The notes below the pieces were generated by a model, which was given only the letters and a program-made list of their open reading frames with translations, searched no databases and was not told where the DNA came from. A DNA stretch of 64,000 nucleotides. It comes from Ferruginibacter sp. Lineage in GTDB: Bacteria; Bacteroidota; Bacteroidia; Chitinophagales; Chitinophagaceae. Made by a program: the position numbers and the translations under genes. Location: the NCBI GenBank assembly GCA_016786725.1, contig JAEUVU010000020.1:186001-250000 (forward strand), given 5' to 3'. Of this stretch, positions 1-64,000 are shown in pieces. Every line of letters begins with the position of its first letter. Position 1 is the first letter of the stretch.

Positions 1-2
1 TA

Positions 3-203
3 GCAAATGATAGTCTTATTATGAAGCATGCAAGATTATATGATATTATACTCAGGCAAACCGGCGAAAACAAGTTTGCCGGTTCTGGTTCTTATACTTT
101 TGCTTTTGACATTAACTTCAATAAAAATGAGCAAGGCGAGGTTACTGATCTTGCAATTTCCAATTGGGGTGCAAAGAATATAAAATTTCAGAAAATAAAA
201 TAA
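3..203 (+). CDS. C-terminal fragment of an unidentified protein
   Basis: The reading frame is already open at the left edge and runs to a stop at 203, so this is the tail of a gene that starts outside the window. An internal ATG at 21 is only the first in-window Met. The last 66 residues contain alternating polar and hydrophobic segments and end in a lysine-rich strand (NIKFQKIK). This resembles small beta-rich C-terminal domains of Bacteroidota secreted hydrolases, but the family cannot be assigned from the fragment. Confidence 0.6.
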   Translation, partial: ANDSLIMKHARLYDIILRQTGENKFAGSGSYTFAFDINFNKNEQGEVTDLAISNWGAKNIKFQKIK

Positions 204-230
204 CCTGTATCAGCTGAGCAGGCAAGGCAA

Positions 231-1757
231 TTATTGATTAGCTTCCATGTACCTGATAATGGTACGTCTTATATCCGAGCGTGAGTCATTGATATCTGTA
301 AATACAGCGGGAGTTTTTACAACATCAGGATTTTTATCTGTCAAAAAATCAAGATTGGCTTCGCCTCCCGTCATTAAAAAATCGGTGACGGCTATTTTGT
401 AAACCTTATTTGCATCAACCGGTATATTCTTTAAATACCAGCTGTTATTATTGTTTGTAAGTGCCTCAGAATATTGAAGAAAGCCGCCGCTGCCAACATT
501 CTTTTTACTGGCTTGCAGTATTTTTATCAGCAGGCTCCCTTTCATATCCACTTCCATAATACTGCCGCCAAATGGCAGGCTGCGTATTACATCATATTGC
601 GTTACCGGCATTTGCAAAATATCATCAACCCTTATTGAGCCTGAATTGATGATAACTGCATCAGATGCAGGCGATGCTTTTTCCATGGCTTTTACAATCA
701 GCTTTGTAAAGTTTGTTTGCTGTGTTCTGATGTATGCTTCCCTCCCATCAAGCGGCTCACCGGCTTGCATACAAATTTTGGCTGCATCAAAACCAAGTGA
801 AGAATAACTGCTGTTGGCTATGTTGGTCCACTTTTTTACAACAGCATCTGTTGCAGGTTCAAAAGCAATCTTTTCATTTATTTCGAAGATATCAGCCTTT
901 ACTTTTACATTATTGTTCTTCTTATTCAGTTTCAGATCAATAATGTAGGCCGATTTTGCATTGGCATCGGCCTTGGTTATATATACGTTGCCGATTTTTG
1001 CATAATGCCTTTCATGTTCATGCCCGCCAATAATCAAAGCCAGTCCGGGTATCTGTCTTGCCAGTTTTATATCATCTTCCATTGCCTGGTGTGTAATGGC
1101 AATTACGGCATCGCAACTGTCTTTTAGCTGATCGTAATATTTTTGTGCGGCAGTAAAAACATCGGTATAGCCTACATAAGCGGCTTTGTTAAACGGAAGC
1201 GTAACGGCAATAAAACCAATACGTGCCGTAGTTCCGTCAGCATCAGTAAAAGTTTTGATATAGCTCTCAGGAAAAGGCACCCCGTTTTTTACAAACGGAA
1301 CCATTTGATTGTTTTTTTTATTGAACGTGTTTGAAGAAACCCATTGAAAAACTGATTCATTGATGCGGCTCTGCACATCAGCTTCGGGAATATCAAATTC
1401 ATGATTGCCAAAAACAGCCATATCAACACCAGCCGTGTTCATAGCTTCCACCATTTGTTTTCCTCTTATGCGGTTGCCTTCAAATTTAAGGCTGTTGTAA
1501 ACGGAAGGGCTTAAAAAATCTCCGGCAATAACCATAATGGTGTTTGCATTTTTGCTTTGCTGTTCTTTTTTAACGGTTGCCACTCTTGCCATGCCGCCTG
1601 CCTTGCCGCCATCAAGCGGGGCTATCTCGTACACATCGTTTATCTGTACAATGGTAATATCAATTTTTCCATTATCGGCTGAACCGGTTTGTTTGGGTGT
1701 ACTGCATGAGACCAGCAGCAAACTGGTAACGAGTACAACACATAATGATCTTTTCAT
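231..1757 (-). CDS. Secreted 5'-nucleotidase / 2',3'-cyclic phosphodiesterase family lipoprotein
   Basis: 508 aa. The N-terminus is a lipoprotein signal with lipobox LLVSC (Cys18), so the protein is probably anchored in the periplasm or outer membrane. The metallophosphoesterase domain (about residues 33-290) shows INDVYE, GDFLSPS, GNHEFD and GGHEHERHY, the usual order of dinuclear metal-binding motifs. The first motif has Tyr where many relatives have His. The C-terminal nucleotide-binding domain (about 330-490) has NSGSIR. The family removes phosphate from extracellular nucleotides so nucleosides can be salvaged. Substrate is not decidable here. It stands alone, convergent with the fragment at the left edge. 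Confidence 0.88.
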   Translation of the reverse strand: MKRSLCVVLVTSLLLVSCSTPKQTGSADNGKIDITIVQINDVYEIAPLDGGKAGGMARVATVKKEQQSKNANTIMVIAGDFLSPSVYNSLKFEGNRIRGKQMVEAMNTAGVDMAVFGNHEFDIPEADVQSRINESVFQWVSSNTFNKKNNQMVPFVKNGVPFPESYIKTFTDADGTTARIGFIAVTLPFNKAAYVGYTDVFTAAQKYYDQLKDSCDAVIAITHQAMEDDIKLARQIPGLALIIGGHEHERHYAKIGNVYITKADANAKSAYIIDLKLNKKNNNVKVKADIFEINEKIAFEPATDAVVKKWTNIANSSYSSLGFDAAKICMQAGEPLDGREAYIRTQQTNFTKLIVKAMEKASPASDAVIINSGSIRVDDILQMPVTQYDVIRSLPFGGSIMEVDMKGSLLIKILQASKKNVGSGGFLQYSEALTNNNNSWYLKNIPVDANKVYKIAVTDFLMTGGEANLDFLTDKNPDVVKTPAVFTDINDSRSDIRRTIIRYMEANQ

Positions 1758-1805
1758 AAAAGCATTGTTTTGGTAACTGCAAATGTATAGTAAGCTGCCT
1801 GCTGT

Positions 1806-3029
1806 TTAAAGCACGCCCCTCAGGTTCGGATATTTCAGCAGTATTTCTTTATTGAAATATTTCTCCAGCATTTTTCTGAAATCTGCCAGAAAACGCACGT
1901 TGTCAAGATTTTTATCCGTTTCCCAGTGAGGAAGTTCTACCATACGTTTATCCAAAGCAATATCAAGGTTTTTAAGCGACTCAGCTGGCTGTTTACCTAC
2001 GCTGTATGCCGCCCCTAAATTGTAGTAACCCCAGTAATCGTTTGGCAATAAGGCTATCTGGGTTTTAAACATAGCAATTGCATCCGGTACTTTTTTCTGG
2101 TTAAGATAACTGTAGCCAAGTCGCTCAATGATACTCTTTTCAGTTTTGTTAAGCTGATAAGCTTTGCTGTAATAATATTCGGCGCTGTCGTATTTTTTCA
2201 ATTGCGAATAAAATACATCACCGGTATTTTTATAACCGCTCCACTCATTGGGTAAGCCCATATTATATTTTCTGAAAGCGGCAATGGCTTCATTGCTTTT
2301 ATTCTGTGCCATGTAAATGGAACCCAGGTTAAAATACACATTTACATTGTTGGGCTGCAGCTGTATCAGTTTTAAATAATCTGCCAGTGCGCCGTTCACA
2401 TCTTTCTGTGCAAATTTTGCATTGCCCCTGTTAAGTAAGCCTACTGCATTGTTGGGTTCATACTGCAGGGCTTTATCGTACAGTTTTATAGCTTCTGCAT
2501 GATTGCCCTGCTGGCTTTTAATTGAGCCTTTACCAAGGTACCCGTCTGCATCTTCTGGTTTCAGTTCAATACATTTTATATAATCATTTTCTGCCGCAGC
2601 GTAATTTTTTAATGCATAATTTGCCGTAGCCCTGTTTTTATACGCCAGAAAATAAGCCGGGTCGTTTTTTATAGCGCTGTTATAATCGGCCAAGGCTGCA
2701 GTTAAATTATTTTGCCTGTAATACACCATACCCCTGTCGTTATAAGCATTGCTGTAGGCAGGGTTAATGGCAATGGCCTGGGTTTGATCTGCAATGGCGC
2801 CGGCATAATCCTTGAGGGCATATTTGGCAAGCCCGCGGTTATGTAATGCTTTTTCATTCCTGGCATCCAGTGTTACCGCTTTATTAAAATCGGCCAGGGC
2901 GCCGTTATAATCTTTTGCCTTGTACTTTACAAGGCCCTGGTTGTTCATTTCGGTAGAAGTTTGCGCCAGCAGTGCATTAAAACCCAAAACAAAAAACGAC
3001 AGTGTTGTTATTATTATCCGCTTATTCAT
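1806..3029 (-). CDS. Periplasmic tetratricopeptide repeat protein
   Basis: 407 aa with an N-terminal signal peptide (hydrophobic stretch ending LLAQ) followed by about ten tandem 34-residue TPR units. These carry the usual A-x-x-x-Y/A-x-x-A-I/L pattern, for example GLAKYALKDYAGAIADQTQA. TPR arrays are protein-interaction scaffolds, and nothing in the sequence names the partner. It lies 48 bp downstream of the nucleotidase gene start on the same strand, but the two need not be one operon because the gap could hold a promoter. Confidence 0.85.
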   Translation of the reverse strand: MNKRIIITTLSFFVLGFNALLAQTSTEMNNQGLVKYKAKDYNGALADFNKAVTLDARNEKALHNRGLAKYALKDYAGAIADQTQAIAINPAYSNAYNDRGMVYYRQNNLTAALADYNSAIKNDPAYFLAYKNRATANYALKNYAAAENDYIKCIELKPEDADGYLGKGSIKSQQGNHAEAIKLYDKALQYEPNNAVGLLNRGNAKFAQKDVNGALADYLKLIQLQPNNVNVYFNLGSIYMAQNKSNEAIAAFRKYNMGLPNEWSGYKNTGDVFYSQLKKYDSAEYYYSKAYQLNKTEKSIIERLGYSYLNQKKVPDAIAMFKTQIALLPNDYWGYYNLGAAYSVGKQPAESLKNLDIALDKRMVELPHWETDKNLDNVRFLADFRKMLEKYFNKEILLKYPNLRGVL

Positions 3030-3083
3030 ATACTTAGATTTACTTGGGGGTTTAAAATTATGCTATTACTTCGAGATATTTTT

Positions 3084-3116
3084 AGGGTTGCCAACCTTTC
3101 AAAGGTTGGCAACCCT
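3084..3116. repeat. 33-bp near-perfect palindrome, GGTTGCCAACC dispersed-repeat family
   Basis: Sixteen bases (AGGGTTGCCAACCTTT) are followed by one unpaired C and their exact reverse complement. A second copy of the same arms is at 11315-11370 with a longer loop. It lies in the spacer between divergent genes, which argues against a simple terminator and for a dispersed palindromic element. Confidence 0.85.
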
Positions 3117-3219
3117 GTTAACAATACAAACAGCGTTCCATAAAATTAACAGCCTGTTTCCCGGACTGCTAAAAACTGCTTTCATAAAACTGCTAACTTT
3201 AATGTTGTAAATAATAACA

Positions 3220-3711
3220 ATGAAAAACGATTACATCATTCCAGCACAAACCCGGATAGGCCATGTACACTTAAAAGTTGCCGATATAAACCGATCCCTT
3301 GAATTTTATTGTGGCCTGCTGGGCTTTGAGCTGATAACGATGTACGGTAAAGATGCCGCTTTCATATCAGCAGGTGGCTATCACCATCATATCGGACTTA
3401 ATACCTGGTACAGCAAAGGCGCTGCTCCTGCCCCGGTTCATGCTCCCGGGTTGTTTCATACTGCCATTCTTTACCCCACCCGTAAAGACCTGGCTTTTAT
3501 TTTTAAAAGATTAAGTGATGCTGAGTATCCGTTTACCGGCGCATCAGATCATGGCGTTTCAGAAGCTTTATATTTAAACGATCCTGATGAAAATGGTGTT
3601 GAATTGTATTGGGACAGGCCCAAAGAACTTTGGCCAAAAAAAGAAGATGGCAGCCTGGAAATGTTTACCCGTGCATTAAACCTGCATGGCCTGCTGAAAG
3701 AACTTGAATAA
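3220..3711 (+). CDS. VOC-superfamily (glyoxalase/extradiol dioxygenase-like) protein
   Basis: 163 aa, a two-module vicinal-oxygen-chelate fold. The first module begins IGHVHLKVADINRSLEFY. The second begins LFHTAILYPTRKDL and ends in NGVELYWDRP. Candidate metal ligands are His15/His17, the His of FHTAIL and the Glu of VELYW, as in CatE-like catechol-2,3-dioxygenases and glyoxalase-fold enzymes. Substrate unknown. The next gene begins five bases after its stop, so the pair is probably co-transcribed. Confidence 0.8.
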   Translation: MKNDYIIPAQTRIGHVHLKVADINRSLEFYCGLLGFELITMYGKDAAFISAGGYHHHIGLNTWYSKGAAPAPVHAPGLFHTAILYPTRKDLAFIFKRLSDAEYPFTGASDHGVSEALYLNDPDENGVELYWDRPKELWPKKEDGSLEMFTRALNLHGLLKELE

Positions 3712-3716
3712 ATTGT

Positions 3717-4064
3717 ATGCTGAAATATCTTTTTATATTTTTTTGCCTGCCGGTAAGTTTGAAAATTGCTGCACAAAAACCATCAACCCGGATTGAAAGA
3801 GGAAAAACCCTTGCAAAAAAATGCATTGACTGCCATAGCTCAACCCCAACAGCGCTTGCCGATCCGTTGAAAGGAATAAGAAAGAAAAGAACAGCGGATT
3901 ATATTCACAGCCTCATAAAAAATCCCATGCGCTTTGCTGATGAAAACAAAACAGCCAAAAAGGTTTTTGCAAAAAGAAAACTACAGATGCCGCCGTTTCC
4001 TGAATTATCAAAAGACGACATAAAAGCTATTCTTGATTATTTTGATGGTCTGCCTAAAAAATAA
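3717..4064 (+). CDS. Small secreted monohaem cytochrome c
   Basis: 115 aa with a Sec signal peptide (about residues 1-19). One haem-binding motif, CIDCH, follows KK at about residue 40. A Met-Pro-Pro segment near residue 95 (KLQMPPFPELS) is the expected axial Met loop of a class I cytochrome c. The final helix (KDDIKAILDYFDGL) is typical of the fold. It is probably a periplasmic electron carrier, partner unknown. It starts five bases after the VOC gene. Confidence 0.85.
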   Translation: MLKYLFIFFCLPVSLKIAAQKPSTRIERGKTLAKKCIDCHSSTPTALADPLKGIRKKRTADYIHSLIKNPMRFADENKTAKKVFAKRKLQMPPFPELSKDDIKAILDYFDGLPKK

Positions 4065-4084
4065 AGCTGATACATTTTAGAAAA

Positions 4085-4153
4085 GCTGTCAGGTTGAGCC
4101 TGTCGAAACCGGTTTTTAAAATCAAACCGCCTTCAACAGGCCCAGGCTGACGA
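4085..4153. repeat. Dispersed inverted repeat, GCTGTCA-GAGCCTGTCGAA family
   Basis: The left arm at 4085-4107 and right arm at about 4132-4151 are imperfect inverted copies. Related arms occur at 6355-6402 and 9541-9634. It lies between the cytochrome gene and the convergent 494-codon reading frame, so it could also act as a transcript-end structure. Confidence 0.7.
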
Positions 4154-4200
4154 CATCATTGTTTTAGGCTTTAAACTTATCAACTTTTCAACCTGTCAGC

Positions 4201-5634
4201 TTATTTACCTTTCAAACTATTAGCCACCTGCTTCTTCTTTGTTGCTGCCAGCACCGCCCTTGTTGGTATTGACCATAAAAAATCTGTTTTTGTATTATTA
4301 GAAAACAAAACAGGATTTGAAGGATCAATATTGCCGTTGGGAATATAAGTTGACGGCCCCCATGCAGCCATGCGGTGGCAGCTCATGCAATTTGAAAAAA
4401 CACCGTACCAGGTAATGGTGGAATCCGGAAAGCCAACTTCTTTACTGAGTGTACCAATCAGGTTTGTTTCTAAGTAAGGATTAAAGCTTATGAGCGGTGT
4501 GCCCCCTTGTAGTTTGCCTGGCGGCGATACCATATAGTAAGCCGTGTTCATGTTGTAATTGTTCCAGGGCGCTTTAATGCTTTTCGGCCTGTCGGCTCCG
4601 TTAACCGGATCCTGCGGGTTAGGGCTCCACCAGAAGGTTTGCCATGTCCATACATTGATTTCTTTGCCCGTTACATGCATGGCCATCAGCAATGCATAAT
4701 TTCCTTCCCTAACCATATTAACAACAGATGTTGAATCGCCCTGGTTGTTTGTTCCAATATCATCGCCTGATGTTGCTGCAAAAATGCTGAACGAATCTGC
4801 CATGGCTTTGGTGATCTTTACTGCATAAAAATCTTTCAGTGAAACAACCGGCCACTCCTGCGGCGCTTCGCCATTGCAACTCATTTTATACGTAGTGCCG
4901 GGTTTTAATTTTCCCGTAGGGTCAACCACCACACCCTGCCGCCAGGTGCCTGGCGATGGATTGGTAAAGCTGGTGGTGGTTTGCGCCGTAACACCTGCCC
5001 AGTAAGGGATACAAGTTGGTTCTGTTCCGCTGATGAACTGAAATACGGGTTTTAATGCAAAGGATAAGGCGTCAACCGTATCTTTTGATGTTTGTATCTG
5101 CCTGGCAACGGGCAGGGCTTTTACAGAATCAAAATATTTATTAATGCTGTCGAGTTTTGCCTGGGTATTGTATCCGTTGTTATAAATAAAATTAGCCAGC
5201 GATGGAGAAAACCGGTTAAAAGAAGTTGTTCTTTCGTTGGGCGAATTGGGTATGGCGCTTTTAAACACCGAGGCATGAAAGAACTGGTGGGGAAATTCAA
5301 AATCTTTAACTGCATCCCGCTGCACCAGGCTGTTGGGCGCATAAAACAATTCGTAACCCGAGAACCAGCTTTCCCAGATGGGCAGGCTATCCGGCGACAT
5401 GGTATTGATGGATTCCCAGATATCCCAGCCATGGGCACGAATCTTTTTATCGTCCATCGCTCCTATCCATTCGTAAATGGTTTTACTGGTAGATGGGTAA
5501 GACCTTACCGGTGGCGGATCATATGCGCCTGCAAAAACGGTGTCTGGTTTTGTTCCAGGTGTTTTATTTTCATTACACGAAAAAAAGAACATGAGCAATA
5601 ACACAAAGGCCGCTGCTGGTTTGATGAGTTTCAT
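4201..5634 (-). CDS. Secreted lipoprotein with one c-type haem motif
   Basis: The frame opens at 5685 but the real start is most likely the ATG at 5634, which gives a clean lipoprotein signal (MKLIKPAAAF through the Cys of MFFFSC); the earlier Met would bury it. About 477 aa. A single CMSCH motif sits near residue 427 (FSNCMSCHRMAAWGP), so one covalent haem near the C-terminus is expected. The long N-terminal region (WDIWESINTMSP, GYELFYAPNS) is not one I recognise. Likely a periplasmic or surface redox protein of unknown role. Confidence 0.65.
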   Translation of the reverse strand: MKLIKPAAAFVLLLMFFFSCNENKTPGTKPDTVFAGAYDPPPVRSYPSTSKTIYEWIGAMDDKKIRAHGWDIWESINTMSPDSLPIWESWFSGYELFYAPNSLVQRDAVKDFEFPHQFFHASVFKSAIPNSPNERTTSFNRFSPSLANFIYNNGYNTQAKLDSINKYFDSVKALPVARQIQTSKDTVDALSFALKPVFQFISGTEPTCIPYWAGVTAQTTTSFTNPSPGTWRQGVVVDPTGKLKPGTTYKMSCNGEAPQEWPVVSLKDFYAVKITKAMADSFSIFAATSGDDIGTNNQGDSTSVVNMVREGNYALLMAMHVTGKEINVWTWQTFWWSPNPQDPVNGADRPKSIKAPWNNYNMNTAYYMVSPPGKLQGGTPLISFNPYLETNLIGTLSKEVGFPDSTITWYGVFSNCMSCHRMAAWGPSTYIPNGNIDPSNPVLFSNNTKTDFLWSIPTRAVLAATKKKQVANSLKGK

Positions 5635-5754
5635 TACAATTTGTTTTAGGTGATAAAAGGTTAAGGCATCTAATATAATATACATATATGATAAATCATA
5701 ATCAGTATAAACAATTCTTCTTTTCTTTGCTGCTACAATAAATGAAAGTAAAAA

Positions 5755-6174
5755 ATGAAAATAGCATACGCATCAACGGCTGAAGAATTAACCGATTGCT
5801 TTGAAGTAATGAAAGAACTAAGGCCGCACCATACCACAGAGAGTTTTCTTACAACAATGGAGGAGATGAAAAAAGAAGATTACCATTTATTGTATCTCGA
5901 AGACGAAAACAAAATAGTTTCTGTTGCTGGTTTTCGTTTTACAACAACATTGTATGATGGGCTGATCATTGACTTTGATGATTTTGTTACGCTTGCAACC
6001 GGCAGAAGCAAAGGTTATGGAGCCAGGATGTTCGATCACCTGGTTGGCATTGCGAAAGAGAAAGGAATTAAATCAATTCATTTAAATTCGGCACATCACC
6101 GGTATGATGCACATCGTTTTTACCTGGATAAAAAAATGAAGATCATTGCACATCATTTCAGGATAGATGTGTGA
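5755..6174 (+). CDS. GNAT-family N-acetyltransferase
   Basis: 139 aa, full length for a minimal GNAT fold. The acetyl-CoA-binding segment appears as ATGRSKGYGARMFDHLVGIAKEKG (residues about 81-104; the R/Q-x-x-G-x-G/A motif is RSKGYGA). The final strand-helix (LNSAHHRYDAHRFYLDKKM) is the usual C-terminal motif. The acceptor is not predictable; free amines or small metabolites are common in this class. Confidence 0.85.
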   Translation: MKIAYASTAEELTDCFEVMKELRPHHTTESFLTTMEEMKKEDYHLLYLEDENKIVSVAGFRFTTTLYDGLIIDFDDFVTLATGRSKGYGARMFDHLVGIAKEKGIKSIHLNSAHHRYDAHRFYLDKKMKIIAHHFRIDV

Positions 6175-6188
6175 AATGTCGTTGTTTT

Positions 6189-6402
6189 GTCATGCTGAGG
6201 AACGAAGCATCCCGGCAAAACATCATCAGGTTTAACGGGTTGAGATGCTTCGTTCATCAGCCTAACAGTAAAATGGTGAAACTGAATTCTAACAGAACAG
6301 TGTGTAATTTGCATGATAAATTGTCGAAGGCAGATTTGTTCAGCATAGCACCGGTTTCGAAAAGCCTGTTTGCCGACAAAGGCAGGCTCAACCTGACAAC
6401 CT
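6189..6402. repeat. Cluster of dispersed inverted repeats
   Basis: Two elements lie in the gap between the acetyltransferase and DUF1801 genes. The first has arms at 6189-6212 and 6242-6260 (core GGAACGAAGCATC and its inverted copy GATGCTTCGTTC). The second, at about 6355-6402, belongs to the GACAAAGGCAGGCTCA family also seen at 9596-9634. They look like short non-coding interspersed repeats. Confidence 0.65.
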
Positions 6403-6421
6403 AATAACATTACGGTTTGTG

Positions 6422-6814
6422 ATGGAAAAAATAAAAACCCTCTTACAACTCTATGATGCCATACCTGAGCATGAACGCATCATTGTGGATGTTTTAAGAG
6501 CAATCATTACTGAACAGTTAACGGCTTACTGCAAAGAAAAAATATCTTACCAGGTGCCTTATTTTTATGGGCACAAAGGCATCTGCATCATCTGGCCATC
6601 GGCCATACCACGGGGTGGCATTAAAAAAGGCGTGCTGCTTGGTTTTTGGTATGGCAATAAACTTAAAGACACAGATAACTATTTAACACACGGTACCAAC
6701 AAGCAGATCTTTTATAAAATTTATAACGATGTGGAGGAGATAAATGTAAAAGCGGTGGTGAAGCTTTTGAAGGAAGCGGTGAAGGTGGATAAAAACTGGA
6801 AACATTCTGAATAG
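6422..6814 (+). CDS. DUF1801 / YdhG-like protein
   Basis: About 130 aa. A GTG at 6419 directly precedes an ATG at 6422, and the ATG is preferred. The order fits the small DUF1801 (YdhG) fold: an N-terminal helix pair, then ISYQVPYFYGHKGICIIW, then GVLLGFWYGNKL, then a C-terminal helix. Function in the family is not established; it is sometimes linked to iron or stress proteins. Confidence 0.75.
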   Translation: MEKIKTLLQLYDAIPEHERIIVDVLRAIITEQLTAYCKEKISYQVPYFYGHKGICIIWPSAIPRGGIKKGVLLGFWYGNKLKDTDNYLTHGTNKQIFYKIYNDVEEINVKAVVKLLKEAVKVDKNWKHSE

Positions 6815-6875
6815 CATACCTGCAGGATTTCCTTTTCCCAACTAATTTTTGTTTCTTTAATAAAAACAAAAACTC

Positions 6876-8495
6876 ATGAAATTCATTCTATTCATTTGTG
6901 TGCTTGTTATTACTACAACCATCTCTGCACAGGACCGCACCGTAAACTACATGGTATCAGGCGGCAAGCTAAAACCGCTACAAGCCAATATGGATATCAG
7001 GCATTATACCCTTTCGCTTGATGTGGATATAGCCAATGAATCTATTAAAGGCTTTACTGAAATTGATCTTAACCTAACCAATCCAACAGATACATTGCTC
7101 TTTGATCTTTCTCATCTTTTAACCATATCAAAGATCAGCATCGAAAACAAAAGCAAAGCTTTTAAACAGGAGAATGACCTGGTATATATCACAGATAAAG
7201 CAGGTTTTAAGGCTGGCCGACAGGTTATTAAAATTGAATATGGCGGCCAGCCCACCATCGCCTCAAGACCGCCGTGGAAAGGCGGCTTTAGCTGGAAAAA
7301 AGATGGCGCAGGTAATCCCTGGGTAATCATTAACTGCCAGCTGGAAGGCGGTAAAATTTATTTTCCCTGTAAGGACCATCCAAGCGATGAACCAAACGAA
7401 GGTGTTGATATGATGATAACCGTACCCAAAGGATTAACAGTTGCCGGGCCGGGTTTACTGAAGAAAGTAACAACAAAAGGCAGCAGGCAAACCTTTCACT
7501 GGAAAACAAATTACACTATCAGCAATTACTGCATGGTTTTTAATATCGGTAAATACTATGTTGCCAAAACCACCTACACCACCATTGAGGGCAATAAAGT
7601 GCCCATCGAATTTTATGTGCTGGAAGAAGATAAAGCCGTTGCCGAAAAAATATTAGCCATGCGGGAACGTGACACCCGTGTACTGGAAAAATATTTTGGG
7701 GAGTATCCCTGGGTTAAAGAAAAAATAGGCATTGCACAGGTGCCAAACCCCGGCATGGAGCACCAGACCATGATCACCTATGGCGATGGCGAGAACAGGG
7801 CAAAGTTCCAGACCGTTAAAGTAGGCAATTGGGATTATTCAGGAAACCTTTTTCATGAATTTGGCCACGAGTGGTTTGCCAATAAAGTAACCAACAAAGA
7901 CTGGGCGCATATGTGGATACAGGAAGGCATTGATGTGTATTCAGAAGCCCTGTGGTGCCGGGAAGCCAACGGAGAACGTGGGTACGACAGCATGATGGTG
8001 ATGATCAAAAAAGGCATACGAAATGAAAAACCGGTTGTGCAGGGAGAAGAAATGAATTCGGGTGATGCATACATTGGCGATATTTATACCAAGGGTGCAT
8101 TCTTTATGCATACGCTGCGTTATGTGCTGGGCGATGAACTGTTTTTCCCTGCACTTAAAAAATTAGCCACCGCCCCACAATACACTTACAGCAATTTTGT
8201 TGTTACTGATGATGTGGAACAACTCTTCAGCAAAGCATCAGGCAAAAATTTAAAACCGCTTTTTGATTTTTACCTGCGAACAACAAAAAAACTGGAGATC
8301 ACTGTTCAGCAAAATGGATTTAATGAATACAGGATAAAATCCACCAACCTGCCCATGCCTTTACCGATTGATGTATTAACCGATGAAGGAACAAAACAGG
8401 TGATGCTGGAAGACAAATGGGTAAAGATCAGCAGCAGCTTTCCTCCGGTGGTGGATGGTAACGCATATTATTTAAAAACGGTTACTTTTAATTAG
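6876..8495 (+). CDS. Secreted M1-family zinc metallopeptidase (aminopeptidase N-like)
   Basis: 539 aa with a signal peptide ending SAQ near residue 18. The zinc site is complete: HEFGH at residues 327-331 and the third ligand Glu350, giving the family spacing HExxH-x18-E. The substrate-recognition motif is PGMEHQT rather than the common GAMEN. The N-terminal beta-sandwich (about 30-230) precedes the catalytic domain, but the long C-terminal helical domain of classical aminopeptidase N is absent. Probably trims peptides in the periplasm. The next gene starts two bases after its stop. Confidence 0.9.
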   Translation: MKFILFICVLVITTTISAQDRTVNYMVSGGKLKPLQANMDIRHYTLSLDVDIANESIKGFTEIDLNLTNPTDTLLFDLSHLLTISKISIENKSKAFKQENDLVYITDKAGFKAGRQVIKIEYGGQPTIASRPPWKGGFSWKKDGAGNPWVIINCQLEGGKIYFPCKDHPSDEPNEGVDMMITVPKGLTVAGPGLLKKVTTKGSRQTFHWKTNYTISNYCMVFNIGKYYVAKTTYTTIEGNKVPIEFYVLEEDKAVAEKILAMRERDTRVLEKYFGEYPWVKEKIGIAQVPNPGMEHQTMITYGDGENRAKFQTVKVGNWDYSGNLFHEFGHEWFANKVTNKDWAHMWIQEGIDVYSEALWCREANGERGYDSMMVMIKKGIRNEKPVVQGEEMNSGDAYIGDIYTKGAFFMHTLRYVLGDELFFPALKKLATAPQYTYSNFVVTDDVEQLFSKASGKNLKPLFDFYLRTTKKLEITVQQNGFNEYRIKSTNLPMPLPIDVLTDEGTKQVMLEDKWVKISSSFPPVVDGNAYYLKTVTFN

Positions 8496-8499
8496 TGTG

Positions 8500-9099
8500 A
8501 TGCGTAAACTATTTTATTTTTTTATCATTGTCTTAATGCCAGTACTGATATATGGGCAAGTCAGCAACAAAACAAATTTCAACCGCATAATCACAACTGC
8601 CAAAGGAGACCTGAATAAAGACAAACTCCCTGATTCTGTTATTGTACTGCAGGACATAATAAACGAGTACAGGCCATACCGGTTACAGGTATTTTTCAAA
8701 ACAGCAAATAACAGTTATAAACTTATTGTACAAAACGACTCAGCCATTGAAGTTGAATTACCAAACGGTAAAGATGGTTATCTTACCGGCACTGAATTCT
8801 CTCATATCGATATCAAAGCAGGTGTGCTTACACTCAGCACACAATTATTGCGTGGCAGTTACGAACATAAGTTCCGTTTTCAGAACGGTTATTTTGCATT
8901 GATAGGTTTTATGGAAACATACAGCGACGGACAGGGAATTATGACCGCCACAGATTTTAATTTATCAACCGGACTTTGGGTAGAAGTTATGCAACGTTAT
9001 GACACGGATAAAATCATCAGCAATACAAAAAAGAAAATTAAAATAAATCCCTTGCCAGACCTAAAGAAATTTACGCCTCATTCTACTACTTTGTATTGA
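8500..9099 (+). CDS. Exported protein of unknown function
   Basis: About 199 aa. A GTG at 8497 and an ATG at 8500 are adjacent; the ATG is used here. A signal peptide (MRKLFYFFIIVLMPVLIYG) is clear. Residues about 34-45 (GDLNKDKLPDSV) resemble a calcium-binding loop of FG-GAP/dockerin type. The rest is beta-rich with no recognised motif. It follows the M1 peptidase by a few bases, so it is likely co-transcribed with it. Confidence 0.7.
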   Translation: MRKLFYFFIIVLMPVLIYGQVSNKTNFNRIITTAKGDLNKDKLPDSVIVLQDIINEYRPYRLQVFFKTANNSYKLIVQNDSAIEVELPNGKDGYLTGTEFSHIDIKAGVLTLSTQLLRGSYEHKFRFQNGYFALIGFMETYSDGQGIMTATDFNLSTGLWVEVMQRYDTDKIISNTKKKIKINPLPDLKKFTPHSTTLY

Positions 9100-9108
9100 T
9101 TGAAAGTG

Positions 9109-9486
9109 TTAATCTGCAGGCTCCCAAAGCTGAATCTTGTTTCCCTCCGGGTCCATGATGTGCACAAACTTCCCATAGTCGTAAGTTTCAATGCTGTCAA
9201 CAATGCTCACATTTTCTTTTTTTAATTCTTCAACCAAGGCTTCTAAATTTTCTACCCGGTAATTTATCATAAAATCTTTTGTGGATGGCTCGTACATTTT
9301 TGCAGCTTCGGTATTCACGTTCCATTGAGTAAGGCCTTTTTTTTCAGGCGCATCCGGTTCAAGCCATTCGAAACTTGCACCGTATGGGCCTGCTCCCAAA
9401 CCCAGGTGTTTGTTATACCATTCTTTTACTGCATTGGGGTCTTTGCATTTAAAGAAGATGCCTCCTATGCCTGTTACTTTTTTCAT
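9109..9486 (-). CDS. VOC-superfamily (glyoxalase-like) protein
   Basis: 125 aa, single VOC unit. It starts GIGGIFFKCKDPNAVKEWYNKHLGL, has NYRVENLEALVEELKKENV in the middle, and ends FVHIMDPEGNKIQLWEP. The His of VHIMDPEG and Glu of IQLWEP are candidate metal ligands. Likely an enzyme or binding protein for a small molecule, substrate unknown. It is convergent with the exported protein upstream. Confidence 0.82.
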   Translation of the reverse strand: MKKVTGIGGIFFKCKDPNAVKEWYNKHLGLGAGPYGASFEWLEPDAPEKKGLTQWNVNTEAAKMYEPSTKDFMINYRVENLEALVEELKKENVSIVDSIETYDYGKFVHIMDPEGNKIQLWEPAD

Positions 9487-9540
9487 ATTACAGTGTTTAA
9501 TTTATTTTGATTGGTTTCGTACTCAGATTATTTATAGAAA

Positions 9541-9634
9541 GCTGTCAAGCTGAGCCTGTCGAAGCTGGTGAAGATTATAGCATCCCGCCTTCGGCAAACC
9601 TGTCTGCCGACAAAGGCAGGCTCAGGCTTACAGC
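9541..9634. repeat. Dispersed inverted repeat, GAGCCTGTCGAAG family
   Basis: The left arm (9541-9563) and right arm (about 9617-9634) are imperfect inverted copies and match the element at 4085-4153. It fills most of the gap between two VOC genes on the minus strand. Confidence 0.7.
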
Positions 9635-9694
9635 TTTTATCTTTCGTTGCAATGCACAAATTCCCATCTAATCAAAATATTTTTCAATAACATT

Positions 9695-10066
9695 TTATAC
9701 ATGCTGGTCAATCAGCACTACATTTCCATCGGGGTCGGTAAGCATCAGGTTGGCCGGGCCTGTAGTGCTTTCATCAGCTTCTGTATCTAATTTCACATTT
9801 TTACTTTTAAGTTGCTTTTGTATTTCCCTTACATCATCAAAGTTTTCCTGAAGGTTGCATCCTTCATCCCAGCCGGGGTTAAAAGTTAAAATATTACCGG
9901 CAAACATGCCCTGGAATAAACCTACCAGCGCATTGCCGTTTTTCATGATGAGGTACCGATGCTCCATTGAGCCGGCAAATACTGCAAAGCCCAGGTTTTC
10001 GTAAAATGCTTTTGATACAGCCAGGTCTTTTACAGACAGGCTTATTGAAAATGCTCCTAAATTCAT
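9695..10066 (-). CDS. VOC-superfamily protein
   Basis: 123 aa. The N-terminal module is SISLSVKDLAVSKAFYENLGF and the C-terminal strand is NLMLTDPDGNVVLIDQHV, the standard single-domain VOC layout. The sequence ends in Asp-Gln-His where metal-dependent relatives keep Glu, so catalytic metal binding is uncertain. It is not a close duplicate of the VOC protein at 9109-9486. Confidence 0.8.
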   Translation of the reverse strand: MNLGAFSISLSVKDLAVSKAFYENLGFAVFAGSMEHRYLIMKNGNALVGLFQGMFAGNILTFNPGWDEGCNLQENFDDVREIQKQLKSKNVKLDTEADESTTGPANLMLTDPDGNVVLIDQHV

Positions 10067-10114
10067 GATTTCTTTTTTTTATTATTTTAAAAATGTTATC
10101 CGCATGGCCGTAAA

Positions 10115-10642
10115 CTACAAGGCGGGTTTTACTTTTCTTTTCAGGATAAAAGAACATAAGATTGTTACCAGCAGTCCAACCGGCAGTATCTCAGTATAAG
10201 TAATCAGTGCATTGAAGAATGGGTTTTTGTACATTTCGTTAAACCCTGCCATCTCTTTGGCCTGCCTGGCTATTTCTGTGTCGCTGGCTCCGCCGGCTTT
10301 TAGTTTCTCCAGCATCTGCGCTGTATATTTCTCCCCAAAATCAGGGTAAAAAACATAGTATTCAAACAGCCATACTGCCACATAAATGCTGGAAGCTATC
10401 AGCGTTATCAGTATTCCAATCTTAAAAGCTTTCCCAAAACTGATAATGCCCCCATTGTGTTTGTCCCGGTAATTTTTAACCGCCACAAATATCATTGAAA
10501 ACGCAAGGAGCATACTTGCATACCCCACAAGCATGCCGTTTTCAAAATCGCCGGTCTTGTGATAAATCCCCACAGTAATGAACATGATTGTTCCTACAAT
10601 TAATCCGGCGACAATTCCATTTACAATTACAATTTTTTTCAT
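10115..10642 (-). CDS. DUF4199-type membrane protein
   Basis: 175 aa with four hydrophobic segments (about residues 5-25, 34-52, 69-92 and 145-167). The loop after the third segment includes YVFYPDFGEKYTAQMLEKLKAGG. This layout is that of the Bacteroidota DUF4199 family, which has no established function. It is probably in an inner-membrane unit with the regulator gene just upstream. Confidence 0.7.
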   Translation of the reverse strand: MKKIVIVNGIVAGLIVGTIMFITVGIYHKTGDFENGMLVGYASMLLAFSMIFVAVKNYRDKHNGGIISFGKAFKIGILITLIASSIYVAVWLFEYYVFYPDFGEKYTAQMLEKLKAGGASDTEIARQAKEMAGFNEMYKNPFFNALITYTEILPVGLLVTILCSFILKRKVKPAL

Positions 10643-10755
10643 GTTGTTGATTTTGGTTTTTGTATTGTAAAAATGAAAATTTAAACCGGTTTTCCGTTCA
10701 TACTTTCGGGCGATTTTGGATTTTAATACCTGTAATTCATACTTAAGTAGCAGTT

Positions 10756-11232
10756 TCAGGGTATCAGCGCAAGCGATTTTGCTTTCTCAATCGCCTGGGT
10801 GCGGCGGCTTGCATCTAATTTAAAAAATAAATTTGAAGCATGTGTTTTGATGGTATTGAGAGAAACAAATAACCTTTCTGCAATTTCAGCATTACTAAAG
10901 CCCTGGGCCATCAGTTGTAAAACTTCCAGTTCCCGCTTGCTGATGCCAAGACGGTTCATTTCAGTTTCATTAAAAACAAAGTCGCGGCTTTTTTCAATGT
11001 AAATTTCTTTTTCTACCACTACCCTTTCCACTTTTGGCTTGGTAAGCTTAAGCGCCAGCCAGATACCCAGCCCCGTAAAAATAAGGGCAATGGCGCCCAC
11101 ATATACTTCAAGTGCATGATCAAATATTACAAACCGGAGTTCAAGCCATTTAAGCAGGAACAGTAGTAATGCAAGCCCGGCACCATACAGCAGGATATGT
11201 TTATTTTCAGAAAATATTTTTCGCAGCTCCAT
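10756..11232 (-). CDS. Membrane-anchored LuxR/GerE-type transcription regulator
   Basis: 158 aa. Two hydrophobic helices (about residues 12-30 and 40-62) precede a basic linker and a C-terminal LuxR helix-turn-helix (about 93-155): LGISKRELEVLQLMAQGFSN followed by AEIAERLFVSLNTIKTHASN. There is no receiver or autoinducer domain. The layout suggests a DNA-binding domain tethered to the membrane, either acting in place or released. It is upstream of the DUF4199 gene in the same direction, a pairing that suggests a shared process. Confidence 0.85.
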   Translation of the reverse strand: MELRKIFSENKHILLYGAGLALLLFLLKWLELRFVIFDHALEVYVGAIALIFTGLGIWLALKLTKPKVERVVVEKEIYIEKSRDFVFNETEMNRLGISKRELEVLQLMAQGFSNAEIAERLFVSLNTIKTHASNLFFKLDASRRTQAIEKAKSLALIP

Positions 11233-11314
11233 CCGATAAAGATAAATAAATAGGTATAATAAAGATGAGCGGTTAGCGGAACCAATATATTTAAAACTAT
11301 TGTAACGAACCTAA

Positions 11315-11370
11315 AGGGTTGCCAACCTTCATGTAGGAATTATAAGTCAAAAAAAAAGGTTGGCAACCCT
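11315..11370. repeat. Inverted repeat, GGTTGCCAACC dispersed-repeat family
   Basis: Arms AGGGTTGCCAACCTT (11315-11329) and its reverse complement (11356-11370) flank a 26-nt A-rich loop. They are the same arms as at 3084-3116. It lies between divergent genes. Confidence 0.85.
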
Positions 11371-11437
11371 TACCGAAATTTTTTAATGGACCCGCTAAAC
11401 CTCATGCTTTCGTAATACCTTTAAAAAAACAACGGCC

Positions 11438-12607
11438 ATGACCATATTCAACAGGAGAAATTTTTTAAGAACCTCCGGCATTAGCATTTTACCTGCATTG
11501 ATACCTTTTACAAAAGCTTCGGCTATTGATAATTACAACAGCCTGGGGCCCTCCTCACCCATCATTAAATTTTTTGGCGATGGAGAAATGTATGAGCCGG
11601 CTGATTATATAAATGAATTACAAAAAGCACATGCAGCAACAGCTATTGTAAGAGACAGGTATGGTTCTGGTGGGGTGGTGGAAGCATTGGAAAAAAAATT
11701 TGTTGAAATAACCGGTAAAGAAAAAGCCATCTTTATGCCCAGCGGTACTATGGCCAATCAATTAGCTATCGCCGTTTTAAGCGGAGATAACACCAAGGTT
11801 TTTGTGCAGGATACCAGCCATGTTTATCGTGATGAAGCGGATGCAGCACAATCGGTTTTTAATAAAAGACTGATGCCGCTTGCAAAAGATGAAACTTATT
11901 TTACTGCAAAACAATTGCAGGAGGCTGTTGAAAATTTAAGCAACGAAGAAGTTTTTAAATCAGGCATTGGTGCAGTTTCCATTGAAAACCCTGTCCGCAG
12001 AACTGATGGCAGATCGGTACCGTTTGAAGAGATACAAAAGATAAGCGCTTACTGCCGCAGCAATAATATTAAAATGCACCTGGATGGAGCCAGGATATTC
12101 ATGGCTTCGGCCTGGACGGGCGTATCCATCAAAGAATATGCTTCTTACTTTGATACGGTTTACATTTCCTTATACAAATATTTGGGCGCCGGCGCCGGTG
12201 CAATACTAACCGGGCCTGCAGCAGTAATGGATAAGATGGCGCATCTTATAAAAATACATGGCGGCAGCATGTACAGCAATTGGACCAACGCAGCTATGGC
12301 GCTTTACAAACTGGAAGGGTTTGAAACACGTTTGCAGAATGCCATTAAAATGTCGGCAGAGATATTCAGTGAGTTGAATAAAGTGCCCGGCATAAGCATA
12401 AAGCCATTGGATGGAGGTACAAACATTTACAATATGGCCCTGGGCAAAGAAATTGACGGAAAAAAAATGCAGCAAACACTCAATAAAGAATTTAATATTC
12501 GTATGCCCCGGCCAAATGATAAAAACCATACGCAGTTAACGGTGAACGAAACACTGCTGTATCAAAATGCAGCATTCATAATTAATGCATTTAAAAAAAG
12601 CATTTAA
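11438..12607 (+). CDS. Exported threonine-aldolase-like (beta-eliminating lyase family) PLP enzyme
   Basis: 389 aa. The N-terminus has a Tat-like signal (RRNFLRTSG then a hydrophobic stretch), unusual for a normally cytosolic fold type I aldolase. The threonine-aldolase fold is clear: GDGEMYEP, PSGTMANQLAI, HLDGARIF with the PLP Asp, and LYKYLGAGAGAILTG with the likely Schiff-base Lys. The family cleaves L-threonine or L-allo-threonine to glycine and acetaldehyde, but specificity cannot be assigned. The next gene follows after 18 bp. Confidence 0.82.
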   Translation: MTIFNRRNFLRTSGISILPALIPFTKASAIDNYNSLGPSSPIIKFFGDGEMYEPADYINELQKAHAATAIVRDRYGSGGVVEALEKKFVEITGKEKAIFMPSGTMANQLAIAVLSGDNTKVFVQDTSHVYRDEADAAQSVFNKRLMPLAKDETYFTAKQLQEAVENLSNEEVFKSGIGAVSIENPVRRTDGRSVPFEEIQKISAYCRSNNIKMHLDGARIFMASAWTGVSIKEYASYFDTVYISLYKYLGAGAGAILTGPAAVMDKMAHLIKIHGGSMYSNWTNAAMALYKLEGFETRLQNAIKMSAEIFSELNKVPGISIKPLDGGTNIYNMALGKEIDGKKMQQTLNKEFNIRMPRPNDKNHTQLTVNETLLYQNAAFIINAFKKSI

Positions 12608-12625
12608 CCGGCAACAAACAGAGCG

Positions 12626-13582
12626 ATGAAACGTTTCAATTTATTGTTATTGCTTTTGATACTGCTATACAGCAATACAGTTATTGCCCAAAAAGCAGAT
12701 ACTCTTAAACCGGTTACAAATATTTCACTCATTGTATTGGGTACTATTCAGGATGCAGGCTCACCGCAGATTGGCTGTACAAAGGATTGCTGCAAAAAAA
12801 TATTTCTGCAGCCGGATAAAGGCAGGATGGTTGTTTCACTTGGCCTGGTTGATACGGCCAATAACAAAAAATACATTTTTGAAGCCACTCCCGATTTTAC
12901 GCTACAGGCAAAGCTTTTAAAGAAATTCTCTGCCGGCAATACCAACGAAACCCCCGATGGTATTTTTTTAACCCATGCACATATTGGCCATTACACCGGT
13001 TTAATGTACCTGGGCAAAGAAGCCATGAATGCAGGGAGCATACCGGTTTATGCTATGCCATGCTTGAAAAATTTTCTGGAGCAAAACGGTCCCTGGAGCC
13101 AGCTGGTACAAAACAAAAACATTGCTTTGCTGGAAATGAATAACAAAAAAACGATACCACTGGCAAACAACCTGAAGGTAATCCCTTTTACTGTGCCGCA
13201 CCGGGATGAGTTTTCTGAAACCGTTGGTTACACCATCGCAGGGCCAAACAAAAAAGCATTGTTTATACCCGATATTGATAAATGGCAAAAATGGGATACA
13301 GATATTGCTGAAGCCATTGCAAAAGTGGATTATGCTTTTATTGACGGTACTTTTTATGATGCAGCAGAAATAAACAACCGTGATATTTCAACCATCCCCC
13401 ACCCTTTTATTATTGAAAGCATGAACCTTTTTAAAGGTTTGCCTGCGGCAGAAAAAAAGAAGATTTATTTTATTCACTTTAACCATACCAACCCGGTCAT
13501 CAATACAAAAAGCAGGCAATACAGGCAGGTAGTGCAAAATGGTTTTAATGTTGCAGCAATCAATATGGTTTTTCCGCTTTAA
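12626..13582 (+). CDS. PqqB-like metallo-beta-lactamase-fold protein, exported
   Basis: 318 aa with a signal peptide (residues 1-22). The MBL core is present: a Cys-rich loop GCTKDCCKK, the motif THAHIGHYTG, PHRDEFSETVGY and FIHFNHTNP. The canonical HxHxDH appears as HAHIGH, so the second-zinc Asp is Gly. This looks like PqqB-type relatives, but no PQQ precursor or other pqq gene is near, so PQQ synthesis should not be inferred. Likely in one transcript with the preceding aldolase-like gene. Confidence 0.8.
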   Translation: MKRFNLLLLLLILLYSNTVIAQKADTLKPVTNISLIVLGTIQDAGSPQIGCTKDCCKKIFLQPDKGRMVVSLGLVDTANNKKYIFEATPDFTLQAKLLKKFSAGNTNETPDGIFLTHAHIGHYTGLMYLGKEAMNAGSIPVYAMPCLKNFLEQNGPWSQLVQNKNIALLEMNNKKTIPLANNLKVIPFTVPHRDEFSETVGYTIAGPNKKALFIPDIDKWQKWDTDIAEAIAKVDYAFIDGTFYDAAEINNRDISTIPHPFIIESMNLFKGLPAAEKKKIYFIHFNHTNPVINTKSRQYRQVVQNGFNVAAINMVFPL

Positions 13583-14043
13583 ATTTTATCTGCTTTCTTC
13601 AGTAGTGTCATCTGCCCCAAATGATAGGCATCGTGCTGCAGGCAACCCATGATGAGTTCGTAATAGGTTTGTTCTTTTTTGGGCGAAGATTTATATAAGT
13701 TCTCCTCATTAAAATGATGAATGGCATTACGCAGTAAATGATAAGCCGCTTCAAAATCATGCAGCGCCTGTTTCCAGTTTTCTTCGTTACAATCTTCCGG
13801 CAATAAAAAATCGGCAAATGGTGGTGGATTGGTGCTTCCGGTAAGCCGGTTAACCACAGCTGTACGCCAGTAAGTGATATGTGCCACCAGCATCCAGATG
13901 CTGTTTGCATAGCCCTCAACTTTTTGCATTGCTTTCTCAGCATTTACACCATGCAGTGCTTCTTTATAATTTGTGCCTATCCAGCAGTCGCCATGCTGCA
14001 GTCCGGCAAACAGTTTTAATATGCGGTTAATTTCATTAGCCAT
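13579..14043 (-). CDS. DinB-family protein
   Basis: About 154 aa from the ATG at 14043; the frame extends to 14073, but MANEINRILKLF is the natural DinB start. The four-helix-bundle pattern and candidate metal His residues are visible: the His of LVAHITYWR and the two of HDAYHLGQM near the C-terminus. DinB-like proteins include metal-dependent thiol transferases; function here is open. Its stop overlaps the end of the convergent PqqB-like gene by four bases. Confidence 0.8.
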   Translation of the reverse strand: MANEINRILKLFAGLQHGDCWIGTNYKEALHGVNAEKAMQKVEGYANSIWMLVAHITYWRTAVVNRLTGSTNPPPFADFLLPEDCNEENWKQALHDFEAAYHLLRNAIHHFNEENLYKSSPKKEQTYYELIMGCLQHDAYHLGQMTLLKKADKI

Positions 14044-14060
14044 ATTTTTGTGGTTGTAAC

Positions 14061-14179
14061 CGCTGAGATGCAAAGGCGCAGAGAAATATGCTGTGCTACT
14101 TTTGCAAGGCGGAAGTAATAATAAAATTAAGATTAAATTTAGTTATAAAACAACCCTCAGCGCCTTTGCGCCTCTGCGG
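14061..14179. repeat. Inverted dispersed repeat, GCGCCTTTGC family
   Basis: The left copy (14061-14083) and right copy (14157-14179) share the core GCGCCTTTGC in opposite orientation and flank a 73-nt AT-rich segment between the divergent dinB-like and carboxylase genes. A related CTCTGCG-type sequence is at 16494-16560. Confidence 0.6.
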
Positions 14180-14193
14180 TAAAAGAAATCAAT

Positions 14194-15837
14194 ATGGATT
14201 TAGAATTCAACAAGAACGAAGACAGCATGAAAATGGCCTGGAGCCAGGTAAAGCGCCATCTTGAAAAAATATATGAAGGCGGTGGAAAAAAATCGGCTGC
14301 CAAACAGAAAGAGCGCAACAAACTTACTGCCCGTGAGCGCATTGCTTATTTGTGCGATGCAGATAAACCCTTTGTTGAAATCGGCGCTTTTGCAGGTTTT
14401 GATATGTACCCTGATGAAGGCGGCTGCCCTGCCGGTGGAACGGTTAGCGGTATCGGCTATGTAAGCGGCAGGCAATGCGTAATTGTTGCCAACGATCAAA
14501 CCGTAAAAGCAGGCGCCTGGTTTCCTATTACCGGCAAAAAGAATTTACGAATGCAGGAAATTGCGATGGAAAATAATCTACCGGTTATTTATCTTGTTGA
14601 CAGCGCCGGTGTTTTTCTTCCTATGCAGGATGAAATTTTTCCCGACAAAGAACATTTTGGCCGCATCTTCCGCAACAATGCAAAGATGAGTGCCATGGGC
14701 ATTACCCAAATAGCTGCTGTGATGGGTGCCTGCGTGGCAGGCGGCGCTTACCTCCCTATTATGAGCGATGAAACATTGATGGTAGAAGGCAACGGTTCAA
14801 TTTTTCTTGCAGGGCCCTATTTGGTGAAAGCCGCCATCGGGGAAGATATTGATATTGAAACGCTGGGCGGTGCAGATACACATAATTCTATCAGCGGTAT
14901 TGCAGATTATAAATTCAAGACCGAAGAAGAATGCCTGGACCAGGTGAAAAAGATCATGAACAAACTCGGTCACCATAAAAAAGCAGGCTTCGACAGGATC
15001 GATCCAAAACCTCCTGCAAAAAATAATGGCGAAGTTTACGGCATCATGAGCGCTGGCAATACCAAGCCTTATGATATGGTTGACCTGATCAATTGCATTG
15101 TTGATGCTTCGACTCCGCTCAGCACCAGTTTCGATCAATTCAAAGAAGATTACGGCAAAACAATCGTATGCGGCTATGCCCGTGTGGATGGCTGGGCCGT
15201 GGGCATTGTTGCAAATCAACGCTTAATTGTAAAAAGCAAAAAAGGCGAAATGCAGTTGGGCGGTGTTATCTATAACGACAGCGCCGATAAAGCCGCACGC
15301 TTTATCATGAACTGCAATCAAAAAAGGATACCGCTTGTTTTTTTACAGGATGTTACCGGCTTTATGGTGGGCAGCCGCAGTGAGCACAGCGGTATTATAA
15401 AAGACGGCGCTAAGCTGGTGAATGCAGTTGCCAATTCCGTAGTTCCAAAAATCACCATTATTGTAGGCAACAGCTATGGCGCCGGTAACTACGCCATGTG
15501 CGGCAAGGCTTACGATCCCCGTTTTATTTATGCATGGCCCACGGCAAAAATTGCAGTGATGGGTGGCGAGCAGGCTGCAAAAACCATGTTACAAATACAG
15601 GTTGCTACTTTAAAAGCCAAAGGCGAAGAAATTACGCCGGAACGTGAACAGGAATTACTCAATAAACTAATTGCCCGCTACGATTCACAAACCACGCCGT
15701 TTTACGCCGGTGCCCGGCTTTGGATTGATGCCATCATTGACCCGGCAGAAACAAGGAAGGTGATATCGGAAGGAATTGCAGCGGCAGACCATAACCCGGA
15801 TATGGCAGAGTTTAAAACGGGGGTTTTTCAGGTGTAA
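14194..15837 (+). CDS. Acyl-CoA carboxylase, beta (carboxyltransferase) subunit
   Basis: 547 aa, the expected length for propionyl-/methylcrotonyl-CoA carboxylase beta subunits. Two crotonase-like halves are seen. The N half has GCPAGGTVSGIGYVSGR and MGACVAGGAYLPIMSDE. The C half has FLQDVTGFMVGS, IVGNSYGAGNYAMCGKAYDP and the acyl-CoA-binding MGGEQAAKTM. It transfers CO2 from carboxybiotin to an acyl-CoA. The biotin carboxylase/carrier subunit is not in this window. The AYDPRF/ARLWIDAIIDP ending is closer to methylcrotonyl-type than propionyl-type enzymes, but substrate is not certain. Confidence 0.9.
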   Translation: MDLEFNKNEDSMKMAWSQVKRHLEKIYEGGGKKSAAKQKERNKLTARERIAYLCDADKPFVEIGAFAGFDMYPDEGGCPAGGTVSGIGYVSGRQCVIVANDQTVKAGAWFPITGKKNLRMQEIAMENNLPVIYLVDSAGVFLPMQDEIFPDKEHFGRIFRNNAKMSAMGITQIAAVMGACVAGGAYLPIMSDETLMVEGNGSIFLAGPYLVKAAIGEDIDIETLGGADTHNSISGIADYKFKTEEECLDQVKKIMNKLGHHKKAGFDRIDPKPPAKNNGEVYGIMSAGNTKPYDMVDLINCIVDASTPLSTSFDQFKEDYGKTIVCGYARVDGWAVGIVANQRLIVKSKKGEMQLGGVIYNDSADKAARFIMNCNQKRIPLVFLQDVTGFMVGSRSEHSGIIKDGAKLVNAVANSVVPKITIIVGNSYGAGNYAMCGKAYDPRFIYAWPTAKIAVMGGEQAAKTMLQIQVATLKAKGEEITPEREQELLNKLIARYDSQTTPFYAGARLWIDAIIDPAETRKVISEGIAAADHNPDMAEFKTGVFQV

Positions 15838-15840
15838 AAA

Positions 15841-15895
15841 ATCCTGAGCGGAGTCGAAGGAAGTACAATGATTAGTAGTGAGCGAAGTCGAAGTA
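15841..15895. repeat. Short dispersed repeats, GAGCGAAGTCGAAG type
   Basis: Two related units (CCTGAGCGGAGTCGAAGG near 15843 and GTGAGCGAAGTCGAAGT near 15878) lie in direct orientation right after the carboxylase stop. They resemble the other short interspersed repeats of this window. Confidence 0.5.
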
Positions 15896-16013
15896 CGGTT
15901 ATCAATGAAGATTTTTTTTGAGACAGACATTAGTACTACTATCATCATCGTTTTGTCACTCACTTGTACTGCATACGGCTTTTTATCTTTCATCTAAGCA
16001 ACTAAAAAAAATT

Positions 16014-16484
16014 TTGAACACAATCCACATATACACCGATGGCTCATCCCGTGGAAACCCCGGCCCCGGCGGTTTTGGCGTAATACTCATGTACAATAAT
16101 CACCGCAGGGAAATTTCAGGAGGCTACCGGTTAACCACCAACAACCGCATGGAGTTACTGGCTGTTATTACAGGAATTGAAGCCATCACCAAAAAAGAGT
16201 TGCCGGTAATTATTTACTCCGACAGCCAGTACGTTGTTAAAGCCATCGAAGAAGGCTGGCTCAAGAACTGGATAAGAACCGATTTTAAAGGCGGTAAAAA
16301 AAATAAGGACCTCTGGACACGCTACCATCATCTCTCCCGCAACATGAACATCAAATTAAAATGGGTTAAAGGCCATGCCGATAATCCCCACAACAACCGT
16401 TGCGATGAACTGGCTACAAACGCCGCCGATGGAAAAGACCTTGCGGTTGATGAAGGTTATGAAGGGGAGCCTACATTATTATAA
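16014..16484 (+). CDS. rnhA: Ribonuclease HI
   Basis: The frame opens at 15918 but the RNase H fold starts at IHIYTDGSSRGNPGPGG, so the in-frame TTG at 16014 (MNTIHIYTDG) is the best start, giving about 156 aa. Catalytic acidic residues are visible in order: Asp of YTDGS, Glu of MELLAV, Asp of IYSDSQYVV and Asp of NNRCDELA. The basic region KNWIRTDFKGGKKNKDLW matches the substrate-handle loop. It removes RNA from RNA-DNA hybrids. Confidence 0.9.
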   Translation: MNTIHIYTDGSSRGNPGPGGFGVILMYNNHRREISGGYRLTTNNRMELLAVITGIEAITKKELPVIIYSDSQYVVKAIEEGWLKNWIRTDFKGGKKNKDLWTRYHHLSRNMNIKLKWVKGHADNPHNNRCDELATNAADGKDLAVDEGYEGEPTLL

Positions 16485-16493
16485 CAGATATTT

Positions 16494-16560
16494 CACGCAG
16501 AGGTCGCTGTGGAGCAGAGTTAGCGGAGAACCCTGCGGTCTCCGCCCCCCTGCGTTCTCA
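16494..16560. repeat. Dispersed repeat, CGCAGAGG...TCTCAGC type
   Basis: Between rnhA and the terminator, the sequence reads as a CGCAGAGGTCGC unit followed by CTCTGC/GCGTTCTCAGC-like segments. It is related in base composition and words to the element at 14061-14179 and has no coding potential. Confidence 0.45.
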
Positions 16561-16577
16561 GCATGAAACTAAAGCAT

Positions 16578-16605
16578 AAAAAAACACCCGCCATTAGCAG
16601 GTGTC
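16578..16605 (-). terminator. Intrinsic terminator of the DUF6580-like gene
   Basis: Read on the minus strand, the sequence is GACACCTGC, a short TAATG loop and GGCGGGTGT, followed by seven T. It lies 22 bases past the stop of the gene at 16627-17187. Confidence 0.75.
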
Positions 16606-16626
16606 TCTCAAAAATATCTTTATAAA

Positions 16627-17187
16627 TTAAGCCGTAACTTCTTTTTTGCTGAATGCATAATGCTTTATCAGGAAATAAGCCCCAAATAACACGGTACTAT
16701 AAACCAAATCAGCAACAATACCGGTTTTTAAGAAGGGTAACCCACCGGCCAAAGTAGCAATATAACCACTAAAATCCTGTGTGTATGTATGATAAACGGG
16801 ATTATCAAAAACAAAGAAAGCTGAGTTTGACAGGAAAAAAAATAACAAAGAAGAACCTATTGAATATCCCGCTACAGAAAAAACATTGATCTTTTTCATG
16901 CTGAAAGCAATAACAGTGATCAAAGCAAGAATGCCATAACCAACCAATTGCCCCCAGCCCCAAAAGCCATCTGCAATACCTGATACTTCAAAAATCACAT
17001 CGCTGAGGAACATAGATAAAACCGGCAATGCAAATGCCAGTCTCCTGTTTTTAATAACAGCGCCTGAAAAAACAGCCATGCCAATAATTGGGCTGAAATT
17101 ATGCGGATACAATATTACCCTGCTCAGGGCTGCAATAACAATTAATAAAACAGCGATAATTAATGTAGAGGTACTTTGTTTGTTCAT
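16627..17187 (-). CDS. DUF6580-type integral membrane protein
   Basis: About 186 aa from the ATG at 17187 (MNKQSTSTLIIAV); the frame extends ten codons upstream. Five to six hydrophobic helices are separated by short loops (RVILYPHNFSPIIGMAVFSG, LPVLSMFLSDVIFE). The conserved NFSPI..A.FSG and SD motifs are typical of Bacteroidota DUF6580 proteins, which resemble the substrate-binding (S) subunits of energy-coupling transporters. No coupling-factor genes are nearby, so transport is only a suggestion. Confidence 0.7.
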   Translation of the reverse strand: MNKQSTSTLIIAVLLIVIAALSRVILYPHNFSPIIGMAVFSGAVIKNRRLAFALPVLSMFLSDVIFEVSGIADGFWGWGQLVGYGILALITVIAFSMKKINVFSVAGYSIGSSLLFFFLSNSAFFVFDNPVYHTYTQDFSGYIATLAGGLPFLKTGIVADLVYSTVLFGAYFLIKHYAFSKKEVTA

Positions 17188-17293
17188 ATTAGTTGTGCTT
17201 TCGGCAAAAATAAGCAATTATCGTTTTTCAGCAGGCATTTTATAAAAGGCAGTTGTCCCCGTACTGTTAATTACCTTTTAATATCTTTGAAAT

Positions 17294-17650
17294 ATGGCGC
17301 AGCATAATCTTACAGGCAATACAGGCGAAGCTTTGGCAGCGTCTTACCTGTCAGGGAATGGTTATAAAATCCTGCACCAGAACTGGCGGCACTCCCGCTG
17401 GGAGGTAGATATCATCGCAGAAAAAGATGGCATCCTTCATTTTGTGGAAGTAAAGACACGACGTACCAAAAACTATGGCCACCCCGAAGAAAATGTTGAT
17501 AAAAAGAAAATACAAAACCTGATTAACGCTGCGGAAGAATATTTATACCGGCAACCTCAATGGAAAAGGATACAGTTTAATATTCTTTCTATTACTATTT
17601 TAAAAGATGAACCGGTGGAGTATTTTTTGATTGAAGACGTTTATTTGTAA
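17294..17650 (+). CDS. YraN/UPF0102-family predicted nuclease
   Basis: 118 aa, normal length. The core matches the restriction-endonuclease-like fold of UPF0102: NTGEALAASYLSGNGYKIL, then RHSRWEVDIIAEKDGILHFVEVKTRRT. The E..D...ExK arrangement (Glu and Asp of WEVDII and the EVK of FVEVKTR) is the PD-(D/E)xK active site. Biological role in the family is unsettled; DNA processing is likely. Confidence 0.9.
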   Translation: MAQHNLTGNTGEALAASYLSGNGYKILHQNWRHSRWEVDIIAEKDGILHFVEVKTRRTKNYGHPEENVDKKKIQNLINAAEEYLYRQPQWKRIQFNILSITILKDEPVEYFLIEDVYL

Positions 17651-17732
17651 TTGAATGATGAGTTATGAATTATAAGTTATGAGTGTTGGGTGTAGTTACC
17701 AGAACCAACTTTCAACTATCAATTTTCAATTA

Positions 17733-18236
17733 TTAACTCTTCAAAGCTTCCTGCATCTTCTCAACCAACTTATAAGTAGCCGGGCAGTACTCAATATTCT
17801 GTTTGTGCACGTGCATATAATCAACCATTCTTTTCTTAGGCAGATGCGGAAAGCCTGAACAGTCAACAGGGCGTATTTCGTAGATTGAACATTTATTATC
17901 GGTTAAATTCAAAAACTGGCAGGGCTGTTTTTTGTTTTGCCAGTCCTTGTCTTTCTTTTCATAAATGAGCCACTTGTCTTTAAACTCCTGCGGCGTTTGT
18001 CCGAAATGCGCTGATATCCTTTTTATATCTGCATTGGTGTAAGTTGGTGTCATGGTTTTGCAGCAGTTGGCGCAACTAAGGCAATCTGTCTCTTCCCAAA
18101 CCTTAGGTTCCAGCGCAACGGTTATTTTATCCAGCCCACGTGGCGTTTTTTTTTCGAGTTTGGTAAGAAAACTTTTAAAACGCTTTTTATTATGCCTTAC
18201 TTTTTGTTTAAAAGAACGAAGATTAATTGGCTGCAT
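17733..18236 (-). CDS. YkgJ-family cysteine-cluster protein
   Basis: 167 aa. A CxxCxxCC cluster (CLSCANCC, about residues 53-60) and later Cys residues (CQFLNLTDNKCSIYEIRPVDC) form the metal-binding cluster of the YkgJ/UPF0153 family, thought to bind Zn or Fe-S. The basic N-terminus (KQKVRHNKKRFKSF) is unusual and may contact nucleic acid. Function unknown. It is divergent from xerD. Confidence 0.85.
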   Translation of the reverse strand: MQPINLRSFKQKVRHNKKRFKSFLTKLEKKTPRGLDKITVALEPKVWEETDCLSCANCCKTMTPTYTNADIKRISAHFGQTPQEFKDKWLIYEKKDKDWQNKKQPCQFLNLTDNKCSIYEIRPVDCSGFPHLPKKRMVDYMHVHKQNIEYCPATYKLVEKMQEALKS

Positions 18237-18352
18237 GTGTTATATTGATGACTAATATCGAAATTTAAGTTGCGAAAATAGCGTATAATTGACTTTATTC
18301 ATCAAACGGCTGCTAATTTTGAATTTTCATTTTTTACTTTTGAATTTGACTC

Positions 18353-19252
18353 ATGTGGGAACCCTACAAAAAAGGATTTAAGGCCTGGCTGCAACTGGAA
18401 AAATCGCTGGCCGGAAATTCGGTGGAGGCATACCTGCGTGATATTGATAAACTAACAGATTATCTGCAGGCAACAGGGAAATTAGCAACGCCACAGGAAC
18501 TGGAACTGAAAGACCTGGAAAAATTTATACAATGGGTCAGCGAACTGGGCATGACGGTCACTTCTCAATCAAGGATCATATCTGGGTTAAGAAGTTTTTA
18601 TGCGTATTGTTATATGGAGCAGATCGTAACCGTAAATCCCACAGCCCTTTTAGAAACACCGAAGCAAAAAAGAATATTACCCGATACATTGAGTTTTGAA
18701 GAGATTGAAAGCATCATCAAACAAATAGACCTGAGCAAACCCGAAGGCGGCCGCAACAAAGCCATACTTGAAACGCTTTACAGCTGCGGCTTAAGGGTGA
18801 GTGAGCTGGTGAACCTGCGTATCAGTTGCCTGCACTTAGATATTGGTTTTGTAAGGGTAATTGGCAAGGGCGATAAAGAAAGACTGGTGCCTATCGGCAG
18901 CGATGCCATCAAGTACATCAACATTTACAGAAACGATATCAGGGTGCACATAAGCATAAAACCCGGGCAGGAAGATTTTCTTTTTTTAAACAGACGCGGA
19001 AGCAAGCTCAGCCGTGTGATGATCTTTTTAATGCTGAAAAAACTGGCTAAAAAAGCCGGCATCGCCAAAAGTATTTCGCCGCATACCTTCCGGCATTCAT
19101 TTGCTACGCATTTGGTAGAAGGCGGCGCCGACCTGAGGGCCGTACAGGAAATGCTGGGGCATGAAAGTATTACCACCACAGAAATTTATACGCATTTAGA
19201 CAGGGAATATTTGAGGAACACCTTGCACCAGTTTCACCCGGCATTTAAGTAG
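18353..19252 (+). CDS. xerD: Tyrosine recombinase XerD
   Basis: 299 aa, standard XerC/XerD length. The SAM-like N-terminal domain (residues 1-90) includes FKAWLQLEKSLAGNSVEAYL. The catalytic domain keeps Arg148 (GLRVSEL), His244 and Arg247 (HTFRH), His270 (LGHES) and nucleophile Tyr279 (IYTH). It resolves chromosome dimers at dif with FtsK. XerD rather than XerC is preferred from overall similarity, but a lone Xer cannot be ruled out. The stop codon overlaps the first base of the inverted repeat at 19251. Confidence 0.88.
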   Translation: MWEPYKKGFKAWLQLEKSLAGNSVEAYLRDIDKLTDYLQATGKLATPQELELKDLEKFIQWVSELGMTVTSQSRIISGLRSFYAYCYMEQIVTVNPTALLETPKQKRILPDTLSFEEIESIIKQIDLSKPEGGRNKAILETLYSCGLRVSELVNLRISCLHLDIGFVRVIGKGDKERLVPIGSDAIKYINIYRNDIRVHISIKPGQEDFLFLNRRGSKLSRVMIFLMLKKLAKKAGIAKSISPHTFRHSFATHLVEGGADLRAVQEMLGHESITTTEIYTHLDREYLRNTLHQFHPAFK

Positions 19253-19463
19253 GTGTCAGGCCACTACGCAGAGTGTAGTTTTAAAAATACTACCTGTGAT
19301 ATAAATAAATCATACGCCAAAAGTATGTTTTTAGTGGCCAGACGCCTTTGCAGGCAGCATTTTATTTAGGTGTCTGGCCACTGTAAACAATCTGATTGTT
19401 TAAAAGTCATTTGCTGTGCCGGTATTTCAATCAAAATAAGTTTCGGCGTAGTGGCCTGACACT
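19251..19463. repeat. Two 96-97-bp inverted-repeat units forming a nested palindrome
   Basis: The outer arms GTGTCAGGCCACTACGC (19253-19269) and 19446-19462 are exact reverse complements over 17 bp. The inner arms at 19333-19347 and 19368-19382 (AGTGGCCAGACGCCT versus AGGTGTCTGGCCACT) match with one mismatch. Each half (19251-19347 and 19368-19463) is itself bounded by imperfect inverted arms. No reading frame of useful length is inside. It resembles a doublet of REP- or MITE-like units. Confidence 0.8.
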
Positions 19464-19541
19464 ATAAAAAACCGGCCAGTTGCTCCTTTCAATTGTATAA
19501 AAATTTTAGGCAGCAAGCTTGACCGGCGTAAACAACCATCA

Positions 19542-21218
19542 CTATTGAAATACGAAACTGCTTTTGCTTATGAGTTTATTTTTGGCATCAAATATTCTTA
19601 TGTAATAAATTCCGGCAGCCCACCTGTTATCGGCTGTTAACTTTTCGGTGTGTTCTTTTGCTGATGCATTGAACTTTCGCTGTAAAAGGATTTTTCCGGT
19701 TGCATCGCTGATAATGATGCTGCAGTTTTTACCTGGCTGTTTTAGTTTTAACTGAACCGAGAAATCGCTGTTTCGTTGAACGGGGTTGGGATATACTTTA
19801 ATGGAATCAGACAATATAGTTTTGATTGCAGCGATCTTTTCACTGAGATAAGTGCTTTGATTTATAATAACCACACTCCCTGCCATAGCCCCTTTAATGG
19901 TTCTGCGGGTACCAACCTCTGTAGTAACAACAACTTCCTGCATCTTTATTTCTTTTGCTTTGCGTGTGGTAATAACAATTGCACCATTTGCACCAATGGA
20001 GCCAAATAATGCTGAAGCCTCAGGCCCTTTTAAAATAGCAATATCTTCAACATCATCAGGATTAATATCAAAACCTTTTGGAGCGATAATTCCGTCAATA
20101 ACATAAAGAATTTCTACAGGCGCAATGCTGCTTACGGCACCCATTCTTACTCTTGTCTCCCCGCCAATTTTTGTTGTTGGCCTTACTTCATCAACTTTTC
20201 TTCTTAATAAAACCTCCCACACCTTCTTCCTGTTTTCAAAATCATATTCTTCAATTGTAAACTCGTTTGGTTCATAACCTTTCACAGAAATTTTTATTGC
20301 ATACTCATCGCCATCTTTAATGCGTTTTATTTTGTACATACCTTTTTTGTCGGTGAGTACCGTATCAACAGATTTTTTGTAATCAGATTCAATGATAAGG
20401 TTTGCATTGGGTATTGGCTTGCCCGAAGCTTCGTCCTTCACCCGTATTACAGCTACTCTTTTTGATTTGTCGAGTGGACCGTAGTAATCATCGGGATTAC
20501 TCCACAATAACCCTCCTACTGTAACCATTTCTATACCTCCCGATATTGCTTTTTGAAGTACAGTATGCAAAACTGACTGATTACCTGTGGTAAATTCTGC
20601 CTCTTTAAAACCTATACCGGAAATAATAAGTATAGCATCGGGATTTATTTTAATTGAATAAGCCCCATTTGCATCTGCAAAAAATCCATTATTTGTGCCT
20701 TTTATTTTCACTGATGCAAAGGCAACAGGATTACCAATTTCATCTGTTACCTTACCGGTAAAAATTCTACTGATAGCAACCTCTCCAACTTTCCCTGCCA
20801 AAGCATTATTAATATTGGCCTGCACTTTATTTATATCGTCATTCTTTATTTTATCCAGCTCTGCGTCTGAAGTTGCTCTTGAATTGCATACTGCTTTTAT
20901 TCCTCTTTGCGCTTTTACAGTATTTGTCTTTGAAAAGAACATAAAAAACATCACGATATAATTCCAATACCAGAACAGTTTTTTCTTTGGCGGTTCTGGC
21001 CTGCTGATGGTTCTGTTAAGTTGCTCGGGTAATGCCCTGCCGCAAACTTTTTCATTTGTTATGTTGGTGAAATAATTAAGCACCTGTATGTCCGTCATCG
21101 TACTAAAATCAACCACTTCCTTTGCACAGGCATTGCAAAAACGCCCCTGTTCGGTTGGGGTCATACCATTCCAATTCTCATGGCATGGTTCGGGGATGGA
21201 AAGCTGCAGCTTCTGCAT
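19542..21218 (-). CDS. TonB-plug-domain protein with carboxypeptidase-regulatory-like domains and T9SS C-terminal signal
   Basis: 558 aa. Residues about 10-50 contain four Cys/His-type ligands (CHENWNGMTPTEQGRFCNAC), a small zinc-ribbon-like module before the first hydrophobic segment (about 82-100). Two CarboxypepD_reg-like beta domains follow (IFTGKVTDEIGNPVAFASVK and KDEASGKPIPNANLIIESD). Next is a TonB-dependent receptor plug (EILYVIDGIIAPKGF, VEDIAILKGPEASALFGS, GANGAIVITTRK) without any beta-barrel. The end (SIKVYPNPVQRNSDF to FVFQ) is a type A T9SS sorting domain. A barrel-less plug may be a surface-exposed recognition or scaffold protein. Confidence 0.75.
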   Translation of the reverse strand: MQKLQLSIPEPCHENWNGMTPTEQGRFCNACAKEVVDFSTMTDIQVLNYFTNITNEKVCGRALPEQLNRTISRPEPPKKKLFWYWNYIVMFFMFFSKTNTVKAQRGIKAVCNSRATSDAELDKIKNDDINKVQANINNALAGKVGEVAISRIFTGKVTDEIGNPVAFASVKIKGTNNGFFADANGAYSIKINPDAILIISGIGFKEAEFTTGNQSVLHTVLQKAISGGIEMVTVGGLLWSNPDDYYGPLDKSKRVAVIRVKDEASGKPIPNANLIIESDYKKSVDTVLTDKKGMYKIKRIKDGDEYAIKISVKGYEPNEFTIEEYDFENRKKVWEVLLRRKVDEVRPTTKIGGETRVRMGAVSSIAPVEILYVIDGIIAPKGFDINPDDVEDIAILKGPEASALFGSIGANGAIVITTRKAKEIKMQEVVVTTEVGTRRTIKGAMAGSVVIINQSTYLSEKIAAIKTILSDSIKVYPNPVQRNSDFSVQLKLKQPGKNCSIIISDATGKILLQRKFNASAKEHTEKLTADNRWAAGIYYIRIFDAKNKLISKSSFVFQ

Positions 21219-21307
21219 AATCAGTGATTTAATTATACAGATGCAGTTTTAAAACTTATTACACAAAGGTTTATGAAAATAATTGTAGGAAGAAAATGTT
21301 TGACGAG

Positions 21308-22108
21308 TTACTTACCCTCCAGCAGCACATCGGCCTGCTGAAAGTTTACCTTGCTATTGTAATCGGTATTGGTAACCCGTTTTCGGTAATTCTTAAAAAG
21401 GCTGTGCCAGCGTAATTTAAGCACGCCCAGTATGCCTTCTTTTACAATTCCTTTATTCATTTTGCTGGCGCCAAATTCACGGTCGATAAATGTGATAGGC
21501 ACTTCCACAATTTTAAAACCAAGCTTCCAGGCGGCAAATTTCATTTCTATCTGGAAGGCGTAGCCCACAAATTCTATCCCATCAAGATTGATGGCCTCCA
21601 GTACTTCTCTCCTGTAACATACAAAACCGGCTGTAGGATCTTTTACGGGCATCCAGGTAATCATGCGTGTGTATAAAGAAGCGCCTTTTGAAAGCAGGAT
21701 ACGGTCTGCAGGCCAGTTGGCAACAGCGCCACCTTTTACATACCGGGAGCCTACTGCAAGTCCGGCACCATTTTTACAGGCTGTATAAAGCCTTTCAAGA
21801 TCGTTGGGATTGTGAGAGAAATCAGCATCCATTTCAAAAATGTAATTATAGCTGCGGTCAATTGCCCACTTAAATCCGTGTATGTATGCTGTACCCAGGC
21901 CAAGTTTACCGGTACGCTGTTCTAAAAAAAGCTGCCCGGGATACATGGGCATTAATGATTTAACGATAGCAGCCGTACCATCCGGGGAGTCGTCATCAAT
22001 AATTAAAACATGAAAATTAAGCTGCAGGTTAATTACTGCCGCAATTATCTTTTCGATATTTTCCTTTTCGTTGTAGGTGGGTATAATAACTATTTTTTCC
22101 AAATACAT
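21308..22108 (-). CDS. Polyprenol-phosphate mannose/glucose synthase-like glycosyltransferase (GT2)
   Basis: 266 aa, single GT2 domain without membrane tail. The N-terminus is VIIPTYNEKENIEKII. The acidic motifs are IDDDSPDGTA and EMDADFSHNP, and the acceptor loop is GSRYVKGGAVANWP. The closest pattern is dolichol-phosphate mannose synthase (DPM1-like), which makes lipid-linked sugars for glycan assembly in the membrane. Donor sugar unproven. Confidence 0.87.
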   Translation of the reverse strand: MYLEKIVIIPTYNEKENIEKIIAAVINLQLNFHVLIIDDDSPDGTAAIVKSLMPMYPGQLFLEQRTGKLGLGTAYIHGFKWAIDRSYNYIFEMDADFSHNPNDLERLYTACKNGAGLAVGSRYVKGGAVANWPADRILLSKGASLYTRMITWMPVKDPTAGFVCYRREVLEAINLDGIEFVGYAFQIEMKFAAWKLGFKIVEVPITFIDREFGASKMNKGIVKEGILGVLKLRWHSLFKNYRKRVTNTDYNSKVNFQQADVLLEGK

Positions 22109-22179
22109 GCCTGGTTGACTGTTTCAAATTTACGTGAAATACCCTAATGCCTTATCAACATATTTTCTACAAATCGTAA

Positions 22180-22962
22180 TTAATTGTTTTTTAACAGGGT
22201 GCTGTTGAGTATTTCAGTTAGTTTTTGCTTGGTATGAAGGGGAAAATCGCCCTTCATCATCCAGTCATAATATTGCGGTTCTGCTTTTAACACCTCCTTC
22301 ACGCTACGGCCTTTGTGTTTTCCAAAATTGAATACCTCAATACCTTTATCGTTAAAACAGAAGCGCCTGGCATAGTCAACAATTTTATCTTCGCCAATAA
22401 CACCCAGTATCGAATCAACAGAACTGCCCAGGTTTTTGTAGCGGTCTAATTGTGCCATCAGCACTTCTATGGTTGCATCTACGTCAGCCTCGGCACTATG
22501 TGCATCCTCCAGTTCTTTTCCACAAAAGAATTTATAGGCTGCAGAAAGTGTACGGGGTTCCATGGTATAAAAAATATGCTGCACATCAACCATCTTACGG
22601 GTACTCAGGTCCACGTCCATCCCGGCACGCAAAAATTCTTCCATCAACATGGGAATATCAAAACGGTTGCTGTTATACCCTCCCAGGTCGCAGTTATCAA
22701 TAAACATTTTTATTTCGTTGCCCGCCTGTTTAAAGGTTGGGGCATCTTTTACCATTTCATCAGTAATACCATGTATATCGCTTGATTCTTTGGGTATTTT
22801 AATCTCAGGGTTTATCAGTTTTCTTTTTACCTGGCGGCTGCCGTCTGTTAAAATTTTTATGATGGCTATTTCCACAATACGGTCTGCAGACAGGCTTACA
22901 CCTGTAGTTTCAAGATCAATAAATGCAATTGGGCGGGTTAAATTTAACATGATAGGTTCCAT
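22180..22962 (-). CDS. DnaQ-like 3'-5' exonuclease with DUF3820-type C-terminus
   Basis: 260 aa. The DEDDh exonuclease domain (residues about 8-180) has FIDLETTG, GYNSNRFDIPML and HSAEADVDAT, so all active-site residues are present. A short C-terminal module (FNFGKHKGRSVKEVLKAEPQ) matches the DUF3820 type often fused to such nucleases. It could proofread or degrade RNA/DNA ends. The start could be Met1 or Met5. It stands alone, divergent from the small lipoprotein gene. Confidence 0.85.
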   Translation of the reverse strand: MEPIMLNLTRPIAFIDLETTGVSLSADRIVEIAIIKILTDGSRQVKRKLINPEIKIPKESSDIHGITDEMVKDAPTFKQAGNEIKMFIDNCDLGGYNSNRFDIPMLMEEFLRAGMDVDLSTRKMVDVQHIFYTMEPRTLSAAYKFFCGKELEDAHSAEADVDATIEVLMAQLDRYKNLGSSVDSILGVIGEDKIVDYARRFCFNDKGIEVFNFGKHKGRSVKEVLKAEPQYYDWMMKGDFPLHTKQKLTEILNSTLLKNN

Positions 22963-23120
22963 TTTTTGGGGTTAACTAAGAAATTAAGAGGTAAATGCTG
23001 TTATTTTTCATTTTATTGGCTGCACAATGTAATATAAATAGTATTTCTCCGTTTAAGTTTGGTAAATTATCTTTGCAGATGAAATTTTACGTTAATACAT
23101 TTTAACCCCAAAGTAATACA

Positions 23121-23234
23121 ATGAAAAGAATACTTTTAATAGCAATAGTACTTATAGCTGTTACAGCGCTTGTAAGCAGTTGCAGCTCAAGCCGTAAAGG
23201 TACCTGTCCGATGTCTGAGGGAATTATACATTAA
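23121..23234 (+). CDS. Very small lipoprotein (37 aa)
   Basis: An ATG at 23121 opens a 37-codon frame coding a strong lipoprotein signal (MKRILLIAIVLIAVTALVSS then Cys) and a 17-residue mature end rich in Ser with CPMSEG. It ends six bases before the ytxJ-like start region, which supports co-transcription. Small lipoproteins of this kind are common in Chitinophagaceae; function unknown. Confidence 0.6.
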   Translation: MKRILLIAIVLIAVTALVSSCSSSRKGTCPMSEGIIH

Positions 23235-23242
23235 CAGCTTTG

Positions 23243-23578
23243 ATGAATTGGATAGAATTAAACAACCTGCCGCAACTTGCTGATCTGAAAGAACGCTCAC
23301 AATCCCGGCCCCAGGTAATTTTCAAGCACAGTACCCGTTGTTCTGTCAGCAGCATGGCAAAAAGCAGGCTGGAAAGATCAGGCCAACCCGGCAGCTGTGA
23401 TTTTTATTTTCTGGATCTTATCCGATACCGTTCCCTCTCCAACCAGGTTGCAGAAGACTTTGCTGTAACACACGAATCTCCCCAGATACTGCTGATTAAA
23501 AACGCCGAATGTGTTTACGAAGAAAGCCATAACGGCATACATATGGATGAACTGCTTGAGCAGATTGCGCTTAAATGA
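23243..23578 (+). CDS. YtxJ-family bacillithiol-linked redox protein
   Basis: About 111 aa. A TTG at 23240 precedes the ATG at 23243, which is preferred. It has a thioredoxin-like fold with the single-Cys active motif KHSTRCSVSSMA, followed by DLIRYRSLSNQVAEDF and HESPQILLI (cis-Pro loop). The family is thought to act as a bacilliredoxin-like protein that reduces bacillithiol mixed disulfides. It follows the small lipoprotein gene. Confidence 0.85.
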   Translation: MNWIELNNLPQLADLKERSQSRPQVIFKHSTRCSVSSMAKSRLERSGQPGSCDFYFLDLIRYRSLSNQVAEDFAVTHESPQILLIKNAECVYEESHNGIHMDELLEQIALK

Positions 23579-23710
23579 TACCATTTAAAATATTGTTATC
23601 CCATTTTTCTGCCTGAAAATTTCTTAAAGAAGCTGCTCCTTATTTTACCTGCATCTATTTACTTTGTTGTATTTTTATAATAAGGGTGTTACCAACGCCG
23701 GTTGCATACT

Positions 23711-24967
23711 ATGTCCACGGAAAAACTTCGGCAAGAGAAAGAAAAATTTGAAGCATTGTTTCAGCATGCTTCAATGGGTATATTGGTAACCAATTCAAAA
23801 ACCGAAATTATACTGGCTAATAATTTTTTACTTGCACAGTTTGGTTATGATAATCAAGGCGAACTTGCAGGAAAAGAAATTGAGGTACTCATCCCCTCCC
23901 GTTACCATCACAAACATATACATCATACAGATGTTTACAACAAAAATCCCAAACCCAGGCCGATGGGGCTTGGCAAGGATCTGTATGCCCGTAAGAAAGA
24001 CGGGGCTGAATTTCCGGTAGAAATCAGTTTAAGCAATTATGCATTGGGTGACGAAAGGTTTACCATTGCTTTTATAATAGATATAACCACCAGGAAACAA
24101 TTTGAAGATGCCATCAAAAGGCAAAAAGAAGAGTTGGAAATTACCAATAAAAAAATTGAAGAACTGAATGACGACCTGGAAGACAAAGTTGAATTGAGAA
24201 CCAAACAACTGCAGGAAACCCTGCAGCAACTTGAAATCTCAAAAGATGAACTTACAAAAGCGTTAAGTAAAGAAAAAGAATTAAGCGATCTCAAGAGCAG
24301 GTTTGTGTCTATGGCATCGCATGAATTCCGTACGCCTTTAAGCACCATACTTTCATCTGCCTCGCTGGTTGCCAAATATGTTGAAACCGAAGAACAGGAA
24401 AAAAGAAACAAGCATATCCACCGCATAAAATCTTCGGTTAACAACCTTACCAATTTGCTGAACGAGTTTTTATCTATCGGGAAAATTGAGGATGGCAAAA
24501 TAACCGCCAACAATCTTGATTTTAATATCAAGGAAATGATCGCATCGCTTTGCAGCGAAATGGAAGGCATTGTGAGAAACGGGCAACAGATTGCATACAC
24601 ACATACCGGCGATGAAATGATTTTTTCTGACCCTGTATTATTACGTAATGTGCTTACCAATCTTTTATCCAATGCCATAAAATTTTCTGCAGAAGGCAGT
24701 ACGATTGAAGTGAACAGCCATGTTTCTAAAGATGAAATGATTTTAACTGTAAGGGACCATGGAATGGGTATTTCGCCGGAGGACCAGGAACACTTGTTTG
24801 AACGTTTTTTCAGAGGTACCAATGTAACCAATATACAGGGTACCGGGCTGGGGCTGCATATAGTAGCCCGTTATATTGAGATAATGAACGGTAAAATTGA
24901 ATATGAAAGCGAATTGGAAAAGGGTACAAAATTTATAATAACTTTATACCGGTTAGCAGAAAAATAA
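23711..24967 (+). CDS. PAS-domain sensor histidine kinase
   Basis: About 418 aa from the ATG at 23711; an in-frame TTG lies at 23702. Order: PAS domain (about 10-130, with FEALFQHASMGILVTNSK and a PAC tail FTIAFIIDITTRK), coiled coil (about 135-195), HisKA with phospho-acceptor His204 (SHEFRTPLST), and HATPase with NVLTNLLSNAIKFS, RDHGMGIS and GTGLGLHI. No transmembrane helix, so it senses a cytosolic signal. The regulator gene begins 15 bp after its stop and is the clear partner. Confidence 0.9.
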   Translation: MSTEKLRQEKEKFEALFQHASMGILVTNSKTEIILANNFLLAQFGYDNQGELAGKEIEVLIPSRYHHKHIHHTDVYNKNPKPRPMGLGKDLYARKKDGAEFPVEISLSNYALGDERFTIAFIIDITTRKQFEDAIKRQKEELEITNKKIEELNDDLEDKVELRTKQLQETLQQLEISKDELTKALSKEKELSDLKSRFVSMASHEFRTPLSTILSSASLVAKYVETEEQEKRNKHIHRIKSSVNNLTNLLNEFLSIGKIEDGKITANNLDFNIKEMIASLCSEMEGIVRNGQQIAYTHTGDEMIFSDPVLLRNVLTNLLSNAIKFSAEGSTIEVNSHVSKDEMILTVRDHGMGISPEDQEHLFERFFRGTNVTNIQGTGLGLHIVARYIEIMNGKIEYESELEKGTKFIITLYRLAEK

Positions 24968-24982
24968 TTTTATAAATCAGAT

Positions 24983-26041
24983 ATGAAGCATTTACTACTG
25001 ATAGAAGATAACAACGAAATAAGGGAAAATACTGCAGAGATACTGGAACTGGCAGGATATAAAGTAAGGACTGCCGAAAACGGGAAAATCGGCGTTGAGC
25101 TGGCTTTACAGGAAAAACCCGACCTGATCATTTGCGACATTATGATGCCGGTACTGGATGGATATGGTGTTTTGCACCTGATGAATAAGAATGAAGGCCT
25201 AACCGGAATACCGCTCATTTTTTTAACCGCAAAAGCTGAAAGAAGTGACTTTAGAAAAGGAATGGAAATGGGTGCTGATGATTATATTACCAAACCTTTC
25301 AGTGATATAGAATTGCTTAACGCTATAGAAAGCCGTCTTAAAAAAACTGAGTTGCTTGCCAAAAATTACAATGCCGATGCTGCAGGAATGCAACAGATGC
25401 TGAATGAATTTAAAGGCGGCGACCCGCTGGCCGACCTTGCTGCCGACAGGAACATCAACCATTATAAAAAGAAACAGGCCATTTATACCGAAGGAAATCA
25501 TCCAAACAGGCTTTATTACGTTCAAAAAGGCAAAGTAAAAACCAGTAAAACTAATGATGCCGGTAAAGAGTTGACTGTTGGACTGTTTAACGAAGGAGAC
25601 TTTTTTGGTTATATTGCCTTACTGGAAGAAACCACCTATAAAGAAACAGCTGAAGCCATAGAAGACAGCGAAGTAGCTATTATTCCGAAAGAAGATTTTG
25701 AAGGCCTGCTGCACAATAATAAAGAGGTAACCCATAAATTTATTAGGCTGCTGGCTAAAAATGTTACAGAAAAAGAAGAACAGCTTTTAGGGCTGGCATA
25801 TAATTCGCTGCGCAAAAGAGTGGCAGATGCACTGCTGGCTTTGCAGGCCAAATATCAGAGAGAACCTGAACGTAATTTTTCTATCCACATCAGCCGGGAA
25901 GACCTGGCAAATATTGCAGGTACGGCTACCGAATCACTCATCCGCACCCTCAGCGATTTTAAAAGCGAAAAATTAATTGAGATAAAAGACGGCCATATCA
26001 TCATTACCAATGAAAAGAAACTTGCGGCAATGTTAAACTGA
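24983..26041 (+). CDS. Response regulator fused to a Crp/Fnr-type cNMP-binding and HTH module
   Basis: 352 aa. The receiver domain (1-120) has acidic residues in LLIEDNNE, phospho-acceptor Asp52 (ICDIMMP) and the Lys of ITKPF. The cNMP-binding fold (about 150-260) includes YYVQKGKVKTSK and GDFFGYIALLEE. The Crp HTH (about 275-345) has ISREDLANIAGTATESLIRT. The recognition helix keeps Glu and Arg of ExxIR, as in the Crp-family protein at 54536. This joins two-component input to a Crp-type DNA reader, next to the cbb3 locus, and makes it a candidate regulator of the TGA-N6-TCA sites. Confidence 0.88.
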   Translation: MKHLLLIEDNNEIRENTAEILELAGYKVRTAENGKIGVELALQEKPDLIICDIMMPVLDGYGVLHLMNKNEGLTGIPLIFLTAKAERSDFRKGMEMGADDYITKPFSDIELLNAIESRLKKTELLAKNYNADAAGMQQMLNEFKGGDPLADLAADRNINHYKKKQAIYTEGNHPNRLYYVQKGKVKTSKTNDAGKELTVGLFNEGDFFGYIALLEETTYKETAEAIEDSEVAIIPKEDFEGLLHNNKEVTHKFIRLLAKNVTEKEEQLLGLAYNSLRKRVADALLALQAKYQREPERNFSIHISREDLANIAGTATESLIRTLSDFKSEKLIEIKDGHIIITNEKKLAAMLN

Positions 26042-26043
26042 GG

Positions 26044-26421
26044 TTAGAGTGCCGAATAAATGTATTTGTTGAACTCGTCTTTCAGTTTATTAAAATCCTT
26101 TTCAAAATATTCCATCTGGTCCTTCAGCTTTGAATGCATTTTTGCCATTTTATTATCAACTCTCCCCTCCAAATCATTTAACAACTGGTCCTGTTTATTG
26201 ATATCATGGCGCAACTCATCAATATACTCATCTTTTAAAATGAATTTATTCTGAAACTGTTCTGCCAATGCCAGAAAATCCTTATCCACTGCATGATCCA
26301 GCACTTCTGAAAGCCGGTTCTTCATAAAATAGTTTTCCTGCTTAAAAAATTCCAGTAAGCGTACCCACGCCTTATTTTCGTGGTGCAATTGTTCAGTATG
26401 GAGTATTTGTACCATTGGCAT
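26044..26421 (-). CDS. Coiled-coil protein of unknown function
   Basis: 125 aa, almost entirely alpha-helical with heptad-like hydrophobic spacing and many charges (LEGRVDNKMAKMHSKLKDQM). No signal, no membrane segment. The N-terminus (QILHTEQLHHENKAWVRLLEFF) has several His residues. A start at Met3 (26415) is also possible. Convergent with the response regulator. Its promoter carries the FNR-like site and a perfect -7 element, so it is probably part of the low-oxygen response. Confidence 0.7.
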   Translation of the reverse strand: MPMVQILHTEQLHHENKAWVRLLEFFKQENYFMKNRLSEVLDHAVDKDFLALAEQFQNKFILKDEYIDELRHDINKQDQLLNDLEGRVDNKMAKMHSKLKDQMEYFEKDFNKLKDEFNKYIYSAL

Positions 26422-26448
26422 TTTAATAATCTTTCATTTTTACCGGTT

Positions 26449-26513
26449 CAAACTTAATTTTTTTACGATCTAAGTGTCAGAACAACCATCATTTAAAAAT
26501 CTGAGATTAATCA
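26449..26513 (-). promoter_or_regulatory. FNR-like box plus -7 element before the coiled-coil gene
   Basis: On the minus strand, a box TGATTAATCTCA (26502-26513; centre 26507.5) precedes a perfect -7 TAAGTTTG (26456-26449). The centre-to-first-T distance is 51.5 bp. The box overlaps the stop of the upstream TauE/SafE gene. The predicted transcript starts about 22 bases before the ATG at 26421. Confidence 0.7.
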
Positions 26514-27226
26514 GGTTTTGCACAACAACCATGTACTTTTACTTTTTCAGCATTCATCTTTGGGCTTACATAAGGAATGCCAAGCCCCATACCTCTTAAT
26601 ATCAGCAAACAGGCCATCAGCGCCATCATATACGGGTAAAGCTGCCTTATTTTTTGCCTGAGTTGCAACCCCACATAGTTCCCGAAAAAAGCAACACTCC
26701 ACATCACCGGTAGTGTTCCTAACCCAAAAGCAGCCATAAATAAAATACTGCTCATTGCATTTCCTGTACCGATAGCGCCTGCAACCGCCATATATACCAG
26801 GCCACATGGCAACAGCCCGTTCAATAACCCGATTATAAAAAGCGACCGGTTGTTTTTTTGTGTAAACAAACGTGCCAGGGCCGATCTTAATCTGCTGAAT
26901 GCCCCATTGGTGTAACTGGCAGCCGTATGCTGCATTTTAAATTTTTTGGGCATTAAAATAAATATCAGGATCACCGCACCGGTTGCTATAGATAACCATT
27001 GCTGAAAGCCAAACAGGGCTGCCGTTTGGCCTATTAACCCAAATATTAAACCGAAAACAGCATAGGTTACAATACGGCCGGCATTATATAAAAAGGCGCC
27101 CACAACTTTTGATGCCATACTGTTATTGTTAAGCGGCAGGGCAAATGCCAGCGGGCCACACATACCCACACAGTGAAAACTGCCAACAATACCGATCATA
27201 AAAGCCACCAAAAACAACTGTGCCAT
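26507..27226 (-). CDS. TauE/SafE-type membrane protein of the cbb3 locus
   Basis: 239 aa with about six membrane helices. The N-terminus MAQLFLVAFMIGIVGSFHCVGMCGP contains the HCVGMCGP motif typical of the UPF0721/SafE proteins found beside ccoGH in Bacteroidota. The C-terminus has HGCCAKP. The paired Cys and His residues point to metal (probably copper) handling for oxidase assembly, although copper import is not proven. Last gene of the cco operon, one base after ccoH. Confidence 0.8.
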   Translation of the reverse strand: MAQLFLVAFMIGIVGSFHCVGMCGPLAFALPLNNNSMASKVVGAFLYNAGRIVTYAVFGLIFGLIGQTAALFGFQQWLSIATGAVILIFILMPKKFKMQHTAASYTNGAFSRLRSALARLFTQKNNRSLFIIGLLNGLLPCGLVYMAVAGAIGTGNAMSSILFMAAFGLGTLPVMWSVAFFGNYVGLQLRQKIRQLYPYMMALMACLLILRGMGLGIPYVSPKMNAEKVKVHGCCAKPD

Positions 27227-27658
27227 TTATATAAATATTTTCTTTTCAAAATAATAGGTAATGCCATCGTGCTGCCAGTTCAAATGCAATTCATACGCCC
27301 CGCCGGCTGTGGCCGGAATGGGTATCTGCAGATGTTCATCAAGAACTGTAAAGCTCTTTTTAATATCTTTCCTTTCGTCTGAAGGGCAATACAATACTGC
27401 TTCTCCGCTCAGCTTTTTGCCGGCAAAATCCTTTGGAAAAGACAGTATCAGTAAATTATCCTTAATACTGTATTCAACCGGGGCAGATAAAGCCGAAACC
27501 CTTTTCATTTCATCTATCTTTTCCTGGTATCTAAGTTCTTTGGCATAATAATCTTTTGTAACCAAATCGGTTGTTTGAGATGATGACTTAAAAACCATAA
27601 ATACAATCCCCAATACAAAGGCTGCATACACGATCAATATTTTTGTTCCCCAGTTCAT
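27227..27658 (-). CDS. ccoH: FixH/CcoH-like cbb3 oxidase assembly protein
   Basis: 143 aa. One N-terminal membrane helix (WGTKILIVYAAFVLGIVFMV) is followed by a periplasmic beta-domain with KDYYAKELRYQEKIDEMKR, a FixH hallmark. It helps mature the cbb3 oxidase. It sits between ccoG (11-base gap) and the TauE/SafE gene. Confidence 0.85.
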   Translation of the reverse strand: MNWGTKILIVYAAFVLGIVFMVFKSSSQTTDLVTKDYYAKELRYQEKIDEMKRVSALSAPVEYSIKDNLLILSFPKDFAGKKLSGEAVLYCPSDERKDIKKSFTVLDEHLQIPIPATAGGAYELHLNWQHDGITYYFEKKIFI

Positions 27659-27669
27659 AATAAAAAGTT

Positions 27670-29151
27670 TTAGTTATATACTTCGGGGCCGATAAACTTG
27701 GCCTTGATTGTTTTAATTTTTTTATTGTCTTCAAATACCCCAATTTTTACTTCTGTCTTCCAGTTTTTGATATCTTCCTTTTTCAGTTTCACAAAAAACT
27801 GCAGGTGCGAATAATCTCCTTTTTTAACGGTAAGCCCGTTGCTGCCAACGGTTTCAATTTCGCCGGGCAGGTTTTCCAGCCGCAGGCTAAAGTCAATATC
27901 ATTATGCGTTTTATTGGCAATTTTTAAATTGTAGAGGTTGCTCAGGCGGCCATCCGGCAGCGTGGTATAGGTCATACCCGAGGTCCGCATCAGCGTTACA
28001 TCCAGGTCGGTACGGCTTGCCAGTAAAAATACCAGCAGCGAAAGCAGAAGCATTAATACTGCAGAATAGGCTTTTATCCTCCGGTTAAGCACCAGTTTTA
28101 CACCTTTGGTAATACTATTTTCAGATGCATACCGGATGAGGCCTTTGGGCTTATCAACCTTAAGCATAATATCGTCACAGGCATCAATACAGGCTGTGCA
28201 GTTTACACACTCCAGCTGTGTACCGTTGCGGATATCAATGCCGGTAGGGCAAACCCTTACGCAGGCAAAACAATCAATACAATCGCCCTGCCGGGTGTAT
28301 TCTTCAAATTTTGCAGCTATGTTTTTGCAGGCACCGTCTTCTTTACAGTCGGTACATTTGCAATCATGGTCTTCCTCTTTTTTAAGCTTGCCCCTGGGTT
28401 CGCCCCGTTTATGATCGTAAGCAACCACTATCGAATTCTTATCAAGCAAAACACCCTGCAGCCTGCCATAAGGACAAACTACCAGGCAAACCTGCTCCCT
28501 GAACCACCAGTAAACAAAAAAGAAAACAGTTGTAAAAACCAGTAATGAAATGAATGTACCTACGTGGGCCGAAGGATGGGTAATATACCCGATCAGTTCA
28601 TCCATACTGATAAGATAGGCCAGAAAAAAATTGGCTATCAAAAATGAGATGGCGAAAAAAACAATAAACTTGATTGTCCGTTTCCTGATCTTCTCCCCGT
28701 TCCAGGGCATGGCCCTGAGTTTTTTCTGCTGGGTAAAATCACCGTCAATCCAGTATTCTATTTTACGGAAAACCATTTCCATAAAAATAGTCTGGGGGCA
28801 GGCCCAGCCACAAAAAATGCGGCCAAACACCACCGTAAACAGGATGACAAAAACCATGAACGTAAGAAACCCTATTGCAAAAATGAAAAAATCCTGCGGC
28901 CAGAAAGTAACGCCAAAAAATATAAACTTACGCTCCAGTACATTAAACATGAACAAGGGGGCGCCATTTACCTTAATGAAAGGAAGCGTAAAAAAGATGA
29001 CCAGGTATGCGATGCTGAACCAGGTTCTTAAATTATATAGTTTACCCTTTGGCTTTTTGGGGGTAATATAATTTCTTTTACCCTCCTTTGTTATGGTGGA
29101 TATCGAATCTCTGAAAGATTCTTCATGAATTATGTCAATAGTTTCTGCCAT
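27670..29151 (-). CDS. ccoG: CcoG/FixG-like ferredoxin-type oxidase assembly protein
   Basis: 493 aa. The N half has four to five membrane helices, including FGRIFCGWACPQTIFMEMVF. Two 4Fe-4S clusters follow: CIDCFACVRVCP and CVNCTACIDACD, about residues 270-330. A preceding Cys-rich loop CKCTDCKEDGACK is notable. The C-terminus is an Ig-like periplasmic domain. CcoG proteins reduce copper for delivery to the CcoN haem-copper site. Two bases separate it from ccoP. Confidence 0.92.
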   Translation of the reverse strand: MAETIDIIHEESFRDSISTITKEGKRNYITPKKPKGKLYNLRTWFSIAYLVIFFTLPFIKVNGAPLFMFNVLERKFIFFGVTFWPQDFFIFAIGFLTFMVFVILFTVVFGRIFCGWACPQTIFMEMVFRKIEYWIDGDFTQQKKLRAMPWNGEKIRKRTIKFIVFFAISFLIANFFLAYLISMDELIGYITHPSAHVGTFISLLVFTTVFFFVYWWFREQVCLVVCPYGRLQGVLLDKNSIVVAYDHKRGEPRGKLKKEEDHDCKCTDCKEDGACKNIAAKFEEYTRQGDCIDCFACVRVCPTGIDIRNGTQLECVNCTACIDACDDIMLKVDKPKGLIRYASENSITKGVKLVLNRRIKAYSAVLMLLLSLLVFLLASRTDLDVTLMRTSGMTYTTLPDGRLSNLYNLKIANKTHNDIDFSLRLENLPGEIETVGSNGLTVKKGDYSHLQFFVKLKKEDIKNWKTEVKIGVFEDNKKIKTIKAKFIGPEVYN

Positions 29152-29152
29152 T

Positions 29153-30340
29153 CTATTTTTTAGTTACCAGGGTATCGGGTTTTACAGCATTACCTGAGTC
29201 AGGCATTACAGCTTTCGCCGTATCGGCCACTGCTTTTTCCTCTGTATAAAATTCGCCCTGCGGCGCTTTTGGCACTGCGGGTTTGGTTCCTTTAAGTGAT
29301 TTGATATAGCTTGCCAGGTAGCTCATTTCTTTGGGTGTAAATGTGCTGCTCCACGACTGCATTCCCTTATCGGGATAGCCAACTTTAATGGTATTATAAA
29401 TATCATTTAGTGAGCCTTTGTGCAGCCAGTAATCGTCTGTTAAATTGGGCCCGACACTACCGCCACCATCTTTTAAATGGCAGGCTACGCAGTTTGTTTC
29501 AAAAAGGTTTTTGCCGGCCGTAATGCCTGCTGCATCTGCCATCGGCACATTTTTTTCATCTATCTTGTCTTTGTTTGTGGCTTCATATGCTTCTTTGGCA
29601 ATTCTTGCCTTTTCCATTTCTGCATTATACTCCTGGGTTGGGTTAAGCCCGATGCCCATTACATGATAATTAAGCAGGTAAACAAATGCAACGGCAATGG
29701 TTACATAAAAACCATACTTCCACCAGGGCGGCAGCGAGTTATCAAGTTCTTTAATACCATCATAATCATGATCAAGCAGCACATCTGCTTCTTTTTCAAC
29801 AGGCACAGCTTTGGTAAATATTTTTTTATCCAGGCTGCCCCACCAGGTTGCCAGCGCCGATTTGCTTTTTACACCCGCAGCTTTTTCAGGTAACAATTCT
29901 GTGTACATCCTGCGGATGGAAAAGCCAAGAAAAAGTATTACGATCACTTCTGTTAACAGAACAGTCAAAAAGAAATAATAAGTGTTTTCTGAAAGGCCCC
30001 CGTAATTAGGTATTTCTTTTACAGCATTGGCAGCATCCTGCGCCCAGCTAACCTGCGATAAGAGCGAAAGCCCCAGCAGCATAATTACAGGCAGTGTTTT
30101 TGACATCTTGCTTTTTTCGAGCAATTGCCGCCCCATGGCTGTTAATACCTGGCCCATACCCCATATCACAAAAGCCAGCACCACAATCATGATCACCAGT
30201 AAGGTAGCAAGCTGGTTGTAGCTCGACTGTACAGGCTGTGCGGCAGCAGGTGTGGTTGTTTGCGCCATTAATGCGGAAACAGTAAACAAGGAAAGTACCG
30301 TTAATACTGTTTTATATTTTATAGATTTTAAGAATAGCAT
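29153..30340 (-). CDS. ccoP: cbb3-type cytochrome c oxidase subunit III (CcoP-like)
   Basis: 395 aa. The N-terminus has a signal and membrane helices (about 20-130). One more helix is near residue 215 (WWKYGFYVTIAVAFVYLLNY). The C-terminal domain carries one haem c motif, CVACH (about residue 290), with axial Met in GMQSWSSTFTP. Canonical proteobacterial CcoP has two haems; only one is visible here, which is common in Bacteroidota. Part of the operon ccoS-NO-Q-P-G-H. Confidence 0.9.
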   Translation of the reverse strand: MLFLKSIKYKTVLTVLSLFTVSALMAQTTTPAAAQPVQSSYNQLATLLVIMIVVLAFVIWGMGQVLTAMGRQLLEKSKMSKTLPVIMLLGLSLLSQVSWAQDAANAVKEIPNYGGLSENTYYFFLTVLLTEVIVILFLGFSIRRMYTELLPEKAAGVKSKSALATWWGSLDKKIFTKAVPVEKEADVLLDHDYDGIKELDNSLPPWWKYGFYVTIAVAFVYLLNYHVMGIGLNPTQEYNAEMEKARIAKEAYEATNKDKIDEKNVPMADAAGITAGKNLFETNCVACHLKDGGGSVGPNLTDDYWLHKGSLNDIYNTIKVGYPDKGMQSWSSTFTPKEMSYLASYIKSLKGTKPAVPKAPQGEFYTEEKAVADTAKAVMPDSGNAVKPDTLVTKK

Positions 30341-30350
30341 ACTATAAATT

Positions 30351-30542
30351 TTATATGGTTGAGTTAGTTAATTCTTCATTTTCTAAAGGAAGATTGGATA
30401 ATACGTCCACCCTTTCCTTCTTCATTTTTTTTACAAATACCAGTAGTACAATAAAAAAACTGAAAAAGATGAGCAGCGATATCATCGGGTAGATATCTAC
30501 ATTATTTATGGTTTCGGCGTATTGCTTTATGAATTTGAACAT
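30351..30542 (-). CDS. ccoQ: CcoQ-like small membrane subunit
   Basis: 63 aa with one central hydrophobic helix (YPMISLLIFFSFFIVLLVFV) and a basic stretch KKMKKERVD after it. Size and position between ccoNO and ccoP identify it as the CcoQ-type accessory subunit. Sequence similarity alone would be too weak. Confidence 0.75.
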   Translation of the reverse strand: MFKFIKQYAETINNVDIYPMISLLIFFSFFIVLLVFVKKMKKERVDVLSNLPLENEELTNSTI

Positions 30543-30545
30543 GGC

Positions 30546-32681
30546 TTAGTTATTTATTGTGGCTGTTTTACTGTTGCTGATATCTTTTCCCAGGCGCTGC
30601 AGGTAGGCAATCAATGCTATCACCTCCCTGTTGGCAGGCACTTCAATACCTTCTATTTTTAAATTGAGCCGCACAGCATTTGCCTGTGACATCAGATCCT
30701 GATTGGCAAATTTTTCATACTCCTTGTCGTAAGGCACACCCAGTGAGCGCATGGCTTTTATTTTTGCTGCAGTTGATGCTGTATCAATGCTTTGATCAAT
30801 GAGGAAAGGATATGCCGGCATAATTGATCCTTCGCTCATAGAAGATGGCTCCCTGAAATGGCGGAAATGCCAGCCATCAGATTTTTTAAGATTGCCTGTA
30901 CCTTCCCTGGCCAGATCAGGCCCGGTACGTTTACTACCCCACAAAAACGGTTTATCATAAACAAACTCCCCGGCTTTTGAATATTCGCCATAGCGTTCGG
31001 TTTCGCTTCTGAAGGGCCTTATCATCTGGGAGTGGCATACATAACAGCCTTCTCTTACATACACATCCCTGCCCTGCAGTTCAAGCGGGGTGTAAGGTTT
31101 TACACTGCTGATGGTAGGTACATTTGATTTGATCATAAATGTGGGTACCAGTTCAATGATACCGCCGATCAAAATCACTACCAGGCTTACTACCATAAAG
31201 CGTATTGGCTTTCTTTCAATAATCCTGTGCCAGTGCTCGCCGCTGTGTTTTACATATTCTTTTACCATTGGCGCCGCTTCTGCTTCTTCATTGGCAACCA
31301 GTTTTCCGCTCTTAACAGTTTTATAAATATTATAGAACATGATGAGTACGCCAACCAGGTACATGGTACCACCCAATGAACGCATGGCGTAGAAGGGTTT
31401 CATGTAAGTAACCGTTTCGAGGAAGGTATATTTTAACTGGCCTGCGGCTGTAAACTGTTTCCACATGAGGCTTTGCTGAATACCGGCCCAGTACATAGGA
31501 ATGGCCCAGAATAAAATACCCAGCGTTGCCAGCCAGAAGTGGTTGCTGGCAAGTTTTTTTGAATAAAGCTGGGTTTTAAATATCCTTGGTATCAGCCAGT
31601 ACAACACACCAAAAGTGAGCATACCGTTCCAGCCAAGGGCGCCCACATGCACGTGCGCCACCACCCAGTCGGTATAATGCGAAATGGCGCTTACACTTTT
31701 TAAAGAAAGCATTGGCCCTTCAAAAGTTGCCATACCATAGGCGGTAACGGCAACCACCATAAATTTCAGGATAACATCATCCCTCACCCTGTCCCAGGCG
31801 CCACGTAAAGTAAGCAGGCCGTTTATCATACCTCCCCAGCTTGGGAAGATGAGCATAAAAGAAAATACCACACCCAGCGATTGCGCCCAGTTAGGCAGCG
31901 AGGTGTACAACAGGTGATGCGGGCCGGCCCAGATGTATAAAAATATCAACGACCAGAAGTGGATAATAGAAAGCCTGTAAGAGTAAACAGGACGGTTGGC
32001 CGCTTTTGGCATAAAGTAATACATAAGCCCCAGGTACGGCGTGGTTAAAAAGAAAGCAACCGCATTGTGGCCATACCACCATTGCACCAATGCATCCTGC
32101 ACGCCAGAATACCAGCTGTAACTTTTAAGCCAGCTGTAAGGCAATTGCCCGGAACGTACAATATGCAAAACTGCAACGGTTACAAAAGTGGCTATGTAAA
32201 ACCAGATGGCAACATACAGGTGCTTTTCCCTTCTCTTGATAATAGTGCCAAACATATTCCAGCCAAATACCACCCAGATGATGGTTATTGCCAGGTCAAT
32301 CGGCCAGATGAGTTCTGCGTATTCGGCACCCTGTGTTAATCCTACCGGCAGTGTAATGGCCGCTGCAACAATGATGAGCTGCCATCCCCAGAAATGGATA
32401 TTGCTGAGTTTATCGCTGAACATCCTGGTCTTGCACAGGCGCTGTAATGAATAGTAAACTCCCATAAAAATTCCATTACCCACAAAAGCAAAGATCACTG
32501 CATTGGTATGCAGCGGACGAAGCCGCCCGAAAGACCCATACTGGGTAATATTAAGTTGCGGAAAAACCAGCTGTAATGCTATCCACAGGCCGGCCAGCAT
32601 ACCAACGGCGCCCCACAAAACGGTAGCATAAGCAAAGTTTTTAACTATCCTGTTGTCGTAATAAAATTTTTCTACCTGCAT
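30546..32681 (-). CDS. ccoNO: Fused cbb3 oxidase subunits I and II (CcoN-CcoO)
   Basis: 711 aa. Residues 1-about 480 are CcoN, with haem and copper ligands in RPLHTNAVIFAF, WWYGHNAVAFF, GPHHLLYT and VAHVHVGALGWNG. After a linker and one membrane anchor, residues about 520-700 form CcoO with haem c motif CYVCHSQM and axial Met in MPAYPFL. The fusion is the usual Bacteroidota arrangement. It reduces O2 to water with high affinity and pumps protons. The gene starts six bases after ccoS. Confidence 0.95.
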   Translation of the reverse strand: MQVEKFYYDNRIVKNFAYATVLWGAVGMLAGLWIALQLVFPQLNITQYGSFGRLRPLHTNAVIFAFVGNGIFMGVYYSLQRLCKTRMFSDKLSNIHFWGWQLIIVAAAITLPVGLTQGAEYAELIWPIDLAITIIWVVFGWNMFGTIIKRREKHLYVAIWFYIATFVTVAVLHIVRSGQLPYSWLKSYSWYSGVQDALVQWWYGHNAVAFFLTTPYLGLMYYFMPKAANRPVYSYRLSIIHFWSLIFLYIWAGPHHLLYTSLPNWAQSLGVVFSFMLIFPSWGGMINGLLTLRGAWDRVRDDVILKFMVVAVTAYGMATFEGPMLSLKSVSAISHYTDWVVAHVHVGALGWNGMLTFGVLYWLIPRIFKTQLYSKKLASNHFWLATLGILFWAIPMYWAGIQQSLMWKQFTAAGQLKYTFLETVTYMKPFYAMRSLGGTMYLVGVLIMFYNIYKTVKSGKLVANEEAEAAPMVKEYVKHSGEHWHRIIERKPIRFMVVSLVVILIGGIIELVPTFMIKSNVPTISSVKPYTPLELQGRDVYVREGCYVCHSQMIRPFRSETERYGEYSKAGEFVYDKPFLWGSKRTGPDLAREGTGNLKKSDGWHFRHFREPSSMSEGSIMPAYPFLIDQSIDTASTAAKIKAMRSLGVPYDKEYEKFANQDLMSQANAVRLNLKIEGIEVPANREVIALIAYLQRLGKDISNSKTATINN

Positions 32682-32687
32682 GTTATG

Positions 32688-32894
32688 TTATTTGGTTTGG
32701 GTTATTGATTTAGAAACAGAGGTTGAGGTTAAGTTTGAGGAAGCAGTCTTTTTCTTTTCATCGTCAAATAAGATGCGGATCGAGGGGGTATAGTCATCAT
32801 CAAACTGGCCCTTGTTGGCGCTCCACAAAAAGGCAGTTAAAAAACCTCCTGCCACCAGGATGCTGATTCCTATTAAAACGAATAATGCGCTCAA
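32688..32894 (-). CDS. ccoS: CcoS-like cbb3 oxidase assembly protein
   Basis: 68 aa, read from a TTG at 32894 (MSALFVLIGISILV). No in-frame ATG gives the family start. One membrane helix is followed by the CcoS signature WSANKGQFDDDYTPSIRILFDDE. It is needed for haem/copper loading of CcoN. First gene of the cbb3 operon. The predicted transcript begins about 19 bases upstream, after a perfect -7 element. Confidence 0.9.
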   Translation of the reverse strand: MSALFVLIGISILVAGGFLTAFLWSANKGQFDDDYTPSIRILFDDEKKKTASSNLTSTSVSKSITQTK

Positions 32895-32918
32895 AAAAAG
32901 TTGATTTTATATCAGGTT

Positions 32919-32983
32919 CAAAAATAGCAGGGGGCGTATTACTATACACTGATGAGTGTCAAACGTAAATATGATATTAATCA
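32919..32983 (-). promoter_or_regulatory. Double FNR-like boxes plus perfect -7 element before the cbb3 operon
   Basis: The minus-strand -7 element is TATTTTTG (32926-32919). One box is TGATATTAATCA (32972-32983, centre 32977.5, 51.5 bp from the first T). A second is TGATGAGTGTCA (32950-32961, centre 32955.5, 29.5 bp). The two boxes are exactly 22 bp apart. Confidence 0.8.
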
Positions 32984-32991
32984 TATTGCCC

Positions 32992-35403
32992 TTAAAGGCC
33001 TTTGTTACGGGCAGCAAAAGAAGAATACAGGCTTACAAAAAGCACAATGCTTATGCTGCTTGCAGGCATGAGGATAGCAGCGATCATGGGCGAAAGGATG
33101 CCTTGCACGGCAAATGATAAACCAACAATATTATACAGGATTGATAGGATAAAACTGGCAGTTACTATTTTTTTACCCGCTTTTGCATAGCTGATGAACT
33201 TATCAAGCAGCGACACATTGCATGCATCCAGTATAGCATCGCTTGCAGGTGAGAATTGCGCCGAATTTTCAGACACGGCAATACCCACCTGGCTTTGCAT
33301 GAGGGCGCCGGCATCATTCAATCCATCGCCCAGCATAAGTACATTGCTGCCTTTAAGCTGCAGGCTTTTAATAAAATCTAGTTTTTGCTGGGGAGACTGG
33401 TTAAACCTAACCGGTGTATCATTACCAAATATCTTTTTGATGTTCACATTTTCAGAATCGTTATCGCCTGATAAAACATACCGGCTTATATCATGCTTTT
33501 TTAAATCTCCGGCCATTTGCTGTACACCCGGCCTGTATTGGTTTTTTACACTGAATTTGCCAACGTGGATTTTATCAAGCACCACATGCACCGATGTACC
33601 CGTATCCTGTGTTACAAACTGATCATCTGCTTTAATAAAACCCGCCGAGCCCATTTTTACCGGCACCTCCTCTACTACTGCATCAAAGCCTTTTCCGGTA
33701 TATTCCTTAAACCTGTTTACGGTTAGCAACTGGCCCGGCTGCTCTGTAATGGATGCAGCAATGAGCCTGCTTAGCGGATGGGATGATTGCCGGGCAACAC
33801 TTCTGATCATAACAAACTGCTGCTGCGAAAGTGGCAAACCTTCATACTCAACTGCGGCAGTATTGGTTTGGGTAAGCGTGCCGGTTTTGTCAAATACAAC
33901 CGTATTTATTTTGGCCAGCGCTTCAATTACCGACGCATTTTTAAGGTAGAGTTTATTGCGGCCAAAAACACGCAGCATATTGCCGTATGTAAATGTGGCC
34001 GAAAGCAGCAACGAACAGGGGCAGGCAACAATGAGCACCGATGTTACCGCCGGTAAAATTTTTGAAACATCAACAATTGACCAGAAGATCAATGCGCCTG
34101 CCGCAATGGATAAAAGTATAATGGTAAAATACCGGCTCCAGGGATGTATGTAGGATTTTTCCTCGTTTTTTTTGTTCACAAATATGTCGTTGTTCCAGAG
34201 CTGGGTAATATAGCTCTGGCTTACTTCTTTAATAACTTCCAGTTCAATGGCTCCTCCCATTTGCTTGCCCCCGGCATAAATCAGCTCTCCTTTACGCTTT
34301 TCAACTTCAGCATTCTCACCACTTACAAAACTATAATCAATACTGGCCGAAGGGCTCATCAGCACTGCATCTGCCGGTATCATCTCTTCGTGCCGAACCA
34401 TGATGCGGTTGCCTTTTTGCAGTTGCGTGACCGGGATATTTTTTTCTTCGCCGCCGGCAATTACCGTAACCCCAAGCGGAAAATAAGAACGGTAATCACG
34501 GTCGAATGAAAATGAATCGTAGGTTTTGTTTTGAAACCAGCGGCCCACCAGCATGAAGAAAACAATGCCGGTGCCCGAATCAAGATAACCGGCGCCATGC
34601 CCCCCTATGATCTCGTAGTAGCTTCTTGCAAAAGTTACAATAATGGCCAGTGCAATAGGTGCATCAATATTTAAAAACTTTTGCCGAAGGCCTTTCCAGG
34701 CCGTACTAAAGATATCTGCTGAACTGAAAAATAAAACCGGCAGCGATAATCCGAAAATAAGCCAGTTGAATGTTTGTTTCAAAACAGCCTCATCAATATT
34801 ACCCGAAGAAAAATATTCCGGAAAACTCAGCATCATAATATTGGAAAAGCAAAAACCGGCAACACCTATTTTATAGATCTGCCTGCGGCTGTAAGATGAT
34901 GTTTTCTTTTGCGTGGTATCCTTTAAGCTGATATAAGGTTCGTAACCGATAAAGGCCAGCAGCTCTACCACTTTACGCAGGCTGGTTTCCTGCGGGTTAA
35001 ACACAATAAAAATCTCTTTGCTCTGAAAATTTACCTGCGATTGTTTTACACCCGGTTCTATCCGGTGCAGGTTTTCGAGCAGGTAAATGCACGAAGAGCA
35101 GTGCATTTGCGGGATGGAGAATGTAATATTGATCTGCTCTGCACTTTGAAAGCGGATGAGCTTTTGAATGGTGGTTTCATCATCTAAGTAGGCAAACCGT
35201 TCGGCCAGGAATTTACCTTTGGCTTTTAAGCCGGGGTTTTTATCCAGGTCATAATAATTGCAGAGGTTATTTTCATTCAGTAAAAGGTAAACCTGTTTGC
35301 AACCCTGGCAGCAGAAATGTTTTTCTTCTGCTAAAATGGAAGTATCATCGCAAACATCGCCGCAATGAAAACAATTAACCGGTATGTGATTGGCTGTATT
35401 GAT
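32992..35403 (-). CDS. ccoI: Copper-transporting P-type ATPase CcoI, with a non-canonical start
   Basis: A frame starting at the first ATG (35106) would give 704 aa but begins inside the HMA motif (MHCSSC). The same frame stays open to 35406 and encodes about 99 more residues with the CcoI-type N-terminus: CFHCGDVC and HFCCQGCKQVY. No ATG, GTG or TTG lies before these Cys pairs, so an ATC (35403) or ATA (35385) start is proposed, giving about 803 aa. Other motifs are CPC (ACPCSLLL), DKTGTLT and GDGLNDAGAL. It exports copper for cbb3 assembly. Confidence 0.85.
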   Translation of the reverse strand: MNTANHIPVNCFHCGDVCDDTSILAEEKHFCCQGCKQVYLLLNENNLCNYYDLDKNPGLKAKGKFLAERFAYLDDETTIQKLIRFQSAEQINITFSIPQMHCSSCIYLLENLHRIEPGVKQSQVNFQSKEIFIVFNPQETSLRKVVELLAFIGYEPYISLKDTTQKKTSSYSRRQIYKIGVAGFCFSNIMMLSFPEYFSSGNIDEAVLKQTFNWLIFGLSLPVLFFSSADIFSTAWKGLRQKFLNIDAPIALAIIVTFARSYYEIIGGHGAGYLDSGTGIVFFMLVGRWFQNKTYDSFSFDRDYRSYFPLGVTVIAGGEEKNIPVTQLQKGNRIMVRHEEMIPADAVLMSPSASIDYSFVSGENAEVEKRKGELIYAGGKQMGGAIELEVIKEVSQSYITQLWNNDIFVNKKNEEKSYIHPWSRYFTIILLSIAAGALIFWSIVDVSKILPAVTSVLIVACPCSLLLSATFTYGNMLRVFGRNKLYLKNASVIEALAKINTVVFDKTGTLTQTNTAAVEYEGLPLSQQQFVMIRSVARQSSHPLSRLIAASITEQPGQLLTVNRFKEYTGKGFDAVVEEVPVKMGSAGFIKADDQFVTQDTGTSVHVVLDKIHVGKFSVKNQYRPGVQQMAGDLKKHDISRYVLSGDNDSENVNIKKIFGNDTPVRFNQSPQQKLDFIKSLQLKGSNVLMLGDGLNDAGALMQSQVGIAVSENSAQFSPASDAILDACNVSLLDKFISYAKAGKKIVTASFILSILYNIVGLSFAVQGILSPMIAAILMPASSISIVLFVSLYSSFAARNKGL

Positions 35404-35419
35404 AAATTAATTTTTAGAT

Positions 35420-35451
35420 AAAAAAAGCCGCCGCACTGGAAAGAGCAGCGG
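35420..35451 (-). terminator. Intrinsic terminator between the DUF2892 gene and ccoI
   Basis: Minus strand: stem CCGCTGC and GCGGCGG (one G-U pair) with a ten-base loop, then C and seven T. It ends 16 bases before the proposed ccoI start, so either ccoI is read through or this acts as an attenuator. Confidence 0.75.
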
Positions 35452-35468
35452 GATTAATTAAACAGAAA

Positions 35469-35663
35469 CTACTGAACAGAATTTGCCGAACATGTGTTCA
35501 GCCCAAATATTTTATACAATGGGCAAAAAGACAAAAGGCCGGTAACCAGAGGCACAATGGCAAGCAAACCCCACCAGCTTTTTACATAAAAACCAACGGC
35601 AGCAATTACAATTGCCAGAAAGAGCCTGATCCCTTTGTCAATATTGCCCATGTTGCATTTCAT
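35469..35663 (-). CDS. DUF2892-type small membrane protein
   Basis: 64 aa. It begins MGNIDKGIRLFLAIVIAAVG with a second helix (WWGLLAIVPLVTGLLSF) and ends CPLYKIFGLNTC, the layout of YgaP C-terminal/DUF2892 proteins. The family often sits beside rhodanese or redox genes. The two Cys at the end may bind metal or sulfur. It is 65 bp upstream of the proposed ccoI start and under an FNR-like promoter, so a role in oxidase or copper physiology is possible. Confidence 0.8.
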   Translation of the reverse strand: MKCNMGNIDKGIRLFLAIVIAAVGFYVKSWWGLLAIVPLVTGLLSFCPLYKIFGLNTCSANSVQ

Positions 35664-35680
35664 AAATCAAAGTATTTATG

Positions 35681-35745
35681 CAAAAATTGTTATTGCCAAA
35701 GTATTGTTCAATGATGGCTGTCAAATAAAAACATGAGTTTAATCA
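35681..35745 (-). promoter_or_regulatory. Double FNR-like boxes plus -7 element before DUF2892-ccoI
   Basis: The minus-strand -7 element is AATTTTTG (35688-35681; one mismatch to TAnnTTTG). The boxes are TGATTAAACTCA (35734-35745, centre 35739.5, 51.5 bp) and TGACAGCCATCA (35712-35723, centre 35717.5, 29.5 bp). Same two spacings as the ccoS promoter. Confidence 0.75.
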
Positions 35746-35802
35746 GTTAACCGGGCGCCGGCTAAAAGGGGGCAGGCAGATCAGTACTGCAGGGTGTACA
35801 TT

Positions 35803-36519
35803 TTACCTTTCAAAAAGCCATGCAAATGGTTTTACTTTTTTGGCAGGCCGCAGGTTATATTTCTGAATGGTATTGTTCTGGATATATAGTACCGCTTCAT
35901 CAATATCATCGGTAACCAGAAAAAGCTCTGTATCGGCGGGAGAAATGGTTCCTTTCGCTTTCATCACTTCATTGTGCTCTACAATATTCTTATGAAATTC
36001 TTTATCCATAATGATAACGGGGAAGCCATTGATCATTTTGGTTTGTATGAGGGTTAATGCCTCAAAGTATTCGTCGAGGGTGCCAAAGCCGCCCGGCATT
36101 ACTACAAAGGCGTACGAGTATTTTATGAGCAGTGTTTTACGTACAAAAAAGTATTTGATGTTAACCCATTTGTCCATGTAAGGGTTGGGTACCTGCTCAT
36201 GCGGAAGTTCAATATTACAACCTACGCTCCTGCCACCCACTTCCCTGGCGCCGCGGTTGGCTGCTTCCATAATGCCAGGGCCTCCGCCTGTGATAATGGT
36301 AAACCCGAGCTGAGCTATTTTTCCTGACAGCTTGCGTGCCAGTTCATAATCAGGATGTCCTTCTTTAAACCTGGCCGAGCCGAAAACGGTTACGCATGGG
36401 CCCACAAAATGCAATGCCCGCAACCCTTTTATAAACTCAAACAAAACGCTTACTGCAAATTTAAATTCCTTCCAGCGGCTCTGGGGGCCTTCCAAAAATT
36501 TTATCTCGGGTTTGGTCAT
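35803..36519 (-). CDS. LOG-family (TIGR00730) nucleotide phosphoribohydrolase-like protein
   Basis: 238 aa, Rossmann fold. The hallmark motif PGGFGTLDEYFE (about residue 140) and the preceding GGGPGIMEAANRGA match the LOG family, whose members hydrolyse nucleoside monophosphates (cytokinin riboside monophosphates in the named cases). The bacterial substrate is not resolved. It stands alone between the oxidase locus and the minisatellite. Confidence 0.85.
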   Translation of the reverse strand: MTKPEIKFLEGPQSRWKEFKFAVSVLFEFIKGLRALHFVGPCVTVFGSARFKEGHPDYELARKLSGKIAQLGFTIITGGGPGIMEAANRGAREVGGRSVGCNIELPHEQVPNPYMDKWVNIKYFFVRKTLLIKYSYAFVVMPGGFGTLDEYFEALTLIQTKMINGFPVIIMDKEFHKNIVEHNEVMKAKGTISPADTELFLVTDDIDEAVLYIQNNTIQKYNLRPAKKVKPFAWLFER

Positions 36520-36634
36520 GATTTTTTAGCTGTAACAAACTTAGGTTTTTTTGGCTAAGATGAAGATAACGAGATGGGGAGTTTGGCAGGACTATTGGGG
36601 ATATGGGTGGGACCCTATGGTTGCAAGTATTGCA

Positions 36635-36823
36635 TGATTGACAGCAGCGATTGCAGGAATGGCTGATGCAATTGTGGAGTTGGCGTTAGCTTTTGCGTAA
36701 TTGACAGAAGTAATTGCAGAATTGGCAACTGCTTTTGCGGAATTGATAATAGCATTTGCAGAACTGGCAGTGGCTTTTGTGAAATTGGCAATTGTTTTTG
36801 CAGAGTTAGATGGAATGGTTTCA
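36635..36823 (+). repeat. 21-bp minisatellite encoding broken heptads
   Basis: Nine in-phase 21-bp units start at 36635, 36656, 36677, 36698, 36719, 36740, 36761, 36782 and 36803. In one frame they read E-L-x-x-A-F-A heptads. Two units begin with TGA (36635) and TAA (36698) where the others have GAA, GAG or GGA, so the coding phase is interrupted. The longest remaining frame (36701-36883) is not taken as a gene. Confidence 0.8.
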
Positions 36824-36869
36824 GTATTGGCAGAATCTTTTGCAGTTTGTGCAGTTTACCTCACCCCCT

Positions 36870-36893
36870 GCCCCCTCTCCTAAGGGAGAGGGG
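36870..36893. repeat. C/G-rich palindrome
   Basis: A 10-bp stem (CCCCCTCTCC and GGAGAGGGGG) with a four-base loop sits 60 bp from the stop of the downstream minus-strand gene, within CTCACCCCCTGC context. Probably another dispersed repeat; it lacks a T-tract. Confidence 0.65.
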
Positions 36894-36952
36894 GATGCAG
36901 TAGCGGGCAGCATTACGTATTAGAAGTACCATGCTGACCGGGGTGTTTGTGG

Positions 36953-37681
36953 TTAAACCATGCTTTTAAATTTTAGTGTATTGATGTATTTTATTTGAGG
37001 GCTGCCAGCACCAAAAACAGATATGATGTAGTCTTTTATTGCTTTGATTGTACCTGGTATAAAGCCAGTTTTATCTGCATAAAGGATTTTATTGCGGGCA
37101 ATGCGGCCATTGATGATGGGTGTGGATACTGCATCTACAGCTTCGGTTTTAGCTTTTAGTTCATCTGCATAGGCCTGGATGGTTGTTATCTGCAGTTCAG
37201 TTTCGTTGGGTTTGTAATTGGGATTGGCTGCCATTGTTTTAATGAGCGCCTGAAAATTGGCCTGACGGTTATCGTAAGATCGTTTTGATTCGGAGATGGG
37301 GTCTTTTCCATCCCTGGGTTCTTCTTCGGGATTGGGCTTTTTTTTGTTTCGGCCACTTATTAATTTTTGTAAACTAATTACTGTTTCGGCCTCTGCCGGG
37401 TTTTCAATTGCAGATTTATATGCCCGAACCAGCCTTGTTACCAGCTTATCGAGATTTGCAAAAGCAGCTTCCTGTGCATCTACGGCTGCATGGTAGGGCG
37501 GAAATGCAGCCTGTATTGCTGCCAGTGCATTTTCTGCATCGGTATGCAATTGCTGCAGTTGAGGCAACTCAATTGCTTTTTTTGAGGGATTGTACTGAGC
37601 GCCCAGGGATGCCAGGTAGCCGTTTAGTGTTTTGAGGTTGGCAACGTTTTTTACGTGCCCGGTTTCTGAATTACTAGCCAT
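36953..37681 (-). CDS. Helical protein of unknown function
   Basis: 242 aa, no signal peptide, no membrane segment. It is mainly helical, with an internal linker rich in Lys/Pro/Glu (GRNKKKPNPEEEPRDGKDPI, about 117-136). The N half (LQQLHTDAENALAAIQAAFP) and C half (ELQITTIQAYADELKAKTEA) look like two helical hairpins. I do not recognise the family. It lies next to the CRISPR locus but shares no strand or operon with it. Confidence 0.7.
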   Translation of the reverse strand: MASNSETGHVKNVANLKTLNGYLASLGAQYNPSKKAIELPQLQQLHTDAENALAAIQAAFPPYHAAVDAQEAAFANLDKLVTRLVRAYKSAIENPAEAETVISLQKLISGRNKKKPNPEEEPRDGKDPISESKRSYDNRQANFQALIKTMAANPNYKPNETELQITTIQAYADELKAKTEAVDAVSTPIINGRIARNKILYADKTGFIPGTIKAIKDYIISVFGAGSPQIKYINTLKFKSMV

Positions 37682-37997
37682 GATTGTAAAATTTATGGTT
37701 TAAAAAATGGTTACTTTTTTATACATAGATTTTACTGATGCTGAACGGTTGGTTATTGATGGGATGATTGGGCTGAAACAGGAATTGAAGGATTTTACAA
37801 GGGATGTGTTTGGAATGGAAGTGCAATATATGCTAAATATTTTAGTTTTACAAATTATTTTAGTAAATATTTTAGTTTGTATCCGTTTGGGGATACATTG
37901 GAATGAAGGGTGCGGATAATTGAGGATAAATTGTTATATTGTGTATAGAACTATCTAAAATCCGATACTTGTAAATAATCTTCAGTGAAAGTTGTGG
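37682..37997. other. Non-coding stretch upstream of the tracrRNA
   Basis: The segment holds no convincing gene; the 70-codon frame at 37707-37919 has no support. It contains a 15-bp direct repeat (TAAATATTTTAGTTT at 37834-37848 and 37864-37878) and a small hairpin (GTATCC...GGATAC at about 37880-37897). Promoter signals for cas9 may lie here, as the tracrRNA fills the space closer to cas9. Confidence 0.5.
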
Positions 37998-38080
37998 GAA
38001 TAAAAAAAGCGACTTGCGCCGCTTTAAATGTTTTCACAACGGAATAATCCTTATTGTGATTTGCTTTCAAGAAATAAAGA
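37998..38080 (-). ncRNA. tracrRNA of the type II-C CRISPR system
   Basis: Read on the minus strand: an anti-repeat of 17 bases (38070-38054, TTGAAAGCAAATCACAA) identical to part of the plus-strand CRISPR repeat. Next come the conserved nexus-like segment AAGGATTATTCCGTTGTG and a linker. The 3' end is a terminator hairpin AAAGCGGC-GCAA-GTCGCTTT (38025-38006; eight pairs with one G-U) with a T-run to 38002. The 5' end is not fixed and may extend into cas9. Orientation implies crRNAs are made from the minus strand of the array. Confidence 0.88.
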
Positions 38081-38098
38081 TAAAATAAAAATCATATT

Positions 38099-41000
38099 AT
38101 GAGTAAAAAAATTTTAGGACTGGATTTGGGAACGAATAGTATTGGGTGGGCTTTGATTAATAAAGAAGAGGAGAAAATTCTTGGAATGGGAAGCAGGATT
38201 ATTCCGATGGGAGCCGAATTAAGCAAATTTGAGCAAGGGCAAGCACAAACAAAAAATGCAAACAGAAGAATTGCCAGAGGAGCAAGAAAACTCAACAAAA
38301 GATATAAACAAAGGCGCAATAAATTGATATATGTTTTGCAACAATTGGCAATGTCGCCAGAGCAAATAAAATTGTCAAAGCCTTTTACCAATCCTTTGAA
38401 ATTAGATAAAGTTTCAATTCTTCCTATCGCTAAAAATCAAAAACAATATTCTGCACTTGATTTATTAGAGCTTCGGGTAAAAGCATTGACTATACCCATT
38501 ACTTTAAAAGAACTGGGCAAAATAATATACTTGTTTAACCAGTTGCGTGGCTATGCAGGTGGGGGTAATGAACCTGAAAAAGATAATGATATTGAAGAAG
38601 AAAAAGATAATGACGAAATAAAAAGAAAGGAAAGCTATGTGGCTTTCGGAAAAGTCTTGTCGCTTTCCGAGCCTGAAAAAGTCACTTTCAAAAACAAAGA
38701 ACTTAAAAAATATAAAGTTTCTGTAGAAACGGAAGATGGTGTTATAGAGGGAGATACTTATTTAGATGTTCTGAAAATTGGAGAGTCTTTTGAGCTACTT
38801 GTAAATATTACTGTTTCAAAAAAACATGGAGAAACAATTGTTTTTAAATTACCTAACAAAACAAGTTGGCGTAAGAAAATGGAAAATTTGGAAAAGGAGC
38901 TAACCGAATTATCCAGAGAAAAAGGCAGAGAAATTTATTTATCAGAATACTTTCTTTCTATTTTAAAAGAAAACCGTTGGGTGAGAATCAGAAACAATGT
39001 AGTGCTTCGTTCCCGTTATCAGTCAGAGTTTGATAAAATATGGAAAACACAAAGTGAAAACACTGAAAGTGAATTGTACACTGTGTTACAAAATCTCTCA
39101 CGAGAAAAGTTTTCTGATATTCTCAAATTTATTTTCCCTGGAACAAAGGAAACGCAAGAAAAATACCGGCAAGCAGGGTTTGACAAAGGGCTTTTTCATC
39201 TTGTCAGAAACCAAATAATCTATTATCAAAGAGATTTAAAAGACCAGAGCAATCTCATTTCAGATTGCCGTTTTGAGAGAGGAGAAAAGGCTATTGCCAA
39301 AAGTCATCCTGTATTTCAAGAGTTTAAAATTTGGGAACAAATTAATAAGCTGACCATAAATACAAAAACAGAGGATGGTATAAATCGAAAAGGAGAACTT
39401 AAATATAAGTACGTTGACAGACCGATTCCTGCTTCTTTAAAAGAATGGCTATTTAATGAGCTACAAGAGAAAAAAGAAATAGGATTTAGTACCGTATTTA
39501 ATAAATTAAAAAAAGAATATAGCTTGAAAGATGGGATAGATTTCTTGAATGGGATGAATCCAAAAGCAAAATTGAAAGGAGATGAAACCAAACAATTACT
39601 TAAAAAGGCAATAGGAGAAAATCTATGGAATGAACTTGGCCTGGCAGAGAAAGAACGTCAAATTGAGTTATGGAATATTATATATAATGCAAAAGGCAAT
39701 GAATATGATTTGGAAAGCGAGCGCACATCAAAGGTGTTGAGGTTCGTTAAAGACCACATACAATTTATTGAAAATGCCGAGCAAATAGCAGTTCAAATAA
39801 GCAAGATAAAGTTCAGCAGAAACTACGCCGCTTTAAGTTTAAAAGCGATTGAAAAAATATTACCGCTTGTAAGAAGCGGAAAGTATTTTGAAAGTAACTT
39901 ATCTGACAGCCTTAAGGAGAAAATTATCAAATTACTGAACGAAAATGTAAGTGACCCATTTGAAAAAGCAGCACAAGAATATCTGGAAACAAATGTGGAG
40001 GTCTTGGCAGAAGGTGGAATTATAAATGCTTATGCAACCATATTGGTTTACGACAAACACACTGCAAAAGAATATGGAGAAAAAGAACGCATTAATCATT
40101 ATCAGAAAATCAGGCGATTGCCACAGGGAGAACTAAGAAATCCGCTTGTAGAGCAGCTGATTAGCGAAGCCTTGATGGTTGTAAAAGATATCTGGAAACA
40201 GTACGGAAAGCCTGATGAAATAAGATTAGAATTAGCCCGTGAATTGAAAAACAATGCTGACAGGAGAGCAAAAATTTACAAATCAAATAATGCTAATCAA
40301 AAGGCAAATGAAGATGTTAAAAACCATTTAATTGAACTTAAAGAAGAGTTAACACTTGCCAATATTGAAAAGTACAAACTTTGGCTTTCGCAGGAAAATC
40401 TTGGTGATGAATATGTAAAACAATATAAAGATCCTTCAAAATCGGAAATTGAAAAAATGAAATTATGGCGGGAGCAAGGACATGTTTCTGCATATACAGG
40501 GCAGCCAATTCCCTTATCTGAATTGTTTAACAAAGAGCGTTACGATATAGACCACATCATTCCGCAATCACGCTATTTTGACGATTCGTTCGCTAACAAA
40601 GTAATTTGTGAGAAGGCAATTAATAACGAAAAGAGTAACCGGACTGCAATGGAATACTTCGAAATTGGTTCTGAAACCCCATCTGTGTTTTCAAAAGAAG
40701 ATTTCATTGATCATGTAAATAAACAATTTGAAGGGCAAAAGCGAAAAAATTTATTAGCTACCAAAGTGCCTGAAGACCCAGTAGCAAGACAGATGAAAGA
40801 AACACAGTATATCTCTGTGAGAGTAAAAGAAGAACTGAATAAAATTGTTGGTAATGAAAATGTAAAGACTACTACAGGTGGCGTTACTGACTATTTGCGA
40901 AATCAATGGGGCCTTACGGACAAGTTTAAAGAAATTTTAAAAAGCCGTTATGAAAAAGCGCAACCATTACTTGCTGTAATGGAATATGAAAATTATGTAA

Positions 41001-42382
41001 AGGTATTTGCAAAGAAAAAAAAGGAGTATGAAGATAAAGGTTTACCATTTACTGATATTGAATTAAATGAAGAACAGGTTAAAAAATCATTCAACAACAA
41101 CTTTTTTCAAAAAAAAAATAATAAAGTCATCATTAAAGGCTGGAGTAAGCGTATAGACCACCGGCACCATGCTATTGATGCCCTTGTTATTGCCTGCACA
41201 GAACCGGCACATGTAAAACGCTTAAATGATTTAAATAAGGAGTTGCAAAAGTGGCTGGATGAGCATAAAAAAGAGATATTGCCTGATTTTGAAGGAAGTC
41301 CAAGCGAATTGTTAGATGAAATCCTGAATTTTGATGAAAAGAAAAGGGAAATAATTTTTAAACAGATTGAGAAATTTAAAGCCATTGATATACCTTGGAT
41401 AGGCTTCCCAGATGAAGCCGAACAGGAGATTCAAAAAATTATCATTTCGCAAAAGCCGAAAGATAAACTTTTGATTCAACTGAATAATAGCGGGCAGTTT
41501 CAAATTAAGATCAGAGGGCAATTGCATGAAGAAACCTTATATGGGAAAAGCCAGGGTGTAGAAACATATACTGTCCCATTAACAAAATTAGCAGATATTG
41601 ATAAAGTAATTGTAAATCCTTATCTACGAAATGTTATTTCAGAGCATATAAAAGAATTTCCCAACAAAAAAGAAGCGTTTACCGCAGAAGCAATTTTAGC
41701 ATTGAATAAAAAGTTATCTGAGAAAAAAAATAAGAAAGATGAAACAGCACCTCATACTCCGATTTCATCTATAAAAGTATTTTACAGAGACCCGGCTAAA
41801 GTTAAAAAGAAAAAAGGAGAAGAAATAATTGAAGATACTTTACAAAAGTTAGATAGAAGCAAGGCATTTAATGAATCGCTGTATGTAAAAACGGGTGATA
41901 ATTATCTACTTGCAGTTATGCAGAAGGATGGTGCAAGAGTTTTTGACGTTGTTACTTTTTTTGATGCAGCTAATTTATTGAAAGACGAGTTTAATAAAAT
42001 CTTTGATAAAAAATCTTTTAATAAAGAAGCCATTTTCAAAAAATATTTTGAAGAAAAGAATAAAGCTAAATTATTATTTACGCTGAAAAAAGGCGATCCC
42101 GTTTACATGCCTAGTGAAGGAGAAGAAATGGTAATTGACACTGAAAGTCCGCTTTACAATAAATTTTGGAACGACAAAAATGCAAGAAGTAAGAATGTTC
42201 ATTATGTGACCCAATGCGGAAAGCAATCCTACTTTATAAACAATAGAATTGCTGATACAATAGTGAGAGGCAAAGAATATGGTTCACAGAATGCTTATGA
42301 AATCATTAATGGTAAATCAATAAAACATCATTGTATTAAATTAAATATTGATCGTTTAGGAAATATAAACACTTCAAAATGA
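38099..42382 (+). CDS. cas9: Cas9 nuclease, type II-C
   Basis: 1427 aa, at the large end of II-C enzymes. RuvC-I: Asp9 (LGLDLGTNSIGW). Arg-rich bridge helix: about 50-80 (NANRRIARGARKLNKRYKQR). RuvC-II: Glu711 (LELAREL). HNH: Asp818/His819 (YDIDHIIPQS) with Asn833 and Asn842. RuvC-III: His1024 and Asp1027 (HHAIDAL). All catalytic residues are present, so it should cut both strands. A charged linker and beta-rich insert (about 160-260) lies in the recognition lobe. Its codons are visibly more A-rich than cas1. Its stop overlaps the cas1 start (ATGA). It uses the divergent tracrRNA just upstream. Confidence 0.97.
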   Translation: MSKKILGLDLGTNSIGWALINKEEEKILGMGSRIIPMGAELSKFEQGQAQTKNANRRIARGARKLNKRYKQRRNKLIYVLQQLAMSPEQIKLSKPFTNPLKLDKVSILPIAKNQKQYSALDLLELRVKALTIPITLKELGKIIYLFNQLRGYAGGGNEPEKDNDIEEEKDNDEIKRKESYVAFGKVLSLSEPEKVTFKNKELKKYKVSVETEDGVIEGDTYLDVLKIGESFELLVNITVSKKHGETIVFKLPNKTSWRKKMENLEKELTELSREKGREIYLSEYFLSILKENRWVRIRNNVVLRSRYQSEFDKIWKTQSENTESELYTVLQNLSREKFSDILKFIFPGTKETQEKYRQAGFDKGLFHLVRNQIIYYQRDLKDQSNLISDCRFERGEKAIAKSHPVFQEFKIWEQINKLTINTKTEDGINRKGELKYKYVDRPIPASLKEWLFNELQEKKEIGFSTVFNKLKKEYSLKDGIDFLNGMNPKAKLKGDETKQLLKKAIGENLWNELGLAEKERQIELWNIIYNAKGNEYDLESERTSKVLRFVKDHIQFIENAEQIAVQISKIKFSRNYAALSLKAIEKILPLVRSGKYFESNLSDSLKEKIIKLLNENVSDPFEKAAQEYLETNVEVLAEGGIINAYATILVYDKHTAKEYGEKERINHYQKIRRLPQGELRNPLVEQLISEALMVVKDIWKQYGKPDEIRLELARELKNNADRRAKIYKSNNANQKANEDVKNHLIELKEELTLANIEKYKLWLSQENLGDEYVKQYKDPSKSEIEKMKLWREQGHVSAYTGQPIPLSELFNKERYDIDHIIPQSRYFDDSFANKVICEKAINNEKSNRTAMEYFEIGSETPSVFSKEDFIDHVNKQFEGQKRKNLLATKVPEDPVARQMKETQYISVRVKEELNKIVGNENVKTTTGGVTDYLRNQWGLTDKFKEILKSRYEKAQPLLAVMEYENYVKVFAKKKKEYEDKGLPFTDIELNEEQVKKSFNNNFFQKKNNKVIIKGWSKRIDHRHHAIDALVIACTEPAHVKRLNDLNKELQKWLDEHKKEILPDFEGSPSELLDEILNFDEKKREIIFKQIEKFKAIDIPWIGFPDEAEQEIQKIIISQKPKDKLLIQLNNSGQFQIKIRGQLHEETLYGKSQGVETYTVPLTKLADIDKVIVNPYLRNVISEHIKEFPNKKEAFTAEAILALNKKLSEKKNKKDETAPHTPISSIKVFYRDPAKVKKKKGEEIIEDTLQKLDRSKAFNESLYVKTGDNYLLAVMQKDGARVFDVVTFFDAANLLKDEFNKIFDKKSFNKEAIFKKYFEEKNKAKLLFTLKKGDPVYMPSEGEEMVIDTESPLYNKFWNDKNARSKNVHYVTQCGKQSYFINNRIADTIVRGKEYGSQNAYEIINGKSIKHHCIKLNIDRLGNINTSK

Positions 42383-43299
42383 TCAAACGCACCCTCTACT
42401 TCGGCAACCCTGCTTATCTTAAAACAAAAGATGAACAGTTGATTATAGTATTGCCTGTAGAGATAGTGGGTGGCCAGCCTTTACCAGAAGAAACGAGGAC
42501 AGTGCCGATTGAAGATATTGGCGTGCTAATTATTGACCACCAGCAGATAACCATTACACAGGCTTTGATAACCAAACTGCTTGCAAACAATGTGGCTTTA
42601 ATAACCTGCGATAATACCCACCACCCTACCGGCCTGCTGCTGAATTTAGACGGCAATACTTTGCAGAGCGCCAAATTTCAGGCTCAGGTGGATGCCAGTG
42701 TGCCATTAAAAAAACAGTTGTGGCAACAAACTGTGGCTGCTAAAATAAGCAACCAGGCGGCCATGCTTGAAAGCATAAGGGTGCCTGCCAAAAACCTGCG
42801 TAACTGGGCGGCAGAGGTTAAAAGCGGCGACAGTGATAACCACGAAGCCATTGCGGCTGCTTATTACTGGAAAAACCTTTTTCCCGGTTTTTTAGATTTT
42901 AAGAGATACCGGGAGGGACCGCCGCCCAATAATTTACTGAATTATGGCTATGCCATATTAAGAGCAGTGGTTGCCCGGAGCATTGTTGCAAGCGGCCTGT
43001 TGCCTACGCTGGGCATATTTCACAAAAATCAATACAACGCTTACTGTTTAGCTGATGATATTATGGAGCCTTACCGGCCTTTTGTAGATAAAGCTGTTGT
43101 AAACATCGTTAACCTTAACGGAAAGTTTCTGGAGCTTACGCCGGGCATGAAAAAAGACCTGCTGAATGTGCCCGCTATGGATGTTATGATCAACGAAGAG
43201 AAAAGCCCGCTGATGGTGGCGGTGCAAAAGACTACTGCTTCGCTGGCCAAATGTTTTGAGGGAAAGCAGCGGAAGATATTGTACCCGGTGATGGTGTGA
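42379..43299 (+). CDS. cas1: Cas1 integrase, type II
   Basis: 306 aa. The start ATG overlaps the cas9 stop by four bases. The N-terminal beta-domain begins MIKRTLYFGNPAYLKTKDEQ. The catalytic core carries Glu in NHEAIAAAYYW, His in LGIFHKNQYNAYCLADDIME and acidic DDIMEPYRP, the metal site for spacer integration. Base composition is closer to the host genes than cas9. It should work with Cas2, but the cas2 gene is displaced by 771 bp. Confidence 0.95.
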   Translation: MIKRTLYFGNPAYLKTKDEQLIIVLPVEIVGGQPLPEETRTVPIEDIGVLIIDHQQITITQALITKLLANNVALITCDNTHHPTGLLLNLDGNTLQSAKFQAQVDASVPLKKQLWQQTVAAKISNQAAMLESIRVPAKNLRNWAAEVKSGDSDNHEAIAAAYYWKNLFPGFLDFKRYREGPPPNNLLNYGYAILRAVVARSIVASGLLPTLGIFHKNQYNAYCLADDIMEPYRPFVDKAVVNIVNLNGKFLELTPGMKKDLLNVPAMDVMINEEKSPLMVAVQKTTASLAKCFEGKQRKILYPVMV

Positions 43300-43330
43300 A
43301 TGCCGGGCTTTGTACAAATGTAAAAGTGCG

Positions 43331-44065
43331 GCTGCCGTTCCGACGAAGGAGGAACCTGCCAGGGGATGCTACAGGCTGCTCTGCAATATTGTTTGCTAAA
43401 ATAAAGCAGCGCCATTTTTTATAACCGGAAGCGTGCTGAATAGCAATATGGCACAGATGGGCAGATCCCTCCTTCGTCGGGATGACAGCTTTGTTTGAGC
43501 ATTGGAACAATGATGAGCATTTATAACGCAAGCAGTTTTTATACAAATGAAAATACCTGGCGGACATAATTATTATGTTTATATAGTAACCAATAAAAAC
43601 AAAACTGTTTTATATACGGGCGTTACCAATGACCTGTACAGGCGCCTGAAAGAACATGAAGAAAATTCGAAACCTTTCCGGCACAAATCTTTTGCAGGGC
43701 AATACAATGCTTACTTTCTTTTGTATTATGAGCGGTTTGAGCAGGTTGAGTTTGCAATTATGAGAGAAAAAGAGATAAAGGGATGGAGAAGGGAGAAAAA
43801 AGAGGCCCTGATAAATACGCTGAACCCCGAATGGAAGTTTTTGAATGATGAGATATAGGTGCAAAATGGGCTTATTGGCAGGAAGTTTTTTTGGGTGATG
43901 GAAACAAACAATGGGCAGATCCCTCGTTCCTCGGGATGACAGCAGCACCGGGCAGTTGCGGGCAGATGAACTGTTGTAACATCTATGGGCAGATTCCTCC
44001 TTCGTCGGAATGACAGCTATACCGGGCGGTGGCAGGAGGCCCCTCACTTCGCTCGGGGTGACAGC
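43331..44065. repeat. Five copies of a ~30-bp dispersed repeat around the GIY-YIG gene
   Basis: Copies: 43331-43360 (inverted), 43459-43489, 43913-43943, 43987-44017 and a diverged copy 44040-44065. The unit reads GGGCAGATCCCTCCTTCGTC then GGGATGACAGC with small changes. One direct copy is just upstream and three are downstream of the GIY-YIG gene; all lie between cas1 and cas2. Confidence 0.85.
43547..43858 (+). CDS. GIY-YIG nuclease-family protein inserted between cas1 and cas2
   Basis: 103 aa, single-domain GIY-YIG endonuclease of the YhbQ/UPF0213 type. The motif appears as YYVYIVTNKNKTVLYTGVTN, followed by the Arg of LYRRLKEH and Asn/Glu near NTLNPEWKF. All core active-site residues look present. 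Such genes occur as stand-alone orphans in Bacteroidota. It is not a known Cas protein and is flanked by the repeats at 43331-44065, so it looks like an insertion. Confidence 0.88.
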   Translation: MKIPGGHNYYVYIVTNKNKTVLYTGVTNDLYRRLKEHEENSKPFRHKSFAGQYNAYFLLYYERFEQVEFAIMREKEIKGWRREKKEALINTLNPEWKFLNDEI

Positions 44066-44070
44066 AATGA

Positions 44071-44412
<342 letters not shown>

Positions 44413-44478
44413 TAAAACCCGCAGGAATTAAAAAATGAAAGAATAAACCATTTTTTAATCCTAAAAAATGTCTAAAAT

Positions 44479-44515
44479 ACACAACAGGAAAGGCTTTTGG
44501 CGATTCCTGTTGTGT
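44479..44515. other. Inverted repeat at the cas2-proximal array junction
   Basis: ACACAACAGGAA (44479-44490) and its exact reverse complement (44504-44515) are separated by 13 bases. The right arm covers the first seven bases of repeat 1. Read on the minus strand (crRNA direction) the hairpin is followed by ATTTTAGACATTTTTT, so it may end the crRNA transcript; alternatively it marks the integration site. Confidence 0.6.
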
Positions 44516-45767
44516 AAGAACTAAGTTAGTCAAAAGTTTGAAAGCAAATCACAACGAATTAATGTTAACAGCTTCATGATATTTTGTTGTGTAAGAACTA
44601 AGTTAGTCAAAAGTTTGAAAGCAAATCACAACAAAGCGAAGGTGTAGATTTTAATATGTTCGTTGTGTAAGAACTAAGTTAGTCAAAAGTTTGAAAGCAA
44701 ATCACAACCCATCTTTTGTAAATCCAGCTTGTGCCTGGGTTGTGTAAGAACTAAGTTAGTCAAAAGTTTGAAAGCAAATCACAACAGCACCATGTTAAGC
44801 CACTTTGAAGTGGACGTTGTGTAAGAACTAAGTTAGTCAAAAGTTTGAAAGCAAATCACAACGCGAAACTCATAATGTAAAAATTCACGAATGTTGTGTA
44901 AGAACTAAGTTAGTCAAAAGTTTGAAAGCAAATCACAACGAGGATGCAAAAAATTTGAGCCACTTCAAGTTGTGTAAGAACTAAGTTAGTCAAAAGTTTG
45001 AAAGCAAATCACAACCAGCAGGTAGCTAATGCAAAAGCTACTGAGTTGTGTAAGAACTAAGTTAGTCAAAAGTTTGAAAGCAAATCACAACGGTTACAGG
45101 GGCGTTAATTACTTGTTTGAAGTTGTGTAAGAACTAAGTTAGTCAAAAGTTTGAAAGCAAATCACAACGACAAACTTGATTCAATACTGGAGCCCCTTGT
45201 TGTGTAAGAACTAAGTTAGTCAAAAGTTTGAAAGCAAATCACAACTGTGAATGGCGGTAGTAACTTAACTGGGTGTTGTGTAAGAACTAAGTTAGTCAAA
45301 AGTTTGAAAGCAAATCACAACATTGTTAATTTTTAAGCTTGTGATAATATTGTTGTGTAAGAACTAAGTTAGTCAAAAGTTTGAAAGCAAATCACAACAG
45401 GGCTAGAGTTAAGAAAATTTCCTGTATTGTTGTGTAAGAACTAAGTTAGTCAAAAGTTTGAAAGCAAATCACAACCGCATATGTAATTGTTGTTGTCCTG
45501 GTAACGTTGTGTAAGAACTAAGTTAGTCAAAAGTTTGAAAGCAAATCACAACCCATCTCCAGATGTATCGAGTGCTCCTTTAGTTGTGTAAGAACTAAGT
45601 TAGTCAAAAGTTTGAAAGCAAATCACAACCGTTACTAAAGAACTGTTCAATTGCCGCTGTTGTGTAAGAACTAAGTTAGTCAAAAGTTTGAAAGCAAATC
45701 ACAACGACTGGATAGGTTATTATGAAAAAAATAACGTTGTGTAAGAACTAAGTTAGTCAAAAGTTTG
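44509..45767 (-). CRISPR. Type II-C CRISPR array, 16 perfect repeats plus one truncated, 16 spacers
   Basis: The repeats are 47 bp. In plus orientation each starts GTTGTGTAAGAACTAAG and ends AAAGCAAATCACAAC. Starts: 44509, 44586, 44662, 44739, 44816, 44893, 44969, 45045, 45122, 45199, 45275, 45352, 45429, 45506, 45583, 45659. A seventeenth at 45736-45767 keeps only the first 32 bases. Spacers are 29-30 nt. The tracrRNA anti-repeat matches the end of the plus-strand repeat, so the crRNA strand is minus and the repeat there begins GTTGTGATTTGCTTTCAAAC. The truncated end is far from cas2. Confidence 0.97.
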
Positions 45768-45848
45768 TTTAAGGGGGCCGGAGGAAACGGCGAAGTTTCC
45801 CTGCTGTTTTCGCTAACCGCTATTATAACATTACAAAAGAACTGTTAC

Positions 45849-46673
45849 TTACTTATGCGATATGAACAAAGGCATTTTAACATCATGTATCACATCGGCT
45901 GCAAAACTTTTTTTGAAGAGGTGCGAAAATATGGATCGTGAAAATGCCCCCATTACAATAAAACTATCTGCCCTTTCTGCCATCCACTCAGTAAAATCTT
46001 TTTTATGTTTCAGGTGCAGTGTTTGTATCTGCAGGTTTGGGTAATGCCTGGACAGCAATTCGGAAACGAGGCTGTACCCAGCCAGCTCATCATCCGGGTT
46101 TACAACGGCCAGCAAAACTGTTTCTTTTTTTGCCAGCTCAGGAAAAACATAGGCAAACTGCTTAATGGCAAATACGGAGGATTCGCTGCCATCGTAGGTT
46201 AAAACCACCTGCCCGGGTTCTGAATAATTTTCCGGCACCAGCATCACAGGGCATTCTGTTTTTTTCAAAACTTCTTCCAGGTAAAAGTTGGGCTGGTTGT
46301 TGGATACGTTGGCGTAAAACAGGTCGCTGCTTACCAGCAGCGCATCTGCAAAGCGTGTTTCTTCTATTAAGGATGAAAGCGCCATCAGGTCGGTATCCTT
46401 ATGAATCCTGAACTCGATACCGGCTTTGGTACAGGCTTGTGTAAAAAGGGTTATGTTTTTGCTTACCAGCACATCATCATCTGTTCTCATCAGCCATTCA
46501 GGCATCATGGTAATGCCCTCAACCCCGGCATACGCAAGCCATTTTGAATAATCTACCGGGCTCAGGAATACACCCGCCAGCAATACTTTTGTTTCTGCCT
46601 GTATGGTTTTTACAAATTCAAATGCACCTTTCGGAAAATGCTGCCCGTCCAGTGCGATGATGAGCTTTTTCAT
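45849..46673 (-). CDS. Universal stress protein (tandem UspA-like)
   Basis: 274 aa. The first unit begins KKLIIALDGQHFPKGAFEFV. The second begins around 155 (GQVVLTYDGSESSVFAIKQF) and ends FIVMGAFSRSIFSHLFKKSF, matching the UspA nucleotide-binding loop (G-x2-G-x9-G/S), here GAFSRS. Such double USPs are common in low-oxygen regulons. The FNR-like site at 46754 supports that. Confidence 0.85.
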   Translation of the reverse strand: MKKLIIALDGQHFPKGAFEFVKTIQAETKVLLAGVFLSPVDYSKWLAYAGVEGITMMPEWLMRTDDDVLVSKNITLFTQACTKAGIEFRIHKDTDLMALSSLIEETRFADALLVSSDLFYANVSNNQPNFYLEEVLKKTECPVMLVPENYSEPGQVVLTYDGSESSVFAIKQFAYVFPELAKKETVLLAVVNPDDELAGYSLVSELLSRHYPNLQIQTLHLKHKKDFTEWMAERADSFIVMGAFSRSIFSHLFKKSFAADVIHDVKMPLFISHK

Positions 46674-46699
46674 TGTTGTTGATTTAAAAGAATTCCTTA

Positions 46700-46765
46700 C
46701 AAAATTAGTTTACTGTATGAAGGATTTTACTGTTTACAGGCCGGGCAAGCATATGATTATGGTCA
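46700..46765 (-). promoter_or_regulatory. FNR-like box plus perfect -7 element before the Usp gene
   Basis: Minus-strand -7 TAATTTTG (46707-46700). Box TGACCATAATCA (46754-46765, centre 46759.5). The distance is 52.5 bp, one more than the other promoters, so support is weaker. Confidence 0.5.
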
Positions 46766-46844
46766 TGAAGTTCAATTGTCAAATTGGATGCCGCTTTTAA
46801 AACCCGGCTTTAAAAAATGTTTTTCATCAGGTTTTTATCATTTG

Positions 46845-46887
46845 TGATTTGGCTCATAAACGGATGCGCTTTATGGCTTTAGATTTA
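46845..46887 (+). promoter_or_regulatory. FNR-like box plus -7 element before the fasciclin gene
   Basis: Box TGATTTGGCTCA (46845-46856, centre 46850.5). The -7 element is TAGATTTA (46880-46887, one mismatch). The distance from box centre to first T is 29.5 bp. Confidence 0.6.
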
Positions 46888-46920
46888 TGCATTAAATTTT
46901 TCAGCATAAAATAAAATAAA

Positions 46921-47496
46921 ATGAAAAGTAAATCAACAATTATGATGACAGCACTCAGTATGCTTTTTATCATGTCATGTAACAATACGGAACAGAGCGC
47001 TTCCTCTGCCACAACAACTACTGCTTCAGATAATACCGCTCCTTCGGGCCAGTCGGGGGTAAAAGATGATGCCTCTGCAAAAAATGTGGTGCAGACAGCA
47101 GTTGGCAGCAAAGACCATACAACTTTGGTTGCTGCTGTAAAAGCTGCTGAACTGGTGGATGCATTAAGCAATGCAGGACCTTTTACGGTATTTGCACCAA
47201 CCAATGCCGCATTTGATAAATTACCGGCCGGCACGGTGGAAGGGCTGTTGAAACCTGAAAAGAAAGAGGCGCTTACTGATATACTGCAATATCATGTTTC
47301 TGTTGGTGTGTTTAAGGCCGAAATGCTGCAGGATGGCCAGTCTATTGGGCAGGTAAATGGCGGCAATATCACTATCAGCAAAAAAGCAGACGGGGTTTAT
47401 GTAAATGGTACAGCAAAAATTATCACTTCCATTCCTGCTTCCAATGGTATGATACATGTAATTGACGCAGTTTTGTTGCCTCCTGCCGCAAAATAG
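46921..47496 (+). CDS. Fasciclin (FAS1)-domain lipoprotein
   Basis: 191 aa. Lipoprotein signal with Cys at about 20 (LFIMSC), a Ser/Thr/Ala-rich linker, then a single FAS1 domain: LVAAVKAAELVDALSNAGPF, TVFAPTNAAFDKLPAG, LQYHVSVG and GMIHVIDAVLLPPA. FAS1 domains mediate adhesion or binding; role here unknown. Its promoter has the FNR-like site at the 29.5-bp spacing, unexpected for an adhesion protein. Confidence 0.9.
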   Translation: MKSKSTIMMTALSMLFIMSCNNTEQSASSATTTTASDNTAPSGQSGVKDDASAKNVVQTAVGSKDHTTLVAAVKAAELVDALSNAGPFTVFAPTNAAFDKLPAGTVEGLLKPEKKEALTDILQYHVSVGVFKAEMLQDGQSIGQVNGGNITISKKADGVYVNGTAKIITSIPASNGMIHVIDAVLLPPAAK

Positions 47497-47513
47497 TTCA
47501 GCCAGAAAATATT

Positions 47514-47544
47514 AAAAGCATCCCGATGAAACCGGGATGCTTTT
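47514..47544. terminator. Bidirectional terminator hairpin
   Basis: Twelve perfect pairs (AAAAGCATCCCG and CGGGATGCTTTT) with a seven-base loop lie between the fasciclin stop (47496) and the stop of the convergent haemoglobin gene (47568). Runs of A and T on both sides suit both strands. Confidence 0.85.
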
Positions 47545-47567
47545 GTTGCCCATGTTCTGTTTAAGAA

Positions 47568-47966
47568 TCAGAATATTTTATCTGTGGCAGCAGATTCGTT
47601 TATAATTTTGATCTGCATTACGGTTGAAATACTTTTAGCCCTTTGCTTTACCAGATCGGCAGTTTTGCCCTCAAATAACTCATCAACAGCTGTACAGAAG
47701 AGTAAGTTCCATTGTTTAAAATGCGCTTCTGTTAAAGGAAAGAGACGGTTTATATGCTTATGCAGTTCCATGGGGTTGCCTGTGTAAGAGCCTGTGTAAA
47801 AAAGCATATTCTCAAAAAAACTGTACATAATGGGCAGGTGTTTCTCCCAGTTTACCCTGGCTATGTCTGAAAAAATAAAACCGATCTGCCCGTCTTTTTT
47901 CACTTTGCTGTAAAACAGGTCAACCAGTGATTCTATATCTTTTCTTGAATTAATATCATTCTTCAT
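47568..47966 (-). CDS. Group III truncated haemoglobin
   Basis: 132 aa, short globin. Group III features: LVDLFYSKVKKDGQIGFIFS, VNWEKHLPIMYSFFENMLFY, and the proximal His of LTEAHFKQWNLLF. Likely binds NO or O2. It is the last gene of the nos operon, 24 bp after nosY, which suggests protection from NO during denitrification. Confidence 0.9.
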   Translation of the reverse strand: MKNDINSRKDIESLVDLFYSKVKKDGQIGFIFSDIARVNWEKHLPIMYSFFENMLFYTGSYTGNPMELHKHINRLFPLTEAHFKQWNLLFCTAVDELFEGKTADLVKQRAKSISTVMQIKIINESAATDKIF

Positions 47967-47990
47967 CCTGAAAGTTTTTATTGTAAAATG

Positions 47991-48758
47991 CTACAGGTCT
48001 TTTTTATTAAATCTTCTTAACGACAGCCAGCCCGGTACAATGATCCATGTGATTAAAACACAAAAAGACAGTACCAGGCCGGTTTGGGTGCCGAAAAAAT
48101 CTTTGAACACAGCGCCGGTATAACTCATAAGGGCGGATACGTCCATTTTCAACAAGATAAGTATCCTGCTCAGGTCTATAGGGTTTAAAGCCACTGCCGC
48201 CACCATAATTTTCTCCAGCGGGTAATCAGCAAACTGAAACAGTATGAACAGGATAAGCCCGTCGAAAATAATGGAGAAGAAAAGCCAGAGCAAGATCACA
48301 ACACCTATTCCTTTTGCCTTATCCCTTGCCATAGCTGCTGCCAGCATGGCCAGGGCCACAAATATTACAGATAGCAGCAAACCTGTTGCCAGCATCATAA
48401 AGCCCGTTGCTGTTGCTTCAAATAGTAAAATGGGAACGCCGGCGCCAATAAAAAAAGCCAGAGCCATAGATGCCGCCAGGCCCAGGAAAAGGCTGAGCCA
48501 TATTGTTCTTCTTTTTAGGGGCTGGCTTACCAGCAATTCCACAAATTCGGCGCTGTTATAAACATAAATGGCAGAGAATAACATGCTAACGAGTGGTACA
48601 ATAATTAAAATAATATTCAACAGGCTGAGTAATCCTTTTGCAGCATTATCCTCCAGATTAAAAATAGTTATTGATATCAATAACAGCAGTGCAGTATAAG
48701 CCAGCACAATTTTGTTGCGCAGGATATCAATGATCACATATTTAATGATTTTTTTCAT
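47991..48758 (-). CDS. nosY: NosY-like ABC transporter permease
   Basis: 255 aa with about six membrane helices, typical ABC-2 type. The N-terminus IKYVIIDILRNKIVLAYTAL and the segment YNSAEFVELLVSQPLKRRTIW match NosY. It works with NosF and NosD in maturation of the CuZ site of N2O reductase (sulfur supply). The gene follows nosF by four bases. Confidence 0.87.
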   Translation of the reverse strand: MKKIIKYVIIDILRNKIVLAYTALLLLISITIFNLEDNAAKGLLSLLNIILIIVPLVSMLFSAIYVYNSAEFVELLVSQPLKRRTIWLSLFLGLAASMALAFFIGAGVPILLFEATATGFMMLATGLLLSVIFVALAMLAAAMARDKAKGIGVVILLWLFFSIIFDGLILFILFQFADYPLEKIMVAAVALNPIDLSRILILLKMDVSALMSYTGAVFKDFFGTQTGLVLSFCVLITWIIVPGWLSLRRFNKKDL

Positions 48759-48762
48759 CTCT

Positions 48763-49470
48763 TTAATTTTTCATCATTACCTGTGCAATGGCCTTGGATA
48801 ATTTTACTTCTCCGGTTTCGTCCTGCAGGTTGATAATGTTTTTATGAAAACAGAGTTTGCCTTCCTGCATATAAATTACCTGGGATATCAAATCATCCAG
48901 TTCACTAAGAATATGCGATGTGATCAAAACCAGCTTGCCTTTATTCTTTTCGTTTATAATCTTTGCCTTAAGAATTTCGGATGATACAGGATCCAGCCCT
49001 GCAGTGGGTTCATCCAGTATCAATACATCGGGATTAAAAAGAAAAGCAAGTGCGGCGCTTACTTTTTGGCGGGTTCCGCCCGATAAAGCGCCCATGCGCT
49101 TTTTAAGCAACTTGTTCAGCTCAAATTGTTCCACCAGTTCTTCATCAGGCACTTCATTTTTAGTTCCCCTGATGTCTTTCATCATATCCAGCACCTGGCC
49201 TATTGTCATATTTTCAGGATATCGGCCGATCTGCGGCATATAACCGATATGCGCCCTGTATTTCCAGTTGTGGCGTATGTTGTTGCCGTTAAAAGTTATA
49301 AAGCCGCTGTCGCAAACAACCATGCCCAGTATGCTTTTTATGAGGGTTGTTTTACCACAGCCATTGGGGCCTATCAGGGCAATGCACTCCCCTTTTACGC
49401 AGGTAACGGAAATGTTATCGAGCGCTTTTAACCTGCCATAGTTTTTTGAAACATTGCTTGCGATGATCAT
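48763..49470 (-). CDS. nosF: NosF-like ABC transporter ATPase
   Basis: 235 aa. Walker A GPNGCGKTT, signature LSGGTRQKVSAAL, Walker B DVLILDEPTAGLDP and switch His of ITSHILSE are all present. It overlaps nosD by four bases. NosDFY builds the CuZ cluster. Confidence 0.9.
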   Translation of the reverse strand: MIIASNVSKNYGRLKALDNISVTCVKGECIALIGPNGCGKTTLIKSILGMVVCDSGFITFNGNNIRHNWKYRAHIGYMPQIGRYPENMTIGQVLDMMKDIRGTKNEVPDEELVEQFELNKLLKKRMGALSGGTRQKVSAALAFLFNPDVLILDEPTAGLDPVSSEILKAKIINEKNKGKLVLITSHILSELDDLISQVIYMQEGKLCFHKNIINLQDETGEVKLSKAIAQVMMKN

Positions 49471-50702
49471 AGTGGTAAGGGTTTCATAAGAGGATGTTCG
49501 TCTTTTAAGTTTTCTGGTGTAAGCGATGGCAATATCTTTTCTGTTTTATCGAATAAAGAGGTCATCAGGCTCCTGAACAATATCATGGCAGGCGGGTTCT
49601 GTTCAATGATCATGGCATATAAGCTTACCGGGCGGTAAGGTATATCTCCGAGTTTATCCCTGTTAATATCGTAACCTTCATACTTATCCCAGTAATTATT
49701 GTTGAACGTATTTAAAACCAGGTTGCCATTGGTGCCCACATCAAAAGTGTTGGCCATAAAATTATTGTTTGAAATTTTTACTTCCATGCAGCTTGCCTGT
49801 ATCTTCATGGCCCAGCCATTGGCTTCAAAAACATTTTTTTCGAGCTGTATGCGGCTGGCTCCTTCCATAAATATGCCGGCAGTGTTTTTTACAAACCGGT
49901 TGCTTTCAATATAACTGTCGCTTATTTCTTTTAACAGCAAGCCATAAGCACCATCGCCCCAGTTCTCTTTAAAATAATTGTGTATCATTTTTACATGATT
50001 GCTGAACATGACTGCAACACCGGCGCCGTTATTTTCAAAAACATTGCTGATGTACGAATCATGATTGCTGAACATGAAATGCAAGCCGTAACGCAGGTTT
50101 TTTTCTGAAATATTGCGCCAGATGATGGAGTTGGTAACAAATTCAAAATAGATCCCATCACGATGGCCGGTAATATTGTTTGTAATAATGCGCATGCTGT
50201 CTGCCTTCCAGCAGTGGATGCCATTGCCGCTTTGCTGTTCTTCTTTACTGAATGATATCAATGTATTTTTTTCAATAGTACAGTTAACACCATACTGTGT
50301 GTAAATGCCAAAGAAGGTATCTTCTAAAATATTATTGCGGATCACCACATTTCGGCAACTGTAAATTTTAATACCTGCAAAATCTTCAATACTCGAAACA
50401 GCAGAATGCACAATTTTAAAACCATCAATCAAAACACCGTTCGCCTTAATGGAAATGATCTCATACTTATGTTCCCCATCAAGTACCGGATGATTGATGC
50501 CAATAAGAGAAAGAGATTTATTGATGAGGATATTCTTCTCATGATAATGACCAGGCTCTACCATAACAGTATCGCCATTTACTGCCAGCAATAAACCTTG
50601 TTGAATTGTTTTAATAGCCTGCCTTTGCCCTACACGGATTGTTTTTGCAAAGAGGTTGTTTGCAAGCAAAACAAGTATCGTTATGTAAATTATTTTTTTC
50701 AA
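49467..50702 (-). CDS. nosD: NosD-like periplasmic copper-site maturation protein
   Basis: 411 aa with a signal peptide (residues 1-19). The body is a right-handed beta-helix of parallel repeats such as NGVLIDGFKIVHS, NVVIRNNILEDTFFGIYTQY and RYGLHFMFSNHDSYISNV, the NosD (PbH1) fold. It delivers sulfur/copper for CuZ assembly in the periplasm. It overlaps the nosL gene by four bases. Confidence 0.92.
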   Translation of the reverse strand: MKKIIYITILVLLANNLFAKTIRVGQRQAIKTIQQGLLLAVNGDTVMVEPGHYHEKNILINKSLSLIGINHPVLDGEHKYEIISIKANGVLIDGFKIVHSAVSSIEDFAGIKIYSCRNVVIRNNILEDTFFGIYTQYGVNCTIEKNTLISFSKEEQQSGNGIHCWKADSMRIITNNITGHRDGIYFEFVTNSIIWRNISEKNLRYGLHFMFSNHDSYISNVFENNGAGVAVMFSNHVKMIHNYFKENWGDGAYGLLLKEISDSYIESNRFVKNTAGIFMEGASRIQLEKNVFEANGWAMKIQASCMEVKISNNNFMANTFDVGTNGNLVLNTFNNNYWDKYEGYDINRDKLGDIPYRPVSLYAMIIEQNPPAMILFRSLMTSLFDKTEKILPSLTPENLKDEHPLMKPLPL

Positions 50703-51712
50703 GGTTTGATGAGGCCGCTCCAGTTTACTATCGTTCCTGCAAAACGTGATTGAACAGTTGCAAGACTGTCTTTATTATCAAATGCTGCGATATTGCCGCC
50801 CATCGGGCTTCTCAGTTCATCACTTTTTAAAAGCAATGCCGACTGAACATTTACTAACTGGTGTGTGCCGGAATAATTGGTGATATAATAACCACTGATA
50901 TTGCCTGGTTCGGTGTCATTTGTTTTGATGTAAGTTAAAAGGCAATGCACATCATCAAACTTGTAAACCTTGCCCTTTTTAGTAACAAGCTCTGCACCAA
51001 AGCGGGCATCACTTACGGTCATTTTACAAAAAAAACAAACATCAGTTCCTGCTTTAATAGGCTCGGGGCCTGCTTTACAGGATGCTGTGCTTATGATACA
51101 TAAAAATGCGGCTAAACCTGTAATGCGGCTTTTTTTGCGGCTGCTGCGCCATACCATGAATACGCAAAAAACCAATACCACTCCAACAGAAACAAATATC
51201 CATCCGCCCGTATCTGGAAAAGAATAGGCCCCAAAATTCAGTAATTGCTTAAACCCTATAAGCGGCGGCTGATAAGCCATACCGGGTACAATAATGGCTG
51301 CATCCGGATCTAAATTATGCCCGTAATTATATTCCCACCTCCAGAAATCGTACATAGCCAAAAGGCCAAAACTTACAAACAAAAAAGCCAGCAGGTATAA
51401 CAGTTTTCTTTTTCCTATCAGGCCCACAATTACAAAAAACAATGCGAAAAAACCAATGAGGTATGGCAATATGGTAAACTCCACAAAATCTTCGGTGTGC
51501 AGTGTTTTCATGCCTATGTAATGGTTAAGGCCGTTAATAATATCTACATTACCGCCTAATTTATCAGGATAAATAAGCAGCATCAATCCTTCGGGATATT
51601 GGGGGGCCACCAGGTCAATGCGCCACATGGGTACAAACAAAACCGGTATCAGCGCCAGTCCGCAAAGCACCAGTAAAATCCTTATCCAGTACTTTAGCTT
51701 GTTGTTTTTCAT
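50699..51712 (-). CDS. nosL: NosL fused to an N-terminal membrane module
   Basis: 337 aa. The N half (1-210) has about five membrane helices and loop sequences WRIDLVAPQYPEGL and PDAAIIVPGMAYQPPLIG. A lipobox-like STASC marks the start of the C-terminal NosL domain: VCFFCKMTVSDARFGAELVT with the Cu(I)-binding Cys-x-x-Cys-x-Met. NosL hands copper to NosZ. The fusion is typical of Bacteroidota clade II nos clusters. Confidence 0.85.
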   Translation of the reverse strand: MKNNKLKYWIRILLVLCGLALIPVLFVPMWRIDLVAPQYPEGLMLLIYPDKLGGNVDIINGLNHYIGMKTLHTEDFVEFTILPYLIGFFALFFVIVGLIGKRKLLYLLAFLFVSFGLLAMYDFWRWEYNYGHNLDPDAAIIVPGMAYQPPLIGFKQLLNFGAYSFPDTGGWIFVSVGVVLVFCVFMVWRSSRKKSRITGLAAFLCIISTASCKAGPEPIKAGTDVCFFCKMTVSDARFGAELVTKKGKVYKFDDVHCLLTYIKTNDTEPGNISGYYITNYSGTHQLVNVQSALLLKSDELRSPMGGNIAAFDNKDSLATVQSRFAGTIVNWSGLIKP

Positions 51713-51779
51713 TTCTTTGTTTTTCAGGTTCAGAAAAAAGGGCAGGCATAAATATGCGCCTGCCCCCTAAAACACAAAA

Positions 51780-53774
51780 TTATTTTTTTGCTGCAGTGTC
51801 TGCCTTTGCAACATTGGTTCCGGTGCTGAACAATAACGGCGTACTGCTTCCGGCCGGTGATACCCTTATGTAACCGGTCATTTCCTGGTGCAGTGCACTG
51901 CAGAAATCGGTGCAGTACATGGGGAATATTCCAACCTTTCCGGGAGTCCATTTAAGGGTTTGTGTTTCGCCCGGCATAATCAGCAACTCTGCATTGCCGG
52001 CGCCTTTTATGGCAAAGCCATGCGGCACATCCCAGTCCTGCTCAAGATTGGTTACATGAAAATAAACTTCATCGCCCATTTTTATTCCTTCAATATTATC
52101 GGGTGTAAGGTGAGACCGGATGGCAGTCATATAAATATGCACTTTATTGCCTTCTCTTACAACCTTTGTTGCTGCCTCGCCGTTGGCGAAATAAGGGTTC
52201 TTGTTCTCTTCCATCTTAAAGAATTTCTGCGAATTGTTTTTCACCAGGTCGGCGCTGATGATTTGTGCATAGTGAGGCTCGCCAATGGTTGGAAAGTCGA
52301 GTATCAACTGCATTTTATCTCCGCTGATATCATACAACTGGGCGCTTTGCGAAAGTTCTGGCCCTGTTGGCAGGTACCTGTCTTTGGTGATTTTATTATA
52401 AGCAACCAGGTATTTTTTCTTAGGTGATTTTGTATCGCCATGAGATACGCATAAGTGGCCTACTGAATAATAGGTAGGCGCCCTGTCAACAACTTTCAGG
52501 TCTTTAATATTCCACTTCACCACTTCTGATGATACAAAGAAGGAAGTGTAAGCATTGCCTTCAGCATCAAATTCGGTATGTAAAGGGCCAAGGCCGGGTT
52601 TCTTTACTTCGCCGTATAAAACTGATTCGTACTTTAAAATGGGAACACCATCAAAATCGCCGATAAAATCTTTTGCTGCAATAGCTTTCTGCATTTTATC
52701 AAAGCTAAACACAGGGATCAGTGCAGCCAGCTTACCACTGCCTACAATGTACTGGCCTGTTGGGTCAACATCGCAGCCATGCGGTGATTTAGGGCATGGA
52801 AAGAAATAGCAGATATCTTTCAGGTCTTTAGCATCAAGTACGGTAACTTCTGTTTTTATTTCAGAAGTTGCAGAATGCGTTGCATCACTGTAACGGTTTG
52901 ATGCATACTTCACAGATTGTTTTCGGCCCTTACCTGCTTTCAAATATTCTTCTGCTTTTTTCCAGTTAACTGCCATAATGAAATCCTTGTCTTTCTGCGA
53001 AGCATTTACTTCCAGTAAGGTATTGGCCTGTTCTGTATTATAACATGAGAAGAAGAACCAGCCATGAGAAACGCCTTTGCCTGCACGGCTAAGATCGAAG
53101 TTTACACCGGGGCATTGAATCTGGAATGCGATATCCATTTTACCATCTTCTTTTGCAACGCTTATAAAACTTAAAGTGCCTTTAAAATTTTGTTTGTAGG
53201 TGTTGATCGGTATATCGCCGTTCTTATCATCCGGCGGAACACTGAAACGTGTGCCTGCAACCACATACTCGGTATTTTCTGTAATGAATGGAGATGAGTG
53301 GTTACCACCGCTGTTTGGCAATTCAATGATCTCTGCCGTACGGAAAGTTTTAAGGTCAATACGGGCAACACGTGGCGTGTTGTTGGCATTGCCAAAAGCC
53401 CAGCGGCCATCATATTCACCATTTGTTTTCGACATCTGAACATGGTGCAGGTCATCCCAGGGCACAAAACCATGCGAAGTGTTGAGCATTGGTTTTGTTT
53501 CTTCGCTGTAGCCATATCCTTTTTCCGGGTCAACAGAAAAAACGGGTATCACCCGCAGCAAGCGGCCCGATGGTAAACCATACACACTCATTTGCCCGCT
53601 GAAACCACCGGATACAAAATTGTAGAATTCATCGTATTTACCAGGTGCCACATAAGCTTTGGCTGCGGCATCGGAACTTACTGCCGAACCTGCATTTTTT
53701 GGCTTACAGGATGTAAAGCCCAGCAGCAGGCTGAAACTAAAAACAGCCGCTGCTATTAATTTATACTTTTTCAT
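51780..53774 (-). CDS. nosZ: Nitrous oxide reductase, clade II (Sec-dependent)
   Basis: 664 aa. It has a lipoprotein-like Sec signal (LGFTSCKPKN) instead of a Tat signal, the hallmark of clade II. The seven-bladed propeller carries CuZ His residues in DLHHVQMS, GGNHSSPF, SHGWFFF, SPHGCDVD, GPLHTEFD and SVGHLCVSHGD. The C-terminal CuA domain has CTDFCSALHQEM. It reduces N2O to N2 with electrons probably from the cytochrome c encoded just upstream. Confidence 0.95.
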   Translation of the reverse strand: MKKYKLIAAAVFSFSLLLGFTSCKPKNAGSAVSSDAAAKAYVAPGKYDEFYNFVSGGFSGQMSVYGLPSGRLLRVIPVFSVDPEKGYGYSEETKPMLNTSHGFVPWDDLHHVQMSKTNGEYDGRWAFGNANNTPRVARIDLKTFRTAEIIELPNSGGNHSSPFITENTEYVVAGTRFSVPPDDKNGDIPINTYKQNFKGTLSFISVAKEDGKMDIAFQIQCPGVNFDLSRAGKGVSHGWFFFSCYNTEQANTLLEVNASQKDKDFIMAVNWKKAEEYLKAGKGRKQSVKYASNRYSDATHSATSEIKTEVTVLDAKDLKDICYFFPCPKSPHGCDVDPTGQYIVGSGKLAALIPVFSFDKMQKAIAAKDFIGDFDGVPILKYESVLYGEVKKPGLGPLHTEFDAEGNAYTSFFVSSEVVKWNIKDLKVVDRAPTYYSVGHLCVSHGDTKSPKKKYLVAYNKITKDRYLPTGPELSQSAQLYDISGDKMQLILDFPTIGEPHYAQIISADLVKNNSQKFFKMEENKNPYFANGEAATKVVREGNKVHIYMTAIRSHLTPDNIEGIKMGDEVYFHVTNLEQDWDVPHGFAIKGAGNAELLIMPGETQTLKWTPGKVGIFPMYCTDFCSALHQEMTGYIRVSPAGSSTPLLFSTGTNVAKADTAAKK

Positions 53775-53804
53775 TTTAGTTGATTTTATATAAAGGGTTA
53801 AATA

Positions 53805-54284
53805 TTATTTTACGCCGTCGTTCTTTCTCATAAACTCATACAAAGCCCTTGCATCTTCATCGCCTATATTTTGGTTGGGCATTCGAACAAGGCAAATCTC
53901 AAGCTGGGCCTGTGCCTTGGGGTCCTTATTCAGCATGGCATCTGTATTGGTAACAAAATTCATGATCCATGCTGCAGTATGACGACTGGTAACATCCAGC
54001 CAGCCCGGGCCCACTAATTTTTCGCTGGTTAGTTTATGGCAACTGGCACATTTAACAGTATATACTTTTTCGCCCTGGGCAGCCATTGTGGCATCCAGTT
54101 TTTCGGCCACAGCTACATCTTTAAATTTTCCCTCGCCCCTCTCAGGATCATAAGAAGGGTTACCGTTTTCAGTTTTTGCCGGTTCTGCAGAAGTTGCTTC
54201 TGAAGTGCCTGATTTTTTGCCGGCATCGCCACCGCAGGCTGCTATGAATGCGCTCGCTAAAAAAAGGATTGCAATTTTTTTCAT
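53805..54284 (-). CDS. nos-linked cytochrome c lipoprotein
   Basis: 159 aa. The lipoprotein signal ends in AACG, followed by an Ala/Ser/Glu-rich linker. The haem c motif is CASCH (VKCASCHKLTSEKLVGPGW), with axial Met in VRMPNQNIGDEDARA. It is first in the nos operon and so the probable electron donor to NosZ. Confidence 0.88.
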   Translation of the reverse strand: MKKIAILFLASAFIAACGGDAGKKSGTSEATSAEPAKTENGNPSYDPERGEGKFKDVAVAEKLDATMAAQGEKVYTVKCASCHKLTSEKLVGPGWLDVTSRHTAAWIMNFVTNTDAMLNKDPKAQAQLEICLVRMPNQNIGDEDARALYEFMRKNDGVK

Positions 54285-54316
54285 TTTTTTTTATTTTGAT
54301 TTGTAATTTAACGGCA

Positions 54317-54359
54317 CAAGATTACCAGCTATCGGCAATATATTTTATGCGTTCAGTCA
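54317..54359 (-). promoter_or_regulatory. Candidate nos promoter with degenerate FNR-like box
   Basis: Minus-strand -7 TAATCTTG (54324-54317, one mismatch). A degenerate box TGACTGAACGCA (54359-54348, one mismatch in TGA-N6-TCA) is centred 29.5 bp upstream. The predicted transcript starts about 27 bases before the cytochrome gene. Confidence 0.4.
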
Positions 54360-54449
54360 TAACCTGTTAGAAACTTTAAAGCACCGGAAAAATCTCCAAA
54401 ACCCTTAACGGCAAGGGCTTACAGAATTGGCCTGTTTACCTCAAAAGCA

Positions 54450-54514
54450 TGATTTGAATCATAGCCAGTGCTGCTTAGCCTCATTCGGCACGATGGTAAC
54501 GGCATTTATTTTTG
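54450..54514 (+). promoter_or_regulatory. FNR-like boxes plus perfect -7 element before the Crp-family gene
   Basis: The -7 element is TATTTTTG (54507-54514). A perfect box TGATTTGAATCA (54450-54461, centre 54455.5) is 51.5 bp upstream. A one-mismatch box TGCTTAGCCTCA (54472-54483) is centred 29.5 bp upstream. The gene's own product may bind here, meaning autoregulation. Confidence 0.75.
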
Positions 54515-54535
54515 ACCAAACAGAAAATTACTGTT

Positions 54536-55132
54536 ATGAAAATTGATGTTGATACTTTATTAGCCTGGGGTGCAGCTTACAAAAAAGTGGCAGCCGGAGA
54601 AGTTATTTTTCATGAGGGCGCCGAATCATCCTTTTATTACCAGTTGGTATCTGGCAAAGTAAGATGGGTAAACATCAATGATGAAGGCAAAGAATTTATA
54701 CAAACTATTATTGAACCCGATGAATGCTTTGGTGAATTTCCTTTGTTTGATGATGGCCCGTTTGCTGCCAGCGCCATTGCCGATGAAGATTCTGTAATAA
54801 TAAGATTGCACAAAGCAACTTTTCACCAGTTATTAAAAGAAAACCCCGAACTGCATTTCGAATTTTCAAGATTACTAACACAACGTTTACGGTTTAAATT
54901 CTTAATACTTAAAGAACTGGCTAACCACAACCCCGAAAACAGTATTTCCACATTGCTCGGTTACTTTAAGCAAACACAAAAAAACATCTGCACCAAATGC
55001 AACCGCCTCAAACTTACCCGGCAACAAATTGCTGATATGACGGGCCTGCGGGTTGAAACAGTTATACGCACCATGAAATCAATGCAATCAAAAGGAACGC
55101 TCCAAATTGTTAAAGGCAAGGTTTATTGCTGA
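54536..55132 (+). CDS. Crp/Fnr-family transcription regulator (NO/low-oxygen type)
   Basis: About 198 aa from the ATG at 54536; an in-frame TTG lies at 54512. The cNMP-like sensor fold includes FHEGAESSFYYQLVSGKVRW and DECFGEFPLFDDGPFAAS. The HTH is KLTRQQIADMTGLRVETVIR. A C-terminal Cys pair CTKCNR precedes the HTH. The FNR N-terminal Fe-S Cys set is absent, so the signal may be haem/NO or another ligand. It is divergent from the nos operon and upstream of the oxidase-like and RIC genes; a likely regulator of the local sites. Confidence 0.88.
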   Translation: MKIDVDTLLAWGAAYKKVAAGEVIFHEGAESSFYYQLVSGKVRWVNINDEGKEFIQTIIEPDECFGEFPLFDDGPFAASAIADEDSVIIRLHKATFHQLLKENPELHFEFSRLLTQRLRFKFLILKELANHNPENSISTLLGYFKQTQKNICTKCNRLKLTRQQIADMTGLRVETVIRTMKSMQSKGTLQIVKGKVYC

Positions 55133-55135
55133 TTG

Positions 55136-55178
55136 TGATTCAAATCATACCAACTGAATGCGTACTTTAATTTCTTTG
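55136..55178 (+). promoter_or_regulatory. FNR-like box plus -7-like element before the haem-copper-like gene
   Basis: Box TGATTCAAATCA (55136-55147, centre 55141.5); -7 TTTCTTTG (55171-55178, one mismatch). Distance 29.5 bp. The box begins three bases past the regulator's stop. Confidence 0.65.
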
Positions 55179-55193
55179 CTTTAAATAGATATT

Positions 55194-56417
55194 ATGGTGT
55201 TTCCGCTGTTTCGCTGGCTAAAAATCTGCCTTGCCAATTTGCTGATAGTGGCAGCTTTAGGTGTGATCTTAAGATACAAAATATTATTCCCGCTTCCCTT
55301 TGTTGATCAGAAACATTTGCTGCACGGCCACTCTCATTTTGCATTTGCCGGATGGATAACACAGGCGCTGATGGTGCTGCTGGTTCATTACCTTATTAAG
55401 TATCATAACGGGGCCTTGAGTTATAAAAAGTACAACCGGCTTTTATATGCCAACCTTTTTACTGCTTATGGTATGCTGGTAGCTTTTCCAATAGAAGGAT
55501 ATGGTTTATTCTCAATTATCTTTTCAACAGCTTCCGTTTTGGTTTCCTATTTTTTTGCTTTCAGTTACTGGCGGGATCTTGATAAGGCAACTGTGGCAAA
55601 TACAGGCGCATCCTGGTTTAAGGCTGCGGTATTTTTTAACGCCTTTTCATCGCTGGGTGTTTTTGCATTAACCGTGATGATGGTTGCAAAAGTTATTCAT
55701 CAAAACTGGTACCTGGCTGCCGAATATTTTTACCTGCATTTTCAATACAACGGATGGTTCTTTTTTGCCTGTATGGGATTATTTACTGCATTCATAAGCC
55801 GCAACACATCTGCAGAAAATACCCTTAAAAAAATCTTCCGGCTTTTTGCCTTTGCAGTTGTTCCTGCTTATTTTCTTTCGGCATTATGGATGAATATTCC
55901 GCTGTGGGTGTACCTGCTGGTGATACTGGCTGCTATTGCACAGGTTGCAGGATGGGCCTGGTTAATTTTGCTGGTGAAAAAGAACAGGAATGCTTTAAAC
56001 TTAAAAATTTCACCTGTTTCAAAATACATCCTTACCTGCTCAGGAATTGCCTTGTCGGTAAAACTGCTCCTGCAACTGGGTTCTACCATTCCTTCTTTAA
56101 GCGATCTGGCTTTTGGTTTCAGGCCGATTGTGGTGGGTTACCTGCACCTGGTTTTACTGGGCGTTGTCAGCTTATTTATCCTGGGCAGTATATTTTCTGA
56201 ACAGGATTTTCTTAAAAGCAAAAAAGCTGTGGCAGGAATATTTATTTTTTCGGGTGCCGTTATTGTTAACGAATTATTGCTGATGGTACAGGGTGTTGCT
56301 GCTATGGGTTATATATCCATCCCCTTTATTAATGAAATGCTGCTTGGCGCCGCCCTAATTCTTTTTACCGGCGCATTACTGATGGCAGCTACAAAAAAAT
56401 ATTTTTCAGAAAACTGA
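55194..56417 (+). CDS. Multi-helix membrane protein related to haem-copper oxidase subunit I/NnrS
   Basis: 407 aa with about 11-12 hydrophobic helices. Conserved His-containing segments are HLLHGHSHFAFAGWITQA, FYLHFQYNGWFFFACMG and VVGYLHLVLLG, which look like metal- or haem-binding helices of CcoN/NnrS-type proteins. It lacks the full ligand set of a working oxidase. A role in NO stress or haem/copper handling beside the RIC gene is likely but unproven. Confidence 0.65.
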   Translation: MVFPLFRWLKICLANLLIVAALGVILRYKILFPLPFVDQKHLLHGHSHFAFAGWITQALMVLLVHYLIKYHNGALSYKKYNRLLYANLFTAYGMLVAFPIEGYGLFSIIFSTASVLVSYFFAFSYWRDLDKATVANTGASWFKAAVFFNAFSSLGVFALTVMMVAKVIHQNWYLAAEYFYLHFQYNGWFFFACMGLFTAFISRNTSAENTLKKIFRLFAFAVVPAYFLSALWMNIPLWVYLLVILAAIAQVAGWAWLILLVKKNRNALNLKISPVSKYILTCSGIALSVKLLLQLGSTIPSLSDLAFGFRPIVVGYLHLVLLGVVSLFILGSIFSEQDFLKSKKAVAGIFIFSGAVIVNELLLMVQGVAAMGYISIPFINEMLLGAALILFTGALLMAATKKYFSEN

Positions 56418-56457
56418 TTTCAATCACAGTTTGCTGATTTTTATCACCGCAGCTTTG
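56415..56457 (+). promoter_or_regulatory. Two FNR-like boxes plus -7-like element before the RIC gene
   Basis: Box TGATTTCAATCA (56415-56426, centre 56420.5); -7 CAGCTTTG (56450-56457, one mismatch). Distance 29.5 bp. A second perfect box TGATTTTTATCA (56435-56446) overlaps the expected polymerase-binding region. A TTG at 56431-56433 could serve as the -33 element. Confidence 0.7.
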
Positions 56458-56470
56458 TAAAAAAATAATC

Positions 56471-57196
56471 ATGACAAACTTATCAGAACAAACCCTCGCA
56501 AATATTGTAACCGACAATCACTTTACAGTTCCTGTAATGGAAAAATACGGCCTCGATTTTTGCTGCAAAGGAAAAAGAACACTGGCCGATGCCTGTACCG
56601 AAAAAGAACTGCCTGTAGAAACAGTGTTACACGAACTGGAAACTGCCTCAGCCAGGCCAACCAATAAAATGCCCTTTAAGGAAATGAGTGCCGAACAGAT
56701 GATCAGTTATATTCTTATCCATCATCATTTTTACGTTAAGCAAAGTATGCCTGCCATACTCGGGCACCTGGAAAAAGTGGCTGAAAAGCATGGAGAACGC
56801 TTCCCCTATATGGTTGAAGTGCTTTGTTTATTCAGGGAAATGAGCGATGAGATGAAAATGCACATGCATAAAGAAGAAGCTATTCTTTTTCCGAGGATAA
56901 AAGAAGTGGCTGCATTGCAGGGTGCACATCAGCACAGAAACCTTGCTGCAGCTTATATTTCCGCCCCCGTGCAGGTAATGGAACACGAGCATGACCATGC
57001 AGGAGAGATCATGGACAAGATACGCAGGCTTACAAACAATTATACGCCGCCTGTTGATGCCTGCACCACCTTCAAGGTAAGCCTTGCAGAATTAAAAGAG
57101 TTTGAAGAAGACCTGCACAGGCATGTTCACCTGGAGAATAACCTGCTGTTTCCATTGGCTGAAAAAATGCTGAAACAACAGCTACGGTTAAATTGA
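56471..57196 (+). CDS. RIC-family iron-sulfur cluster repair di-iron protein
   Basis: 241 aa. The N-terminal ScdA_N domain contains ANIVTDNHFTVPVMEKYGLD then FCCKGKRTL. A hemerythrin-like four-helix bundle follows, with di-iron ligands ILIHHHFYVKQSMP, MKMHMHKEEAILFPR, MEHEHDHAGEIM and DLHRHVHLENNLLFP. RIC (YtfE/ScdA/DnrN) repairs NO- or peroxide-damaged Fe-S proteins. The context (nos, Crp-type regulator) fits NO defence. Confidence 0.92.
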   Translation: MTNLSEQTLANIVTDNHFTVPVMEKYGLDFCCKGKRTLADACTEKELPVETVLHELETASARPTNKMPFKEMSAEQMISYILIHHHFYVKQSMPAILGHLEKVAEKHGERFPYMVEVLCLFREMSDEMKMHMHKEEAILFPRIKEVAALQGAHQHRNLAAAYISAPVQVMEHEHDHAGEIMDKIRRLTNNYTPPVDACTTFKVSLAELKEFEEDLHRHVHLENNLLFPLAEKMLKQQLRLN

Positions 57197-57260
57197 TTTT
57201 ACAATTTCTAATGCCGTTGATATATTCAATATTTTAAGAAAACCTGTTTACAATTTTAAT

Positions 57261-57287
57261 CCGGGGAGTAGCTTCCCGGGTTTTTTT
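57261..57287 (+). terminator. Intrinsic terminator after the RIC gene
   Basis: CCGGGGAG-TAG-CTTCCCGG (one G-U pair) is followed by G and seven T, 65 bases past the RIC stop. Confidence 0.8.
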
Positions 57288-57323
57288 ATTTCCTGAAAAA
57301 TGAAGGCATATCATTTTATACCA

Positions 57324-57366
57324 TGACCAATATCATACAATTCAAAATGCAGTGAATATATTTTTG
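57324..57366 (+). promoter_or_regulatory. FNR-like box plus perfect -7 element before tnaA
   Basis: Box TGACCAATATCA (57324-57335, centre 57329.5); -7 TATTTTTG (57359-57366). Distance 29.5 bp. A further TGA-N7-TCA, one base too long, is at 57301-57313, close to the 51.5 position. Confidence 0.65.
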
Positions 57367-57464
57367 CGCCATGCAACTCTGGAAAAACATCATCAGCCGT
57401 CCTTCGTAAATTTTTCTTCTCTCCCAAAAACTATTGCTGATTTTTTCATTTCAAAAATTTAATT

Positions 57465-60292
<2,828 letters not shown>

Positions 60293-60320
60293 CACTGCTA
60301 TACCCTTTCCATATAAAACA

Positions 60321-60350
60321 AAGAGCTGAAACTTTTAAATTTCAGCTCTT
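60321..60350. terminator. Hairpin terminator between convergent tpl and pepD
   Basis: Eleven perfect pairs (AAGAGCTGAAA and TTTCAGCTCTT) with an eight-base loop, followed by AATATTTCT on the plus strand and an A/T-rich flank on the other side. Confidence 0.75.
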
Positions 60351-60371
60351 AATATTTCTAAAATATTCATA

Positions 60372-61835
60372 CTAATTTTTAACCGGTATTCGTTTCAAAG
60401 TCTCCAGTAAGTAAGGCCAGTATTTTTGCACAGAACTGATCTGTACTTTTTCATCAGGAGAGTGTGCTCCTCTTATATTCGGTCCGAAAGAAATCATTTG
60501 CATATCAGGATAATTGGTTCCGAGGATTCCACATTCAAGGCCTGCATGAACCGCATTTACATGAGCATCTGCATTGAACATTTCTTTATACAATTCACTC
60601 ATCAGTTTAACGATGGGCGCTTCAGGTTTTGGCGCCCAGCCAGGATAAGAGCCGCCGAATGATGGTTTTGCACCGGCCAGTTCAAAATTATTGCAGATGG
60701 TTTTTGCAAGGTCCATCTTCTCACTGTCAACCGAACTGCGTGTTAAACAAAGAATGGTAAGATGACCATCTTTTACCAACACCCTTGCCAGGTTATTGGA
60801 TGTTTGCACCAGCCCTTCAATGGCAGGGCTCATGCGGTAAATACCATTGGGGCAGGCGGCAATGGTCCGTAACAATTTAAATTGAAAGGCTGCATCCAAA
60901 GCTGTTTCAGGCGTATCAATTTTTACTATGCAGATGTTTAAATTAGGGTCAGTATCCTGGTATTCATTTTTTAAAGCTGCTGCTTCCTGCTCAACTAATG
61001 ATGCAATCGTAACTGCATCAGCCGCAGCAACTGCTACTTCAGCAAACGCTTCTCTTGGTATAGCATTCCTCAATCCTCCCCCATCAATACTGCAAACCTG
61101 CAACGCTGTTTTTTCTGCAGCAGCCAACAACACACGGTTAATCAATTTATTTGCATTGCCCCGGCCTTTATAAATATCCATACCGGAGTGCCCGCCTGTT
61201 AATCCTTTTACAGTTATGCGAAAACCTGCAGCGCCTGCAGCAACTTTTACTGTTTCATATTTTGCTTCAGCCGTTACATCAATACCACCGGCGCAGCCAA
61301 TAGTAAGTTCATCATCATCTTCTGTATCTAAATTCAAAAGAATTTCTGCATCCAGCAGCCCTCCTCTTAAACCCAGTGCACCGGTCATACCTGTTTCTTC
61401 ATCAATGGTAAAAAGCGCTTCCAGTGCAGGATGCTGAATATCTGTTGAAGCCAGTAACGTCATAATTGATGCAACTCCTATACCGTTATCGGCTCCCAGT
61501 GTGGTTCCATTTGCTTTCACCCAGTCATCTTCTATAAACATATTAATGCCCTGCGTTGCAAAATCAAAATCGGTATCTGCATTTTTTTGATGCACCATAT
61601 CCAGGTGGCTTTGTAAACAAACAGTTTGCTTATGTTCCATGCCTGCGGTTGCAGGCTTTTTAATGATCACGTTACCAATATTGTCTTTGGTTGTGGGCAG
61701 GTTCAGGCTTTTGCCAAAATCCATCATAAACTGTATAACAGCCTCTTCTTTTTTAGATGCACGGGGTATTGCATTTAATGCTGCAAAGTTTTGCCACAAT
61801 GCCTGCGGAGATAAATTTTCTATTGTATTGCTCAT
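60372..61835 (-). CDS. pepD: Aminoacyl-histidine dipeptidase (PepD, M20 family)
   Basis: 487 aa, full length. Metal ligands are in LQSHLDMVHQKN, GADNGIGVA, DEETGMTGA and the C-terminal HAGLECGILG. The lid domain is GFRITVKGLTGGHSGMDIYKG. It hydrolyses Xaa-His and other dipeptides. It is divergent from the tiny frame and ssrA region and convergent with tpl. Confidence 0.9.
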   Translation of the reverse strand: MSNTIENLSPQALWQNFAALNAIPRASKKEEAVIQFMMDFGKSLNLPTTKDNIGNVIIKKPATAGMEHKQTVCLQSHLDMVHQKNADTDFDFATQGINMFIEDDWVKANGTTLGADNGIGVASIMTLLASTDIQHPALEALFTIDEETGMTGALGLRGGLLDAEILLNLDTEDDDELTIGCAGGIDVTAEAKYETVKVAAGAAGFRITVKGLTGGHSGMDIYKGRGNANKLINRVLLAAAEKTALQVCSIDGGGLRNAIPREAFAEVAVAAADAVTIASLVEQEAAALKNEYQDTDPNLNICIVKIDTPETALDAAFQFKLLRTIAACPNGIYRMSPAIEGLVQTSNNLARVLVKDGHLTILCLTRSSVDSEKMDLAKTICNNFELAGAKPSFGGSYPGWAPKPEAPIVKLMSELYKEMFNADAHVNAVHAGLECGILGTNYPDMQMISFGPNIRGAHSPDEKVQISSVQKYWPYLLETLKRIPVKN

Positions 61836-62195
61836 GATTTTTTTTCAGTTTTTAGTGGTGAGACTAAATTAAAGCAATCTGCATAACAATCATAAAAATA
61901 AAATGACCTTCCGTTAAAAAAAAACAGCACTATAAAATTTTAATGAATTGTTTCATCAATCAATTAAAAGGAACTTGCTGATTTTTTATCCAACCATTTA
62001 TTCAAAAAAACAAACCAAATAGCAGTGGAAAATATATTTACCATTATTGTTGTGTTCGTTGTACCATTCGGACTATATGACTTCTTGCTTTCGCTGCAGG
62101 GAGTTTAATGTTGAAGAGGTTATTTAAAATAAGAGTACCTGATAAAGATTAAGGAGAAGTTTACAATGTTTTATACGCTTGCCAAATCAACCCAA
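61836..62195. other. Gene-poor stretch between pepD and ssrA
   Basis: No credible gene. A GTG-started frame (62025-62108) would encode a 27-aa hydrophobic peptide; there is no recognisable family and no clear ribosome site. A TGA-N6-TCA word at 61944-61955 has no -7 element at the regulon spacings. Confidence 0.5.
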
Positions 62196-62230
62196 AAGCA
62201 AAAGGCATTAATCATAACTTGATTAATGCC
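62196..62230 (-). terminator. Intrinsic terminator of ssrA
   Basis: Minus strand: GGCATTAATCA, a five-base loop and TGATTAATGCC (eleven perfect pairs), then TTTTGCTTTTGGG. It lies 12 bases past the tmRNA 3' end. Confidence 0.85.
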
Positions 62231-62241
62231 TCATTATCTTG

Positions 62242-62611
62242 TGGAGCTGCAGGGAATCGAACCCTGGTCCAAACATATCCGCCGTAAGCCTTCTACATGT
62301 TTATTTAGTTATTAATTGTAGGGATAAAGCAGGAACCTAACCAACCAACTGTATCCTTAGATGAATTGTCTTAAGCGGTGGTCACATCATTCCAACGCAG
62401 CATTCCGTTTTGCTTTTGAGTCGGCGGCGGAACATGGTAACAGAACTGACCTGTTCGGCGGCCCTAATGGTTGTTAATCTATCGATTAAGCAGCCATGGC
62501 ATACTGAGTATTGCCATATAAAATTTTCGTATTCATATTAAACTGCTAATTACGCAACGCAGTACATGCTTACACTTACAAAGATCTATGCTGTCAAAAC
62601 CGGTCAGCCCC
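62242..62611 (-). ncRNA. ssrA: Transfer-messenger RNA
   Basis: About 370 nt. The 5' end GGGGCTGACC pairs with the 3' end CAGCTCC plus discriminator A to form the tRNA-like acceptor stem. The T-arm GGGTTCGATTCCC is present and CCA is not encoded. The tag frame, resuming at GGC, reads GNTQYAMAA then TAA, close to other Bacteroidota tags. It rescues stalled ribosomes. Confidence 0.95.
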
Positions 62612-62955
62612 TTTAAAAACTGTAGTTTTAAAGCAACAGTGCAAAATTACATAAAACTTTCCCTTCAAGGCACTTACACGTGGTTTTATTGATTTTCTGA
62701 TTAAATATTATAATACATTGTCTTTTAAGTCATTATTCTAAAATAATTGTTAAAAAATAATTGGAAGGTTTATATTTTTTTCTGTATTATTGTAATTCAT
62801 AACTACTGCTTTATTGTTAAAGAAATTAAATCTCTTTATCTCTTTTGAATAATCAGTAATTAATATCCCCTGAATAATCATCCTTATACCCTTACAAAAA
62901 TCAATGTCTTATCAAACCATTTCTTGAATTCAGTTAACCAATTAAATAATTTTTT
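62612..62955. other. Intergenic region: ssrA promoter and upstream region of the M36 gene
   Basis: On the minus strand, -7 TAATTTTG (62649-62642) with TTG at 62668-62666 (16-bp spacer) forms the likely ssrA promoter, about 25 nt before the mature 5' end. The remaining AT-rich 250 bp up to 62955 shows no gene and no clear promoter for the peptidase. Confidence 0.6.
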
Positions 62956-64000
62956 ATGAGAAAAATTATCCCCTTAATCATTTTGATGCTATTAAGTGTG
63001 TTTTTCACAAAAGCGCAAAATGTGAGTCAGGCGGAAAGTGAGCTGGCATTAAAATTAGCCAGTCAACTGGCTGCCAATAACGACGCTGCCGGCGGAATCT
63101 CTGCTGAAATGCTCAGCAGTTCCAAGGTAGTAACCAGTTACCAGGATGCTGCTACTGGTGTACGTTATGTTGGCTTGCAACAGACTTACAAAGGTATCCC
63201 GGTTTATAACCAGGTACTGGCGTTGTCATTCCGAAATGGCAAAGTGATGTCAAATTTTGGCGCCTTTGATCCCAACATTGAAAAATCAATCAATGTTGCT
63301 TCGGGTATCCCGTCAGTTTCGGCAGAATCGGCTGTTCAATCAGCTTTGTCAGACCGCGGTTTCCATGCTTCCCAAATGGCAGTGGCGCTTAACCGGAAAG
63401 ACAATGGAAAGTTTGTTGAATTTGGGAATATGGGAATTTCTCAGGAAAATATTACAGCCCAGTTAACCTGGGTACCTGATGAGGCTACAAAAACCTATAA
63501 ACTCGCCTGGCAGGTATATATAATACCAAAAACCACATCTGATTACTGGATGGTTAGGGTGAATGCTGTGGACAACAGCATTTTGGGTATGGATAATTAT
63601 ACGGTTTACGATAACTGGGGTTCGCCTGATCAGAACACAGGCATGAGATATCCGGGGTTTGATTTTGGTTTACCAGTTAACAAAGCTGATTTGCCAAAAA
63701 AATATTTCGATTTTAAAACCGCTGATGACCCCTCAGCCGTAAATACTGCCACTTACAGAGTAGTTCCTCTACCCGCTGAAAGCCCGCTGCATCCTGGTGG
63801 TGCTCCGGCTACAAGAACAGATCCATGGACAAATGCAGGCGTAGTGGCGAATGCGGTTACTTTAAAATGGCATACAGGTGCCGGTGCTACCGATTATAAC
63901 TATACACGTGGTAATAACGTATTTGCCTATCACGACAGGCCAAATGACAATACAGGTACGCCCGCAGAAGCAGCTACCTCTACTACTGCGCTGCCTAACC
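62956..64000 (+). CDS. M36 fungalysin-type metallopeptidase, N-terminal part (runs off the window)
   Basis: The frame from the ATG at 62956 stays open to the window end (348 codons), so it lacks a stop here. A signal peptide (MRKIIPLIILMLLSVFFTKA) is followed by an FTP propeptide domain (YVGLQQTYKGIPVYNQVLAL and FRNGKVMSNFGAFD) and a second propeptide part (TYKLAWQVYIIPKTTSDYW). The catalytic HExxH lies outside the window. Bacteroidota members usually end with a T9SS signal. Confidence 0.8.
   Translation, partial: MRKIIPLIILMLLSVFFTKAQNVSQAESELALKLASQLAANNDAAGGISAEMLSSSKVVTSYQDAATGVRYVGLQQTYKGIPVYNQVLALSFRNGKVMSNFGAFDPNIEKSINVASGIPSVSAESAVQSALSDRGFHASQMAVALNRKDNGKFVEFGNMGISQENITAQLTWVPDEATKTYKLAWQVYIIPKTTSDYWMVRVNAVDNSILGMDNYTVYDNWGSPDQNTGMRYPGFDFGLPVNKADLPKKYFDFKTADDPSAVNTATYRVVPLPAESPLHPGGAPATRTDPWTNAGVVANAVTLKWHTGAGATDYNYTRGNNVFAYHDRPNDNTGTPAEAATSTTALPN

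Follow-up and report, generated by a model that had tools for sequence, protein, structure and literature searches.

Two adjoining CRP/FNR-type boxes precede both halves of the cbb3 oxidase system in this Ferruginibacter genome, and this tandem operator, with its distal box as anchor, probably defines a low-oxygen cbb3 regulon that would be driven by a receiver-CRP fusion protein switched on by a FixL-like kinase. The proposal builds on the geometry of the promoters, its conservation, the linkage of the regulator genes, their domain make-up and the conserved phosphorylation and FixL-histidine residues, all of which are evident from the sequences.

Geometry of the cbb3 promoters

The stretch of DNA analysed (the window; 64,000 nucleotides, C9:186001-250000 within a 3.87-Mb genome) harbours a cco operon nearest to those of Chitinophagaceae MAGs, its ccoNO sharing 92% identity with that of locus L001. 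The genes of this region are:

35469-35663, minus strand: YgaP-like transmembrane gene, first in the ccoI-side transcript, between the ccoI-side promoter and ccoI
32992-35403, minus strand: ccoI, with a possible ATC start at 35403
32688-32894, minus strand: ccoS (FixS, PF03597), with a TTG start ~20 nt past the predicted transcription start
30546-32681, minus strand: ccoNO fusion
Downstream of ccoNO, in order: ccoQ, ccoP (29153-30340), ccoG (27670-29151), a ccoH-like gene (27227-27658) and the gene of a DsbD_2 protein (26507-27226)

YgaP-like genes similar to that at 35469-35663 also occur near cco in loci L003, L025, L063 and L073. From the upstream in-frame stop to the conserved CxHC motif of ccoI, no ATG, GTG or TTG was found; an ATC codon (35400-35403, minus strand) lies ten codons ahead of the Cys and is also present in the ccoI of L004 (Ferruginibacter), which suggests a conserved non-standard start codon.

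Read on the minus strand from 32983 to 32919, the ccoS-ccoNO promoter is TGATTAATATCA-N10-TGACACTCATCA-N23-TATTTTTG. The box centres (32977.5 and 32955.5) are one 22-bp step apart, with distances of 51.5 and 29.5 bp to the initial T of the -7 box, exactly as the preliminary description had placed them. The ccoI-side promoter (minus strand, 35745 to 35681), for which the same double arrangement had been claimed, is TGATTAAACTCA-N10-TGACAGCCATCA-N23-AATTTTTG, with identical geometry and one mismatch to TAnnTTTG in its -7 box. Both cbb3 promoters are thus of the form TGA-N6-TCA / N10 / TGA-N6-TCA / N23 / -7 box, and two further modules of this layout were present in the window:

32972-32983, minus strand: distal box TGATTAATATCA of the ccoS-ccoNO promoter, centre about -63.5
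32950-32961, minus strand: proximal box TGACACTCATCA of the ccoS-ccoNO promoter, centre about -41.5
32919-32926, minus strand: -7 box TATTTTTG of the ccoS-ccoNO promoter; transcription start predicted at about 32914 by TAnnTTTG at -12 to -5 (PMC9723704)
35734-35745, minus strand: distal box TGATTAAACTCA of the ccoI-side promoter
35712-35723, minus strand: proximal box TGACAGCCATCA of the ccoI-side promoter
35681-35688, minus strand: -7 box AATTTTTG of the ccoI-side promoter, one mismatch
26449-26513, minus strand: third module, upstream of the 125-aa protein gene 26044-26421; distal box TGATTAATCTCA intact, proximal box degenerate, -7 box TAAGTTTG perfect
54450-54514, plus strand: module upstream of the second CRP/FNR-type regulator, beside nosZ; distal box intact, proximal box with one mismatch, -7 box perfect

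The 125-aa protein adjoins the regulator pair introduced below and matched no Pfam family; homologues with modules occur in L002 and L024.

In mapped flavobacterial promoters, TAnnTTTG occupies -12 to -5 (PMC9723704). Applied to the cbb3 promoters, this rule predicts box centres at -41.5 and -63.5, the former being where the Fnr boxes of Sphingopyxis ccoN, hemN2 and uspA are located (PMC7713065). No -33 TTG was found in any of 103 modules. The anatomy predicted by the flavobacterial rule is therefore that of a class II activator promoter plus an adjoining second dimer.

Abundance and conservation of the module

The twin-box arrangement is far from chance. Single TGA-N6-TCA boxes were mildly (twofold) enriched in the window (32 seen vs 15.8 expected), and TTGA-N6-TCAA with up to one mismatch was not (50 seen vs 51.9 expected). 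Among exact box pairs of the whole genome, the N10 gap occurred five times and the other 30 gaps of N0-N30 six times in total (Poisson P about 2e-6 for N10, before correction for 31 gaps); two of the five N10 pairs were the cco promoters. When gap and -7 offset were both left free in 59 genomes of the order, 41 of 71 matches fell into one cell, gap 10 with offset 23. The exact module occurred 41 times in these genomes, 11 times directly upstream of ccoS, vs 0 for the reversed pattern; across the phylum 40 occurrences were found in 22 of 296 genomes, again vs 0.

Conservation was assessed in 80 orthologous cco loci, with the module scored on 18 fixed bases; these loci are related and some derive from MAGs, and their counts are not independent events. 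Within two mismatches the module was matched in 58/80 ccoN promoters (52/80 within one), while each of the other spacings from 16 to 31 bp was found in at most four of the 80 loci and shuffled sequences yielded zero module matches. On the ccoI side, 26 of 65 loci carried it. Because both boxes and the 22-bp step are kept at these frequencies, the earlier view that one double-site logic tunes both halves of the oxidase system is upheld. Promoters with only one or neither box, the outcome named beforehand as contrary to that view, do occur, but in a minority only: just the proximal box was retained in L021, L035, L061 and L065, and neither box in a few loci.

The boxes had also been called FNR-like. 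Their core TGAY-N4-RTCA agrees with this label, but the full FNR site TTGAT-N4-ATCAA does not: the consensus is [A/C]TGAY-N4-RTCA[T/G], and in the distal box TGA is preceded by A or C in 86% and by T in 5%. Absence of the module from Sphingobacteriaceae was considered and rejected, as there it was found between ccoS and ccoN rather than before ccoS, with unchanged internal spacing. Judged by these placements, the module moves as a unit.

Predicted regulon

Modules found near cco or by whole-genome search precede ccoS/N, ccoI, ccoG, hemN and the genes of ferrochelatase, universal stress proteins, Hsp20, cytochrome c and a conserved coiled-coil-like protein, several of these names being provisional readings of the sequence by eye; in Sphingobacteriaceae a module also precedes a D-lactate dehydrogenase-like gene that adjoins the regulator. 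The predicted targets fit low-oxygen physiology.

Several neighbouring loci deserve mention. Within 25 kb of cco lies a nitrogen-oxide cluster (51780-57193) comprising a Sec-dependent (clade II) nosZ with accessory genes, a CRP/FNR-type regulator, an NnrS-like membrane protein and a ScdA/hemerythrin protein. Upstream of the ric/ScdA gene are two palindromic boxes 20 bp apart (56415-56446), the first ~-41.5 from a one-mismatch -7 box and the second nearer the start; the second may repress. A universal-stress-type gene (45849-46673) and a fasciclin-like gene (46921-47496) are divergent, with TGA-N6-TCA boxes in between, one of them at offset 23 from TAGATTTA. A CRISPR locus (38099-45767), its genes named by eye, encodes Cas9 (1427 aa) and a Cas1-like protein (42379-43299), and its array (44508-45767) has 17 copies of a 47-nt repeat with spacers of about 30 nt.

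Candidate regulator and sensor kinase

The genome encodes four CRP-family proteins. Domain content and linkage point to the first protein of the following pair, and not to FNR, as most likely the regulator in this genome:

24983-26041, plus strand: receiver-CRP/FNR fusion, proposed activator
23702-24967, plus strand: PAS histidine kinase with a FixL-like PAS domain, proposed to sense oxygen and phosphorylate the fusion

The fusion matched Response_reg (97.7 bits) and Pfam cNMP_binding and HTH_Crp_2. Its receiver residues D52, T82 and K104 were invariant in 20 orthologues, as expected of a phosphorylatable receiver, and so were E317 and R321 of the HTH, in a CRP fold with an E..xxR recognition helix. 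Scores against the curated models of FNR (NF008365; 74.7 bits, cut-off 228) and FixK (NF050806; 70.1 bits, cut-off 300) fell well short, and the protein was therefore filed as neither. Its N-terminus is the receiver domain, with no FNR-type cysteine cluster for a 4Fe-4S centre. An AlphaFold2 model (mean pLDDT 80.7, pTM 0.39) showed receiver, linker, beta-roll, long helix and winged HTH, and its CRP half matched CRP and FNR structures; the model supports the two halves, but their relative placement is unreliable, and so it offers no structural argument for the 22 bp.

Both the fusion and the PAS kinase are linked to cco across the group. Of 60 long loci, 25 had the fusion within the examined flank of cco, and in 21 of these 25 the kinase adjoined it. 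Eight other long loci had a stand-alone FNR-like protein instead, mostly with an N-terminal cysteine cluster; the cysteine-containing form is encoded beside cco in, among others, Chitinophaga and Pontibacter (L068, L069, L074, L075). We rejected the idea that the tandem requires the receiver domain: loci with stand-alone FNR-like proteins carry the same tandem, and the fusion is thus not needed for it.

Recognition helix and operator covaried, although this rests on one clade split: the base flanking TGA was G in 6/52 cases where I precedes the final R of the helix (mostly A or C) vs 19/28 where S does (mostly G; P 4e-7). In the 59 genomes the exact module was present in 21/46 with a candidate regulator vs 1/13 without (P 0.011, partly confounded by cco presence); among the 40 cco genomes the figures were 21/35 vs 0/5, so that 14 of those 35 with a candidate regulator had no exact module under the strict pattern.

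For the kinase PAS domain, the best PDB match was FixL (1d06), with the haem-ligating histidine aligned, and the other leading matches were haem PAS domains as well. The histidine was kept in 25/25 kinases covering that position. The haem-pocket arginine of FixL (GIGR motif) is K in this genome and R in the Sphingobacteriaceae orthologues, whose FixL motif is almost whole. Apart from the histidine, however, the PAS domain encoded here diverges from FixL, and that histidine occurs in many PAS domains, so haem binding by the kinase is only putative.

Proposed mechanism and alternatives

We infer binding, cooperativity, activation, oxygen sensing and phosphotransfer as follows: i) when oxygen falls, the FixL-like PAS kinase would phosphorylate the receiver of the fusion and render it active, a FixL - (FixJ + FixK in one protein) pathway of a single step; ii) two regulator dimers would occupy neighbouring sites some two helical turns from each other, the proximal one at the predicted -41.5 (the class II position, which covers the missing -33 element) and the distal one at the predicted -63.5 (class I-like); iii) the distal box would be the strong anchor, bound first, and the weaker proximal box would be filled with help from the distal dimer; iv) both dimers would recruit RNA polymerase to a promoter with a good -7 box and without a -33 TTG; v) in related lineages, the stand-alone cysteine-containing FNR-like protein would act on the same operator. 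More tentatively, the microaerobic regulon of Bacteroidota might at large be run by a FixL-(FixJ/FixK fusion) system of one step that functions solely through adjoining tandem dimers at -41.5/-63.5, a promoter class of its own with the distal dimer as anchor; we regard this wider claim as plausible but somewhat doubtful.

The same tandem might be served chiefly by another CRP/FNR-family activator, such as the possibly NO- or redox-responsive one encoded beside nosZ at 54512-55132, while the fusion would run other genes or share sites. This regulator has an E..IR recognition helix too (VETVIR) and could bind the tandem, it has a distal-type module in its own upstream region, and single-box sites cluster near nos, ric and tryptophanase genes. 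But most sites in its vicinity are single boxes at the predicted -41.5, as at the NnrS-like (55194), ric (56471) and tryptophanase (57465) genes of the window, and what is linked to cco over many genomes is the fusion or the stand-alone FNR-like protein. We therefore consider this explanation unlikely.

The two boxes are unequal: hardly any variation is seen in the distal one, while the proximal one decays. The distal box was intact in 99/103 modules and the proximal in 65/103; the latter loses its upstream TGA half and keeps the promoter-side TCA half (99/103 modules). Such inequality would also suit opposed boxes, one activating and the other limiting or fine-tuning, as in the dual anaeroboxes of Rhizobium fnrN, where the activating box is at -34 and the repressing one at -2, 32 bp apart (PMC7888657). 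Here, unlike the repressing fnrN box, both predicted positions (-41.5/-63.5) are upstream, activating ones off the start site, and in lineages with the proximal box alone that box has much the same class II position, which makes opposed action rather improbable. Loss of the proximal left half in many Sphingobacteriaceae, where the distal box remains perfect, could likewise mean that a single specific dimer binds the distal box and that the proximal repeat is vestigial or contributes through its TCA half alone; since full proximal boxes are found across several families and proximal-only promoters exist, we think this improbable as well. Finally, the module is common to close relatives, but chance or shared promoter ancestry in place of a selected operator is hardly credible: boxes and -7 are fixed while the N23 spacer is unconserved and N10 only T-rich (the intervening DNA being free except for T-rich and A-rich stretches symmetrically flanking the distal box), the module has another location in Sphingobacteriaceae and turns up again at unrelated genes, and reversed-pattern controls gave none.

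Comparison with known systems

Oxygen control of the cbb3 oxidase in Bacteroidota appears little described. A search of open-access full texts, outside which most subscription journals lie, returned no account of it or of FNR/CRP control of cbb3 there, and nothing on point for receiver-CRP regulators; cbb3 is reported to be induced under oxygen limitation in F. psychrophilum, no regulator being named in the passages covered (PMC9723704). Across many Bacteroidota, adjoining boxes exactly 22 bp apart are kept, and an unusual regulator of two-component type, whose gene is a neighbour, probably operates them; with this twin-box layout and this neighbour, low-oxygen control in the phylum therefore seems wired unlike the textbook single-box design. 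Soil, water and guts are habitats in which Bacteroidota are a dominant phylum. Being fixed, 65 bp long and informative at about 18 bases, the module can be searched for and is a tool for predicting low-oxygen genes genome by genome. Moreover, the receiver-CRP fusion suggests a route by which a two-component sensor may be merged with an FNR-type activator.

E. coli-type FNR class II promoters, including Sphingopyxis ccoN, hemN2 and uspA (PMC7713065), are like those described here in the TGA-N6-TCA palindrome, in a centre at -41.5 (predicted here) and in similar kinds of targets. They differ in that the promoters here have a second adjoining box, at the predicted -63.5 and a fixed 22-bp step, a flanking base other than the T of TTGAT and a candidate regulator without an Fe-S cysteine cluster. 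In E. coli, tandem FNR/CRP promoters, artificial and natural (e.g. yfiD), bring two dimers of this family to one promoter. In contrast to these, the step here is an immediately adjacent 22 bp, and the promoter class is kept across Bacteroidota families and genes.

The rhizobial FixL-FixJ/FxkR-FixK and FnrN control of fixNOQP (PMC7888657) is alike in its haem-PAS-like kinase, receiver and CRP/FNR-type activator for cbb3 genes, which are here predicted from sequence. Rhizobial fixNOQP has a single activating anaerobox (PMC7888657). In the system proposed here, receiver and activator are in one protein, which would therefore act in one step rather than through a transcriptional cascade. The stand-alone FNR-like regulators, finally, share with the fusion the GTA-E--IR recognition helix and the tandem operator but have an N-terminal cysteine cluster where the fusion has its receiver domain; this swap on one operator offers a way to ask how oxygen sensors exchange while the operator stays.
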